A DNA stretch of 64,000 bases from Selaginella tamariscina (lineage: Eukaryota > Streptophyta > Lycopodiopsida > Selaginellales > Selaginellaceae). Position 1 is the first letter of the stretch. Each line of letters opens with the position of its first letter. The translations under genes and the position numbers were made by a program. The notes below the pieces were generated by a model that was not told the origin of the DNA, ran no database searches, and saw only the letters and a program-made list of their open reading frames with translations. This document shows positions 1 to 64,000 of the stretch, piece after piece. The stretch lies in assembly GCA_003024785.1 (NCBI GenBank), contig PUQB01000859.1, positions 21,319-85,318 on the forward strand, given 5' to 3'.

Positions 1-107
1 CTCACAGGTCAAGGCTTGGGTGTCAATTTCTCAAAAATAATGCATTACCTTTAATGCTAAATCTCCCTCACTTACTTTCCTTATAAAGGAAATCTTTACG
101 AGAAAGA

Positions 108-640
108 ATTTCCTCAAACACCACCAACTGACTGCATGACAACCACCACTCTCTGGCATTCTCGACCAGCTCATGCCAATTTCCCATTAATCCGTAGGAT
201 GCAAACACAAGACGGGTATGACTCTTCAACACTTGCCACACTTGTGTTCTTGAAAAGCAAACGGGGAGGACTTTTCGATCATGTACAACAAGCACAATGA
301 GTCGCCCGCTTCAACTTGTCCATTCAGATGTCTGTGAACTCATGCAAACAATTGCACTTGGTGGAATCAAGTATTTTATAAGTTTCGTTGATAATTTTCT
401 CTTGACGGACAACAGTTTATCCTCTTTGGCACAATTAGACATGTTTCAACGATTCGTAAATGAAGATGAGGTGCAAGCAAAATGGAGGTTGTGCGTACTG
501 ACAGAGAAGGAGAATACGTCAACGACAGTTTTTAGAATTTTTGCAAGGAGTGAGGAATACTACACCAACAAACGTGTCCACATACTCCACAACAAAATGG
601 AGTTGCTGAACGTAAAAATAGAACACTCATGAATGCTGTA
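108..640 (+). pseudogene. copia-1 GAG-pre-integrase / integrase fragment
   Basis: Frame-shifted remains of a copia integrase. The stretch from about 130 translates to a LWH-type GAG-pre-integrase segment. From 297 an open frame of 111 codons carries LQLVHSDVC and KYFISFVDNF, the region around the first catalytic Asp of copia integrases. The frame then changes, and the usual spacing to the second Asp and the Glu is not preserved. Later bases (about 590-800) still resemble the HNKME/AERKNRTL and IPHIKSP parts of the domain but contain stops. Non-functional. Confidence 0.75.
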
Positions 641-1219
641 AGGTGCCTGCTTGAAGATTCTGGTCTATCAAAGATGCTCTAGTGAGAAGCTATTTAGCTA
701 GCTGCACATGTGCAAAATAGGATCCCACACATCAAGTCTCCTCAATAAGTACCTGAAGAAGCTTGGTCAGGAAAGTGACAGAACATCTCCACTTTGAGGA
801 GGTTTGGATGCGTCGCCTTTGCCAAGGTTCTTAACAAAGTAGACAACAAGGGTCAAAAGTGTGGATATGCTCCATCTGGATTTCGACTTTACCACTCCCA
901 AACTCAGCAAGTCACGGTGAGACCAACGTCCAATTTGATGAACAACTCACTTACAAGGATGAGAGACACAATGCACAAGACAATGCTAAGGGGCCGTGGA
1001 CACCTGTAGGTTGAACGTGGGATGATGATCCTGAGGATCATATGCTGGGACATGTAGATAACCACGTACAACCTACAAAAATGTCTCAACCCCATGAGTT
1101 CAAGACATGGACGATGTCTCGCCCTAGTGTACCGATCTAAGTCCTCACAAGCTAGCTGAAGTGGAGCGCCTCACACATGGGCTACCCTTCAACATTGAAA
1201 ACTACAGGAGACAAGCTTT

Positions 1220-2198
1220 CAGCCGATCGAGTAGACCACCAGCCTTGACTTGGATCATTGGATGGCAGTGATGACAGAAGAACTCAGCTTGCTTCAACAC
1301 AACAAGACGTATGAACTTGTCAACATGCCACAAGATCGTACTCTTGTTAGTTGTTGTTGGGCGTACAAGGTTCTATGCAATGCAGATGGAACTATTCAAT
1401 GCTATAAGGAGCGACTCGTAGCTCGTGGATATTCTCAGGTTCCTAGAGTAGATTTTGATGAGATTTTTTCACCAATCGTGAAGCAAACAAGCGTCAGGAC
1501 ACTACTCACATTTGTAACGGAGTTCAATCTTTAAGCTAATCACATGAACGTGAAGATTGCATTTCTTAATGGCAGTCTAAAGGAGGAGATATATATGATG
1601 TAGCCACTTGAACATCTTGGACAGAACCAGGAGAAACTCGTTTGCAAACTTTGAAAGGTGTTGTACGACTTAAAGCAAGCGTCAAAACAATGGTATGAGT
1701 GTCTTAATTCGTTTTTCATAAATCTTAGTTTCTAGAAGTTGATGAGCGATGGAAATCTATATCAGTTTACAATGTGGAGCAAGTTTCATTGTGTCATAGT
1801 TTATGTGAATGGTTGTTTCATCTTGAGCAACAACAACTTTCTATTGGCTGAGACAAAAGAGGGAAACTCATGACTCATTTTGTCATGAAGGATCTCGGTC
1901 TGTGTGACAAAACTACTTGGCACGGAGATAGATAGAAATAGGTTCAGGACAATAGTGCTCGCACAATAATAGTATATCCGCAAGCTCCTACAAGATTTTA
2001 ATATGCAAGATTACTATTCAATTCCCACACCTTTGTTACAAGAGTCAAGTTCATCTGCACATGGACGTTCTTTTTGTCAACCGACCGGCTATCGTGGAGG
2101 GCTCTTATATCTAGCCAACATGACAAAGACTTGACATCGCTTTTGCTATAGGACTTCTCATTTGTTACATGCAAGCACCCACACTCTACCATTGGTAG
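1220..2198 (+). pseudogene. copia-1 reverse transcriptase (RVT_2) fragment
   Basis: The open frame 1250-1534 reads as the N-terminal part of a Ty1-copia reverse transcriptase: WMAVMTEE, a YELV segment, WAYKVLCNADGTI, YKERLVARGYSQ and DFDEIFSPIVK. A stop follows, but homology continues to about 2198 through MNVKIAFLNG, LYDLKQASKQWYE and a decayed YVDD-like segment reading VYVNG. The domain is cut off by the left LTR of element A. Several stops and frame changes are present, so no active enzyme is expected. Confidence 0.8.
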
Positions 2199-2557
2199 TG
2201 TCAAGCCACGACCCAAGAGCAAGATAACAACAAGAAGGCTTGACTCAAGAACAAGGCAAGAGCAAGGAACAAAACAAGAATGATCATAGAATAACTGATG
2301 TTGTTGTACAACAATTAGGTCAGAGCTTTTATACTCACAACTCCAAGCTAATCTGGTCATGAGTCTAATATGGTCATGAGCTAAAATAGTGACCCTTATC
2401 CTTTAGGCATATCCTATAGTATATCCTATAGGCATATCCTGTAGGAATTCCTGTAGGCATATCCTGTAAATATCCTGCAGGCATATCCTGTAGGTATATC
2501 CTATAGGCATATCCTGTAACTCGTATCCTGTATCCTGTATATGTATCGGTCGTGACA
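2199..2557 (-). repeat. 3' LTR of chromovirus A
   Basis: Starts TGTCAAGCC and ends CGTGACA. The inner half (about 2405-2545) is a run of degenerate ATATCCTGTAGGC-type units. The adjacent inner sequence GCACCTCCTCCCTAA (2558-2572) is the polypurine tract read from the other strand. Confidence 0.93.
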
Positions 2558-2599
2558 GCACCTCCTCCCTAAGGACGAGTTCCACGAGTCTTGGGACCT

Positions 2600-5500
2600 G
2601 GTTTAGCAGGATAACGCCGATGGAAAGCAGCAACTTTGGAAGAAGCATGGAGTAAGTTGGATGCAGGTTCCCAAGTGCGATCGGTAGGCAAATAACCTTT
2701 CCAATCCACCAAGTATTGAAGTTGGCGGCGATGAAACGAGAATCAAGGATGGCTGCAACTTCATACTCAGGTTCACCGTCAATGACCACAGGAGGGGAGG
2801 AGAAAAGCACGACCAAGAAGAGAAGAAGGATGATACGGCTCCAACAAAGAAGTGTGAAACACAGGATGAAGTTTCACCGTAGATGGTAACTCGAGTCGGA
2901 AAGCTACAGGATTGACCTCAGCCGCAATCCTGTAAGGGCCCAATCGTTGAAAATCCAACTTAGAAGAAGGCCTGTTGGTGCGAATATGCCGACGAAGAAG
3001 CCACACGAGATCACCAATCTTGTATGTAGGTGCCGGTTGACGATGAGCATCAGCATAATGCTTGTACCGTTCCTGTGCCTGCTGAAGATGAACCCGGAGA
3101 TCCTCATGTACCTGACGAAGATGCTGGAGACGATCCTGTACTGCAGGAGCAGAAGAAGGAGAAGCAGGAGGAGCAAAGTCAAAACGTGGATGGTAGCCTG
3201 TAAGAGCAAAGAAAGGTGTCTGGCCTGTAGATGCGTGAACGGAGTTGTTGTAGGCAAACTCCGCCATTGGAAGAAGGTCCAACCAGTTGTCCTGTTGGTA
3301 ACTGATGAAGCAGCGAAGATATTGCTCCAAGGTCTGAATCGTGCGTTCTGACTGCCCATCAGTTTGTGGATGGTATCCTGAAGAAAGGTCCGCTTTAACC
3401 TGTAGACTCCGGAGAAGTTCTCGCCAAAACTTGGACATGAATTGGGCCTCGATCAGAAACAATGCTCTCAGGAAGACCATGATGTCGGAATACTTCGCGG
3501 ATCACCAACTCAGCAGTTGTCTGGCCTGTAGCAGTCTTGTGACATGGTAGGAAATGAGCTTGTTTGGTGAAACGGTCAACCACGACAAGAACTGCATCAA
3601 ATCCACGAGAAGGAGGAAGATCTGTGAGGAAATCCATAGAAATGGATCTCCAAGGAGCAGAAGGAACAGGAAGAGGACGAAGAAGACCAGAGGGCGTGAC
3701 GAGGCATCTTCGACCTATTGCAGGTGTCACAACTCCGTACAAACTTGTCCACAAAACCTCGCAACCCAGGCCACCAATAGTTGCGAGTCACCAACTCAAC
3801 TGTCTTGGCCACACCAAAATGTCCTGTAGCCGGGGTATCATGACAATCCTGTACCACACGAGTCCTGCAAACACCAACAGGAACATACAGGAGACCTTCC
3901 CGATACAGGAGTCCGTCCTGTATGGTAAACAACTTGTAGTCTGTACGGGAACTGGAGGAAGAGGAACTTGCGATGTCAGGACTAATGTGTGAAAACACAT
4001 TCCTTGCCAAGTCGTCTGTAGCCAACTGCAAACGGATGTCCTGTAGGAGTGTGGAATCTGCTGGAGCCTGATGAACTTGTAGTGCTGCAAGCCGAAGTCG
4101 ATCAGGACCCAACAACACTTGCTTTTGACAGTCATATGCAGGATCGCCGGGGTCGGTGCAAGGTAAGAGCGCCTAGACAATGCATCGCCTTGCCATTTCG
4201 AAAACCAGGCCTGTAGATGATGACGAAATCAAAACGTGATAGGAACTCCGCCCACCTAGCCTGTCGCCGACTGAGAACTCGAGCCGTTTGAAAATACTCC
4301 AGGTTCTTGTGATCCGTAAGAACTTGTACAGGATGCGCAGCACCTTCCAGGAAATGCCGCCACTCCTCGAACGAATCCACAATGGCCTTGAGTTCCTTGT
4401 CATGAATCTCGTAATTGATCTCCCGAAAGGAACTTACGAGAGTGAAAAGCTACAGGATGAAGCAACTTATCTTCTCCAACTTGTGATAGAACAGATCCTA
4501 CTGCAAAATCCGAGGCATCTGCTTCAACGAAGAAGGGACGAGAAGGATCAGGATGTGCTAAAATCGGAGCTGTCGTGAAGATGTTCTTGAGTGTTGTGAA
4601 TGCATGTTCTGCCTTGTCGGACCAAGAGAACACTCCTGTGCGCTTGGTGAGTTCCGTGAGTGGAAGTACACGCTTGGAGAAGTCCTGTATGAAACGCCTG
4701 TAGAAGTTTGCAAAGCCAAGGAAACATTGTACATCTCGTACAGACTTGGGCCTCTCCCACTCCGCGATAGTCTTCACCTTGTGCATGTCCATGGAAACGC
4801 CAGCAGAGACGATGTAGCCCAAGAACTCTACAGTATCCCTGTCGAAGAAACACTTCTCCAACTTCGCATACAGGCCATGCTCGCGAAGCCTCTGTAAGAC
4901 TAGTCGTACATGCTTGTCATGAGCCGCCTGGTCCTTGGAGAAAATCAAAATGTCATCGAGGTAGATTACCACAAACTGGTCCAAGAAGTCACGAAAGATG
5001 TCGTTCACCATGTGTTGGAACACGGCTGGGGCATTGGTAAGTCCGAAAGGCATCACCGTATACTCGAAGTGTCCATACCTTGTACGAAAGGCAGTCTTCC
5101 ACTCATCGCCTGGACGAATCCGTACAAGATTGTAAGCCCCTCGTAAGTCAATCTTCGTGAACACTTTTGCTCCTTGCAGCCGATCGAGAAGTTCCGGGAT
5201 CAATGGCAACGGGTACCGGTTCCGAATGGTGACTTGATTCAAACCTCTGTAGTCCACAACCAAACGTAAACTCCCATCTTTCTTCTTGACAAAGAAGATA
5301 GGTGCTCCTGCAGGGGACTTTGAGTGACGAATGAAGCCGGATGCCAAGTTTTCCTCGATGTACTGACGAAGAACCTCCAATTCTGTAGGTGACAGTGCAT
5401 AAATCGGTCCGAACGGTGGAGTCTTTCCTTCCACAAGATCGATAGGACAGTCGTAGGACCTGTGAACAGGAAGAACTGCAGCCTTGTGCTTGTCAAAAAC

Positions 5501-6415
5501 GTTCTGAAAGGAGTGATACTTGGATGGCAGGGAAGAAGGAGGAGAAGAAGAAGGAACAGGAGAAGGAGATTGAAAAACAGGGGAATCAGATACAGGAAAG
5601 GTAGAAGAGGACGTAGGAGTTACTTGGAAGGCAAAAAGATGAAAAGGAGCAGGATCAGTGGCAAGTTCATGCATGGTAGTGGTAAGAACTCGAAGAGGAG
5701 AAGGAGGGAGCTGTGATTGAAAAAGAGGAAGGATCTTGGGGGTGGAACAGAAGAAGAGTAATGAAAAGAGGCAGGATTGGGAGAAACATGTGTGGATGTT
5801 GACAAGTGTACAGGATTGGAAGAATCCTGTACAGAAGTCCGTGGATGCACAGGAGTGAGGAGAACTTGTGAGTGTGCTGACGAACCAATAGGAGGTGGAT
5901 CCTGTCGAGGAGGAGTCTTCAACACTGATACAGGAACAGGCACGGTCAATCCTGTAGCTTGTACTGCCTCAGACACTAAGGATGTATTCTGCACACAGGA
6001 AGGTACAGGATTGGTCCTGGTTGCCGGAGAGGAAAACGTGAACGTCCTAGACCTCCAGTTGATCTGAGGATTTGCAACAACGAACCATGGCATGCCCAAA
6101 ATGAGGAGTCGACCGAGTCTTGATCAAGTTGAAGGAAATTGAACAGTTGAATGCGCCATGACTGCAAGAGAGAGGTTTGGTAGCATGGGTAACTGCGCCA
6201 GAAGCAATCAGACGACCATCGGCCACCTCTACAGGAACTGCACGCTTCAACTTCACCATCGGAATGCCATGTTGAGTTGCAAAAGTGTCATCCATGAAGC
6301 ATGCATTTGCACCAGTGTCTAACAGGGCAAACTCCTTGAGCTCTCGATTATTGAGATGAATGTATAGGAAACTTGAGTGATGGAATGGTATGAGCAGCAC
6401 CAATGGAGCCTGCAC
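2600..6415 (-). pseudogene. Chromovirus A pol (PR-RT-RH-INT-chromodomain), frame-broken
   Basis: Read on the - strand, the protease has LLDTGANACF (6415-6300). A proline/serine-rich spacer follows. The reverse transcriptase (open frame 5674-4400, 424 codons) has the [12 protein letters not shown] and [11 protein letters not shown] boxes. RNase H starts with [10 protein letters not shown]. Integrase has its zinc-binding HHCC segment (TGHFGVAKT to CDTCNRSK), [15 protein letters not shown] and YHPQTDGQSERT, the three catalytic acids. A C-terminal chromodomain ([19 protein letters not shown] in a shifted frame) ends near 2600. Frame changes occur between reverse transcriptase and RNase H, in integrase near 3720 and 3440, and in the chromodomain. 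The product would copy element RNA to DNA and insert it, but this copy looks inactive. Confidence 0.88.
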
Positions 6416-6436
6416 CTACGTCCAACTTCGTGGCTC

Positions 6437-7412
6437 CTAAACGAAGTGAACATTGAAGTTTTCCGACTGAACTTCAGCTTCAACTTCACGCGTCTTGAAC
6501 TTCCTGGCTTTAATAGGACATTCCGCCGCCTTGTGTCCTGCTTCACCACAATACAAACATAGATTCTCACTGCGGCGACGTTGCTTCTCAGCAGCGGAAA
6601 GTGGGCCACGCTTGTATTTCTCAACCTCCATAGGAACTACTCCAGAAGGTGTCGCAGAAGTATGTACCACAGCTGCAGGATTGGTTTGCAGGAACTGCTG
6701 ACGGGATTTTTCCTGACGACGCTCGAACAAGCGGTTGTCGCAGCGAACGGCCTGTTGCATGATCTCCGCTAATGTTTGGGCATCCGGTAACGAAAGGAGA
6801 AGGTCCTTCACATCATCCCTCAACCCAAAACGGAAGTGTTCAATCAATGCAGTCTCGTCCCATGGAATGTTCGTGCAAAGTTGCTGAAATTCGGATGCAT
6901 AAACGGAAGCTGGTCGAGATCCTTGTGTGAGCTTTCGTAACTTCGTGCATGCGGAACGGTACTTATCGGGATCTCCAAAGCAAGCTTCAAAGGCAGCCAC
7001 GAAACCTTCAAAGTCTTCCATCAATGGGTCGTCACGTTCCAGCAAAGGGGCAACCCAAGCCCGTGGAGATCCAACTAGTAGGGATGCCAAAAGGCCAACC
7101 TTTTGTGCATCAGTCGAGTAGCGGCGTGGTTGCATGCATCAAAAGCCTAATCTGATTCAGGAACCCTTGGAAATCGGCACGATTGCCATTGAACTTTTCT
7201 GGCATGCTAATCTTCGGCTCCGAAGAAGTGTTCGATGTAGAGGAAATCACGGATGCTTGAGAGAGAGCCTGTGCAGCAGCCTTGGAGGATGCATCAGCAG
7301 CTGCATGCGCCGCGTTGGTGGAACCTTGCAGATCTGTGACCACTTGGCGCAAAGTGGCTAGCTCATGAAGCAATATTTGGTGCTCGCGTTGAAATTGCTC
7401 AAAATCGGCCAT
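6437..7412 (-). pseudogene. Chromovirus A gag, frame-broken
   Basis: Starts at MADFEQFQREHQ (7412 on the - strand). It has a coiled-coil-like alanine-rich segment, then the retrotransposon capsid region (WVAPLLERDDPL, FEACFGDPDKY, LRKLTQGSRP, FGLRDDVKDLL), a basic stretch, and one CCHC zinc knuckle [15 protein letters not shown]. It ends NVHFV followed by a stop at 6437. A small deletion near 7125-7140 shifts the frame, so the first 94 codons and the rest are in different frames. The gag of element B is uninterrupted and shows what is missing here. Function: the particle shell and RNA binding. Confidence 0.88.
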
Positions 7413-7512
7413 GATCTATGAAAGAAAAAAAAAAGGAGAAAAACGAAGGAGAAGAATCAAGGAAAAAAAAGTAGCTGAAAATCGAAAAGCTATGAAAGAG
7501 TTACTATCAAAC

Positions 7513-7861
7513 TGTCAAGCCACGACCAAGAGCAAGATAACAACAAGAAGGCTTGACTCAAGAACAAGGCAAGAGCAAGGAACAGAACAAGAACAAACAA
7601 GAATGATCGTAGAATGACTGGTGTTGATAGTAACTGATTGTACAACAATTAGGTCGGAGCTTTTATACTCACAACTCCAAGCTAATCTGGTCATGAGTCT
7701 AATATGGTCATGAGCTAAAAATAGTGACCCTTATCCTTTAGGCATATCCTGTAGTATATCCTATAGGCATATCCTGTAGGAATATCCTGTAGGATATCTA
7801 TATACCTGTAGGTATATCTATAGCATATCCTGTAAGACATATCCTGTATCGGGTCGTGACA
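7513..7861 (-). repeat. 5' LTR of chromovirus A
   Basis: Matches the 2199-2557 LTR. On the - strand it carries a TATA-like TATAAAAG (complement near 7660-7668), followed about 31 nt later by CAGTTACTATCAA (complement 7624-7636), the predicted start of the RNA. The PBS-like AGTTACTATCAA (7499-7510 on the + strand) lies 2 nt inside the LTR boundary. Confidence 0.93.
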
Positions 7862-8376
7862 GGGAGATGGCAAAACGAGTTCTGCAAATATCTACATAGA
7901 ATGTCCATGCATGGTTTGGTCCAAAAGGTCCGGATCATCTTCACTGAAACTATTGTATAGTGATGCAGATTGGGCTGGTGACTTAGATATTAGGTGTTCT
8001 ACTTCCGGTATATGTGCATGATCACTGGTGCACATGTTTCCTGGTTCAGCAAGAAGCAGTCCACTGTCGCTCTTTCAAGTGCAGAAGTAGAATATTATGG
8101 CAGCTGGGAATGCAGTTCATGAGATCATATGGTTAAGGCGCCTTCTTCAAGAATTGCATCAACATGCATTAGAAGGAACGAGCTTATTCTGTGACAACCA
8201 GACTGCGATTGCTATGTCCAAAAACCCAGTGTTTCATTCAAGGACCAAGCACATTAGGTGATCGTAAAGTTCATTCCTTCTCTTCAGCAGTTGGCTGAAC
8301 CACTCTTTTTGAGAACAGATTTGTCAAGCTAAGGGAGACACTCGGAATACTTTCCCAACTCAGCTTTAAGGGGGAG
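7862..8376 (+). pseudogene. copia-1 RNase H C-terminal fragment
   Basis: Continuation of copia-1 beyond element A. It translates to SDADWAGD, then after stops LSSAEVEYYG-like and HEIIWLRRLLQELHQ, then LFCDNQTAIAMSKNPVFHSRTKHI, which is the copia RNase H C-terminal signature. The polypurine tract is at its end. This shows that 1-2198 and 7862-8376 were one element before A inserted. Confidence 0.85.
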
Positions 8377-8780
8377 TGTTGGAGAATAATGAAGAAACGA
8401 TCTCAGGATCAAGAAGTTGAGATAGAAATATGATCCGTTAAAAATAGCAGTAGTTTTATTAATGTATTATCGACTTTGAGTCTAGTCTAGGCTATACCAG
8501 TTGGAAGAGCATTTGTGTGGTAGTCATATCCCAACACCTTACAAGGTGCACGTGCACACGTGCGTGAGCGTGGGCGTTTAACATTTGATTTTCTTATCAG
8601 GTGCTTATAAATCCAAATCTTTATGACTTAACTCACTCGTTATGCTGAATGAAGTGCCTATTGGGGAGCTGTTGTAATTATTTGGATAAAGGGAAAATAT
8701 TTTCCATGTAAATTCTTCGATTGCTTCAGTACAAAGAACACGGCAAGCTTTTAATTTACACACCACGCACGCATGGATGC
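8377..8780 (+). repeat. Probable 3' LTR of copia-1 (right end uncertain)
   Basis: Begins TGTTGGAGAATAATG immediately after the polypurine tract. The partner LTR is outside the window, so the right end cannot be fixed by comparison. Confidence 0.55.
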
Positions 8781-8981
8781 ACTCATGCACACGCACACCC
8801 CCAATTTAGAACATATATATTAAAGCATGCACATGTATTCATGCTCTGAAACCAAAACAAGTTTAAACTGCCTGAGTACACAGGCATATAACAACGTGTG
8901 GTACACGCCACGAATATTCTTAAGTATAGTTGGCCATCAGAACCGTCTGATTTGGGTTTTCCCTATATGCCGTCAGCTATC

Positions 8982-8991
8982 TATATATAAA
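8982..8991 (+). promoter_or_regulatory. TATA box of the 9.08 kb gene
   Basis: TATATATAAA, about 47 bp before an ATG at 9029 and 100 bp before the in-frame ATG at 9082. The position suits a start of transcription near 9015. Confidence 0.55.
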
Positions 8992-9081
8992 GCCAATTAG
9001 GCCTCTACAACGCTAAAAAGGGTTGATCATGGATCACGAGAGGTGGCGCGGGAGTGGCAGGATCAAGAGAGCAAGGAGGAG

Positions 9082-9699
9082 ATGGAGCGGAAGAGGCGTG
9101 CAATGAACGTAGTGATGGAGGGACGCGGGACTGATAGGGAAATTGATGGAGATCGCCGGCTGGAGAGTCTGCAGAGAGCAGTGAACTGGTACTTCAAGCA
9201 GATGGACATAGACGACAGTACGATCAAAGTCGTTCGCAGCATCCCGAACACCAATAAGGTAGTCCTCAAGTGTTCCAGGCTCGAAGACAAGGAAGCGCTT
9301 CTCAGTCGGGAGATGAGGTTCATTGCTCGGAGAAAGGGAATTACAAGAAGTTTTCTTCCTGATTTTACCAAGCAGCAGTGGGGAAGAGGAACGTCAGGAG
9401 CGGCGAAAACGCATGCTGTATTTGAAGGGAGCGCCAGAGTGGAGGATGAGGAAGGTAACGAGCGTCCGGCGGATGATCATGTTGACTACTTTCTGTACGA
9501 GCTTCTGGAACTTGCTGATGAGGTTGAGATCAGCGATGTTAACTGGTTCAACTATAGCGAGCCATTAAAGCCTGGGGTTCCTAAGTCTATTGAGGTTGTC
9601 TTCAAGGATGAAGAAGCCAAACAGACTGTGTTGGATGCTTGGAAGGGGCGACTCAGGAAGTTTTGGTACAGGTTGGAAGAGCCAAAGATTTTTAATTAG
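9082..9699 (+). CDS. Unrecognised charged protein with two similar alpha/beta segments
   Basis: I do not recognise this protein. It is an uninterrupted frame of 205 codons from the first in-frame ATG. The same frame is open back to 9001 without an ATG. A better-placed ATG at 9029, just after the TATA box, is one base out of frame, so the true start may be there if one base is miscalled. The N-terminus is rich in E, K and R (coiled-coil-like). Residues about 20-95 (from VMEGRG through VVLKCSRLEDKEALL) and about 130-195 (from YFLYELLEL through IEVVFKDEEAKQTVL) look like two copies of one fold: helix, strand, loop, strand ending VVLK/EVVFK, then D/E-rich helix. This vaguely resembles nucleic-acid-binding domains of LINE ORF1 proteins, but no reverse transcriptase lies nearby. 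No signal peptide or membrane segment. Confidence 0.6.
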   Translation: MERKRRAMNVVMEGRGTDREIDGDRRLESLQRAVNWYFKQMDIDDSTIKVVRSIPNTNKVVLKCSRLEDKEALLSREMRFIARRKGITRSFLPDFTKQQWGRGTSGAAKTHAVFEGSARVEDEEGNERPADDHVDYFLYELLELADEVEISDVNWFNYSEPLKPGVPKSIEVVFKDEEAKQTVLDAWKGRLRKFWYRLEEPKIFN

Positions 9700-10331
9700 T
9701 ATCAGTTAGTATCAAATAAATGAGAACTGTGTTTATTATTGTGCATCTGCGTGTACGTTAATTAAGATATATTGCTCTTAACGAGAGAGAATTGTATTTG
9801 TATATATATAAACTGATTTAGGTAAGACTGCAACTCATGATCAAAATAATCAAAGTTTACTTTTAAGTACGTTGTGAAGCACTAAATATATAAAAATGAG
9901 CCCCGTCGTAACTTTCTTCACAATATTTATTATGTGGTGGATTGATTAAAAGTAATAAGTATATAAATCCGGTGATTAGCTAGAAGAACACATAAGTAAA
10001 CGCGCACACGTTCAAAGTTGACGTTTTGGAAGGCGTAGATGTTTCAAAGACTTGATAATTTTATAAATTTAAGTTTAAAGATAAGTGACTACATAGACTC
10101 TATAACTATGCAATTAAATATGAGAATTTCCTTGTAGCCTTCCCTGCCTGTTTGACCAAAGGTAAAAACGCTGTAGTGTTGCATAATGTCGCGTTTGTGT
10201 ATACGTATACAAAACATACAGGTGTTCATTGTACATGTTACCATAGTTGTTTAATCTTTCTGTGCTACATGTCATGGTTGTTCTTGCGCCGGCTTAGTCA
10301 GGTGTGTGTGTGTGTGCACGTGTGTAAAGGG
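9700..10331. other. Intergenic, AT-rich, with a kinase-locus relic
   Basis: No gene seen. Bases about 9985-10115 resemble 11960-12110 (shared TGCACACGTTCAAA-type, TTGACGTTTTGGA-type and AAGTGACTACATAGA words), that is, the 3' flank of the receptor-kinase relic. A GT-rich run at 10298-10325 precedes the next promoter. Confidence 0.5.
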
Positions 10332-10340
10332 TATTATAAA
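10332..10340 (+). promoter_or_regulatory. TATA box of the LTP-like gene
   Basis: TATTATAAA, 74 bp upstream of the ATG at 10414, within normal range for a plant promoter. A second TTTATA-like site is at about 10358. Confidence 0.5.
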
Positions 10341-10413
10341 TTTACACCTTCATCTGCTTTATACACACTAGGCTATCTTGCTAAGTTCTCAAAGGTTCCT
10401 CTCTCTATATACC

Positions 10414-10731
10414 ATGGTTAAGTCTGCTTCGAGCTGTTGTCTTCTACTGCTTGCACTCATCTTGTTACAAATGTTGCAAAGTATTTGGGGCGAGTGTAAT
10501 CGAGTGGAAATCTACGCTAAAGGTGTTCCTTGTGTACAAGATGGAACCATCATGAGCAGGCCAAGCTCGCAATGTTGCAGGGCTGTTAGGGTGATGTCTC
10601 CAGATTGCTTATGCAGCATGCTGATTGGTTCCAAGGGCACCAAAGCACAGTCCACCATGGATACATATATCAGAAAATGCAAGCTTCAAGTTCCTTCCAA
10701 TATCAAGTGTGGTAAACCAGTGAAATCTTGA
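10414..10731 (+). CDS. Secreted 8-cysteine lipid-transfer-like protein
   Basis: An intron-less frame of 105 residues. The start at 10414 is chosen because ACCATGG is a strong context and the 12 residues upstream would spoil the signal peptide. Residues 1-26 are a clear signal peptide (CCLLLLALILLQML core). The mature part has exactly eight cysteines in the plant 8-cysteine order: C-X11-C-X13-CC-X9-CXC-X21-C-X9-C. This is the four-disulfide helical fold of non-specific lipid-transfer proteins and DIR1-like proteins. Family role: binding lipids in the apoplast, in cuticle formation or defence signalling; the ligand cannot be read from sequence. The gene appears intact, with TATA box and short leader. 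It sits between two pieces resembling the flank of the kinase relic. Confidence 0.9.
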   Translation: MVKSASSCCLLLLALILLQMLQSIWGECNRVEIYAKGVPCVQDGTIMSRPSSQCCRAVRVMSPDCLCSMLIGSKGTKAQSTMDTYIRKCKLQVPSNIKCGKPVKS

Positions 10732-12071
10732 TAAGCGTGTTACTCTTGTATATACTTAAATACACATATATTTTCTTAATGTGAAACATGTATGGTCTTT
10801 CACAAGTGGCTTCTTTCCAGTGAGAAGCTCTAGAAGCTATCCCAAAGCTATATATGTCTGTTTGTCATTCTGCACGAGTGTGTGTGTGAGTGTGCACGCG
10901 GCAACTAACCTGCATGTAGATACGACTTCGCCTGTTGTGAAGTAGTTTAAAATCTCTGCTGCCGACGTTTAAGATTTATATGCGTGCGCGTGTGTTTGTG
11001 GTTACATTTGAAACTACTCACTCCTTATCGCTAGCTGTTGTAAGTATTTTCATGCAACAGTCAATAGTGAAACACGGGAGCTTCACCATAGTTCCGATCT
11101 AGATAACTATTGTTAACTTTTAGAACTACGACAGTAATATGTCTTATGCTTATATGTTATTATTAGATAACTATTGTTAACTTTTAGAATAATGACAGTA
11201 ATTTGCTTTATTACATATATGTTTATCTTATGCTTACAGGAAGGTATGATGTATTAATATATTTTGATCTTATGGTTATTTTTATTAATACAATCTTAAA
11301 TTTATGGTTATTTTTACTATATGTTAGTACATAGTTTAATTTTAAATATTATATTAAATACATTATAAATACACACACACACACACACATATATATATAA
11401 TATTAAAACTTGAATTGTGTATAAAAAAAGCACACTGAACAAGAATAATCACGTTTGGACAGCCATGTGCATGGACGTTAGAAAGCTTTCACAATTGAGT
11501 TTTAATTTGTTTGATGTGGATTTTAAAATATTTTTTTTATAAAGTTTATAAATAATGTTTATATTTTTAAAAATATAATTTTTTTTCTGCTTAAATCTGC
11601 CTCCTTCGTAGTTTATGATATCATTAAAGAGATATTCAGAAGAAACCAATAGGAATAAAAAGAGATTAAAACAAAATAAATTATAATATAAATAAATTGG
11701 ATCAAAAATATTAGTGATGAATTCATCGTGACAGTAACAATATTCAAATTTAAAATGTAAGTTTATAATTAATTTTTTTAGTTTTAATTTTTTAATGAGC
11801 AGTGGAATTTAGTTTGAAAATACAAATCTCTATTTATTTTAGTATTATAAATTTAATTTAAAATCAATAATTTTATCTATATATACATTGCATATTTTAT
11901 CTATATATACAAGTATATACTGAGCTGCTGTATAAACACTTGGGACTCGTTGTTATCCATCCAGCTAAGTAGACTTGCACACGTTCAAAAATTGACATTT
12001 TGGAGGGGGGAGGCAGGGGAGACACAAATCCCAAGTGTTTGATAAACTTTAATTAAATACATGTTTAGAAT
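10732..12071. other. AT-rich intergenic sequence
   Basis: No gene seen. Contains a 50-bp relic (10898-10946) matching the last exon edge of the kinase relic at 12140-12215 with an internal deletion, a (AC)n run at 11372-11389, and long A/T-rich tracts. A short sequence with TAGATAACTATTGTTAACTT is repeated directly near 11098 and 11163. Confidence 0.5.
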
Positions 12072-12153
12072 CTAAGTGACTACATAGATCGTGGCAACTC
12101 TATGCATATATAATATGCACATATGGTGTGTGCGCGTGTGTGTGGCAACTAAC

Positions 12154-13151
12154 CTGCATGTAGATACAACTTCTGGAGCAATATATCCCAGAGTCCCAGC
12201 AACTCCTGTTGTGAAGTGTGTTGCATGGTTCTCAATAATCCTCGCAAGGCCAAAGTCAGCAATATGTGGCTCCATGTCTGTGTCCAGGAGTATATTACTC
12301 GACTTAACATCGCGGTGTATTATCCTGGGTGAGCAACCTTCGTGAAGATAGAGCAAACCGCGGGCTGTCTCGACAGCAATCCGGATCCGGCTTGTCCAGC
12401 TTAAGCCGGAAGGACAACCACCAGCACCATGCAGCACGTCGTGCAGGCTTCCACACGGCATCAGGTCGTATAAGAGCATCCTATGTCACAGTGTGTGTGT
12501 ACGTGTGTGTGTGTGTGAGAGAGAGAGAAGTACGTACTTCTCGTGAGGGCTTGAGTAGAATCCTTTGAGTGAGACAAGGTTCCGATGTCGGATGAGACCA
12601 AGAGTTGATATCTCGGCTTCAAAAGAAGCATCATCTGCATATCAGCAACAATAATATGTAGAGGTTTAACACACACACACACACTATATACCTTCCACAT
12701 GTTGGCTTCTCTCATTACGAAGCCGCTTCACAGCAAGACGTGATCCATCTGGCAACACAGAGGCATAAACAGTTCCAAACCCACCACTTCCTGTTCAACA
12801 TCAAAACCCCCTGCCCCAGATACAATGTCCTCGTATTTAATATCGAAGTTCTTGATAAACACCACTAGCTTCCCTGGAGCATTATCTCCCACTTTCCAGT
12901 TGAAGTACTGTACATCAATCCTCGCTTAACACACACATACACACGCACGCACACACACATGGATGTATGTACTTAACTCGAACTGATAGAACGGCCACAG
13001 TTATCAAGAAGACGACCAACACTAACACGCTCAATACTGGTCCGATAATGATCAGCCACTTTCTCCAATTGTGTTTTCTAAAGCTTGTGAAATCCTTCGG
13101 ACACGATAGAGTCAACGGAGGTCCACAGAGACCAGGAGGAGTCTGCTTCAA
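12154..13151 (-). pseudogene. Receptor-like kinase relic: TM plus kinase N-lobe to APE
   Basis: Exons on the - strand: 13151-12978 (LCGPPLTLSC juxtamembrane cap, then transmembrane helix IIIGPVLSVLVLVVFLITVAV), 12907-about 12692 (Gly-rich loop GSGGFGTVYA, VAIK-equivalent LAVKRL), 12634-12538 (FEAEISTLG with the alpha-C Glu) and 12480-12154 (LMPCGSLHDVL, catalytic HRDVKSSN, DFGLARI, GTLGYIAPE). Splice sites are GT-AG and introns carry GT/CA runs. The LCGxPL segment is typical of LRR receptor kinases. No LRR ectodomain lies upstream, and no C-lobe exon follows the last donor (GTTAGTTG at 12153). A frame change sits just before the Gly-rich loop near 12795. So this is a doubly truncated relic, not a working receptor. 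The catalytic core residues present are all intact. Confidence 0.85.
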
Positions 13152-13164
13152 ATTTGATCAAGGC

Positions 13165-13198
13165 AATAACTTTAGTTGCAATAGCAACTAAAGTTATT
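13165..13198. repeat. Perfect hairpin at the kinase-relic break
   Basis: A 15-bp perfect inverted repeat (AATAACTTTAGTTGC and its complement) with a 4-nt AATA loop. It lies just where receptor-kinase homology stops, upstream of the LCGPPL segment. Confidence 0.8.
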
Positions 13199-14230
13199 TG
13201 TGATTCTCTATTGGTTTGTACCATTCACAATGCATTTTCTGACCCCTGACAGTCGGCATACAATACATTGTCGTTGGCCTTCCTTCTTCCCCACATATCC
13301 TCTTATAAAGATGCTTTGAATAAATTCTCCTTTCTTAAGTTACATTCTAATCGTCTCCTAGGAGGAGTATTTGGTCATCCCATTAGCTCTGAACACTTTA
13401 GAGTGTTGAAGGAGAGATTTTCTGGTGGGAAATAGAATACATATAGTACAACATCTTTGTGGCTTTTTGTTCTAATTTAGATGGTTAAGTACATACGCTC
13501 TCATCCTTTTCCTCTAGTGCACAACTATGTCTATAAACTCCTTTGCATACACTGTAATGCCTCCCTTGTCTTTCTTACTTCTTTGACTTTTGGTTCCACA
13601 TCAAATCTTCAGAATTCTAGGACTCTATGGCTGTCATGCTTGACCAAGTAGATAAATGTTATATTGATTGTATTCTAACAATCCAAGTCGTGTTTGTCAC
13701 GAGAATGTATTAGCATTCCAATACACCATGTCTATATTGGGAATGTCATGCAGTTTCCTTCTGGCTGGAGACTGCATTTTGTTTCTGCATTCTGTGCATG
13801 AGTGAGTGTGGGATACTAGGGCAAACGTAGTCAAACCCGGTCAAGTGCGCTCAGACCAGTTCCAAAGGTCCTATTCATAGTTCTTATTTACTCTTGTATT
13901 CATATTTATTTGTTTAACATCGTGTGGGGTTATTTTACACACATGCTGTTAGTAGTGGCAGGAGGGGGTAGGGACCAAGAAATAAAGATAGATGCGTTAC
14001 GGATGCCTGCTAACTAGTTACATTCATAGGTATTCTGGATATGTGTTGTGATTTCAGCTTGGAATGCTTATGAGTGTTGTGAGAGTGATACATCCTCCTG
14101 CGTCTGATAGTCCCCGTCTAGGTCGTGTATGTGTTTTGCCCAATATGAATTAAGACTCTCTCTCTCACACACACGCGCACACATTGTTTTTCATAAGTTT
14201 TAAGTAATGAGTAGTGCTAATGAGTAATGA
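13199..14230. other. Intergenic, nothing recognised
   Basis: About 1 kb between the two - strand genes. No open frame or repeat pair is recognised. It contains a CT/CA run near 14155-14182. Confidence 0.5.
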
Positions 14231-16022
14231 CTAGTATCTTTGATTTATCTGCACATATGATTCTTTAATGGAGGAGATCCTTGGACATCCAGCCAGTTCC
14301 ATTGCAATCTGTAGTTCATCTTCTAATATTTGCAGCACATCCTTCACTCCATCTTTGCCATCCACAGCTAATCCAAAGAAAACAGGCCTTCCAATCTATC
14401 ATGTATATAACAGGTCAGAAGAACTCTCTCTCTCTCTCACACACACGCTCACGCACACAGAGGCACTTACAAATACTCCGCGAGCTCCAAGTGCTAAAGC
14501 TTTGAAAACATCTGTTCCTCTTCTTATTCCTCCATCAATGTAAACTGGTATTTTCCCATCAACGGCAGAAACCACCTGTTTAAGTTTACATTAAGCAACT
14601 ATTAATCAGTTTTTAGTTAGTAATTACCTCTTTTAAGACAGATATTGTAGCTGAAACCTGATCAAGCTGCCGACCGCCATGGTTGGAAACTACTATTCCA
14701 GCAGCACCAATCGCAACTGCTTTTTTAGCTGTTAAAAGAAAGTGTGTTATCAATCTTATCTATTCAGTTATGTATTTATATTCTTATATAAGATTTAATA
14801 ATCAATATACCTGATTCCTTGGTTAAAATTCCCTTGAAGATAAATGGGAGCTTGGTTAAACTCATAAGATCTTTAACATCCTGGAAGGCAATTCTATTAG
14901 TAATAAATTAATAAAAAGAAGAAGAAGAACATCAATTAAAAATATAAATCATTCAATACCTTCCAAGTGATGCTTTTATCCACATCTGGCTGCTGGTTAG
15001 GTATATTCTTGAAGGTGACTCCACTCGGTAGCGATGTACTAATTATGGGAAAGATCAGGAGTGTGTGTACGTTTGTGGTTTCAAGCATAGATATATACAT
15101 GTGTGTATGTGTGTGTAGACAAATATGCATGTGCGTGCGCGTGTGTGTGGGGTCGTGTTACTTACAGATCAGACCCTTTTCTTTTTCCAACTACAGCAGT
15201 ATCAACGGTGACAACTATAGCTTTATAACCAGCCTTCTCCGCACGTGAAATGAGTTGAATAGCGTTAGACTTGCTAAATATCTAGAAATTACAGAAATAA
15301 TTTGTTAATGGTGATTATGAAATTAATTAATATGTACTTACATATAACTGGAAAAATCGAACTCCTGATCCAGTTTCAGCAACTTCTTCAATCGTGCTGC
15401 TTGCACTTGATGACAGCACCTGTAGAGAACCATATTATATAATATCATATGTGTATATTCTTATAGTACTTAGCCGTATAAATTTAGTCAATTAAATTTT
15501 TTATATACAAGTACATCTATATTACCATGATGGAATTCTTAGCTGCAGCAGCCCTTGCAGTTGCTAACTCTCCTGCAGAGAAGAGACTTTAAAGACTTCG
15601 CGATCGTGTGTGTGTGTATGTGTGTATGTTATTATGAGCAGGTTACCATCAGGATGAGCAAGCTTCTGTAAAGACGTTGGTGCAATCATGATAGGAGATG
15701 AAATCCTATATCCCAAAACTGAAGTTGATAGATCTGTTCGATTAACATCCACCAACACCTCAGGCCGAATTCTATTTAAAAAGTAATGTGTCAACATTTA
15801 AAATTATTAAATAAAATAAAATAATTACCTTATCCTTGAATATGCTTCACGGTTTTCATTGAGTGTCCATTCATCGTCAGAACCTCCTCGAATGAAATCA
15901 TAAATTGTTCTATTCATCTTAGCTTTTGCGTGATCTTGATAGTCCTGTAGATCAAACAGAGCTCCACAGCAGTAGGATAATGAAATCACCATGCAGACTG
16001 CAATAAACATAAGCTTTGCCAT
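14231..16022 (-). CDS. Glycolate-oxidase-like FMN 2-hydroxyacid oxidase with signal peptide
   Basis: Ten exons on the - strand: 16022-15829, 15771-15647, 15572-15526, 15419-15342, 15281-15166, 15038-14960, 14880-14811, 14728-14628, 14575-14471, 14396-14231. All introns are GT-AG, 52-127 nt, and keep phase. The product is about 359 residues, near the family's usual 360-370. Visible motifs: active-site Tyr in [19 protein letters not shown] (FMN), FFQLY with the second Tyr, FKGILTKE (catalytic Lys), NHGGRQLD (catalytic His and Arg), [11 protein letters not shown] (FMN phosphate). Family reaction: O2-dependent oxidation of a 2-hydroxyacid to a 2-oxoacid plus H2O2. Oddities: residues 1-20 form a signal peptide ([16 protein letters not shown]) instead of a cytosolic start; the C-terminus NQRY is not a PTS1; the usual LSSWATSS reads LSSSASS, losing the substrate-pocket Trp; and PRLGRR reads AVVGKR. 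One extra A near 14340 in the last exon shifts the frame and would replace the last ~36 residues. Confidence 0.88.
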
Positions 16023-16223
16023 TTGATATGTTTTTACTCCTCAAGTGGTGCCCTTTAATCCTTTATATATGGAGCCTGTATGCAGCATGGATTCTTCGAA
16101 ATTTAAATGTCAAATAAAGACTACACACGGAGATACACGCACACGCAAGCAAGAACGCACGTGCGTAAGGACGTGTGGCTGGAAATTTAAATTTGGCATT
16201 TGACCGTTCGGATTTGCTTTCCC

Positions 16224-16319
16224 TGAGACAAATGAGATAAATTAGGATCAAGCGCACCGCGTTAGCGGACAGAAACAGGAAACCCTAAGTATCTACGTGG
16301 TGAGGTATGTCATGTAACA
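16224..16319 (-). repeat. 3' LTR of copia E (96 bp)
   Basis: Starts TGAGACAAATGAG and ends TGTAACA on the + strand. Lacks 11 bp present in the partner, between two ACAGGAA words, as expected for a slip deletion. Confidence 0.95.
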
Positions 16320-16543
16320 CTCCTCCCAAACCGAAGCCACTCACCAAACCAAATCTGTGGTGTAGGAGTTGAAACTGGTGTGGCCCCAATGGCTTGGTCA
16401 AAAGGTCAGCTAGCATGTCCTTGTCCCGAGATGTTAGACGGCTAGGGTGCCATTGTCAATCAGCTCACGCACATAGTGAAATTGGACTTCAATGTGCTTT
16501 GAGCGAGCATGGTGGACGGGGTTATTGGACATGGCAATGCTGC

Positions 16544-17299
16544 TCAGGTTGTCGCACCAAGATGGAGTGCCACCACACTAATAACCCCCGCCGCTGGGTG
16601 CCCACCACCGTCGATCCCCCAACGATGATCATCCCCACCGCGATCGCCACCCCGTCTGCGTTCGGTCAAAGCCCTGCCAAACCGCTTCGCTTGCCATCGA
16701 GGCCCGAGAGGCAGGTCCGTCCCCGCCGGCCGGGCGGGGCCAGCTTGTGCACATCTCAACTCAGCAAGTAGCCCCCGAGCCCAAACCACTTCCTTGCTAC
16801 CAGTAGTGAGTGCAATGTACTCAGCTTCTGCATTAGAAGGTGCCACTACAGATTGTCGCTTGGAGGCCCACTCAATGGCACCTTCTGAGAAGGAAAGACA
16901 AATGCCAAAAGTCGAGCGATGACCTTTGTTGTTGGCAAAGCTAGCATCTGTGTAGCATGTCAGTGATGCATCACCTCCCAAATAAGCAATGCCGCAGTCC
17001 ATAGTGCCTCGGAGGTATCTGACGATATGCTTGGCAACTTGCCAATGCATGGTGGTTAGCGATGTGTTGTATTGACTCAAGGCAATAGTCACATATGCAA
17101 TGTTGGGGTGAGTCATCAAGGCCAAATATGTGAGGCAACTGATGAGATGCTGATAGGGAGTCCTAGCGGGTAGAGGCTCACCGGGCTGCTCAACCATGAG
17201 GTTGATGGCACTAACAACCATCGGGGTCTTGACAAGGTGACAATCACGCATACCAAATTGATTCAGCAAGACTTCAACCTTATGTCGTAGGCTAAGCAT
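16544..17299 (-). pseudogene. Copia E reverse transcriptase end and RNase H with GC-rich insert
   Basis: A 251-codon open frame. It carries TPMVVSAINLM, PYQHLISCLTYL, IVRYLRGTMDCGI, SLTCYTDASFANNKGHRSTFGI, and WASKRQSVVAPSNAEAEYIALTTGSKEVVWARGLLAELR, the copia RNase H. After LLAELR the frame runs into a GC-rich block (about 16575-16755) coding for a G/R/P-rich stretch with no family match. After it, at about 16550 down to 16440, the normal RNase H tail (DNLSSIAMSNN, ARSKHIEVQFHYV) resumes in another frame. So the domain is interrupted by an insert of roughly 190 bp. Confidence 0.8.
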
Positions 17300-19210
17300 G
17301 TAGCTATCAGACTTGGGATTGCATGTGACCTCAAAGCCAAGAAAGTAGGAGACTTGGCCAAGGTCCTTAATCTGGAATTGTTGGCTGAGAGCAACTTTCA
17401 GAGCAGCAATGGATCGGTGTCATCACCCATGATGAGCAAATCATCAATGTAGAGGGTCACAATGAGCATGCTATTGGCATGACCTTTCACATACACATTG
17501 TGATCAGCATGGCATCAAGAAAAGCCTTGAACATGTAGAGTAGCATCAAATTTTTTGTACCAAAAGCAGAGCTATGTTTTAGGCCATACAAAGCTTTCCG
17601 CAATTGCCATATAATGCCACTAGGGCAACATCGTCCTCAAAACCAAGAGGTATATGCATGTAGATATCCTCTTGCAAATCCCTATTCAAGAAGGTTGTCT
17701 TAACATCCATATGAAAATGTTTTGTTGTAGTCAAGGCCATGGACTTGGCAAAATCCGTGAATAACCAACCGTGCCTTATAACGTACCACTTGACCATTTT
17801 TCCCATACTTCTTAGAAAAGATCCATTTGGATCCAAAACACATCATCCCGGTGGGGCTGAATCCACTTGAACGTAGGTGTCATTAACCTGAATAGAAGCA
17901 ACTTCTTCTGCAATGGCTTCCATTCAAGCTAGAGCCTCAGGTCCTGAGACAGCCTCATCATAGGTCATGGGGATGCTAGCATCAATAAGACCACAAAAGT
18001 CATCAAGTTCCACAACATTTACTTCAACATTTTCCCGGACTTTCAATAAGGGTCGACATTCCTGGGGGTGATCAAGAATTGGCATCGGATTAGGCATGCC
18101 ATGACGTCGACAAAGTGGTGGAGGTGTCAGAGGCCTATCCTTGACTGGAGGAGCATCAGCTGGTTCAAGCATGTCTAGAAGTGGAGGATTCTCCAATGGA
18201 ATCTCTAGTGGCAACTCATGAATAGGATCTAAAAGTGGAGGCAAGAGTGAATCATCTCTCATAAGTGGGATCAAAGGAACAAGTCGAGTCTCATCAATAA
18301 AAGAAGGATCTTGAAGAGCCTCTGTGCGCATGGGAAAGTCATCTTCATTGAACATGACGTCCATGCTGATAAGAACCTTGCAAGATGCAAGATCCCACAA
18401 CTTGTAAACTTTTCTCCCAATGGCGTCATCCTATGCATATCCCACAAAGATGAATTTTTTACTTTTGGGATCCAGCTTTTTTTGAAGTTGATCAAAGATA
18501 TGTGCATATGCTGCACAACCAAAGACCTGAAAGTGGAACACATCAGGAGTAGAACCTGTCCAAAATGCCTTAAGGGTTTTTCCATCCAAAGCAACTATAG
18601 CAAGGCGATTTTTAGACATGCATTGCTGGCTATAGCCTCTTGCCAAAACGTCTTATCGAGATGTGCATCAGCTAATAAAGCGCGAGCAGCATTGACAAGA
18701 GTGCGATTCTTCCTTTCTGCAACACCATTTTGCTGAGGGGTGTAGTGAGCCGTGGCTTGTACATCGCAACAAATGCCCCAAAGCTCATTGTTGAGGTATT
18801 CACCACCACCATCAACTCAAAGAGCTTTTATCTTTCGATCAAGGAGATTTTTAACATAAGCCTTGTATGTTTGAAATGCAACAACTCCGTTGCTCTTGCA
18901 CATCAAGAAGTGAATGTATGTCCGACGACTATAGTCATTAATGAATGTGATAAAATATTTTGCACCATCGTGGCTTGGCACGTCCATGGTGCTACAAAAA
19001 TCAGAATGGACCAAGTCTAGAAGTCCGATCGCTCGATGCTTACTCGAAGAGAAATTTCGGCAATGATACTTGCCTAGAATGCAAGCTTCACAAAACGTAA
19101 ATGGGATACGTCGGAAATCCAATCCAGTAACAATGTCTTGTGATTTCATCCGCTGAAGAGATTGGTAATTCACATGACAAGTCTCTTGTGCCAGAGCTCC
19201 GCACAAGAAT
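17300..19210 (-). pseudogene. Copia E integrase and reverse transcriptase remains
   Basis: Frame-broken pol. The integrase segment (19206-18817) has FCEACILGKYHCRNF, LLDLVHSDFC and KYFITFINDYSRRTY. Near 18650-18430 is the QCMSKNRLAIVALDGKTLKAFWTG / VFHFQVFGCAAYAHI segment. A proline-rich linker (18400-17924) follows. The reverse transcriptase (17836-17579) has KTTFLNRDLQEDIYM, and stops occur before 17300. No continuous polyprotein remains. Confidence 0.8.
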
Positions 19211-19689
19211 CTGCCTACATGGTTTGAAAGGCTTGAACTGGGTTGGCAATAGTAATCTCATACAAGTTTCCAATGCATTGCCCACGAAGCAACTATGTAC
19301 CAAGCATGTGAAAATCATTAGAGTCAACTAAAGATACTCCCTTTGCATCAAAGACTACCATTGCATTTTGATCACATATCTTGGCAACTGACATTAAATT
19401 TCGTTGCAAGGTGGAAACATGCATGGCACCATCAAATGCCATGGTCCTCCTATGATCAAGTGAGAGCCAAAATTGCCCACATGAATGATGGTATTGTCAC
19501 CTATAAACACCATGTTTTCCAATGTTTAGCTGGTAACACTCAAAAAGACTTTTTTTTTATTATCCATAAGATTAGTACAGCCAGAGTTTAGGAGCCACCT
19601 ACTCGATGCTACAACTGTCTTTGGGTTGTGGAGCTCCTTGTTAACCTTATTTGTTGTAGCAATCCCATTGCTCTTAAGTAGATTGGCTT

Positions 19690-20060
19690 TTGCTGTTTGT
19701 AACAACTAATTGCTTGACAGGCTTCGGAGCAATGCAATCTCGAGCCCAATGGCCCATCTCCAAGCAGTGAGCGCACTGATTCTTGGCAAGTCTAGTCTTG
19801 GCACACCCAAATGCCCCAGAACTTTGCCTTTTCTAGGCATTTGCTGCTGCCCTGGAATTTTGCCCTTTTTGGCCATTTGCTGCTGCCCTGGAATTTTGCT
19901 CTTTCTGGGCATTTGCTGCTGCATTCGGTTTTGCCACCTTGGCATCACCAGGAGCCTGCAAAGCATACATAGCCTGTGGCATTTCCACTCTCTCACTCCA
20001 CATGGCCCCGCTATTGCAAAGACTCCTCACAGCATCTGCCCAAGTCATCCCTCAAACCCT
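19690..20060 (-). pseudogene. Copia E gag remnant with 42-bp tandem repeats
   Basis: Only the C-terminal end of gag is present: about three copies of a GQNSRAAANA-QK unit (19833-19925), then a CCHC zinc knuckle (CAHCLEMGHWARDC, about 19776-19735). The capsid part usual for copia gag is missing, because the PBS is only about 350 bp from the knuckle. The element is therefore non-autonomous. Confidence 0.7.
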
Positions 20061-20083
20061 TTTCCATCCATAGTGCTATCCCA

Positions 20084-20095
20084 GCTCTGATACCA
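20084..20095 (-). other. Initiator-tRNA primer-binding site of copia E
   Basis: GCTCTGATACCA on the + strand is the complement of TGGTATCAGAGC, the standard plant initiator-tRNA primer site, directly adjoining the 5' LTR. Confidence 0.95.
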
Positions 20096-20202
20096 TGAGA
20101 CAAATGAAATAAATTAGGATCAAGCGCACCGCGTTAGCGGACAGAACAGGAAGCCACACAGGAAACCCTAAGTATCTACGTGGTGAGTGATGTCATGTAA
20201 CA
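20096..20202 (-). repeat. 5' LTR of copia E (107 bp)
   Basis: Matches 16224-16319 except for one 11-bp block and a few small changes. Very short for a copia LTR. Confidence 0.95.
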
Positions 20203-20317
20203 TTCCCGACGGCAGGTAGTAAAATTCAAACAAGATACTTATGTTAGGAACAGTGAATATGCAACACGGTAGCGAGACACTTTGCGAGCTCTCATTGTAA
20301 AGCCGGCCAGAAACTCA

Positions 20318-20327
20318 TATATATAAA
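20318..20327 (+). promoter_or_regulatory. TATA box of phytocyanin P1
   Basis: TATATATAAA about 115 bp before the ATG. The surrounding 130 bp are conserved with the promoters of P2 and P3. Confidence 0.65.
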
Positions 20328-20432
20328 TAGACCCTCATTTACAACAACATCAGTAAATTACTCAATCAAGTGTAGTAAAATCTTTTCAAGAGTTTGTTTA
20401 GTGTTTGCAAATTGTTTTTTGATATTTCTTAA

Positions 20433-21028
20433 ATGGCTCAGGCAAAGGAATTCTTTGTAGTTCTTGTTGTATGTATACTTTGGGTTCTTTGTTCGGCAGT
20501 AGAACACAATCTTGGCCCCTGGAACTTGCAGAGGACCCAAGCTGAGTACAAGGCTTGGTCTCAAAACGAAACTTTCATTGTCGGAGACACTCTAAGTGAG
20601 TATTTTGTGTGTGTGTGTGTTTGCATGTACTGAGGCACATAAATACAGTCATGCAAACTTGGTTTGTATCTTCACACACAAACAGTAGAATGCATGTAAT
20701 GTGTCGTGCATGCAGGTTCGAGTTTGAAGCAGGCCGACACAATGTGTTGGCACTTGCAAACCAGACGGCGTACGACAATTGCGATCTCAGCAGTCCGATC
20801 AAAACATTCAACGGACCAGATGCAGTCATTGAACTCCAGAAACCTGGGAAGCGTTTCTATGTTTGTGGTGTTGGTAAGCATTGCGCCAGTGGCATGAAAG
20901 TTGCAGTAAACGTTAATGGATCTGTTGGTGCATTGGCACCGGCTCCAGGCCCGCAAAGTGGAGCCTTTCAAGTTGTCACGCCCGCGGTATACATGGTGTT
21001 TGTCCTAGTGTTGTTTGTTCTCTTCTGA
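20433..21028 (+). CDS. Phytocyanin P1 (blue copper protein, GPI-type tail)
   Basis: Two exons. Exon 1 (from 20433) codes for a signal peptide (FFVVLVVCILWVLCSA) and the start of the cupredoxin domain (HNLGPWNLQ, FIVGDTL). Exon 2 (from 20716 to 21028) supplies the copper ligands: His in RHNVL, Cys in FYVCGV, His in KHCASG, Met in GMKVAV, with disulfide Cys in YDNCD and KHC. A PAP-type linker and a hydrophobic tail (VYMVFVLVLFVLF) predict a GPI anchor, so it sits at the plasma-membrane outer face. Family role: small electron-transfer or cell-wall proteins (uclacyanin-like). Oddity: one base is missing at the 3' splice junction compared with P2 and P3. The usual donor (after 20595) would break the frame, but a second GT donor 4 nt downstream (after 20599) restores it, giving 159 residues. 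Confidence 0.85.
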
Positions 21029-22031
21029 GAGGTTATATTTTCTGTTATTCTTTTCCATTCTTTGATTTCCTTTACTTGATAATTCAATTTTCCAATTTTC
21101 ATTTAAATGTCTAAGCCTCCTTTAATTTCTGAGAAACACATTAATAAGTTTTTCCACAACCATGCAGAAACACTTTCTTTAAGGCCGTCTGAAACATGGA
21201 TGACCTTGCAATCTGCTCAGAGAAAGATCAAAGCATTCTACATCTTTATTATGAAAACAGACTATATGATATATAGGTAATTTTATTTTTAATAAATTAT
21301 AAATCTTTCACTATTATTATTATTATTCTGAACGGCATCCTCACCTTATTGTTGCAATACCACCACAAGTTTGCTATAATTAAATGGAACACTTTCACAA
21401 TCTAACCTCCCTTCTGTATTAGTGATAACTAATTAAAATTTAATTAATTAATAAAGATAAAAATTAGGAAAAAGTATATTTTAAAAAAATTTATATATCC
21501 CAAATTATGTATACAAATTAAATGCATTAACCCTATATTTTATATTAAATTGTCAAAATAATTAGTTTAATTAACCTTAACTAAGGAAGTTGTAAAAACT
21601 AACTGATTAAAGTTCAAAATATTTACTAAAAAATTTAGTTTAAAACTTATATTGGAAATGTGTTTTTGTAGGCCATACTATAATTTGTAATTTATCACTT
21701 GCAAGTGAGAACCTGTTCCGTAGAATATGCACCAGCAGATAATGCACGGGAAATTGTCAAATTGACAATTTTTTTAACATTTAACATTTAATAAACTTTA
21801 ATTATTTTATTTGTAATATATTATGAATTAAAAATATATTTTTAGTTAATATTATTTTTAAAAGTCATTATTATTACAATTGAAGTTTTTAAATGGTATA
21901 TATGAAAATTTAGAATTTTTAGAAGGGTATATATGTAAATATAAAACTTTAAGGGTATATATACAAATATGATAAATTTCAAGGGTATAAATATAATTTT
22001 CTCTATTTTGTTTACAATATTTGAATACTTG
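21029..22031. other. AT-rich downstream flank of P1 (shared with P2 flank)
   Basis: No gene. Related to 40320-41805: both share the CCTCCTTTAATTTCTGAG word and, just before the D element, several GGGTATATAT-type units. It is part of the duplicated segment. Confidence 0.6.
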
Positions 22032-25000
22032 TGTAAGGTATATACTACATATATATGCCATGCATACTCTGCCATGGAGGTGCCATGTGACACTAGGATT
22101 CAGGCACACTGATCTGGGCACTGGCTAATCTGAGCACTATGATTTACCTGGCACCAAGAGTGTTAATCCTGGCACAGACACTTAGTATAAATACCTTGTA
22201 TAAGTCAGACATAATCAAATCATATTTGGTATTCACATCTCTCTTATTAGTGGAGAAGTTGAGTAGTCCTTTGAAGACTTAGTTTTTTTTGTCTCCCTCT
22301 CCCCTTGTTGTTCTTGTTCGTGATGGAGAACGAAGAAAGGTGGTTGCAGTTGTTCGATGCACTGTAGTTGAGCGTGGCAAATCAAACTATTCTCATGCGG
22401 GAAATTCACCAAGGTATGCAGCAAAATGTCAGTATGCCACAGAGTGACAATCCATGTGTTTGTCCAGAGTTCTTCAAGTGGAGGTTGGAGCTGACGTGTA
22501 CCATTGGTGGGAACACTTTCAAGGGATTGATGACTACCATGGATGGCCTAAATCCCAGTGGTTGCGAGAGTTCCCAACGTGTCTACAAGGACTTGCTTTG
22601 CAATGGTACAATGGTGTCCCCGTTCTTAATTGAGAAAATTGGAACATCTTGTCCCAGTGATTCAAGCAAGCTTTTGGTAAGTCCGAGAATTCCGCTATAG
22701 CTTTTTATGAGCTTCACGACTTGAAGCAAGTGTTGGCAAAGACTGTTCAACAATTCGGGATCAAGTTTCGGAACTTGGTCAATCGTGCGGATCCAAGCAT
22801 GACAGAACGAGTATGGTTGGGTTGTTGTGGCCGGCTCTTCGCCCTGGTTTGACTGGCTTGGTGGAGGGATTTGGTCCTTCAACTGTGGAGGAGGCCTTGC
22901 AGATTGCACAGCGATTTGAGAACTCGTTAGGTGCAGCACAACATGTGTGGATATCCTGTACCAACACCTATTCCTAGAACTTCTTTGACATCCGATTCTA
23001 TTCTGATGGAAGTGGGTGCTGTTTAGATGGAGGACAAGTCCTAGGCCACAGAAGGGCCCAGGCCAAGTTGCTAGTCGGTGTGGTCGTGGTCGTGGGCGGA
23101 ACATGAGTGCCGAGGTTGGAGACATGTTGCATGAGCATGTGCAAATCAACATCAAGTAGCTGCCATTGAGACTGCAGAAGAAGTTGAGACGCTTCCTCAG
23201 CCGGAAAGCGGGGAGTAGTGCATGGGTGTCAGAGGACCCATGCACTAGGCACATTGCACCACCTCTGAAGAATTTGATTCTTACGCATGGTCAACACTTC
23301 CCTAAAGCACCTTTGTTCTTCCATGCTTGTGCAGGCATAGGGGTTTTGAGTGAGTTACCGGACACCAAGCATTTTATGTTTGTGTTCTCGGGCATGGTAG
23401 AAGAAACTCCTGTTTCAGTCCTAGTGGACTCCGGATCCGGTATACCTTCTATCAATTAAGCGGTAGCTGAGTCCTTGCACTTGCACATAGTACCAGTTGA
23501 GTGAACTTTGAAGGTAGTGTTCGTTGATAAGAAGTCCTTTGCTCGATTACATCGAATTGCACACGTGCTTGTGGTGTTAGGAGGATACCATCATATACTT
23601 CCATTACAGGTGATGCCGAGCCAAGTCCATGACATCATCATAAGTGTCAACTGGCTTCATGTGGTCAAGGCAAGATGTGATTTTGAGATGTGCATGTTGT
23701 GTATCCCAAGATGCCCCCATTGCAGGCTACATGACATGCACCGCATGGCATGGCGACAACTTTGCAGGGCATGGTGGCACCTAAGGAAGAGCCTTCTTTA
23801 GAGCAACGAGCTAAGGACATCAAGGACTTGTTGGCGAGGTATCCGAGCTTATTCAAACCCATTGTAGGAGCTGTGAATCCCCTGTTGACTACTCGGCATC
23901 ACATCCCAACTAGTAAAACTTGCCCGATTAGGATGGGCTTAGGCGACGTTCTCCAAAGGAGAAGGATATCCTAAATCGTTGTGTGAGGGAGATGCTAGAG
24001 TTAAAAGTGATACATAAGTCCCGAAGTCCATGAGTGGCAGGACCACACATAATTCCAAAGCCGGATAGGACTACACGTTCACTATCGACTTCAAGCCATT
24101 GAATGATGTTTCTGTTCTAGATTCATATCCACTACCAAGGGTGGATGATTTGGTGGATGCATTGGGGAATAGTCTATACTTTACTATCCTTGACATGACT
24201 TCCGGCTATTAAATCCCTATGGCTCCTGAAGATGCAGCAAAGACAGCATTTTGAACACCATCCGACTTGTACGAATTTACGATTATGCCATTTGGGTTGG
24301 TCGGGGCCCCAGCAACTTTCCAGCGGATGATTGACGAGTTATTGAAGGGCTTTAAAGAATTTGCACGTGCATATATTGATGACCTTATAATTCACTCTGT
24401 TACGTGGAGGAGCACCTTCAACAGTTAAAACGGGTCCTGCAGCAATTGGTGCAATACGGACTTACCTCCTTAAAGTACTTAGGATTCATCATCACGGTAG
24501 AGGGTGTGGAGCTGGAATCCCGAGAAGACCCTGGCTATACGAGAATTTCTTGCTCCTGAGTCAGTGACGGAGTTGTAGTGTTTCTTGAGGAAGACGACAT
24601 ACCTAGTGACATTTATTCCGCGGTTCTTAGATCTGACAGCCCCATTGCGAGGATTGTTAAAACAAAGAGCTCATTCCTATAGTCCAAGAAGTGTCAGAAG
24701 GCGTTTGAGGATGTTAAGGCACTACTGGGATCTCCACCTTTGTTGCGGTATCCGGACTTCACCAAATCCTTTATTCTTCGGACCGATGCTTCAGATGTTG
24801 AGTTGGGGCAGATTTGTTGCATGAGACTCCCGATGGTCAGCGGTACCCGATCGCTTATGCAAGTCGAAGCCTTAGTGATGTAAAGAAAAATTATTCCACC
24901 ACAGACAAGGAGTGTTTGGCAGTCGTATGGGCCTTTCAAAAGTTTCAAGCGTACTTACATGGCTTCGACACATTGTTGAAAATTGATCATACTGCAGTCA

Positions 25001-26001
25001 ACTCGATCATGAATAGGCTTTCAGACTAATGAATGACAAGCTTGTGTTTGTTGAAGATGGTTTGAGTGTCGTGTGGTGGCACCCCAATTTACATTAATTC
25101 TTGGTTGCAGTTCTTTCATGACAACCCGATGTCCGGACACATGGGATTCCAACGATGCCTTGAGAGGATTCGGCAGCACTTATATTGGCCTCGATTGCGG
25201 CAAGACCTACATAAGTACATTCATACGTGTCTAGAGTGTCAATGGCATAACATGTCCACACTTCCTCCTATTGCAACCCTGGAGTCAATTCGAGTTTTTC
25301 GCCCCTTTGAGCTGGTAGCTTATGATATCATGGGACCATTTCCTGTGTTGCAATTTGGTAATTGATACATCATTGTGTGCTCTGATCACTTGACTCAATG
25401 GGTAGAAGTGTGTGCTTTGCCAAATGCTACAACAACTTCTATCATCAAGTTCCTGCTAGCTCAAGTGGTGCTGAGGCATGGTTGTCCTAAATGAATCAAG
25501 GATTGGCCCAGTAGCGAAAGCAGTAGCTTCTTGATGTGATGGTTGCAGATCCAACAATCCTTTGCCTTAGCGTATCATCCTGAGACTGATGGTTGGTGGA
25601 GCGGTTGAACATAACTTTCAAAGTCATGCTTGCTAAGTATGTGAGCCTTGACCATATAGATTAGGATATGTGGCTTCCATATCTCCAATTCACTTATGTT
25701 TCAGCCCCTTACAAGTCAATAGGGATTTTCCCATTCAAAGCTTTATATGGTCGTGAACCTATGTTGCTGCCAGCAGTTGGCATCACTCTGCATGGGCACG
25801 GTATATGGATGGGCGTATGTGGTTGGAGAATTTGAACCAAGTCCTTCCTCTGTTGTATGTTCAAAGTGGAGAACAATTAGCCTGGGCACAAGAGTATCAG
25901 CGTCGAACTTATAATCAATGACATCGAATGCCACCTCAATATCAAGTGGGAGATTTGGTTCTCGTCAAGTTTCCGAGGCTAAGGGATCAAACACACGCAG
26001 C
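22032..26001 (+). mobile_element. Gypsy element D1, left part (degenerate)
   Basis: A Ty3-gypsy relic on the + strand, related to D2. The 5' LTR starts TGTAAGG at 22032, runs to about 22240, and has an AGTATAAATACC TATA box. ACTTG (22027-22031) flanks it, and the same word flanks the 3' end of D2 (46687-46691). Pol remains: gag (about 22320-22970), protease VLVDSGSG (23430), reverse transcriptase (24060-24420, YIDDLIIHS), RNase H (24780-25030, YSTTDKECLAVVWAF), integrase (25066-25980, GHMGFQRCLERIRQHLYWP, CLECQWHN, YHPETDG). Compared with D2 it lacks about 40 bp after the YIDD box and about 300 bp between RNase H and integrase. The element is cut at 26001 by chromovirus C. No chromodomain seen. 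Confidence 0.85.
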
Positions 26002-26382
26002 TGTCAAGCCACGACCTAAGAGCAAGATAACAACAAGAAGGCTTGACTCAAGAACAAGGCAAGAGCAAGGAACAAGACAAGAACAAGGAACAAGACAAGA
26101 ATGATCGTAGAATGACTGGTGTTGATAATAACTGATTGTACAACAATTAAGTCGGAGCTTTTATACTCACAACTCCAAGCTAATCTGGTCATGAGTTTAA
26201 TATGGTCATGAGCTAAAAATAGTGACCTTTATCCTTTAGGCATATCCTGTAGTATATCCTATAGGCATATCCTGTAGGTATATCCTATAGGCATATCCTG
26301 TAGGAATATTCTGTAAGTATATCCTATAGGCATATCCTGTAACTTGTATCCTGTATCCTGTATCCTGTATCGGGTCGTGACA
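26002..26382 (-). repeat. 3' LTR of chromovirus C
   Basis: TGTCAAGCC to GTGACA. Contains a run of ATATCCTGTAGG-type units (26235-26365). The polypurine tract (complement of GCACCTCTCCCTAA) adjoins at 26383. Confidence 0.93.
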
Positions 26383-26392
26383 GCACCTCTCC

Positions 26393-27955
26393 CTAAGGAC
26401 GAGTTCCACGAGTCTTGGGACCTAGTTTAGCAAGATAACACCGATGGAAAGCAGCAATTTTGGAAGAAGCATGGAATAAGTTGGATGCAGGTTCCCAAGT
26501 GCAATCGGTAGGCAAATAACCTTTCCAATCCACTAAGTATTGAAGTTGGCGGCGATGAAGACAAGAATCAAGAATGGCTGCAACTTCATACTCAAGTTCA
26601 CCGTCAATGACCACAGGAGGGGGAGGAGAAGAAGCACGACCAAGAAGAGAAGAAGGATGATACGGCTCCAACAAAGAAGTGTGAAACACAGGATGAAGTT
26701 TCACCGTAGATGGTAACTCGAGTCGGAAAGCTACAGGATTGACCTCAGCCGCAATCCTGTAAGGGCCTAATCGTTGAAAATCCAACTTAGAAGAAGGCCT
26801 GTTGGTGCGAATATGCCGACGAAGAAGCCACATGAGATCACCAATCTTGTATGTAGGTGCCGGTTGACGATGAGCATCAGCATAATGCTTATACTATTCC
26901 TGTGCTTGCTAAAGATGAACCCAGAGATCCTCATGTACTTGACGAAGATGTTGGAGACGATCTTGTACTGCAGGAGCAGCAGAAGGAGAGCAGGAGGAGC
27001 AAAGTCAAAATGTGGATGATAGCCTATAAGAGCAAAGAAAGGTGTCTGGCTTGTAGATGAGTTGTTGTAGGCAAACTCCGCCATTGGACGAAGGTCCAAC
27101 CAGTTGTCCTATTAGTAACTGATGAAGCAGTAAAGATATTGCTCCAAGGTCTGAATCGTGCGTTCTGACTGCCCATCAATTTGTGGATGGTATCCTGAAG
27201 AAAGGTCCGCTTTAACCTGTAGACTCCGGAGAAGTTCTCGCCAAAACTTGGACATGAATTATGGGCCTCGATCAGAAACAATGCTCTTAGGAAGACCATG
27301 ATGTCGGAATACTTTGCGGATCACCAACTCAGCAGTTGTCTGGCCTGTAGCAGTCTTGTGACATGGTAAGAAATGAGCTTGTTTAGTGAAATGGTCAACC
27401 ACGATAAGAACTGCATCAAATCCACGAGAAGGAGGAAGATCTGTGAGGAAATCCATAGAAATGGATCTCCAAGGAGCAGAAGGAATAGGAAGAGGACGAA
27501 GAAGACCAGAGGGCGTGTGACAAGGCATCTTCGACCTATTGCAAGTGTCACACAAAACTGGTCCACAAAACCTCGCAACCCAGGCCACCAATAGTTGCGA
27601 GTCACCAACTCAACTGTCTTAGCCATACCAAAATGTCATGTAGCCGGGGTATCATGACAATCCTGTACTACACGAGTCCTGCAAACACCAACAGGAACAT
27701 ACAGGAGACCTTCCCGATACAGGAGTCCGTCCTGTATGGTAAACAACTTGTAGTCTGTACGAGAATTGGAGGAAGAGGAACTTGCGATGTCAGGACTAAT
27801 GTGTGAAAACACATTCTTTGCCAAGTCGTCTGTAGCCAACTGCAAACGGATGTCCTGTAGGAGTGTGGAATCTGTTGGAGCTTGATGAACTTGTAGTGCT
27901 GCAAGCCGAAGTCAATCAGGACCCAACAACACTTGCTTTTAACAGTCATATGCAA
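26393..27955 (-). pseudogene. Chromovirus C integrase and chromodomain
   Basis: On the - strand, pieces of the pre-integrase region (LLYREGLLYVPVGVCR), catalytic core ([45 protein letters not shown] in place of the TDGQSERT frame), then an intact 146-codon frame (26833-26393) with [19 protein letters not shown] and the chromodomain ([33 protein letters not shown]). The chromodomain is expected to guide insertion to marked chromatin. Several frame changes (near 27030, 27270, 27560) make the whole inactive. Confidence 0.85.
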
Positions 27956-28005
27956 GATCGCCCGGGGTCAGTGCAAGGTAAGAGCGCCTAGACAATGCAT
28001 CCGCC

Positions 28006-28663
28006 TGTCACGACCCGATACAGAATACAGGATTCCGGATACAGGACATGGGTTGCAGGACTTTCCTACAGGATTCCGGATACAGGATATGGGTTGCAGG
28101 ATTTTCCTACAGGATACTCCTACCAGGATTCCGGACACAGGATTCGGTTGCAGGATATTCCTACAGGATATGCCACAGGATATGCCTAGAGGATAAGGGA
28201 CATGTGGACTCATCTTAGCCTCTGCATGCATGCAATCACTTTTGCATGCATGCAACCACTTTTGCATGCATGCCTAGATTAGCTCTTGGAGTTGTGAGCA
28301 TAAAAGCTCCGACCTAATTGTTGTACAATCAGTTACTATCAACACCAGTCTTACTACGATCAATCTTGTCTTGTCTTGTTTCCTGTCCTGTTCCTGTCTC
28401 GCTCCTATTTCCTGTCCTGTTCCTGATCCTGTCCTGCTGGATCCTGTCCTGCTCCGGGATCCTGTCCTGTTCCTGTTTTGCTCCCGGATCCTATCCTGTG
28501 CTTTCCTGTCTTGCTCCCGGATCCTATCCTAATCCTGTCCTACTCCTAGATCCGTCCTGTTCCTATTCCTGGTTCCTGTCCTGCTCTCGGTCCTGTTCCT
28601 GAGTCAAGCCTTCATGTCCTTGGAATCCTGCTCTCTTCCTGTTTCCTGGATCGTGGCTTGACA
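28006..28663 (+). repeat. 5' LTR of chromovirus B
   Basis: TGTCACGACC to GGCTTGACA, 658 bp. TATA-like ATAAAA lies at 28300-28305, and the predicted RNA start AGTTACTATCAA at 28331, 31 nt downstream. It is 14 bp longer than the 3' LTR because of an extra TCCTG unit. Confidence 0.95.
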
Positions 28664-28680
28664 GTTTGATAGTAACTGCT
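28664..28680 (+). other. Self-priming-type primer-binding region of chromovirus B
   Basis: Immediately after the 5' LTR the sequence is GTTTGATAGTAACTGCT. It has no TGG start as expected for a tRNA-primed element. TTGATAGTAACTG (28666-28678) is the exact complement of CAGTTACTATCAA (28330-28342) in the LTR, at the predicted 5' end of the RNA. Elements A and C keep the same feature (12 and 13 nt). Confidence 0.8.
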
Positions 28681-28756
28681 TCATAGTTCTCCGTTTTCCA
28701 GCTACCTTTTTCTTGATTCCTTTCCTTCATTTTCCTCCTTTTTTCTTTCCTAGATC

Positions 28757-29734
28757 ATGGCTGATTTTGAGCATTTTCAACACGAGCACCAAATGCTACT
28801 TCATGAGCTGGCCACTTTGCGCCAAGTGGTCACCGACCTGCAAGGTTCCACCACTGCGGCACATGCAGCTGCTGATGCATCCTCCAAGGCTGCTGCGCAG
28901 GCTCTCTCCCAGGCATCGGTGGTTTCCTCTTCATCAAACTTTTCTTCGGAGCCGAAGGTTAGCATGCCAGAGAAGTTCAGTGGTAATCGTGCCGATTTCC
29001 AAGGTTTCCTGAATCAGATCCGACTCTTGATCCGTATGCAACCACGGCGCTACTCGACTGATGCTCAAAAGGTGGGTCTTTTGGCATCCTTACTAAGTGG
29101 ATCTCCACGGGCTTGGGTTGCCCCCTTGCTGGAGCGTGACGATCCACTGATGGAAGACTTTGAAGGTTTCGTGGCTGCCTTTGAAGCCTGTTTTGGAGAT
29201 CCTGATAAGTACCGTTCTGCATGCACGAAGTTACGGAAGCTCACTCAAGGATCCCGACCAGCTTCCGTCTATGCATCCGAATTTCAGCAACTTTGCACGA
29301 ACATTCCATGGGACGAGACTGCATTGATCGAACACTTCCGTTTTGGGTTGAGGGACGACGTGAAGGACCTTCTCCTTACGTTACCGGATGCCCAAACATT
29401 AGCGGAGATCATGCAACAAGCTGTTCGTTGCGACAACCGTTTGTTCGAGCGTCGTCAGGAAAGATCCCGTCAACAGTTCCTGCAAACCAATCCTACAGCT
29501 GTGGTACATGTTCCTGCACCACCTTCTGGAGTAGTTCCTATGGAGGTTGAGAAATCCAAGCGTGGCTCTCTTTCCGCTGCCGAGAAGCAACGTCGTCGCA
29601 GTGAGAACCTGTGCTTGTATTGTGGTGGAGCAGGACACAAGGTGGCAGATTGTCCTATTAAAGCCAGGAACTTCAAGACGCGTGAAGTCGAAGCCGAAGT
29701 TCAGTCGGAAAACTCCAATGTCCACTTCGTCTAG
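28757..29734 (+). CDS. Chromovirus B gag (capsid and zinc knuckle)
   Basis: An uninterrupted 325-residue frame with ATG at 28757, the first ATG after the PBS. Residues 1-60 are helical and alanine-rich. Residues about 70-230 form the retrotransposon capsid region (MPEKFSGNRADFQGFL, PRAWVAPLLERDD, FVAAFEACFGDPDKY, LRKLTQGSRPASVY, FRFGLRDDVKDLL). A basic segment follows, with a single CCHC zinc knuckle CLYCGGAGHKVADC near residue 295 that binds RNA. The stop TAG is at 29732-29734. The pol frame is -1 relative to gag and overlaps it by about 73 nt, so pol is probably made by frameshifting. It assembles the particle in which reverse transcription takes place. Confidence 0.93.
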   Translation: MADFEHFQHEHQMLLHELATLRQVVTDLQGSTTAAHAAADASSKAAAQALSQASVVSSSSNFSSEPKVSMPEKFSGNRADFQGFLNQIRLLIRMQPRRYSTDAQKVGLLASLLSGSPRAWVAPLLERDDPLMEDFEGFVAAFEACFGDPDKYRSACTKLRKLTQGSRPASVYASEFQQLCTNIPWDETALIEHFRFGLRDDVKDLLLTLPDAQTLAEIMQQAVRCDNRLFERRQERSRQQFLQTNPTAVVHVPAPPSGVVPMEVEKSKRGSLSAAEKQRRRSENLCLYCGGAGHKVADCPIKARNFKTREVEAEVQSENSNVHFV

Positions 29735-32700
29735 GAGCCGCGAAGTTGGACGTAGGTGCAGGCTCCATTGGTGCTGCTCATACCATCCCGTCACTTAAGT
29801 TTCCTGTACACATTCATCTTAATAATCGAGAGCTCATGGAGTTTGCCTTGTTAGACACTGGTGCAAATGCATGCTTCATGGATGACACGTTTGCAACTCA
29901 ACATGGCATTTCGGTGGTGAAGTTGAAGCGTGCAGTTCCTGTAGAGGTGGCCGATGGGCGTCTAATTGCTTCCGGTGCAGTTACCCATGCTACCGAACCT
30001 CTCTCCTGCAGGTATGGCACATTCAACTGTTCAATTTCCTTCAACTTGATCAAGACTCGGTCGACTCCCATCATTTTGGGCATGCCATGGTTCGTTGTTG
30101 CAAATCCGCAGATCGACTGGAGGTCTAGGACACTCACGTTTTCCTCTCCAACTTCTAGGATCAATCCTGTACCTTCCTGCGTGCAGGATACATCCTTAGT
30201 ATCTGAGGCAGTACAAGCTACAGGATTGACCGTACCTGTTCCTGTACCAGTGTTGAAGACTCCTCCTCGACAGGATTCACCTCATGGCAGTTCCTCAGCA
30301 CATCCGCAGGCTCTCCCCATTCCTGTAAGTTTGCGGTGTCCTGTACAGGGTTCTTCCAATCCTGTATCAGTGTCGAAGGTTCCTCCTCAACAGGATCCAC
30401 CTCCTGTTGATTCGTCAGCACATTCGCAGGCTTCTTCCACTCTTGCGCAACCACGGACTCCTGTACAGGATTCTTCCAATCCTGTACACTCACGGTGTCC
30501 TGTACAGGATTCTTCCAATCCTGTACACTCATCAACAACCACACAGGTTTTTTCCAATCCTGCTTCTTTCTGTTACCCTGCCTCTGTTCCATCCCCCAAG
30601 ATCCTTCCTCTTTTTCAGTCACAGCTCCCTCCTTCTCCTCTCCGAGTTCTTACCACTACCATGCATGAACTCGCCACTGATCCTGCCCCCTTCCACCTTT
30701 TTGCTTTTCAAGTAACTCCTACGTCCTCTCCTACCTTTCCTGTATCCGACTCCCCTGTTTTTTCTCCTTCTCCTTCTCCTTCTCCTCCTTCTTCCCTACC
30801 ATCCAAGTACCACGACTTTAAGGACGTTTTTGACAAGCACAAGGCTGCAGTTCTTCCTGTTCACAGGTCCTACGACTGTCCTATTGATCTTGCGGAAGGA
30901 AAGACTCCACCATTCGGACCGATCTATGCATTGTCACCCACAGAGTTGGAGGTTCTTCGTCAATACATCGAGGACAACTTAGGATCCGGCTTCATTCGTC
31001 ACTCAAAGTCCCCTGCAGGAGCTCCTATCTTCTTTGTCAAGAAGAAGGATGGGAGTTTACGTTTGGTGGTGGACTACAGGGGTTTGAATCAAGTCACCAT
31101 TCGGAATCGGTATCCGTTGCCATTGATCCCGGAACTTCTCGATCGGCTGCGAGGGGCAAAGGTGTTCACGAAGATCGACTTACGAGGAGCCTACAACCTT
31201 GTACGGATTCGTCCCGGCGATGAGTGGAAGACTGCCTTTCGTACAAGGTATGGACATTTTGAGTACACGGTAATGCCTTTCGGCCTTACCAATGCCCCAG
31301 CTGTATTCCAACACATGGTGAACGACATTTTCCGTGACTTCTTGGACCAGTTTGTGGTGATCTACCTCGACGACATCTTGATTTTCTCCAAGGACCAGGC
31401 GGCACATGACAAGCATGTACGACTAGTTTTAGAGCGGCTTCGCGAGCATGGCCTGTACGCGAAGTTGGAGAAGTGTTTTTTCGATAGGGATTCGGTGGAG
31501 TTCTTGGGCTACATCGTCTCTCCTGCTGGCGTTTCCATGGACATGCACAAGGTGAAGACCATCGTGGAGTGGGAGAGGCCCAAGTCGGTACGAGATGTAC
31601 AATGTTTCCTTGGCTTTGCAAACTTCTACAGGCGGTTCATACAGGACTTCTCCAAGCGTGTACTTCCACTCACAGAACTCACCAAGCGCACAGGACTTTT
31701 CTCTTGGTCCGACAAGGCGGAACACGCGTTCACAACACTCAAGGACGTTTTCACGACAGCTCCGATTTTAGCACATCCTGACCCTTCTCATCCTTTCTTC
31801 ATTGAAGCAGATGCCTCGGATTTTGCAGTAGGATCCGTCCTATCGCAAGTTGGAGAGGACAAGTTGCTTCATCCTGTAGCCTTTCACTCTCGTAAGTTCC
31901 TGTCGGCGGAGATCAACTACGAGATTCATGACAAGGAACTCAAGGCCATTGTGGATTCGTTTGAGGAATGGCATTTCCTGGAAGGTGCTGCACATCCTGT
32001 ACAAGTTCTTACGGATCACAAGAACCTGGAGTACTTTCAAACGGCTCGGGTCCTCAGTCGGCGACAGGCAAATTCAACACTCCTACAGGACGTTCGTTCG
32101 CAGTTGCCTACAGACGACTTGGGAAAGAATGTGTTCTCACACATTCATCCTGACGTTGCAAGTTCCTCTTCCTCCAGTTCCCGTCCAGACTACAACCTAT
32201 TCACCATACAGGATGGACTCCTGTACCGGGAAGGTCTCCTGTACGTTCCTGTTGGTATTTCTAGGACTCGTGTGGTACAGGATTGTCATGATACCCCGGC
32301 TACAGGACATTTGGTGTGGCCAAGACAGTGGAATTGGTGACTCGCAACTATTGGTGGCCTGGGTTGCGAGGTTTTGTGGAGAGGTTTGTACGGAGTTGTG
32401 ACACTTGTAGCAGGTCGAAGATGCCTCATCATGCACCCTCTGGTCTTCTTCGTCCTCTTCCTGTTCCGTCTGCTCCTTGGAGATCCATTTCTATGGATTT
32501 CCTCACAGATCTTCCTCCTTCCCGTGGATTTGATGCAGTTCTTGTGGTGGTTGACCGTTTCACCAAGCAGGCTCATTTCCTACCCTGCAACAAGACAGCT
32601 ACAGGTCAGACAACTGCCGAGTTGGTGATCCGCGAGGTGTTCCGACATCATGGTCTTCCTGAGAGCATTGTTTCCGATCGAGGTCCACAATTCATGTCCA

Positions 32701-33565
32701 AGTTTTGGCGAGAGCTTCTTAGGAGTCTACAGGTCAAAGTGGATCTTTCTTCAGGATATCACCCACAAACCGATGGGCAGTCCGAACGCACAATTCAGAC
32801 CTTAGAACAGTATCTTCGTTGCTTCATCAGTTACCAGCAGGACAACTGGTTGGACCTCCTTCCAATGGCAGAGTTTGCCTACAACAACTCCATCCATGCA
32901 TCTACAGGACAGACACCTTTCTTTGCTCTTACAGGCCACCATCCACGTTTTGACTTTGCTCCTACCGCTTCTCCTTCTTCCGCTCCTGCAGTACAGGATC
33001 GTCTTCAGCATCTTCGGCAGGTACAGGATGATCTCCAGGTTCATCTTCAACAGGCACAGGAACGATACAAGCATCATGCTGATGCTCACCGACAACCGGC
33101 ACCTGCATACAAGATTGGTGATCTCGTGTGGCTTCTTCGTCGACACATTTGCACCAACATGCCTTCTTCTAAGTTGGATTTTCAACGATTGGGCCCTTAG
33201 AGGATCGTGGCGGAGGTAAATCCTGTAGCTTTCCGACTCGAGTTACCATCCACGGTGAAACTTCATCCTGTGTTTCACACATCTTTGTTGGAGCCGTATC
33301 ATCCTTCTTCTCTTCCTGGTCGTGTTTCTTCTCCTCCCCTCCTGTGGTCATTAACACTGAACCTGAGTACGAAGTCGCAGCCATCCTTGACTCTCGTCTT
33401 CATCGTCACCAACTCCAATACTTGGTAGATTGGAAAGGGTACCTGCCTACTGATCGCACTTGGGAACCTGCATCCAACTTACTCCATGCTTCTTCCAAGG
33501 TTGCTGCCTTCCATCGGCATTATCCTGCTAAACCAGGTCCCAAGACTCGTGGAACTCGTCTTTAG
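29662..33565 (+). pseudogene. Chromovirus B pol (PR-RT-RH-INT-chromodomain)
   Basis: The frame is open from 29662, overlapping gag. Protease FALLDTGANACFMDD (near 29850); a P/S-rich spacer with many CCTGTA words (30150-30780); reverse transcriptase ([40 protein letters not shown]); RNase H ([12 protein letters not shown] to FEEWHFLEG), which joins directly to STLLQDV with about 70 residues missing compared with A; integrase with HHCC and the D, D, E of MDFL, VSDRGPQF and TDGQSERT; a GPY/F-like module; and the chromodomain (33355-33565, [27 protein letters not shown]). One lost T near 32312 shifts the frame before integrase, and a TAG replaces a Tyr codon at about 33198. These are the only breaks seen besides the in-frame deletion. 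Confidence 0.9.
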
Positions 33566-33576
33566 GGAGGAGGTGC

Positions 33577-34220
33577 TGTCACGACCCGATACAGAATACA
33601 GGATTCCAGATACAGGACATGGGTTGTAGGACTTTCCTACAGGATTCCGGATACAGGATATGGGTTGCAGGATTTTCCTACAGGATACTCCTACCAGGAT
33701 TCCGGACACAGGATTCGGTTGCAGGATATTCCTACAGGATATGCCACAGGATATGCCTAGAGGATAAGGGACATGTGGACTCATCTTAGCCTCTGCATGC
33801 ATGCAATCACTTTTGCATGCATGCAACCACTTTTGCATGCATGCCTAGATTAGCTCTTGGAGTTGTGAGCATAAAAGCTCCGACTTAATTGTTGTACAAT
33901 CAGTTACTATTAACACCAGTCTTACTACGATCAATCTTGTCTTGTCTTGTTTCCTGTCCTGTTCCTGTCTCGCTCCTATTTCCTGTCCTGTTCCTGGATC
34001 CTGTCCTGCTCCGGGATCCTGTCCTGTTCCTGTTTTGCTCCCGGATCCTATCATGTGCTTTCCTGTCTTGCTCCCGGATCCTATCCTAATCCTATCCTAC
34101 TCCTAGATCCGTCCTGTTCCTATTCCTGGTTCCTGTCCTGCTCTCGTTCCTGTTCTTGAGTCAAGCCTTCATGTCCTTGGAATCCTGCTCTCTTCCTGTT
34201 TCCTGGATCGTGGCTTGACA
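33577..34220 (+). repeat. 3' LTR of chromovirus B
   Basis: 644 bp, nearly identical to 28006-28663 apart from a few substitutions and a TCCTG-tract indel. Preceded by the polypurine tract TTAGGGAGGAGGTGC (33562-33576). Confidence 0.95.
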
Positions 34221-34225
34221 CCGCC

Positions 34226-36338
34226 TTGCCATTTCGAAAACCAGGCCTGTAGATGATGACGAAATCAAAACGTGATAGGAACTCCGCCCACCTAGCCTGT
34301 CGCCGACTGAGAACTCAAGCCGTTTGAAAATACTCCAGGTTCTTGTGATCCATAAGAACTTGTACAGGATGCGCAGCACCTTCCAAGAAATGCCGCCATT
34401 CCTCGAACGAATCCACAATGGCCTTGAGTTCCTTGTCATGAATCTCGTAATTGATCTCCACCGAAAGGAACTTACGAGAGTGAAAAGCTACAGGATGAAA
34501 CAACTTATCTTCTCCAATTTGTGATAGAACAGATCCTACTGCAAAATTCGAGGCATCTACTTCAACGAAGAAGGGACGAGAAGGATCAGGATGTGCTAAA
34601 ATCGGAGCTATCGTGAAGATGTTCTTGAGTGTTGTGAATGCATGTTTTGCCTTGTCGGACCAAGAGAACACTCCTGTGCGCTTGGTGAGTTCCGTGAGTG
34701 GAAGTACACGCTTGGAGAAGTCCTATATGAAACGCCTGTAGAAGTTTGCAAAGCCAAGGAAACATTGTACATCTCGTACAGACTTGGGCCTCTCCCACTC
34801 CGCGATAGGCTTCACCTTGTGCATGTCCATGGAAACGCCAGCAGGAGAGACGATGTATCCCAAGAACTCTACAGTATCCCTGTCGAAGAAACACTTCTCC
34901 AACTTCGCATACAGGCCATGCTCGCGAAGCCTCTGTAAGACTAGTCGTACATGCTTGTCATGAGTCGCCTGGTCCTTGGAGAAAATCAAAATGTCATCGA
35001 GGTAGATTACCACAAACTGGTCCAAGAAGTCACGAAAGATGTCGTTCACCATGTGTTGGAACACGGCTGGGGCATTGGTAAGTCCGAAAGGCATCACCGT
35101 ATACTCGAAGTGTCCATACCTTGTACGAAAGGCAGTCTTCCACTCATCACATGGACGAATCCGTACAAGATTGTAAGCCCCTCGTAAGTCAATCTTCGTG
35201 AACACTTTTGCTCCTTGCAGCCGATCAAGAAGTTCTGGAATCAATGGCAAAGGGTACTGGTTCCGAATGGTGACTTGATTCAAACCTCTGTAGTCCACAA
35301 CCAAACGTAAACTCCCATCTTTCTTCTTGACAAAGAAGATAGGTGCTCCTGCAGGGGACTTTGAGTGACGAATGAAGCCGGATGTCAAGTTTTCCTCGAT
35401 GTACTGACGAAGAACCTCCAATTCTGTAGGTGACAGTGCATAAATTGGTCCGAACGATGGAGTCTTTCCTTCCACAAGATCGATAGGACAGTCGTAAGAC
35501 CTATGAACAGGAAGAACTGCAGCCTTGTGCTTGTCAAAAACGTTCTGAAAGGAGTGATACTTGGATGGCAAGGAAGAAGGAGGAGAAGAAGAAGGAACAG
35601 AAGAAGGAGATTTAAAAACAGGGGAATCAGATACAGGAAAGGTAGAAGAGGACGTAGGAGTTACTTGGAAGGCAAAAAGATGAAAAGGAGCAGGATCAGT
35701 GGCAAGTTCATGCATGGTAGTGGTAAGAACTCAAAAAGGAGAAGGAGGGAGCTGTGATTGAAAAAGAGGAAGGATCTTGGGGGTGGAACAAAAGAAGAGT
35801 AATGAAAAGAGGCAGGATTGGGAGAAACATGTGTGGATGTTGACAAGTGTACAGGATTGGAAGAATCCTGTACAGAAGTCCATGGATGCACAGGAGTGAG
35901 GAGAACTTGTGAGTGTGCTAACGAACCAATAGGAGGTGGATCCTGTCGAGGAGGAGTCTTCAACACTGATACAGGAACAAGCATGGTCAATTCTGTAGCT
36001 TGTACTGCCTCAGACACTAAGGATGTATTCTGCACACAGGAAGGTACAGGATTGGTCCTGGTTGCCAGAGAGGAAAACGTGAACGTCCTAGACCTCCAGT
36101 TGATCTGAGGATTTGCAATAACGAACCATGGCATGCCCAAAATGATGGGAGTTGACCGAGTCTTAATCAAGTTGAAGGAAATTGAACAGTTGAATGCGCC
36201 ATGACTGCAAGAGAGAGGTTTGGTAGCATGGGTAATTGCGCCAGAAGCAATCAGACGACCATCGGCCACCTCTACAGGAACTGCACGCTTCAACTTCACC
36301 ATCGGAATGCCATGTTGAGTTGCAAAAGTGTCATCCAT
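34226..36338 (-). pseudogene. Chromovirus C protease remnant, spacer, reverse transcriptase
   Basis: On the - strand, protease begins only at [10 protein letters not shown] (36338), after the deletion that removed the DTGA site. Spacer follows, then a 330-codon reverse transcriptase frame (35715-34723) with [12 protein letters not shown] and YLDDILIF. After a shift near 34725, RNase H ([32 protein letters not shown]) runs to the B insertion at 34221. The split RNase H continues at 28000 on the far side of B. Confidence 0.88.
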
Positions 36339-36344
36339 GACTTC

Positions 36345-37255
36345 CTGGCTTTAATAGGACATTCCGCCGCCTTGTGTCCTGCTTCACCACAATATAAACA
36401 TAGATTCTCACTGCAGCGACGTTGCTTCTCAGCAGCAGAAAGTGGGCCACGCTTGTATTTCTCAACCTCCATAAGAACTACTCCAGAAGGTGTCGCAGAA
36501 GTATGTACCACAACTGCAGGATTGGTTTGCAGGAACTACTAACGGGATTTTTCTTGACGACGCTCGAACAAGCGGTTGTCGCAGTGAACGGCCTGTTGCA
36601 TAATCTCCGCTAATGTTTGGGCATCCGGTAACGAAAGGAGAAGGTCCTTCACATCATCCCTCAACCCAAAACAGAAGTGTTCAATCAATGCAGTCTCGTC
36701 TCATGGAATGTTCGTGCAAAGTTGCTGAAATTTGGATGCATAAACGGAAGCTGGTCGAGATCCTTGTGTGAGCTTTCGTAACTTCGTGCATGCGGAACGG
36801 TACTTATCGGGATCTCCAAAGCAAGCTTCAAAGGCAGCCACGAAACCTTCAAAGTCTTCCATTAATGGGTCGTCACGTTCCAGCAAAGGGGCAACCCAAG
36901 CCCATGGAGATCCAACTAGTAGGGATGCCAAAAGGCCAACCTTTTGTGCATCAGTCGAGTAGCGGCGTGGTTGCATGCGGATCAAAAGCCTAATCTGATT
37001 CAGGAACTCTTGGAAATCGGCATGATTGCCATTGAACTTTTCTGGCATGCTAATCTTCGGCTCTGAAGAAGTGTTCGATGTAAAGAAAATCACGGATGCT
37101 TGAGAGAGAGCTTGTGCAGCAGCCTTGGAGGATGCATCAGCAGCTGCATGCGCCGTGTTGGTGGAACCTTGCAGATCTGTGACCACTTGGCGCAAAGTGG
37201 CTAGCTCATGAAGCAATATTTGGTGCTCGCATTGAAATTGCTCAAAATCGGCCAT
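36345..37255 (-). pseudogene. Chromovirus C gag, frame-broken
   Basis: Starts MADFEQFQCEHQ at 37255 on the - strand. The frame is open for 184 codons through SVYASKFQQLCTNIP, where a stop replaces the Trp of the A and B copies. The remainder includes a zinc knuckle [14 protein letters not shown] (about 36400) and runs into the protease remnant because of the 210-bp deletion. Confidence 0.88.
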
Positions 37256-37355
37256 GATCTATGAAAGAAAAAAAAAGACAAAAACAAAGGAGAAGAATCA
37301 AGGAAAAAAAAAGTAGCTAAAAATCGAAAAGCTATGAAAGCAGTTACTATCAAAT

Positions 37356-37776
37356 TGTCAAGTCACGACCTAAGAGCAAGATAACAACAAGAAGGCTTGA
37401 CTCAAGAACAAGACAAGAATGATCGTAGAATGACTGGTGTTAATAGTAACTGATTGTACAACAATTAGGTCGGAGCTTTTATACTCACAACTCCAAGCTA
37501 ATCTGATCATGAGTCTAATATGGTCATGAGCTAAAAATAGTGACCCTTATCCTTTAGGCATATCTGTAGTATATCCTATAGGCATATCCTATAGGAATAT
37601 CCTGTAGGTATATCCTATAGGAATATCTTGCAGGTATATCTTGTAGGTATATCCTGCATGCATATTCTGTAGGTATATCCTTAGGCATATCCTGTAGGAA
37701 TATTTTGTAGGTATATCCTATAGGCATATCCTGTAACTCGTATCCTGTATCATGTATCCTGTATCGGGTCGTGACA
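37356..37776 (-). repeat. 5' LTR of chromovirus C
   Basis: Matches 26002-26382, with additional TATCCTGTAGG-type units that make it 40 bp longer. PBS-like CAGTTACTATCAA (37341-37353) lies 2 nt inside the boundary. Confidence 0.93.
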
Positions 37777-38205
37777 GCAGCAGGGCTTCAGCTGCGATGG
37801 GTTGGACCTTGGAGTGTTAAAGAATAGTTGGGGACGCAAGTGTATCGCTTGAAGCGGCGTGATGTTGTTTGGGAGTCACAACATGTCGCTCATGTGTGTC
37901 GACTATTACCATTCCACCAGTAGACACTCATCTAGGGAGGAGGACAACCTTGATAGGCAGACATCACGTCCTGAGAGGGATGATGTAAAGTTCCATGGTA
38001 TATACTACATATATACACCATGCATACTTTGCCATGGAGGTGCCATGTGGCACTAGGATTCAGGCACACTAATCTGGGCACTAGCTAATCTAGATGCTGG
38101 CTAATCTAGGCACCATGATTTATCTGGCATCAAGAGCGCTAATCCTGGCACAGACACTTAGTATAAATACCTTATATGAGTCAGACATAATCAAATCATA
38201 TTTGG
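37777..38205 (+). mobile_element. Gypsy element D1, right part with 3' LTR
   Basis: Continuation of D1 beyond C, starting with the duplicated target GCAGC. The end of the integrase module (GLQLRWVGPWSVK-like, LKRRDVVWES) is followed by a purine tract (GAGAGGGATGA) and a 3' LTR beginning TGTAAAGTTCCATGG at 37984. The LTR carries the TATA-like AGTATAAATACC near 38160 and ends at about 38205. It aligns with the 22032 LTR. Confidence 0.85.
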
Positions 38206-39690
38206 TATTCACATTTCTTCTCACTTACTTATGTAATTAAGTAGGGCATGCATCATAATTCACAATGTGATCATTATCCATACTCTCATGTGGGTTTTGA
38301 CCTAATTTATTATTGTTACCCTTATGGCTGTCTCTTACCTACTTGGGGCATTTGGTTTGATAGTTGTCTTAGAAGACTTCACATTACTCATACATAGCAA
38401 TATGTTGGTTATTTGAGTTAAAACTTTAACAAAGTGAAACATGTTGGTTATTTGAGTTAAAATTTTAACAAAGTGAAACATGATATATACATAAGTGACT
38501 TTCACTAAATAAGATTTATGCCCTTGTCTATAAACTCAAAAACTATTACTTATATTGACAATTGTGAGGATTGTAAACTTATTATTGCCTTTTAATATAA
38601 GAGGCTTGTCCATAAGTGATGATCACTAATGTGTTACCTTCCTCTTCGCATCACTCTAACACACCTTATAATAGCAATCTCCATGATTCTAGACCCATTA
38701 CCTCCCCTTTTCAATTATAATAAAGGATACATCATGCTCATCCTTATAATAAAGTCTTGTTAAGTATCTTATATTGACAATCCTCACAATTCCAGACACA
38801 TTACTCCCACTTCTTTTACTAGAAGATTTACTCAACATCATGCTCATTAATAAAGTTTTGTCATATAAGGGTTAACCTGTTCACAAGTTGTGTGTTTAAG
38901 TTGAAACCATTCATTAAGAAGTTTATTTAAAATAATATGTTTTTCAAGCCCTATTAAAATATTTTAAATTTGTTTTAATTAGTATTTTTAAACAAAATTA
39001 AAAATGAAATAAAATCTAAGGACATAGGTTAATGGATCCCTTTCAAAGTGATTTTCCACTTCAGTGTGAAACAATTAAATTCCACTCAAACTTGTGACAT
39101 TATATATGTGTAAATATATATATATATATATATGGATTTGTTATTAACCTACTTAAAAATTGATACAACTCAAATAAGTACGATGTATATTTGCTGAAAA
39201 TTAATTGAAATTTGAACAGATCTAACATTCAAATTTCAGATAATTAATACTAAAGGAAATACAAGTGCAATTTAAAGTTACTCAACATAAGAAATGTATG
39301 TTAAGTAGATTGATTTATAATGAAGATATAATATATTTGAGAAACTTTTGAACTTTATTTATAGAATCTTTTTATACTTATAATAAATAATATATTAATT
39401 TTTACAAAAAATTAAGAAACTTTCTTTTACTTGCCTTATCGATCATTTCTCTCAAATATTATTAAACTTGTATTAGCATTAACAACCCTAACATTCATTT
39501 CATAGTTAGGAAAGGCATCAACATTAACGTACATGTTATGAACTACTAACTTGATCGAACGGCCAGGTGAGAAAAGACAAGTAAAATACAAACAATATAC
39601 TTATGTCAAGAACAGTGAATATGCAACACGATAGCGAACACACTTTGCGAGCTCCCCAGGGAGTGTCATTGTAAAAACGGCCAAAACTCC
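38206..39690. other. AT-rich spacer upstream of P2 (duplicated upstream of P3)
   Basis: No gene. Aligns nearly end to end with 46690-48175, including the GGCATGCATCATAATTCAC word and an (AT)n run at 39115-39133. It is part of the tandemly duplicated segment. Confidence 0.75.
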
Positions 39691-39692
39691 CA

Positions 39693-39700
39693 TATATAAG
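39693..39700 (+). promoter_or_regulatory. TATA box of phytocyanin P2
   Basis: TATATAAG at the same place relative to the start codon as in P1 and P3. Confidence 0.6.
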
Positions 39701-39789
39701 TAGACCTTCTAGGACTCCATTGACAAAAACATCAGTAAATAAGTAAAATCTTTTGAAGAGAGCTTCCAAATTTCTTTGATATTTCTTAA

Positions 39790-40329
39790 ATGGCTCAGGC
39801 AAAGGAATTCTTGTAGTTCTTGTTGTATGTATACTTTGGTTCTTTGTTCGGCAGTAGAACACAATCTTGGCCCCTGGAACTTGCAGAGGACCCAAGCTGA
39901 GTACAAGGCTTGGTCTCAAAACGAAACTTTCATTGTCGGAGACACTCTAAGTGAGTATTTTGTGTGTGTGTGTGTGTTTGCATGTACTGAGGCACATAAA
40001 TACAGTCATGCAAACTTGGTTTTGTATCTTCACACACACAAACAGTAGAATGTATGTAATGTGTCGTGCATGCAGAGTTCGAGTTTGAAGCAGGCCCACA
40101 CAATGTGTTGGCACTTGCAAACCAGACGGTGTATGACAATTGCGATCTCAGCAGTCCGATCAAAACATTCAACGGACCAGATGCAGTCATTGAATTCCAG
40201 AAACCTGGGAAACGTTTCTATGTTTGTGGTGTTGGTAACCATTGCGCCAGTGGCATGAAAGTTGCAGTAAACGTTAATGGATCTGTTGGTGCATTGGCAC
40301 CGGCTCCAGGCTTCTTTGATTTCCATTAA
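39790..40329 (+). pseudogene. Phytocyanin P2, frame-broken and tail-less
   Basis: A close relative of P1 and P3, with the same two-exon structure. Exon 1 has lost one T in GAATTCTTT (giving an immediate stop after six further codons) and one G in TTTGGG, so the signal peptide cannot be read through. Exon 2 (from about 40078) keeps all copper ligands (PHNVL, FYVCGVGNHCASGMK). It ends in GFFDFH because a deletion of roughly 110 bp removed the GPI-type tail and joined the linker to downstream sequence. Even if the single-base losses were assembly errors, the product would be a soluble form without anchor. Most likely a pseudogene. Confidence 0.85.
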
Positions 40330-41805
40330 TTCATAATTCAATTCTCCATTATTATGTGTATAGCCTCCTTTAATTTCTGAGAAACACATTAATAAACCTG
40401 TTCATGGATGTAGAAACACTTTATTAAGGCCGTCTGAAACACAGTGTACATGGCTGTGCTCAGAGAAATATCAAAGCATTCTATAATTGAATCTCGTTAT
40501 CTATCATCTTTATTATGAAAACACACTAATCTTTTGATCTGATATTTAAATAACTTTATTTTTAATAAATTATAAAATCTTTCACTATTATTAATATTAT
40601 TCTGAAACCTCACCTTATTAGTGTTTGGGGCGTTGCAATACCACTGTAGCACAAGCTTGCTATAGAACGCTTTGCCTGTATATATGTCAAGAGTTTATTT
40701 TATAGATTGTATTTAAGAAATAGAAAAATAAAATATTATAGTAATTATATTTTATGTTTAAAGTTTCATTCAACGTTTACATGTGTATTTATTTTAATTA
40801 TATATACAATTGTCTTTGCAGAGAGCAAACGCTCGAGCATCTAAATTTACGTGTGTTTATTATATAGATATATATAGTACTTTTAAATATAAAATGTGTG
40901 TAAAATGGAATTAAGTTATGTTTTGTTTAAAATTATGTGTCTTAAATATATTCTGCCTATAAATTATGTCAACAAAAATGGTATGAGATAAGAATGTACT
41001 AATAACAATTTAATTTTAAAGTATAATATTAATGAAGTTTCTAATAAGCTTGCTTAAATTGTAATTTTTATTTTCATGGGTTAATAATTTAAAAAAAAAA
41101 CATAAAGCATATTGCACATATGCTCTTCTGAAACTAAAACGTTTGGCCAACCGTCAACTCATATACGAACCTTAAACATGTAATAATAGAAGGGCAAGAA
41201 GACTTTGATCCCTTTTGTAATAAAGAACATACTTTATTTATTTTTCTTATATTATAACACGTGTGTGTTTCCTTTTTGGGAAAATTACATTTGTACCTCT
41301 GAAAATTATCATATTTATATATATACCTTTAAAAGTTTTATATTTACATATTCAAACTTCAATTTAAAGTTTTAAATTTTAAAATTAAAAATTAAAAAAT
41401 AATTTTTATAATCAATAAAAATTATAATTAATTTATATTTTATTATATTTAGGTTCAAAATACAACCTATTAAACATATATATCACAATATAATATAATT
41501 ATTTTTAAAAATATTCCATTTTTTACTATGATAATTTTTAACATTTAACATTCAATAAACTTTAATTATTTCATTTGCAATATATTGTAAATTAAACATA
41601 TATTTTTAGTTAATATTGTTATTTTAAAAGTCAAAATATTACAATTAAAATTTTTAAATGGTATATATGAAAATTTAAAATTTTTAAAGGGTATATATGT
41701 AAATATAAAACTTCTAGGGTATATATATAAATATGATAAATTTCAGAGGTATAAATATAATTTTCCCTATTTTTCTTTACAATATTTGAATAGGAAACAA
41801 CCTTG
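40330..41805. other. AT-rich downstream flank of P2
   Basis: No gene. Shares parts with 21029-22031, especially the GGGTATATAT-type units before the D element. It holds extra AT-rich sequence (about 40660-41230) not seen in the P1 flank. Confidence 0.6.
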
Positions 41806-42190
41806 TGTAAGGTTCTATGGTATATACTATGAATATACACTACACATATTCTACCATGGAGGTGCCCCATGCATTACTTGCATTACTATATCTATATGTT
41901 CTACATCCTAAACATACTATATGTAATCTACTTGTGTGTCTGTAAAATAAGATAGATGTTTATGTATATATTAGTTATTTCTTTGTATAACATGTTCTAA
42001 TATATCTATATCACCACGATATATACATTTTATGTGGCACTAGGATTTAGGCACACTAACCTAGGCATTGGCTAATCTAGGCGCTATGAGTTACTTGGCA
42101 CCAAGAGCGCTAATTCTAACATAGACACTTAGTATAAATACCTTGTATGAATCAGACCTAATCGAATCTATTTGGTATTCATGTCTCTTT
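41806..42190 (+). repeat. 5' LTR of D2 with internal insertion
   Basis: Matches the other D LTRs at both ends. Bases about 41866-42030 are extra AT-rich sequence absent from the three others. Confidence 0.7.
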
Positions 42191-45100
42191 TATTGATGGA
42201 GAAGTTGGGTAGTCCTTCAAAGGCTTAGATTTTTTTTTTTTGTTCTTTTTGTCTCCCTCTCCCTTGTTGTCTTGTTTGTGATGGTGAACAAAGAAAGGTG
42301 GTTGTAGTTGTTCGATGCATTATAATTGAGCGTGGCGAATCAGACTGCTCTCCTACGGAAAATTCACCAAGGTATACAACAGAATGTCAGTATGCCGTAG
42401 AGTGCCAATCCACGTGTCCATCCAGAGTTCTTTAAGGGGGAGGTTGGAGCTTACGTGTACTATTGGTAGGAACACTTTCAAGAAATTGATGACTACCATG
42501 GATGGTCTGAATCCCAGTGGTTGCTAGAGTTCCCAACGTGTCTGCAAGGACTTGCCTTGCAATGGTACAATGGTGTCCTCGTTCTTGATTGACAAGATTG
42601 GAACATCTTGTCCTAACGATTCAAGCAAAGCTTTTGGTAAGCCCAAGGATTCCGTTGCAGCTTTTCGTGAGCTTCACGACTTGAAGCAGTGTCGAGAGAG
42701 ACTATTCAACGATTTAGGATCAAGTTTCGGAACTTGGTCAATCGTGCGGATCCAAGCATGATAGAACAGATATGGTTGGGCTTGTTGTGGCTATCTCTTC
42801 CCCCTGATTTGGCTGGCTTGGTAAAGGGATTTGGTCCTTCGACTATGGAGGAGGCCTTGCGGATTATACAGCGATTTGAGAAACTCATTAGGTGTAGCAC
42901 AATGTGTATATCCTGTACCGACACCTATTCCTGGAACTTCTTCGGCATTCGATCTTGTTCCGATGGAAGTGGGTGCTGTTCAGATGGAGGACAAGTCCTC
43001 AAGCCGCAGGAGGGGCCCATGCCAAGTTGCTGGTTGGCGTGGTCGTGGTTCGTGGGCGGAACATTCAGTGCTACGAGTGCCGAGGTTGGGGACATGTTGC
43101 ACGAGCATGTGAAAATTGACATCAAGTAGCTACCATTGAGACTGTAGAAGAAGTTGAGACGCTTCCTTAACTGGAAATGGGAGTAGTGCATGGGGTGTCA
43201 TAGGACCCATGCACTAGGCACATTGCACCACCTCTGAAGAATTTAATTCCTGCGCAAGGTTGACACTTCCCCGAAGCACCTTTGTTCTTCCATGTTTATG
43301 CGGGCATAGGGGTCTTGAGTGAGTTACCAGACACCGAGCATTTTATGTTTGTGTTCTCGGGCATGGTAGAAGGAACTCATGTTTCAGTCCTAGTGGACTC
43401 CGCATCTGGTATATCTTCTATCAATCGAGCGGTAGCTGATTCCTTACACTTGCACACAGTACCAGCCAAGCGAACTTTGAAACTAGTGTTTGATGATAAG
43501 AAGTCCTTTACTCGATCACCGAATTGCTCACGTGCCTGTGGTGTTAGAAAGATACCATCATATACTTCCATTGCGGGTGATGCTGAGCCAAGTCCATGAC
43601 ATCATCATCCTGGGTGTTAATTGGCTTAGTGCAGTCAAGGCAAGATGTGATTTTGAGACGTGCATGTTGTCTATCCAAGGATACCCCCATTGTAGGATAC
43701 AAGACATGCACCGCATGGCATGGCAAAACATTGCAAGGCATGGCGACGACATTGCAAAGCATGGCAACAACATTGCAAGGCATGGTGGCACATAAGGAAA
43801 AGCCTTCTCCAGAGCAACGAGCTAAGGACATCAAGGGCTTGTTGGCGAGGTATCCAAGCCTATTCAAACCATTGTAGGAGTTGCGAATCCCCTGTTAACT
43901 ACTCGGCATCACATCCCACTAGTACAACTCGCCCAATTAGGATGGGGCTCATGCGATGTTCCAAAGGAGAAGAATATCCTGAATCATTGTGTGAGGAGAT
44001 CTAGAGTTGAAGGTGATACGTAAGTCCCAAGTCCATGGGCAGCAAAACCACACCTAGTTCCAAGCCGGATGGGACTACACGTTTCACTTTGATTCAGGCC
44101 ATTGAATGATGTTTCTGTTCCAGATTCATATCACTACCAAGGGTGGATGATTTGGTCGATGCATTGGGAATAGCCGGTACTTCACTATCCTTGACATGGC
44201 TTCCGCTATTGGCAGATCCCTATGGCTTTGAAGATGCAGCAAAGACAGCATTTCGAACACCATCGGCTTGTACGAATTTACGGTTATGCCATTTGGGTTG
44301 GTCGGGGCCCCAGCAACCTTCCAGCATGATGGACGAGCTTTGGAGGGCTTTAAAGAATTTGCATGTGCGTATATTGACGACCTTCTGATTCACTCTGTTA
44401 CGTGAGGAGCATTCAGCAGTTAGAGGGTCCTGCAGCGATTGGTGCAATACGGGCTGAAGTTGAAAGAGCAGAAGTGCAAGTTCGATGTACCTCCTTGAAA
44501 TACTTAGGATTCATCATCACGGCAGGGGTGTGAAACCGGATCCCGAGAAGACCCTGGCTATACGAGAATTTCCTGCTCCTGAGTCAGTGGAGTTGCAGCG
44601 TTTCTTGGGAAGGCAACATACCTAGCGAGGTTTGTTCCTGCGGTTCTCAGATTGACAGCCCATTGCGAGGATTGTTAAAAAAGGAGCTCAGTTCCTGGTC
44701 CAAGAAGTGTCAGAAGGCGTTCGAGGATGTTAAGGCATACTAGGATCTCCACCTTTGTTGCGGTATCCGGACTTCACCAAATCCTTTATTCTTCGGACCG
44801 ATGCTTCAGATGTCGGGTTGGGGGCAGATCTGTTGCAGGAGACTCCCATGGTCAGCGGTACCGATCGCTTATGCAAGTCGGAGCCTTAGTGATGAGAAAA
44901 ATTATTCCACCACGGACAAGGAATGTCTTGGCAGCCGTATGGGCCTTTCAAAAGTTCCATGCATACTACATGGCTCCAACACATTGTTGGAAACTGATCA
45001 TGCTGCAGTCAACTCAATCATGAAGAGGAGGAATGTGACGGGACGACTTGCACGTTGGGCTTAATTTTGCAAGGGTATCGTTTTCGGGTTGTTCATCGCC

Positions 45101-46481
45101 CAGGGTCTAGCATGGCGGATGGACGTGTTATCCCGAGCTCCTGTGGTAGTGGCAGCCCCTGTGGCATTGTTGCCGGATGCCCTTCCTGATCGCGTCTTCC
45201 GAGGCGGGAAGACATTGTGGAGGCTCAAAAGATGGAGCCATGGATCAGGAGGTTGCGTGAGGTCTTGAGTAGTGAGGTACCCTGTGAGGATCTTAACTTT
45301 CGCACATATGCACGATCTTTCAGACTGATGGATGACTTGCTTGTCTTTGTTGGAGACGGTTCCGAGTGTCGTGTGGTGGCACCACCAGTTTACATTAACT
45401 CCTGGTTGCAGTTCTTTCATGACAACCCATGTCCGGACACATGGGATTCCAACGATGCCTTGAGAGGATTTAGCAACTTGTATTGGCCCGATTGCGCAAG
45501 ACCTACATGAGTACATTCATACGTGTCCGGAGTGTCAACGGCATAACGTGTCCACACTTCCTCCTGCGCAACCCTGGAGCCAATTCGAGTTTCTCGCCCC
45601 TTTGAGCTGGTAGCGTATGACATCATGGGACCATTCCTGTGTTGCAGTTCGGTAATCGATACATCATTGTGTGCTTGATTACTTGACTCGGTGGGTAGAA
45701 GTGTGTGCTTTGCCAGATGCTACAACTTCCATCATCAAGTTCCTACTAGCTCAAGTGGTGCTGAGGCATGGTTGCCCCGAACGAATTTTATCGGATCAAG
45801 GACCAGGCCCAGCAGCGAAGCAGTAGCTTTGTTGATGCGACGGTTGCAATCCGACAATCTTTTGCCTCAGCTTATCATCCTGAGACTGATGGTTTGGTGG
45901 AGTGGTTTCAAAGTCATGCTTGCCAAGTATGTGCGCCTGACCATACGGATTGGGATATGTGGCTTCCATATCTCCAATTTGCTTATGTTTCAGCCCCTCA
46001 CAAGTCAACAGGGATTTCCCCATTCAAAGCTTTGTATGGTCGTGAACCTGTATTGCCCAGCGTTGGCATTACTCCGCACAAGCACGGTATATGGATGGGC
46101 GTATGTGGTTGGAGCATTTGAACCAAGTCCTTCCTCTGTTGTATGCTCAAGGTGGAGAACAGTTAGCCGTGCACAAGAGTATCAGCGTCGGAACTTACAA
46201 TCAACACATCAAACGCCACCTCAATACCAAGTGGGAGATTTGGTTTCGTCAAGTTTCCAGGTTAGGGGATCAAACACATGCAGCAGGGCTTCAACCGATG
46301 GGCGGGCCTTGAGTGTTGAAGAACAGTTGGGAACACAAGGTATATCGCTTGAAGCGGCGTGATGGGGTTCGGGAGTCACAATGTCGCTCATGTGTGTCGA
46401 CTATTACCATTCCACCAGCGACATCATCCAGGGAGGAGGATAACCTTGATAGGTAGACATCACGTCTTGAGAGGGGGATGA

Positions 46482-46686
46482 TGTAAGGTTCCATGGTATA
46501 TACTACGTATATATGCCACGCATACTCTGCCATGGAGGTGCCATGTGGCACTAGGATTCAGGCACACTAATCTGAGCACTAGCTAATCTAGGTGCCATGA
46601 TTTACCTGGCATCAAGAGCGTTAATCCTGGCACATACACTTAGTATAAATACCTTTCTAATCGAATCATATTTTGTATTCACACTC
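46482..46686 (+). repeat. 3' LTR of D2
   Basis: Starts TGTAAGGTTCCATGG after purine tract GAGAGGGGGATGA. TATA-like AGTATAAATACC near 46640. Confidence 0.8.
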
Positions 46687-46689
46687 ACT

Positions 46690-48074
46690 TGCTTAGTCCA
46701 CATTTGTAATTAAGTAGAGCATGCATCATAATTCACAATGTGATCATTATCCATACTCTTATGTGAGTTTTTGACCTAATTTACTATTGTTACTGTTATG
46801 GCTAAGATGTTGTCTCTTACCTACTTGGGGCATTTGAGTTAGATAGTTGTCTTAAAAGACTTCACATCACTCATACATAATAACAATGCCGTTCTTTGAG
46901 TTAAAACTTTAACAAAATGTGACATGATATATACATAAGTGACTTTCACTAAATAAGATTTATGTCCTTATCTATAAACTTAAAAACTATTACTTATATT
47001 GACAATTGTGAGGATTGTAAACTTATTATTGCCTTTTAATATAAGAGGCTTATCCATAAGTGATGATCACTAATGTGCTACCTTCCTCTTGGCATCACTC
47101 TAACACACCTTATAATAGCAATCTCCATGATTCTAGACCCATTACCTCCCCTTCTCAATTATAATAAAGGATACATCATGCTTATCCTTATAATAAAGTC
47201 TTGTTAAGTATCTTATATTGGCAATCCTCACAATTCCACTCCCACTTCTTTTACTAGAAGATTTACTCACACATCATGCTCATTAATAAAGTTTTGTCAT
47301 AAGGGTTAACCTGTTCATAAGTTGTGTGTTTAAGTTGAAACCATTCATTAAGAAATTTATTTAAAATAATATGTTTTTCAAGCCCTATTAAAATATTTTA
47401 ATTTAGTTTTAATTAGTATGTTTTAAACAAAATTAAAAATGAAATAAAATCTAAGGACATAGTTTAATGGATCCCTTTCAAAGTGATTTCCCACTTCAGT
47501 GTGAAACAATTAAATTCCACTCAAACTTGTGACATTATATATGTGTAAATATATATATATATATATATTTAGTTATTAACCTACTTAAAAATTGATACAA
47601 CTCAAATAAGTACGATGTATATTTGCTGAAAATTAATTGAAAATTTGAACAGATCTAACATTCAAATTTTAGATAATTAATTTAAAGTGAAATGTATGTT
47701 AAGTAGATTGATTTATATAATGAAGATATAATATAATTTGAGAAACTTTTGAACTTTATTTATAGAATCTTTTTATACTTTATAATAAATAATAATATTA
47801 ATTTTTACAATAAATTAAGAAACTTTCTTTTACTTGCCTTATCGATTATTTCTCTCAAATATTATTAAACTTGTTTAGCATTAACAACCCTAACATTCAT
47901 TTCATCTTTATACATCCATTAAATCTGAGTATATCGAGTTAGGAAAGGCATCAACATTAACGTACATGTTATGAACTACTAACTTGATCGAACGGCCAGG
48001 TGAGAAAAGACAAGTAAAATACAAACAATATACTTATGTCAAGAACAGTGAATATGCAACAGATAGCGACACAC
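46690..48074. other. AT-rich spacer upstream of P3
   Basis: No gene. Near-copy of 38206-39690, differing by small indels and substitutions. Confidence 0.75.
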
Positions 48075-48184
48075 TTTGCGAGCTCCCCAGGGAGTGTCAT
48101 TGTAAAAACGGCCAAAACTCCCATATATATTTGCGAGCTCCCCAGGGAGTGTCATTGTAAAAACGGCCAAAACTCCCATATATA
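48075..48184 (+). repeat. Tandem 55-bp duplication in the P3 core promoter
   Basis: Two direct copies (48075-48129 and 48130-48184) of the block that starts TTTGCGAGCTCCCC and ends at the TATA box. P1 and P2 have one copy. The second copy keeps TATATAAG (48179-48186); the first ends TATATATAT. Confidence 0.9.
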
Positions 48185-48275
48185 AGTAGACCTTCTAGGA
48201 CTCCATTGACAAAAACATCAGTAAATAAGTAAAATCTTTTGAAGAGAGCTTCCAAATTTCTTTTATATTTCTTAA

Positions 48276-48866
48276 ATGGCTCAGGCAAAGGGAATTCTTG
48301 TAGTTCTTGTTGTATGTATACTTTGGGTTCTTTGTTCGGCAGTAGAACACAATCTTGGCCCCTGGAACTTGCAGAGGACCCAAGCTGAGTACAAGGCTTG
48401 GTCTCAAAACGAAACTTTCATTGTCGGAGACACTCTAAGTGAGTATTTTGTGTGTGTGTGTGTGTACTGAGGCACATAAATACAGTCATGCAAACTTGGT
48501 TTTGTATCTTCACACACACAAACAGTAGAATGCATGTAATGTGTCGTGCATGCAGAGTTCGAGTTTAAAGCAGGCCCACACAATGTGTTGGCACTTGCAA
48601 ACCAGACGGTGTATGACAATTGCGATCTCAGCAGTCCGATCAAAACATTCAACGGACCAGATGCAGTCATTGAACTCCAGAAACCTGGGAAGCGTTTCTA
48701 TGTTTGTGGTGTTGATAACCATTGCAGTGGCATGAAAGTTGCAGTAAACGTTAATGGATCTGTTGGTGCATTGGCACCGGCTCCAGGCCCGCAAAGTGGA
48801 GCCTTTCAAGTTCTCACGCCCGCGGTATACATGGTGTTTGTCCTAGTGTTGTTTGTTCTCTTCTGA
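48276..48866 (+). CDS. Phytocyanin P3 (blue copper protein, intact copy)
   Basis: Exons 48276-48438 and 48556-48866 join in frame to 157 residues, with donor GTGAGT and acceptor GCATGCAG. Residues 1-23 are a signal peptide (GILVVLVVCILWVLCSA). The cupredoxin domain follows (HNLGPWNLQ, FIVGDTLKFEF), with copper ligands His (PHNVL), Cys (FYVCGV), His (DNHC) and Met (GMKV), and disulfide Cys in YDNCD and NHC. The Met ligand suggests a uclacyanin/plantacyanin-type site. A PAPGP linker and a C-terminal hydrophobic stretch (VYMVFVLVLFVLF) predict a GPI anchor. Differences from P1: loss of one residue after the ligand His/Cys, Asp for Gly before it. This is the only copy of the three with no frame anomaly; its promoter has a tandem duplication. 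Confidence 0.92.
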
Positions 48867-50244
48867 GGTGACAACAGGTTATCTTGAGTTCCATTATTTG
48901 ATAATTCAATTCTCCAATTTTTATTTAAATGAGTATAAACTCCTGTTTATTTTCTATACAAATCGTAACAAGTAATATTCATAATAATATTTAATTTTCA
49001 TTTTTTTTTTAAATTTAAAATTTATGATTATTTTATACTATATCATATATAAAATTTACTATCCTTAGAAAATTAAACAGTCTTTATTGCAAATTTTAAT
49101 TATCACTTAATTTTAATTTTGTAGTTTCTAGTTAAATCTCATTTTTAAATTTATATAAAAAGTTGCTATCATTTATATAATATATATTTATATGTTTATA
49201 AATATACATATTTATATATTATAACACAAGACACGTATATTCATATTAAAATTTCAAATGAATGAATTGACTGTTTTTATGTCTTTTTCTGCCCATTTCT
49301 AAGCATAAGGTTTGCTGAAGGGGATGCTCAGGCCCTGTTGTTTGTTCTTCGTTAGTCCTAAGCTATGTTCGTCCATCTCTTGCAAGTACAAAGGGGTGTT
49401 CACTCCCTTCGTTCCATGTTGTGGGCTGAACAGGAGTTACTCCTCTATCCTATGGTTCAATGTGGTCTATCAACTTAGAATATTTTAAAGGATGAGCATC
49501 CCTCGTATTCATTGGGAAAGCTATGTGTTCCCGGTGCATTCCAACTGTCACAAACATGGGTTGGGCTTCCAAGGACAACAAAGACCACCCCGCAAGTGGA
49601 ATGGGAATATAGTTGCAAACGGAAGTCAGGTTCAAATTGCAATGGGCATTGCCATCTGCCAGGCGGTTTGTTGTGCATGTTGTGGATGTGAGAGGCATTT
49701 TGTCATGGCTTGCATAGCTTGTGCTTGTTCACCCATCACTCCTTTGGAAGAATTGTTCCCATTTTGTGATGTCTTGACTGTGAGGAGGAGGTGGCCTTTG
49801 CTGCACGTCCAGGCTCAGGGCTCAATGCCACCATTCCTAAGTTGCATACGAGGTCCTTATCTCTTGTTCGGTCCATATAAAGAAGCTGCCTGTTCCAAAG
49901 AGATTCATACGGTGGAGTGGGTGAGCCGGTAGTTTTATTTGGTTGCCATGTTTTGAATATAACCCATCTAGTAAAGTAGTGAGAAGTACCTATACCCCAC
50001 ACTTGCTTCATTTTGCCATAGCCTTGGAACCTAATTACAACTACATCCATCTTTTGGAAGTTGAGTCATCGACCACCGAGAGTAGCCTCTTTGTCACATC
50101 TTGCTCACGTAGGCTCCCCCCTAGAAGTTGCCTCTCAAATGCATGGTTCCTTTGTTTCCACCGACAGTCTTTGTTGTTCTCTTCCATGATCTACTTGCTT
50201 GGTTTCTACATTCTAGGGGGCTGAACTTTCTCCGTGCTGGGGAG
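48867..50244. other. P3 downstream flank and unrecognised sequence
   Basis: The first ~90 bp resemble the P1 downstream flank, then AT-rich sequence to about 49260. From 49260 to 50244 the base composition changes to about 45-50% GC. Open frames up to 146 codons occur on both strands, but none has a domain I recognise. It may be an old element fragment into which copia F inserted. Confidence 0.45.
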
Positions 50245-50420
50245 TGTTACAGAACCCATGTTTATTCATCTCATGACCGACTTAAAAAACTAAGCCCCTT
50301 CTTCTACCCAGTCTCAGTCCCCAATTAGAATGTGGAGAGATCATCTACCTCTCCCCTGCAGACGTGGTGGAGCCACGTGGAAGAGCCATGTTAGAGGGAG
50401 TCCACGATGTCCCTCCAACA
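50245..50420 (-). repeat. 3' LTR of copia F
   Basis: TGTTACAGAACCC to CCTCCAACA on the + strand. No difference seen from 54628-54803. Confidence 0.96.
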
Positions 50421-50602
50421 CTCCACTCAGAGTGGAGCTCACTCTGGCAGGGGTAAAACTCCGAGAGCAGTACGGTGCTGCTCGAAGCGATCTCGAGGAA
50501 GAGGCTTGGTGAAGATATCCGCCACCATGTCATTTGTCGGACAGTAGACTAGTTTAAATGTAACCGTCTTCAGTCTTCTCACGAACTAGGTGGTGTACCA
50601 CC

Positions 50603-53600
50603 TCAATGTGCTTCGTCCGGGAGTGGAAGCGAGGATTTTTTGGAGATTGCCAGGCTCCCCAAATTATCAGTGTAGATTGTAAGTTGTGTCCTCCTGCGTG
50701 AAGCCAAATCCGCAACTAACATGCGAAGCCAAATGGCTTCCTTGGTGGCTGCTGAGGCAGCCATGTATTCAGCCTCCGTGCTAGAGGTCGCCACTGTGGA
50801 TTGGCGCTTGCTGCTCCATGAAGTTGCAGCACTGCCAAGGCCAAATGAATAGCCTGTGGTGGAACGCCTATTGTCTGGATCACCTGCCCAGTCAGCATCA
50901 CAGTATCCAACGAGAGTGGGCTGGACCCCTTCATAGCAAAGGCCGTAATCGAGGGTGCCTTGGAGGTAGCGGAAAATCCGCTTCACAGCTGCCCAATGTG
51001 CCATGCCAGGATTATCAAGAAATTTGCTGACCTGGCTGACAGTGTAGGCGATGTCAGGTCTGGTGCAGATCATGGGGAACATCAGGCTCCCCACTGCGCT
51101 CCTGTAAGGAATGTTTGTCATTGCTGCTTTCTCAGCATCAGTGCTTGGGCACTGCTCCATCGATAGCTTCAAATGTGTGTCCATGGGAGTTGCCACCGGA
51201 TGGCAACTCTCCATCCCATACTTGCGGAGAATGTCTCGTAGGTACTTACCTTGGTGTAAATGAATCAACTTCTTGTCTCGGTCACGAACAATCTGGATGC
51301 CAAGGCAGTACTGGGCCTCACCAAGGTCCTTCATCGCAAAGTGGTTGGCGAGAACCTCCTTCGCAAATGGTAGCAGTCGGCTGTTCTTGTTGCTGATGAT
51401 CAGAAGGTCGTCAACATACACTGCTATGAAAACGAAGTCAGCTCCCACTCGCCGAATGTACACATTGTGGTCAGCATTGCTCCTAGAGAAGCCAGCTTGA
51501 AGGAGGAACTTGTCCAGTCGAGTGTACCATGCACGTGGACTTTGTTTCAACCCGTACAATGACTTCTTGAGCTTGCACACAACACTCTCATGTCCAGGAA
51601 CTTGAAAACCTTCAGGCTGCTCCATGTAAATCTCCTCTTCCAACTCCCCGTAAAGGAAAAGCTGTTTTTACATCCATTTGGTGGATTTCGTAATCCCCAA
51701 CTGCTGCTAGTGAGAAGAGTAAATGTAGGCTGGTCATTTTTACCACAGGAGCAAACGTCTCTGTGAAGTCGATGCCAGGAACCTGTGCACATCCCTTGGC
51801 CACAAGCCTAGCTTTATACCTAGCAATGGTGCCATCAGCATGAAGCTTGAGTGTGAACACCCACATGCTTTTGATTAGCTTGCGGTCCATTGGAACCTCC
51901 TCTGGTGCCACCAAGTCGTAGGTCTTGTTCTCAGCCAGGGATCCAAGCTCCTCCAAGCATGCTGCATGCCAATGCTCTGCATCCGGTGACGCCTGTGCCT
52001 CTCTCAGATTGGAGGGTACTCTATGCACGACCTGTGCATGTAGGAGCATGGTCGTGATGAGTCTGTCAGGTGCCTTGCGGGTGCGAGCTGGTTGCATGCG
52101 AGGTGGAGGGGGTGCCTTGCTATGCCGACAAGTCGTCGGCCCTGTACTAACTGCGTTTAGGGTTGTGCCAGGTGAGGAAGCTTGAGCTGCAGGGTCTGTT
52201 GTAGAAGCGCCATGTGCTGGAGTTGGTGCAGCATCAGTGCCGTGGGAAGCTACTAGAGGATGGTGACTCGAACTCCCATTGGTTGGTTGCACTTGGAGCA
52301 AGATATCCACGCCTTCTGGAGCTGAGTCCAATGGCGAGGTTTCAATCTGTCCGTGAGTACTCACCAGGTCCAAAGCTGGAAGAAGCTCCGTGAATTGTTG
52401 AGGAGTCCTGATGGTAGCTGAGTAGGGGGCGTTCGTTAAAGACCACATCCCTGCTCAAAATCGGTTTCCTGGCAATAGGATCATATAGCTTGTAGGCTTT
52501 CTTATCTGTGCAGTAGCCCAAAAAACGACATCGGATGCTCCTGGCATCAAGCTTTTTGAGTGACGAGTCATCAATGGCGTGGACATAGGCCTCACAGCCA
52601 AAGATCTTCAGTCCTGCTACAGATGGCTTCCTACCAGTCCAAGCTTCATGTGGCGTCATCCCTTTCAATGCTGAGGTTGGTAGGCGATTTGCAGGAAGTT
52701 GGCGGTGTGTACTGCTTCTGCCCAGAACATTTGTGGGAGTTGGCTTGTCTGGAGCATGCTCCGTGCACTCTCCATCAACGTCCTATTCTTCCTCTCTGCC
52801 ACGCCATTTTGTTGTGGTGAGTTGGTTGTTGTTAGCTCCCGTGCAATGCCAGCTGACTTGCAGAATTGATAAAAGGCATTGGAGGTGTACTCGCCACCAC
52901 CATCGGAGCGTAGACGTCTCAGCATCTGACCAGTCTGGGTGCTACCCATGTGTAGTACAACCGCATGTAATCCAGGGCTTGTGATTTTTCTCGAAGGAAA
53001 TACACGGTACAGTAGCGACTAAAGTCGTCCACAAAGGTCATGAAGTAGCGAGCGCCAGCGTAGGACTGTGTTTGCATCGGCCCACAGAGGTCTGTGTGCA
53101 CGAGCTCAAACACTCTAGTCGCCCTGGTTGCTCCGCTGCGAGGAAAAGCTTGGCGAGGCATCTTTCCGAGCTGACATCCCCTACAAAACGACAGTTCCCC
53201 AGTGGGGGGAATTTTTAGTCCTTCTACCATCTGTTCTCGTACCAACTGAGCAATCCGTGAGGTCGCAGCATGGCCAAAACGTTGGTGCCACAACTCTAGC
53301 TCCTCAGTTTGACCTTGAGTAACTAGAGCTTGCGGTCTGGGGGAAGTTGGGTCGAGCTCCATCTCTAGCTTATACAAGCTCCCACTGCCATCACGATGTG
53401 CATGCAGTGCTGGTGCACGTCCTGTCTGGGTGTGAAGGAGATGCGAGTGCCATCACCATGAAAGGTGTAGCCAGCATCGCAAAGCCGCCCAAGTGCTAAC
53501 AAGTTGGCCTGAAGTTCAGGGACGTAGAGCACATCCTTGATCTGCACCTGGTGTCCACTCAGCAAGGTAAGACGAATCGTCCCAGATCCTAGTATAGGAA

Positions 53601-53762
53601 GAGGGCGTCCATCTCCCACTAGGACATGTTGACTAGGTGAAGTTGCTTCGAAGATCACGTACCAGTTGCGGGTGTTTGTAATGTTGTGTGTTGCTGCTGA
53701 GTCCACATAGAAGGTGGGGGTTCTTCACCACCACAAATGTATGGACCATGTACATTGCTACA
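50603..53762 (-). pseudogene. Copia F pol (PR-INT-RT-RH), split by single-base shifts
   Basis: On the - strand: protease with VDSAATHNIT (53706); GAG-pre-integrase HQRFGHAATSRI and CRGCQLGKMPR; integrase core LVHTDLCGPMQT, YFMTFVDDFSRY, RSDGGGEY, NGVAERKNRTLME; linker; reverse transcriptase (MWVFTLKLHADGTIARYKARLVAKG, MDVKTAF, then EEEIYMEQPEGFQ, YVDDLLI); RNase H (YCDADWAGDPDNRRSTTGY, SSTEAEYMA, IYTDNLGSLAI). Frame changes occur near 53720, 53425, 52940, 52680, 52400 and 51645, mostly at short C or T runs. All catalytic motifs are otherwise intact. Either the copy was mobilised in trans or some of these are assembly indels. Confidence 0.9.
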
Positions 53763-54611
53763 TCACCAACGAGTAGAGCCTTGCCGCTCATCATCAGGGC
53801 CAGGTTTGAGTTCCGGGTGTTTAACCCAGCACTTTGTTTCCTCATGACCTTTCTTCTTGCAGTGAGAACACTTCACCTTAGGCTTGAATTTTTGCCTTGG
53901 TGAGCTAGATGAGCTGGTGTCCTCATTCTGTTTCCCCTTGCGCACTGCCGTGAAGAGGGCGGTGCTTGGCTGATGCTCCGTGTTCTTTCGCCGGGTATCA
54001 AGGTCTTGCAATGCCGCTTGGACCTCAGCCAACTTGAGTGGAGTAGTTTGGCAACCTAGGGTGGAGACGAGTGAGTCGTACGAGGGGGGAAGTGAGCACA
54101 GGATGTACTCGCACTCCTCAGCCTCGTCCATAGTAGCTCCCACTCCTTGGAGGGCATCCAATATGGCTCTTACCTTGCCGACATGATCAAGGAGAGAGTC
54201 TCCCTCAGTCATAACGGTGTTGAACAGCTTTCGCTTGAGATAAATGCGGTTGCTTGCTCGTGGAGCCTCGTACGTTGCCTTGAGGGATATCCAGACTTCG
54301 GCAGCACTTTTACAGCGCACCACTGTCCGGAACTCGCATTGCTCGAGGGCTTTGAATAATTTACCCTTGGCTTTGCGGTCCTTCTTCTCCCATGCGGCTA
54401 CGTCGATAGCAGGAGTTGTGGGCTTGGCTTCAATGCCAGACACGATCTCCCAAAGCTCCAAGTCTTCGAGGTAGAGTTCCATCTTCACCCGCCAAAGGTA
54501 AAACTCTTGACCGGTGAATTTGGGTGGTGGCGCATCCATGACAACAATCTGCTGCACTGCCGCCATTTGCCCAGTGTCCTTTGGAAGGAGAGCTTGAGAC
54601 TCTGCCATCAC
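53763..54611 (-). CDS. Copia F gag
   Basis: 282 residues from MMAESQALL. The copia gag (UBN2-like) region has FTGQEFYLWRVKMELYLED, WEKKDRKAKGKLF, AAEVWISLKATYEA, LDHVGKVRAILDAL and ECEYILCSLPPSYDSLV. A CCHC zinc knuckle KCSHCKKKGHEETKC follows near residue 250. It ends at an in-frame TGA immediately before the protease region. In most copia elements gag and pol form one frame, so this stop is either a mutation or a regulated end. Function: nucleocapsid of the particle. Confidence 0.88.
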   Translation of the reverse strand: MMAESQALLPKDTGQMAAVQQIVVMDAPPPKFTGQEFYLWRVKMELYLEDLELWEIVSGIEAKPTTPAIDVAAWEKKDRKAKGKLFKALEQCEFRTVVRCKSAAEVWISLKATYEAPRASNRIYLKRKLFNTVMTEGDSLLDHVGKVRAILDALQGVGATMDEAEECEYILCSLPPSYDSLVSTLGCQTTPLKLAEVQAALQDLDTRRKNTEHQPSTALFTAVRKGKQNEDTSSSSSPRQKFKPKVKCSHCKKKGHEETKCWVKHPELKPGPDDERQGSTRW

Positions 54612-54627
54612 TCTACCTCCGATACCA

Positions 54628-54803
54628 TGTTACAGAACCCATGTTTATTCATCTCATGACCGACTTAAAAAACTAAGCCCCTTCTTCTACCCAGTCTCAG
54701 TCCCCAATTAGAATGTGGAGAGATCATCTACCTCTCCCCTGCAGACGTGGTGGAGCCACGTGGAAGAGCCATGTTAGAGGGAGTCCACGATGTCCCTCCA
54801 ACA
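54628..54803 (-). repeat. 5' LTR of copia F
   Basis: Identical by eye to 50245-50420; the PBS adjoins at 54627. Confidence 0.96.
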
Positions 54804-55060
54804 GGGAGTAACATACTAGAGAGGCTGGAGAGGCTGATCTAATGCAATGACTCTCTCTGGAATTGGTCAGGCTGATAACATGTCTCTTTCAATGGCTGAG
54901 TCAGCCTTTTTGTTTGTCTTGTCTAGAGGGTGAGTGTTTTGTCCTATGCTTTCCAATATGTGGCTGGGATGATAGTAGTTTGAGCTAATATGTGGTGGGC
55001 TATGGCTGAAAAGCAATGTGAACTGGTAGGGATGTGGGGTGTGGGTGTGGGTATGGGTTG
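54804..55060. other. Short stretch between copia F and copia G
   Basis: No gene seen. It starts with the right copy of the GGGAG duplication and holds a GTGGGGTGTGGGTGTGGG run near 55035. Confidence 0.5.
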
Positions 55061-55240
55061 TGAAACAAAAACAAACCAAGAAGCAGTCATAGAGTAACTA
55101 GCAACCTCACAACTTTCATATTCAAAATGAATGTTTATATACACTAGTTTGGACTGTCCCAAGTATCACGGCTCTTGAGCTCCACATTCTTTCACAATTA
55201 GAATCTAATTGTGTAATCTCAACTACCTAATCTATTAACA
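55061..55240 (-). repeat. 3' LTR of copia G
   Basis: TGAAACAAAAACAAACC to CTATTAACA, 180 bp, adjoining the polypurine tract. Confidence 0.85.
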
Positions 55241-55404
55241 CTCCCCCTCAAGCGAGGACTTCGAGTTGGTGTCTGAGCTTGAAAAACAGCTTCTCTCCCA
55301 ATGCTTTGGTGAAGTTGTTTGGTCATAGGAACATACTCTAGAATTATCTTGCCATCCTTGGCCTTCTCATGTATGAAGTGGTGTTGAATCTCAATGTGCT
55401 TTGT

Positions 55405-58270
55405 TCAAGTGTGGAAGACTAGATTCTTGGTCATCTTGATCATACTTTGGTTGTTGTAGAAAAGCTGTGTTGGTTGAATCTTCTCTTGTTTGAGTTCTGA
55501 AAGCATGCGGCATAACCAAATGACTTCCCTTATGCAAGACCTTGCAACAATGTATTCAGCTTCCGCACTGGAGAGTGCGATTGTCGCTTGGCATTTGCTT
55601 CCCCTTGCTCCATTAAGCAAATAGCACATGCATGTAGTTGAGTGTCGTGAGTCAGGATCTCCCACCCAATCTGCATCATTGTAAGCTTGTAGTTTTATGG
55701 ATGAAGTTGAGCTCTGCTAGTAAGTGAGATCGAAGGAGATGGTTTCGCACAAATAGTGTAAGACACGTTTGGTGGCTATCCAATGTTGAATGGTCAGTTG
55801 GCAGTTGTATCAAGTAGACTAGTTGCAAATGATATGTTTGGTCGGGTTGAATTTGCAACATACAGGAGAGTTTGCCTATGAGTGATTGATATTGTGAGGG
55901 GTTTGGAAACGGTTCTTCATCATCCATTGCCAACTTGCATTTTGTGACCATCGAAGTCAGAGAAGGTTTGCAATTTTGCATGTTGAATTCTTCGAGTAGC
56001 TTCTTCATTTCTTGAACCTGCATTAGCTTCATGGTTCCACAAGTGCAATCACGAGAAACTTCCATTCCATGAAGTTTAAAGATGGGTCCAAGGTCCTTCA
56101 TTTGCGTACCTGGTGTGTAGAAATGCCTTGGAAATGTTGAGTAGTTGCAAGTGGTTGCTGACCATCAAGCAACCATCTACACAAACAACGATGATGACAA
56201 AGTTACTTTGCTACTCCTTGATGTAGAGAATTCAGCTTGGTGAAGCCCTGGGAGTGTAGGAAAAAGTCGATACAATCATACCATTCCCTTGGTGTCTACT
56301 TAAGGCCATATATGACCTTTTGTACACCAACTCCTCACCTACAACACTGAACACTTCAAATCTTGGTGGCTGCTGCATGTAAAGCTTCTTGTGTAGTGGG
56401 GCATTTAGGAAAGCAGTGTTCGCGTCTAGGTGGTGCACTTTGAGGTTCAATTGTGCAGTGAATGCAAGGAGTGCTCATATACTTGTCACTTTGATGATCA
56501 GGGAGGAAGTCTATATGAAGTGAACTTTCAATACTTGTGCAAAGCCTTTTGCTATGTACCTAGCTTTATAACATATGACTTTTAGTATGAGTTGAAGACA
56601 TGTTTTAAACCCACTTTCCTCCTTTAACTTCATGGGTTGACTGACGAGGGACAAGATGGAATGTATCATTCTCTTTGTGTGATTGTAGCTCCTCCTACAT
56701 CGCCTTCTCTCACATGGCTGCTTCAGTTCCATGCATGATCTATTAAAAGGAAGTTGGATTTGTGTTTACCTCAATGTAAAACACTTGTTTTAGTTTGGGT
56801 GGCCGTGTCAAATGACCCTCTGCATTTCTTTTGAGACCATTTGAAGATTTTGGATGAGATGTTGGACCTCTCAAGGTATCTGCTTAGTTACTAGTAGAAC
56901 GCCAAACAAAGAGTTCCCACTATCAAGCATCTGTTGAGAGTTGGATGCCACATGCTCTTGAAGTCATGGAGGTGGTGTTTCTATTGCTAAGTGGTGCTCG
57001 TCGTTTAAAAAGTTGGCTCGTTTGTAAGGTCAAATATAGGAGAAGGGACTTTTGTTGGCTGAGTGTCATCTTCATTTTTTACTGACCACATTCAGTTTTT
57101 TGTTCCCAAGGTAGAGTAGTTAGCACGACTGTTTGTTATTGCCACTCTTTATATAGCTTGGCCTCATTGAAGATCATGTCACTACTCACAATCACCTTCA
57201 TCTTGGTTGGTTTGAGAAGGTGATAACCTTTTGTCTCTGGTTCATAACCGATTAGAAGCATCATTTGGCTGCGGGGCCCGAGCTTCTTGAGATTTTTACT
57301 AAATGTGATACAAATGCTAAGGCACCAAAACGATGTAGATGACCCATGTTCTGACGCTGGCTGGTCCACATCTTTGCAAGATTTTCCCCGGGTTGTTGAG
57401 TGCTCTAGGAGGTTTTGTATGTGAACTGTAGCTCAAGCAGCTTCTATCCAACAGTACTTGATGACTCCATGAAGCAACACTTGGTGTTCAATATGGTTCT
57501 GTTATTTCTCTCAGCAACTCCATTTTGTTGAGGATTGTAGGGACAGGTCCTCTGGTGAGTGATCTCATGTTCCACAAGAAACATCTCCACCTTCCTTTCT
57601 ATGTATTCACCTTTGGAATTAGAACACAACTTTTTTACCTTCCTTCCCATGGCTGTTTCTATGTAGCTGATGGTAGTGCTTGTGGGACTTTAGACTTATA
57701 ATACAAGTTGCCGCACCTAAGAACATGTAGGACAATTTGACCTTTCAGACTTGAGTTTGCATTGATTTTGGAGAATGTAACATCTAGCCCCTAACTATTA
57801 ATTTTGCTAACAAGCGTCTCCTTTTCCAAGCACCTCAAGCTTTGTCCCATTCACTATTCTCACACTATTCTTAGTGGCTGGGAGAACCTACTGAAAGTGT
57901 TCTTGAGTCTTTATTAGGCGTCTCTCACACCCTAAATCGAAGTTAGTTTGGCAGCTAATCTTTTTGAGTTCTTGCTTACACCTTCAGCATGTTCTTCTCT
58001 TCTTTTGTTTCAACTGAGTTGGTGCTTACACTTGAGTTGATATTGAACTACTCAAACCACTTGACAACATGACAGTTGTTTTTGTAGTTTTAAGTTGTTC
58101 ACATGCAAAACATTGGTTTCCTCTTCGACCTCTATGGGCAAAGTTGCCGTGCTAAACATTAGCAAAGGGTGGCCTATGTGTGGGTATTTCTTGGTTTTGC
58201 TATTGTAGCCAAATGTCCTTGTCCCCTCCGCAAGGGTGTCCTTGTCCACGAGCAACAAATTGGGCTTCAT
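55405..58270 (-). pseudogene. Copia G pol fragments
   Basis: RNase H (55665-55405: GDPDSRHSTTCM, ALSSAEAEYIVARSCIREVIWLCRML); reverse transcriptase end (56101-55676: MKDLGPIFKLHGMEVSRD); reverse transcriptase middle (56450-56232: VHHLDANTAFLNAPLHKKLYMQQPPRFE); start (56732-56511: YKARYIAKGFAQVLKVHF); integrase tail (57369-57136: LGPRSQMMLLIGYEPETKGYHLL); integrase core (57650-57444: SKGEYIERKVEMFL, QQNGVAERNNRTIL); and protease-side pieces (58270-58052). Numerous stops and shifts. Confidence 0.8.
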
Positions 58271-59314
58271 CAGTTGTTGATTTGTTAGTGACTGCGGCTA
58301 CAAGAATAGAATAATTATTTTTAGACATTAACTTTTGATTTAGACATGGTTTTATTTATAAATAGTAAATTTAATTTGTAATAAAAATATATATATACTA
58401 ATACTTGATATAATGAATAAATTAGAAAGGTATTCATAAAATTAAAAAATATAAGATTAAATTTAAATATTTAATTTAATTTAAAATTATTATATAAATT
58501 GGTTTAAAATTTAAATTTAAATCATCATGATTTATTTAATTATTTAAACCATGGTCTAAATTAAAATTGTCAATCCATGTTTTCAGGATTCCTTTGAAGA
58601 GCCTTTTGATAGTGAGTTCAAAATGAAGAATGTCCATGGCTCTTTAGAATGGAGAATTGGCATTGTGAATGATTGCGGTGATAGTTTTCAACACTGGATC
58701 AGAAATAGCTGCACGAAGTGAGCACTTTCCTTGACTAGTGTAAAACTGAGTCATTCCCTCTAAAATGGTGAAGTTTTCTTGGAGTGTGTAAATGAGTTTG
58801 TCAAATTGTTGCTTGCATGGAACCATACATTGTTGATTTGAGACTTTATCACATTCATTTTTGTGATGGTCAGATTTTCCGAAGCGCTCCATCAAATACC
58901 ACCATATTCCTCACTATTCATTGTTCTTACCTCCAGGCGGATTCAACTAACTTGGAGTGAAGGATTCTACTACCTTCCCTTCTCTTAGTGTCAAGGTTGT
59001 TATTCTCTGCACACTCCCACATTGGTTGACAAGAACTTACTACTCCAAAGTTCCTTCAACTGTTGTTGCTACACTAATTGTTCCACTCGTACCCGCTGAT
59101 ACAACTACATCCCATAGCTTCTCATGCTTGAACACTTTTGTCACGTTGTCAACCCAAGTGATGAACCCTCTTGATGCATCAAATGTGGAAGAGTCCCCTA
59201 CAGCAGGATCATTGTGACTTTGCTAGTCAAGGTCATCTTGAGGCCAAGAAAAAAAGAACTAGAGATAAAAGACGGTGGAGTCTTTGAGATGTCAGCTCAA
59301 ATGCTTTGATATTA

Positions 59315-59577
59315 TAAAACAAAAAGAAACTAAGAAGTAATCATAAAGTAATGGCAACCTCACAATTTTCATATTCAAAACAATGTTTATATACATTGAT
59401 TTGGATTATCCTTGAGTGTCACGGCAACAAATGTTTATATACATTGGTTTGGATTATTCTTGTTATCACTGCAACAAATGTTTATACACATTGGTTTGGA
59501 TTATCTGAGTATGACAGCTCTCAAGCTCCAGGTTCTTTTATGATTGGAATACGATTGTGTCCATGATCTTTTCAACA
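59315..59577 (-). repeat. 5' LTR of copia G with internal triplication
   Basis: About 263 bp. Longer than its partner because a ~48-bp unit containing ATGTTTATATACATTG occurs three times (near 59383, 59428, 59476). The right end is inferred from CA and the flanking duplication. Confidence 0.75.
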
Positions 59578-59639
59578 GGTTCTACTGGTAAATGTTGTTG
59601 TATGGTTTGCTGTTGGGTAGTGGAAGCATTAGAGAATCT

Positions 59640-59768
59640 GTGGGCTGCGTGTTCATTGACACACGCACTAGCAAATTGTTTCACAACGAAGTTCTGTTCA
59701 TCCTTGTTACCATTTTGAAAGCATTGCAAATCAACGACTGGGATTTCATCATTGCCGATCTCCTCCAA
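59640..59768 (-). pseudogene. Inverted N-terminal fragment of a 2-oxoglutarate oxygenase
   Basis: On the - strand, from 59768, the frame reads MEEIGNDEIPVVDLQCFQNG, then KDEQNFVVKQFASAC. This matches the first-exon region of the oxygenase relic at 60847 (EIPIVDLKCF, SKDEQI, KQVAAAC). The match stops after about 40 codons, some 60 bp before the edge of copia G. It is a truncated paralog in the opposite orientation. Confidence 0.7.
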
Positions 59769-59779
59769 TTTTATAAAAC

Positions 59780-60846
59780 TTTACGTCTTAAACTCTATTT
59801 ATTAAAATTAGATTATAAAGTTAATTTAAACACGATATACACAAATGAAAAATAAGATAGAATAAGGAGCACACAAATTGAGACCAAGATAGAACAAGAC
59901 AAACCATTTACTCATTTTTTAATTATTTATTAAAGTCAAATTTGTAAGTATTTGAAAATTTCCAGATATGAAATCTCTGGGCCATTCTTAAATCATTAAT
60001 TATTATTAATTATTAAATTGTCAGAAATCTTAGGATCCCTTAAAAGATATTTATAATTCACTATTTATCTTTCTTAATTTTGAAAAGTCGAATGTCTCGA
60101 TCCTTCAAGAAAATTTCTTAAAATTGTTATATAAGTAAAAAATTATATAAAATTTGGTGTGAATGATTTTTTCTTAAAATTTAAATTTATATTGAGCTAT
60201 ATTATGTTCCAGAAGTATTTAATTTCATTTTAGTTTTTTAAAATGTATTTTATGCTATGTTTCGGACTTATAAATCAATTCATCTAACCATATAGGTTTA
60301 ACCATAAATCATAAACCTTAAGCATTCAATCTTAATTAACCTTATTAAAGCCTGAATTAACCTTCCATCTAATATCCATAATAATTTGAAATTTGTTAAT
60401 TTATTTTCCCAGACTTTTAAGTTTTAAATTTGTAAACTTGATGTGCAATCAATTTTAGTTTTAAATGTGCATTGTAGGTTATTACTCTCACATAAGGAAA
60501 AAATTGTAGTTTAAATTATTAAGTTTGAGCTTAAGAATAAAATATAGATTAGAATATTAAATCATATTTATTAAAAAAGAAAATAATAAGAGAAACTAGT
60601 CAAACATAAAATCAATCGTAACTTATGTTAAATTGAAATACTTTGATTTTTCCGAGTTAAAATATTTATATACGAGAAAATCAATTCTAAAGATATATTA
60701 AAATATATACGTTACGTGAGTAATAAATGTGTAATAAAATAGTGTTTATTGTATGATCTTTAAAATATTTAAAGCATAAAATATTTTAAAGTATTCTATT
60801 TAACGAGTCACGACAAACGCACACACGGGCTAGGTACTTGGAGGAC
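59780..60846. other. AT-rich intergenic sequence
   Basis: Very AT-rich, no gene, no repeat pair recognised. It separates the two inverted oxygenase pieces. Confidence 0.5.
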
Positions 60847-62210
60847 ATGGAGGGATTGGGAGCAAAGGCGTTGGCAGATTCCGGCTCGAGAAATGTCCCA
60901 CAAAGCTATATGCCCGGAGGAAGCGTTTCTGCAACCGGATAATTCCAGCGATGAAATCCCAATCGTTGATTTGAAATGCTTCAAAGCAAATGGTAGCAAA
61001 GATGAACAAATTCTGTTGTAAACAAGTGGCTGCCGCATGTGAAACCTTCGGATTCTTCCAGTTTGTATGTGTACATATAATTTCATATATATATATTTTT
61101 GTTCAGATTATAAACCATGGGGTGGACAAAAGATATAATAAACAGATTCTTCGAGGCTACTTTAGAGTTTTTCAATCTTACATCAGAAGAGAAGCAGAAG
61201 TATTATGTGAGTGATAAATGGAAGCAGTATTAGATGATCCATATGGTCTGTTTAGCTATGGTGTTACCTTCAAGGGAGCATACTCAAGTATTAATGATTG
61301 GCGTGATTGGATAAAAATAGAGTGTTCTCTTGCTAAGAAATATGGCGCATTTTCCAGATAACCCACCTTCATTCAAGTAAGCTCTCTTGTTGACATTATG
61401 TAGAAGCTCACATTTTATTTGATGTAGGGAAGCAGCTATTGAGTACGAAGACGCAATTTATGCATTACACACGCTCTTACTCGGTATACATGATGATAAA
61501 TACTTAATAAATAATTTTAAAAAAACTTAACCAAAGTAATTTTCTATAATTATCACACTAACTCTTTATTATATATTTCATAATTATATAAAATTAGAAG
61601 ATCAATTTCACTTATATAAATTTTAATAATTTTTCGTATGGAATTAATATCGGGGACTGGGGCTGGAAGAGAATACTTAAGAAATGCATTTGGGGATTTA
61701 CCCAAACTATATGGTGGTAAACTATTATCCTCCATGTCCGAATCCAGAAGTTGTGGCTGGCATAAGCTTCTTCATTCAGACCCTTTAGGCTTGACTGTGC
61801 TTGTCAGAAGATGATGTCTCTGGTCTTGAAGTTAGACAAGGAGACATTGGGTTTCTGTCAGCCTAACCAGACGCTCTTGTAATTTAACTTGGGAGACATG
61901 ATACAGGTGTGTTTTGTGCGTGTGTGTGTGGGGTGTACGCATGTGTATATACTTTTGACTTGCAGATAATGAGCAATGGGAAATACAAGAGTGCTGAACA
62001 CAGGGCGCGAGCAAACGGTGACAAGATGCGACTGTCAATTGCAAACTTTATTGGCCCATCAGCAACATCAACGGTGGAGCCAATAGCGACGCTGGTTAAC
62101 GGTGATATCCACTGCGTTACAAATCATCCACTTGTTTCGAGTACCTGCAGCACTTTTTTACTCTCAAACTTGCTGGAAAGTCTAGCCTCGATTTCGTTTC
62201 TATAGCATGA
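60847..62210 (+). pseudogene. 2-oxoglutarate/Fe(II)-dependent oxygenase, frame-broken
   Basis: Five exon-like blocks: 60847-61064 (MEGLGAKALADSGSRNVPQS, DEIPIVDLKCF, ACETFGFFQ), 61107-61376 (INHGVDK, FFEATLEFFNLTSEEKQKYY, GPDNPPSFK-type end), 61428-61483 (YEDAIYALHTLLL), about 61640-61906 (NYYPPCPNPE, iron-binding HSD in LLHSDPLGLTVL, VSGLEVRQGD) and 61966-62210 (MSNGKYKSAEHRA with the third iron-ligand His, MRLSIANF giving the R-x-S motif for 2-oxoglutarate, EYLQHFFTLKLAGKSSL). The first two introns are 42 and 51 nt. Family reaction: oxidation of a small molecule such as a gibberellin or flavonoid with decarboxylation of 2-oxoglutarate. All catalytic residues are present, but at least six frame changes or stops occur, so it is a pseudogene unless many bases are miscalled. 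Confidence 0.85.
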
Positions 62211-64000
62211 TCTTGGTAGGAAATGCACTGTGAATAATAAACCAGATCGGTCGTATAAAACGCTGAGATCTGTGTGTGTGTATTGCTACATATGTTCTTA
62301 AAGTCAGAAGATATATTCAGTCCATGTACGAAAACAAGCTTAAGGTTATATAACCACAGTTTATCAATGTAAATTTCTGCATTCAAAACTATATAAATAC
62401 CATGAACTATATGAGTTTCTAGTGTGTGTAAATATAATAATATATATATTATATATATTAATGTTTATGTATCTATTTTCTTCTGTGGGGAAGTTCTTCT
62501 TTATGGCCAAGAATTCCTGGCCAGAGTACATATTCTAATAGAAGTTTGTTCCGTGTGGGTAAGGTTTCTTTAAGAGTACCCGACCAGTTACTCTAACAGT
62601 GTTTGTATTTATGTATACATATACAAATTTAGAATATCCAAAGATTATTCTAATGATATAAAATAAGCTTAAAAAGATTCAAGCACATGCTGCCACTATT
62701 TCTATTGGGTCCGATATATAACTGAAGTCTGATCTGAGGACAAGAGTGTATATATATTAAGATGAATTTGTTTAAGAGTTTATTTTGCATTCTAAATGAC
62801 TCATTACAGTTGGTTGTGTGTTTAATTGTGTATTTCTCTATGTGATTAATTGTAAACTTAATAAGATTATTTATACCCTTTACTTATGATATTTAATTAT
62901 AAAGGAACACTTTAATAAATTATAACTTGTTAAAATATTTGTTTTAATTAAGTACTTCATCAAAATTAACCTTTAAAATGCATATAATTTGATTGAGATG
63001 TCGATATCCTGTTTGTCTTACCTTAAGCCAATAAAAGGTTAATTGGTGTTTATAAGAGTGCTCACGGATGCTATTAATGATAAGTTTGAATATAACTATT
63101 TAGAGTTTCTAAGGTACATCTTGCATTAAAGAATTTCCTTGGAGTGAAAAATGTGTTGAATTGATAAGCTTTGTATTTAATACGAATGTATAGTCTTTTC
63201 TTAGTGTTATTAATTTATATTGCAATTCATCAATGATTATTTTAAGATTTATTATTGCTCATCAAATTTAAATAAAGAGTCAAGCCATTTCTATGAGTGC
63301 CTAAAGTATATTTTATATTTTTAAGTTTTGAATATTTTACTCACTTGTCTAAATCTTAATAATTTTTATTTTATTGTTTTAAGTCAAGAATCTAAAGTTT
63401 CACCTTAAAAAGCTAAAATGAATTTACATTTTTGGGCATTTAAGGGTGTTTAGAGAATGGAAAGCATCTTTGTTAAATTAAAAAAAAAATTATCAATTGC
63501 AAAGTCCATGCATTAACCCAATACAAATTTGTGTAACTTCGTATAATTAAATATATTTATTACAATCAATTTTATTTCATAAATAAATAAAATGTTTAAG
63601 ATTTATATATTCATTTTTTCTCTCATCATTTTCTAATAGATTAAATGTAAAGGGTCTTGTCATAAATATTTCTTTTCATATTAAAATCATTAAATTTCTT
63701 GTTTTTCCATCATTTACTTGTTAGAAATTTATTTTTTTCTAATTGATATATAAAAGTCTTATTTTCTTTTTTATTAAAAATCTTGAACAAGTTTAATAAA
63801 TATTTAAATCCATTTTAATTATACAAATAGTACATCATATATTATTATATTATGTAGCATAATGCATTATTATCATGTTTATATTGTTAAATATATCATA
63901 TACACTTAGCCTTTAATATTAATATTAATGTATGAATCAACATTGTCATTTTAACTTTTTTGAAAGTTGGTATATCTCAATTTTAAAACTATCAAGTTTA
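62211..64000. other. AT-rich sequence without recognised features
   Basis: No gene, no LTR pair and no tandem array beyond short (AT)n near 62440-62460. The right edge of the window is reached. Confidence 0.5.

Follow-up and report, generated by a model that had tools for sequence, protein, structure and literature searches.

The self-primer of the retrotransposon Tf1 is 11 nt long. Self-priming is described for this fission yeast element and for the Tf1/sushi group (PMC10085805, PMC4600332), and the Tf1 leader is described as a 'pretzel' of three duplexes (PMC10085805). For plants, Neumann 2019 gives self-priming as a prediction for 12% of the LTR elements examined, among them most of the Tcn1 clade, which in plants is found only in mosses and club-mosses, and Houba and Osr-1, copia elements of the TAR lineage (PMC6317226). 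For SM-Tcn1 of Selaginella moellendorffii, Novikova 2010 found evidence for neither tRNA priming nor self-priming (PMC2864245). The window studied here, a 64-kb stretch of Selaginella tamariscina DNA, harbors three elements, A, B and C, which very probably prime reverse transcription with their own RNA through self-priming of the Tf1 type, as judged from their sequences and those of their relatives in the same genome.

A, B and C are chromodomain Ty3/gypsy elements (chromoviruses), whereas the TAR elements belong to another superfamily, Ty1/copia. Element B (Table 1) shows the domain order PR-RT-RH-INT, with Pfam matches to protease, RVT_1, RNase H, zinc-binding and rve domains distributed over two ORFs in different frames, and carries at the integrase C-terminus a chromodomain that also matches PDB chromodomains (best E 2.5e-09). 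The Y of EYEV and the W and Y of WKGY in this chromodomain align with the Y/F, W and Y of CDY-type chromodomains, positions that we take to be the aromatic cage of a group I chromodomain. The low divergence between its two LTRs indicates that element B is fairly young. It sits between two parts of element C, which lies on the minus strand (LTRs near 26002-26385 and 37356-37779), and the sister element A occupies about 2199-7860, also on the minus strand (repeat coordinates). The gag ORF of 326 aa, the 5-bp target duplication and the thymine-rich leader resemble those reported for SM-Tcn1, whose gag has 323 aa (PMC2864245). As the Tcn1 clade is described in PMC6317226 and PMC2864245, the likeness also extends to a chromodomain with aromatic residues, the lack of a tRNA PBS and predicted self-priming; this comparison is by described features, as our RT tree holds rows of this genome only. 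Two features of the Tcn1 clade, a self-complementary PBS without a tRNA site and a chromodomain of the group I kind, are present here. No RT relatives turned up in IMG/VR.

Table 1. Coordinates in the window of the features of element B and of the primer-related sites of elements A and C
Feature	Position	Strand	Basis or remark
Target site duplication CCGCC, left copy	28001..28005	+	sequence read
5' LTR, B (TGTCA...TGACA)	28006..28663	+	8 mismatches and one gap relative to 33577-34220
TATA-like box, B, CATAAAA	28299..28305	+	sequence read; TATAAAA in A and C
Predicted self-primer, B, putative first 12 nt of RNA (AGTTACTATCAA)	28331..28342	+	complementarity and position; presumed RNA start
R arm of second duplex, B (CTACGATC)	28354..28361	+	pairing vs shuffles; in B, nested folding favors pairing elsewhere
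U5 arm of second duplex, B (GATCGTGG), adjoins PBS	28649..28656	+	pairing vs shuffles
Spacer GT, 2 nt, LTR end to PBS	28664..28665	+	AT or TT in some copies
Primer binding site (PBS), B, TTGATAGTAACT	28666..28677	+	exact complement of AGTTACTATCAA
gag ORF, stop to stop	28754..29734	+	Pfam Retrotrans_gag, Ty3_capsid
pol ORF: protease, RT, RNase H	29686..32340	+	ORF and Pfam
pol ORF, other frame: integrase zinc binding and core	32292..33200	+	ORF and Pfam
Chromodomain piece, B	33353..33562	+	Pfam Chromo PF00385, E 4.5e-15
Polypurine tract AGGGAGGAGG plus TGC, before 3' LTR of B	33564..33576	+	sequence read
3' LTR, B	33577..34220	+	LTR alignment
Primer site, B 3' LTR	33902..33913	+	one C-to-T
Target site duplication CCGCC, right copy	34221..34225	+	sequence read; 5-bp duplication
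Predicted self-primer, A	7624..7635	-	pairs with own PBS
PBS, A	7499..7510	-	12/12 match to self-primer
Predicted self-primer, C	37440..37451	-	one C-to-T, G-U pair with PBS
PBS, C	37342..37353	-	11/12 plus one G-U pair
Primer site, C 3' LTR	26122..26133	-	one C-to-T

Arrays of a 13-bp unit occupy U3, and C/T-rich repeats the U5 of B (window 26208-26365, 37538-37772 and 28380-28600); the differences in LTR length may lie largely within these arrays. Further repeats, whose copies reach 97% identity, are located at 20415-23523, 38000-43492 and 46495-48725, and the ORFs at 22586-23290 and 45679-46359, in or near them, matched no Pfam family.

The initial annotation had reported that TTGATAGTAACTG (28666-28678) of element B is the exact complement of CAGTTACTATCAA (28330-28342) inside its LTR, and this holds over all 13 nt, with 12 nt being general. 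The first base of the predicted primer is the A of a CA initiator, which lies 31-32 nt below the TATA-like box (ATAAAA at 28300). By simple arithmetic, an exact 12-nt complement of a 20-mer is expected about 3.5e-4 times within a 658-nt LTR; a null of sampled random 20-mers was discarded, as it was contaminated by other family copies giving long matches. Similar pairs had been claimed for the two other elements: that of A stood over 12 nt but its 13th base is mismatched, while that of C is present without being fully exact (Table 1). The 3' LTR of A (window 2199-2562) has lost its primer site through rearrangement. In agreement with the annotated lack of a tRNA site beside the LTR, no TGG was found there in A, B and C, nor in the copies read of their family (family 1) and of a second family (family 2), and ARAGORN called no tRNA within the 64-kb window or in six family-2 loci.

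All genome-wide pattern counts refer to the host assembly of 300,702,823 bases in 1391 contigs. The pattern TATAAAN{26,42}CAACACCAGTC had 1033 matches (526+507), against 0 for its reversed control, and inspection by eye, with no script, found one of two primers, with scattered changes, in the 100 matches listed. The family-1 flank pattern CTTGACAN{14,17}TTTCATAG had 1049 matches (reversed control, 1). A sample of 38 family-1 loci (L001-L038) showed an exact 12-nt match in 35, one mismatch in one and primer-site deletions in two, although this sample leans to close copies because the loci were picked as the best matches to the elements of the window, with B and A themselves included as L001 and L009. 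Once the two loci with deletions (L018 and L027) were set aside, the remaining 36 LTR-PBS pairs had a single mismatch in the 432 cells of positions 1-12, whereas mismatches were found at position -1 in 24/36, at position -2 in 36/36 and at each of positions +13 to +15 in 36/36. This profile indicates that the complementary pair is 12 nt long with sharp edges; position -3 matches in 36/36 pairs, which we take as chance in near-identical copies. The LTR-PBS pair of C25 has one mismatch.

The second family (C818 and C1126), which falls into the same RT clade, carries a different primer, AGAATCATTCAA, in LTRs whose sequence differs from that of family 1, located 3' of a TATATAAA box, and its PBS, TTGAATGATTCT, lies 2 nt past the LTR and matches over 12/12 nt in both elements. 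The primers of the two families differ at 5 of 12 positions, all five being matched in the PBS, while CACCAGTC directly follows the primer in both. The family-2 flank pattern GTGACAN{14,17}GTAGTGAC had 273 genome matches and its reversed control 16, so that some of the matches are due to chance; a few of the 100 listed lack the 12-mer (C2:1102761, C511:358251, C91:20570). Two further observations concern this family. Near the 3' LTR of L082 and L092, numerous incomplete and scrambled copies of the stretch at the chromodomain end (TWEPAAHLVHAPDLV...) follow or interrupt it, forming a repeat array before the LTR. Moreover, the family-2 U3 (L081 near 1390-1460, also L093 and L095) has a minus-strand stretch with CCAGTTGGTTAA and GGTTCAAGTCC, which resemble the A and B boxes of tRNA; ARAGORN called no tRNA in this stretch.

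A smaller change is observed within family 1. In a subfamily, position 7 of the primer is changed from T to A, and AGTTACAATCAA in the LTR accompanies TTGATTGTAACT in the PBS in five of the six copies fetched, the sixth (L114) having no primer site in the stretch examined. These six were the copies with the changed PBS among 100 listed matches of the family-1 flank pattern, and a changed LTR lay upstream in 5/6 of them versus 2/94 of the other PBSs (Fisher p 1.6e-6, which overstates the case as related copies are treated as independent). Across the genome, the changed PBS was found 67 times (reversed control, 1) and the changed LTR, in a fixed 22-nt context, 172 times (reversed control, 0). 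When the 44 changed PBSs up to contig C760 were scored against 100 of the 172 changed LTRs, those listed, 33/44 had an exact changed LTR 60-700 nt upstream and 11/44 did not, two of the latter having one at 3' LTR distance (by eye). Co-variation is counted here in copies rather than in events, and the position-7 change may represent one event. Another 14 loci (L117-L130) carry a PBS altered by transitions. Of these, L128 is damaged and L118, L121, L123 and L127 yielded no LTR site; the LTR site was readable in nine, and 0/9 were fully compensated; L124 and L125 have G-to-A at position 2 on both the LTR and PBS sides, yet differ at another position. Such uncompensated variants fit decay after insertion.

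The same genome also harbors elements of the tRNA type. A PBS of the initiator-tRNA type (TGGTATCGGAG) was found in C302, C69, C46 and C670, the four non-self elements with a resolved LTR edge, which represent three RT groups. The initial annotation's initiator-tRNA site in a copia element of the window was likewise recovered, as TGGTATCGGAG at 54617-54627 (minus strand), directly after the apparent LTR end. The RT tree, built from 13 rows, contains a 100/99 split. On one side lie the eight rows of the self type, including C639, which was placed there without a PBS reading; the other side holds C302, C69, and C670 together with C615 and C224, whose PBSs were not read. No LTR pair was found for C615, C25 and C639 in the stretches examined; C894 has a repeat with unclear LTR edges, and the 5' LTR of C700 extends beyond the stretch examined. 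The C69-type flank pattern had 374 genome matches (reversed control, 0), with TTGGTATC or a one-base variant, by eye, in nearly all of the 100 listed. Here, 2 or 3 nt separate the LTR from the PBS and a few bases after the PBS vary, as they do in the self-primed families; variability at these bases was therefore dismissed as a mark left specifically by self-priming.

Leaders were folded from the predicted RNA start for 35 copies, nine of them chosen and 26 taken from L009-L038 for keeping the exact motifs; all but C were picked for an intact primer motif, and L009 is A again. In these 35 leaders, the predicted primer:PBS helix has a mean pair probability of 0.94-0.98. Whole-leader folding gave z values of -3.35 for A, -1.26 for B and -7.93 for C1126, the leader of B alone being no more stable than shuffles (12/100 as good). 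A second duplex is predicted between R just below the primer and the end of U5 just before the PBS, and its sequences differ between the two families (CUACGAUC:GAUCGUGG and GGCCUUGUG:CACAAGGUC). Shuffles paired as well in 1/200 cases for A, 5/200 for B, 0/200 for C818 and 4/200 for C504, while nested folding favors pairing of these arms elsewhere in B, in C504 and in two of the three position-7 leaders. For a third duplex, between the 3' side of the PBS and the LTR, shuffles were as good in 11/200 (A), 40/200 (B), 199/200 (C818) and 94/200 (C504). Thus, in the four leaders tried, folding predictions supported the primer:PBS and U5-R duplexes, and the third duplex of the Tf1 pretzel was not clearly supported. 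These leaders would resemble that of Tf1 in the complementarity of the putative RNA 5' end to the PBS and differ from it in a primer of 12 nt and in support for two of the three pretzel duplexes, as these are described in PMC10085805.

From the complementarity and its edges, the co-variation, the absence of a tRNA site and the predicted fold, we infer a course for the RNA start, cleavage, priming and PBS rewriting. Transcription would start at the A of the CA initiator (28331 in B), and the first 12 nt of the RNA would fold back onto the PBS 2 nt past the LTR. The element's RNase H would cleave behind nt 12 and so release a 3' end, from which minus-strand DNA would be extended across the 2-nt spacer and into U5; the integrase could later trim the spacer to CA. 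As plus-strand DNA would copy the primer, the PBS could be reset from the LTR sequence in each cycle. Such rewriting would explain why LTR and PBS match over exactly 12 nt, and it predicts both a matched stretch of exactly primer length and intermediates with a changed LTR and an old PBS. Whether the genome has recorded this process is an evenly balanced question in our judgment: the self-primer may have changed at least twice, once between families at five positions and once in a subfamily at position 7, with the PBS following, the primer being exactly 12 nt long and the leader having two duplexes instead of the three of Tf1, and the copies with a changed LTR and an old PBS (2/94) may be the intermediates.

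Three other explanations of the complementary pair were weighed. Retroelement particles usually hold two RNAs, and the 5' end of one could pair in trans with the PBS of the other, a form of self-priming for which the same complementarity would be expected as in cis; the second duplex, which joins R to the U5 end, favors folding within one RNA, and we regard this variant as unlikely. The pair might instead serve the leader as a stem for structure or packaging rather than as a primer, in keeping with the stable stem predicted and the second duplex adjoining it. Its position right after the LTR where there is no other PBS, its sharp edges at the putative RNA 5' end and the variable base at the PBS edge, as in the tRNA-type family, all fit a primer site and make a mere stem quite improbable.

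It is also conceivable that a tRNA or half-tRNA primes here and that the match to the LTR is incidental, or that a tRNA fragment was copied into the LTR, as such primers are common in plant LTR elements (PMC6317226). This explanation appears scarcely credible, as no TGG adjoins the LTR in A, B, C or the family copies read, one tRNA could not keep matching the 12-mers as they changed in family 2 and in the position-7 subfamily, and the LTR copy is located at the expected RNA start. The initial annotation had suggested checking whether changes in LTR and PBS co-vary and whether a plant tRNA fits beside the LTR. They do change together, both between the families and in the position-7 subfamily, and the TGG-type site missing beside the LTR of the self-type elements is present in three other gypsy groups of the same genome. 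Both outcomes support self-priming by the element's own RNA.

Self-priming in a plant is not in itself novel, since earlier predictions cover both the moss and club-moss chromoviruses of the Tcn1 clade and the copia elements of the TAR lineage (PMC6317226). What is new here is the compensatory evidence within one genome, the 12-nt primer and the support for only two pretzel duplexes. Co-variation of self-primer and PBS within a genome was announced in none of the titles and abstract openings surveyed, mostly of non-subscription literature. For SM-Tcn1, evidence was found for neither priming route (PMC2864245), whereas the pair found here is exact and co-varying. In the literature examined, self-priming in plants has so far been a sequence prediction, and the matched changes turn it into a testable evolutionary record, in which the RNA start and the cleavage site are predicted with single-base precision. 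Taken together, these elements provide a plant case of probable self-priming beside tRNA-type relatives in the same genome, and they bear on the Selaginella Tcn1 element that the 2010 study left without a priming route (PMC2864245).
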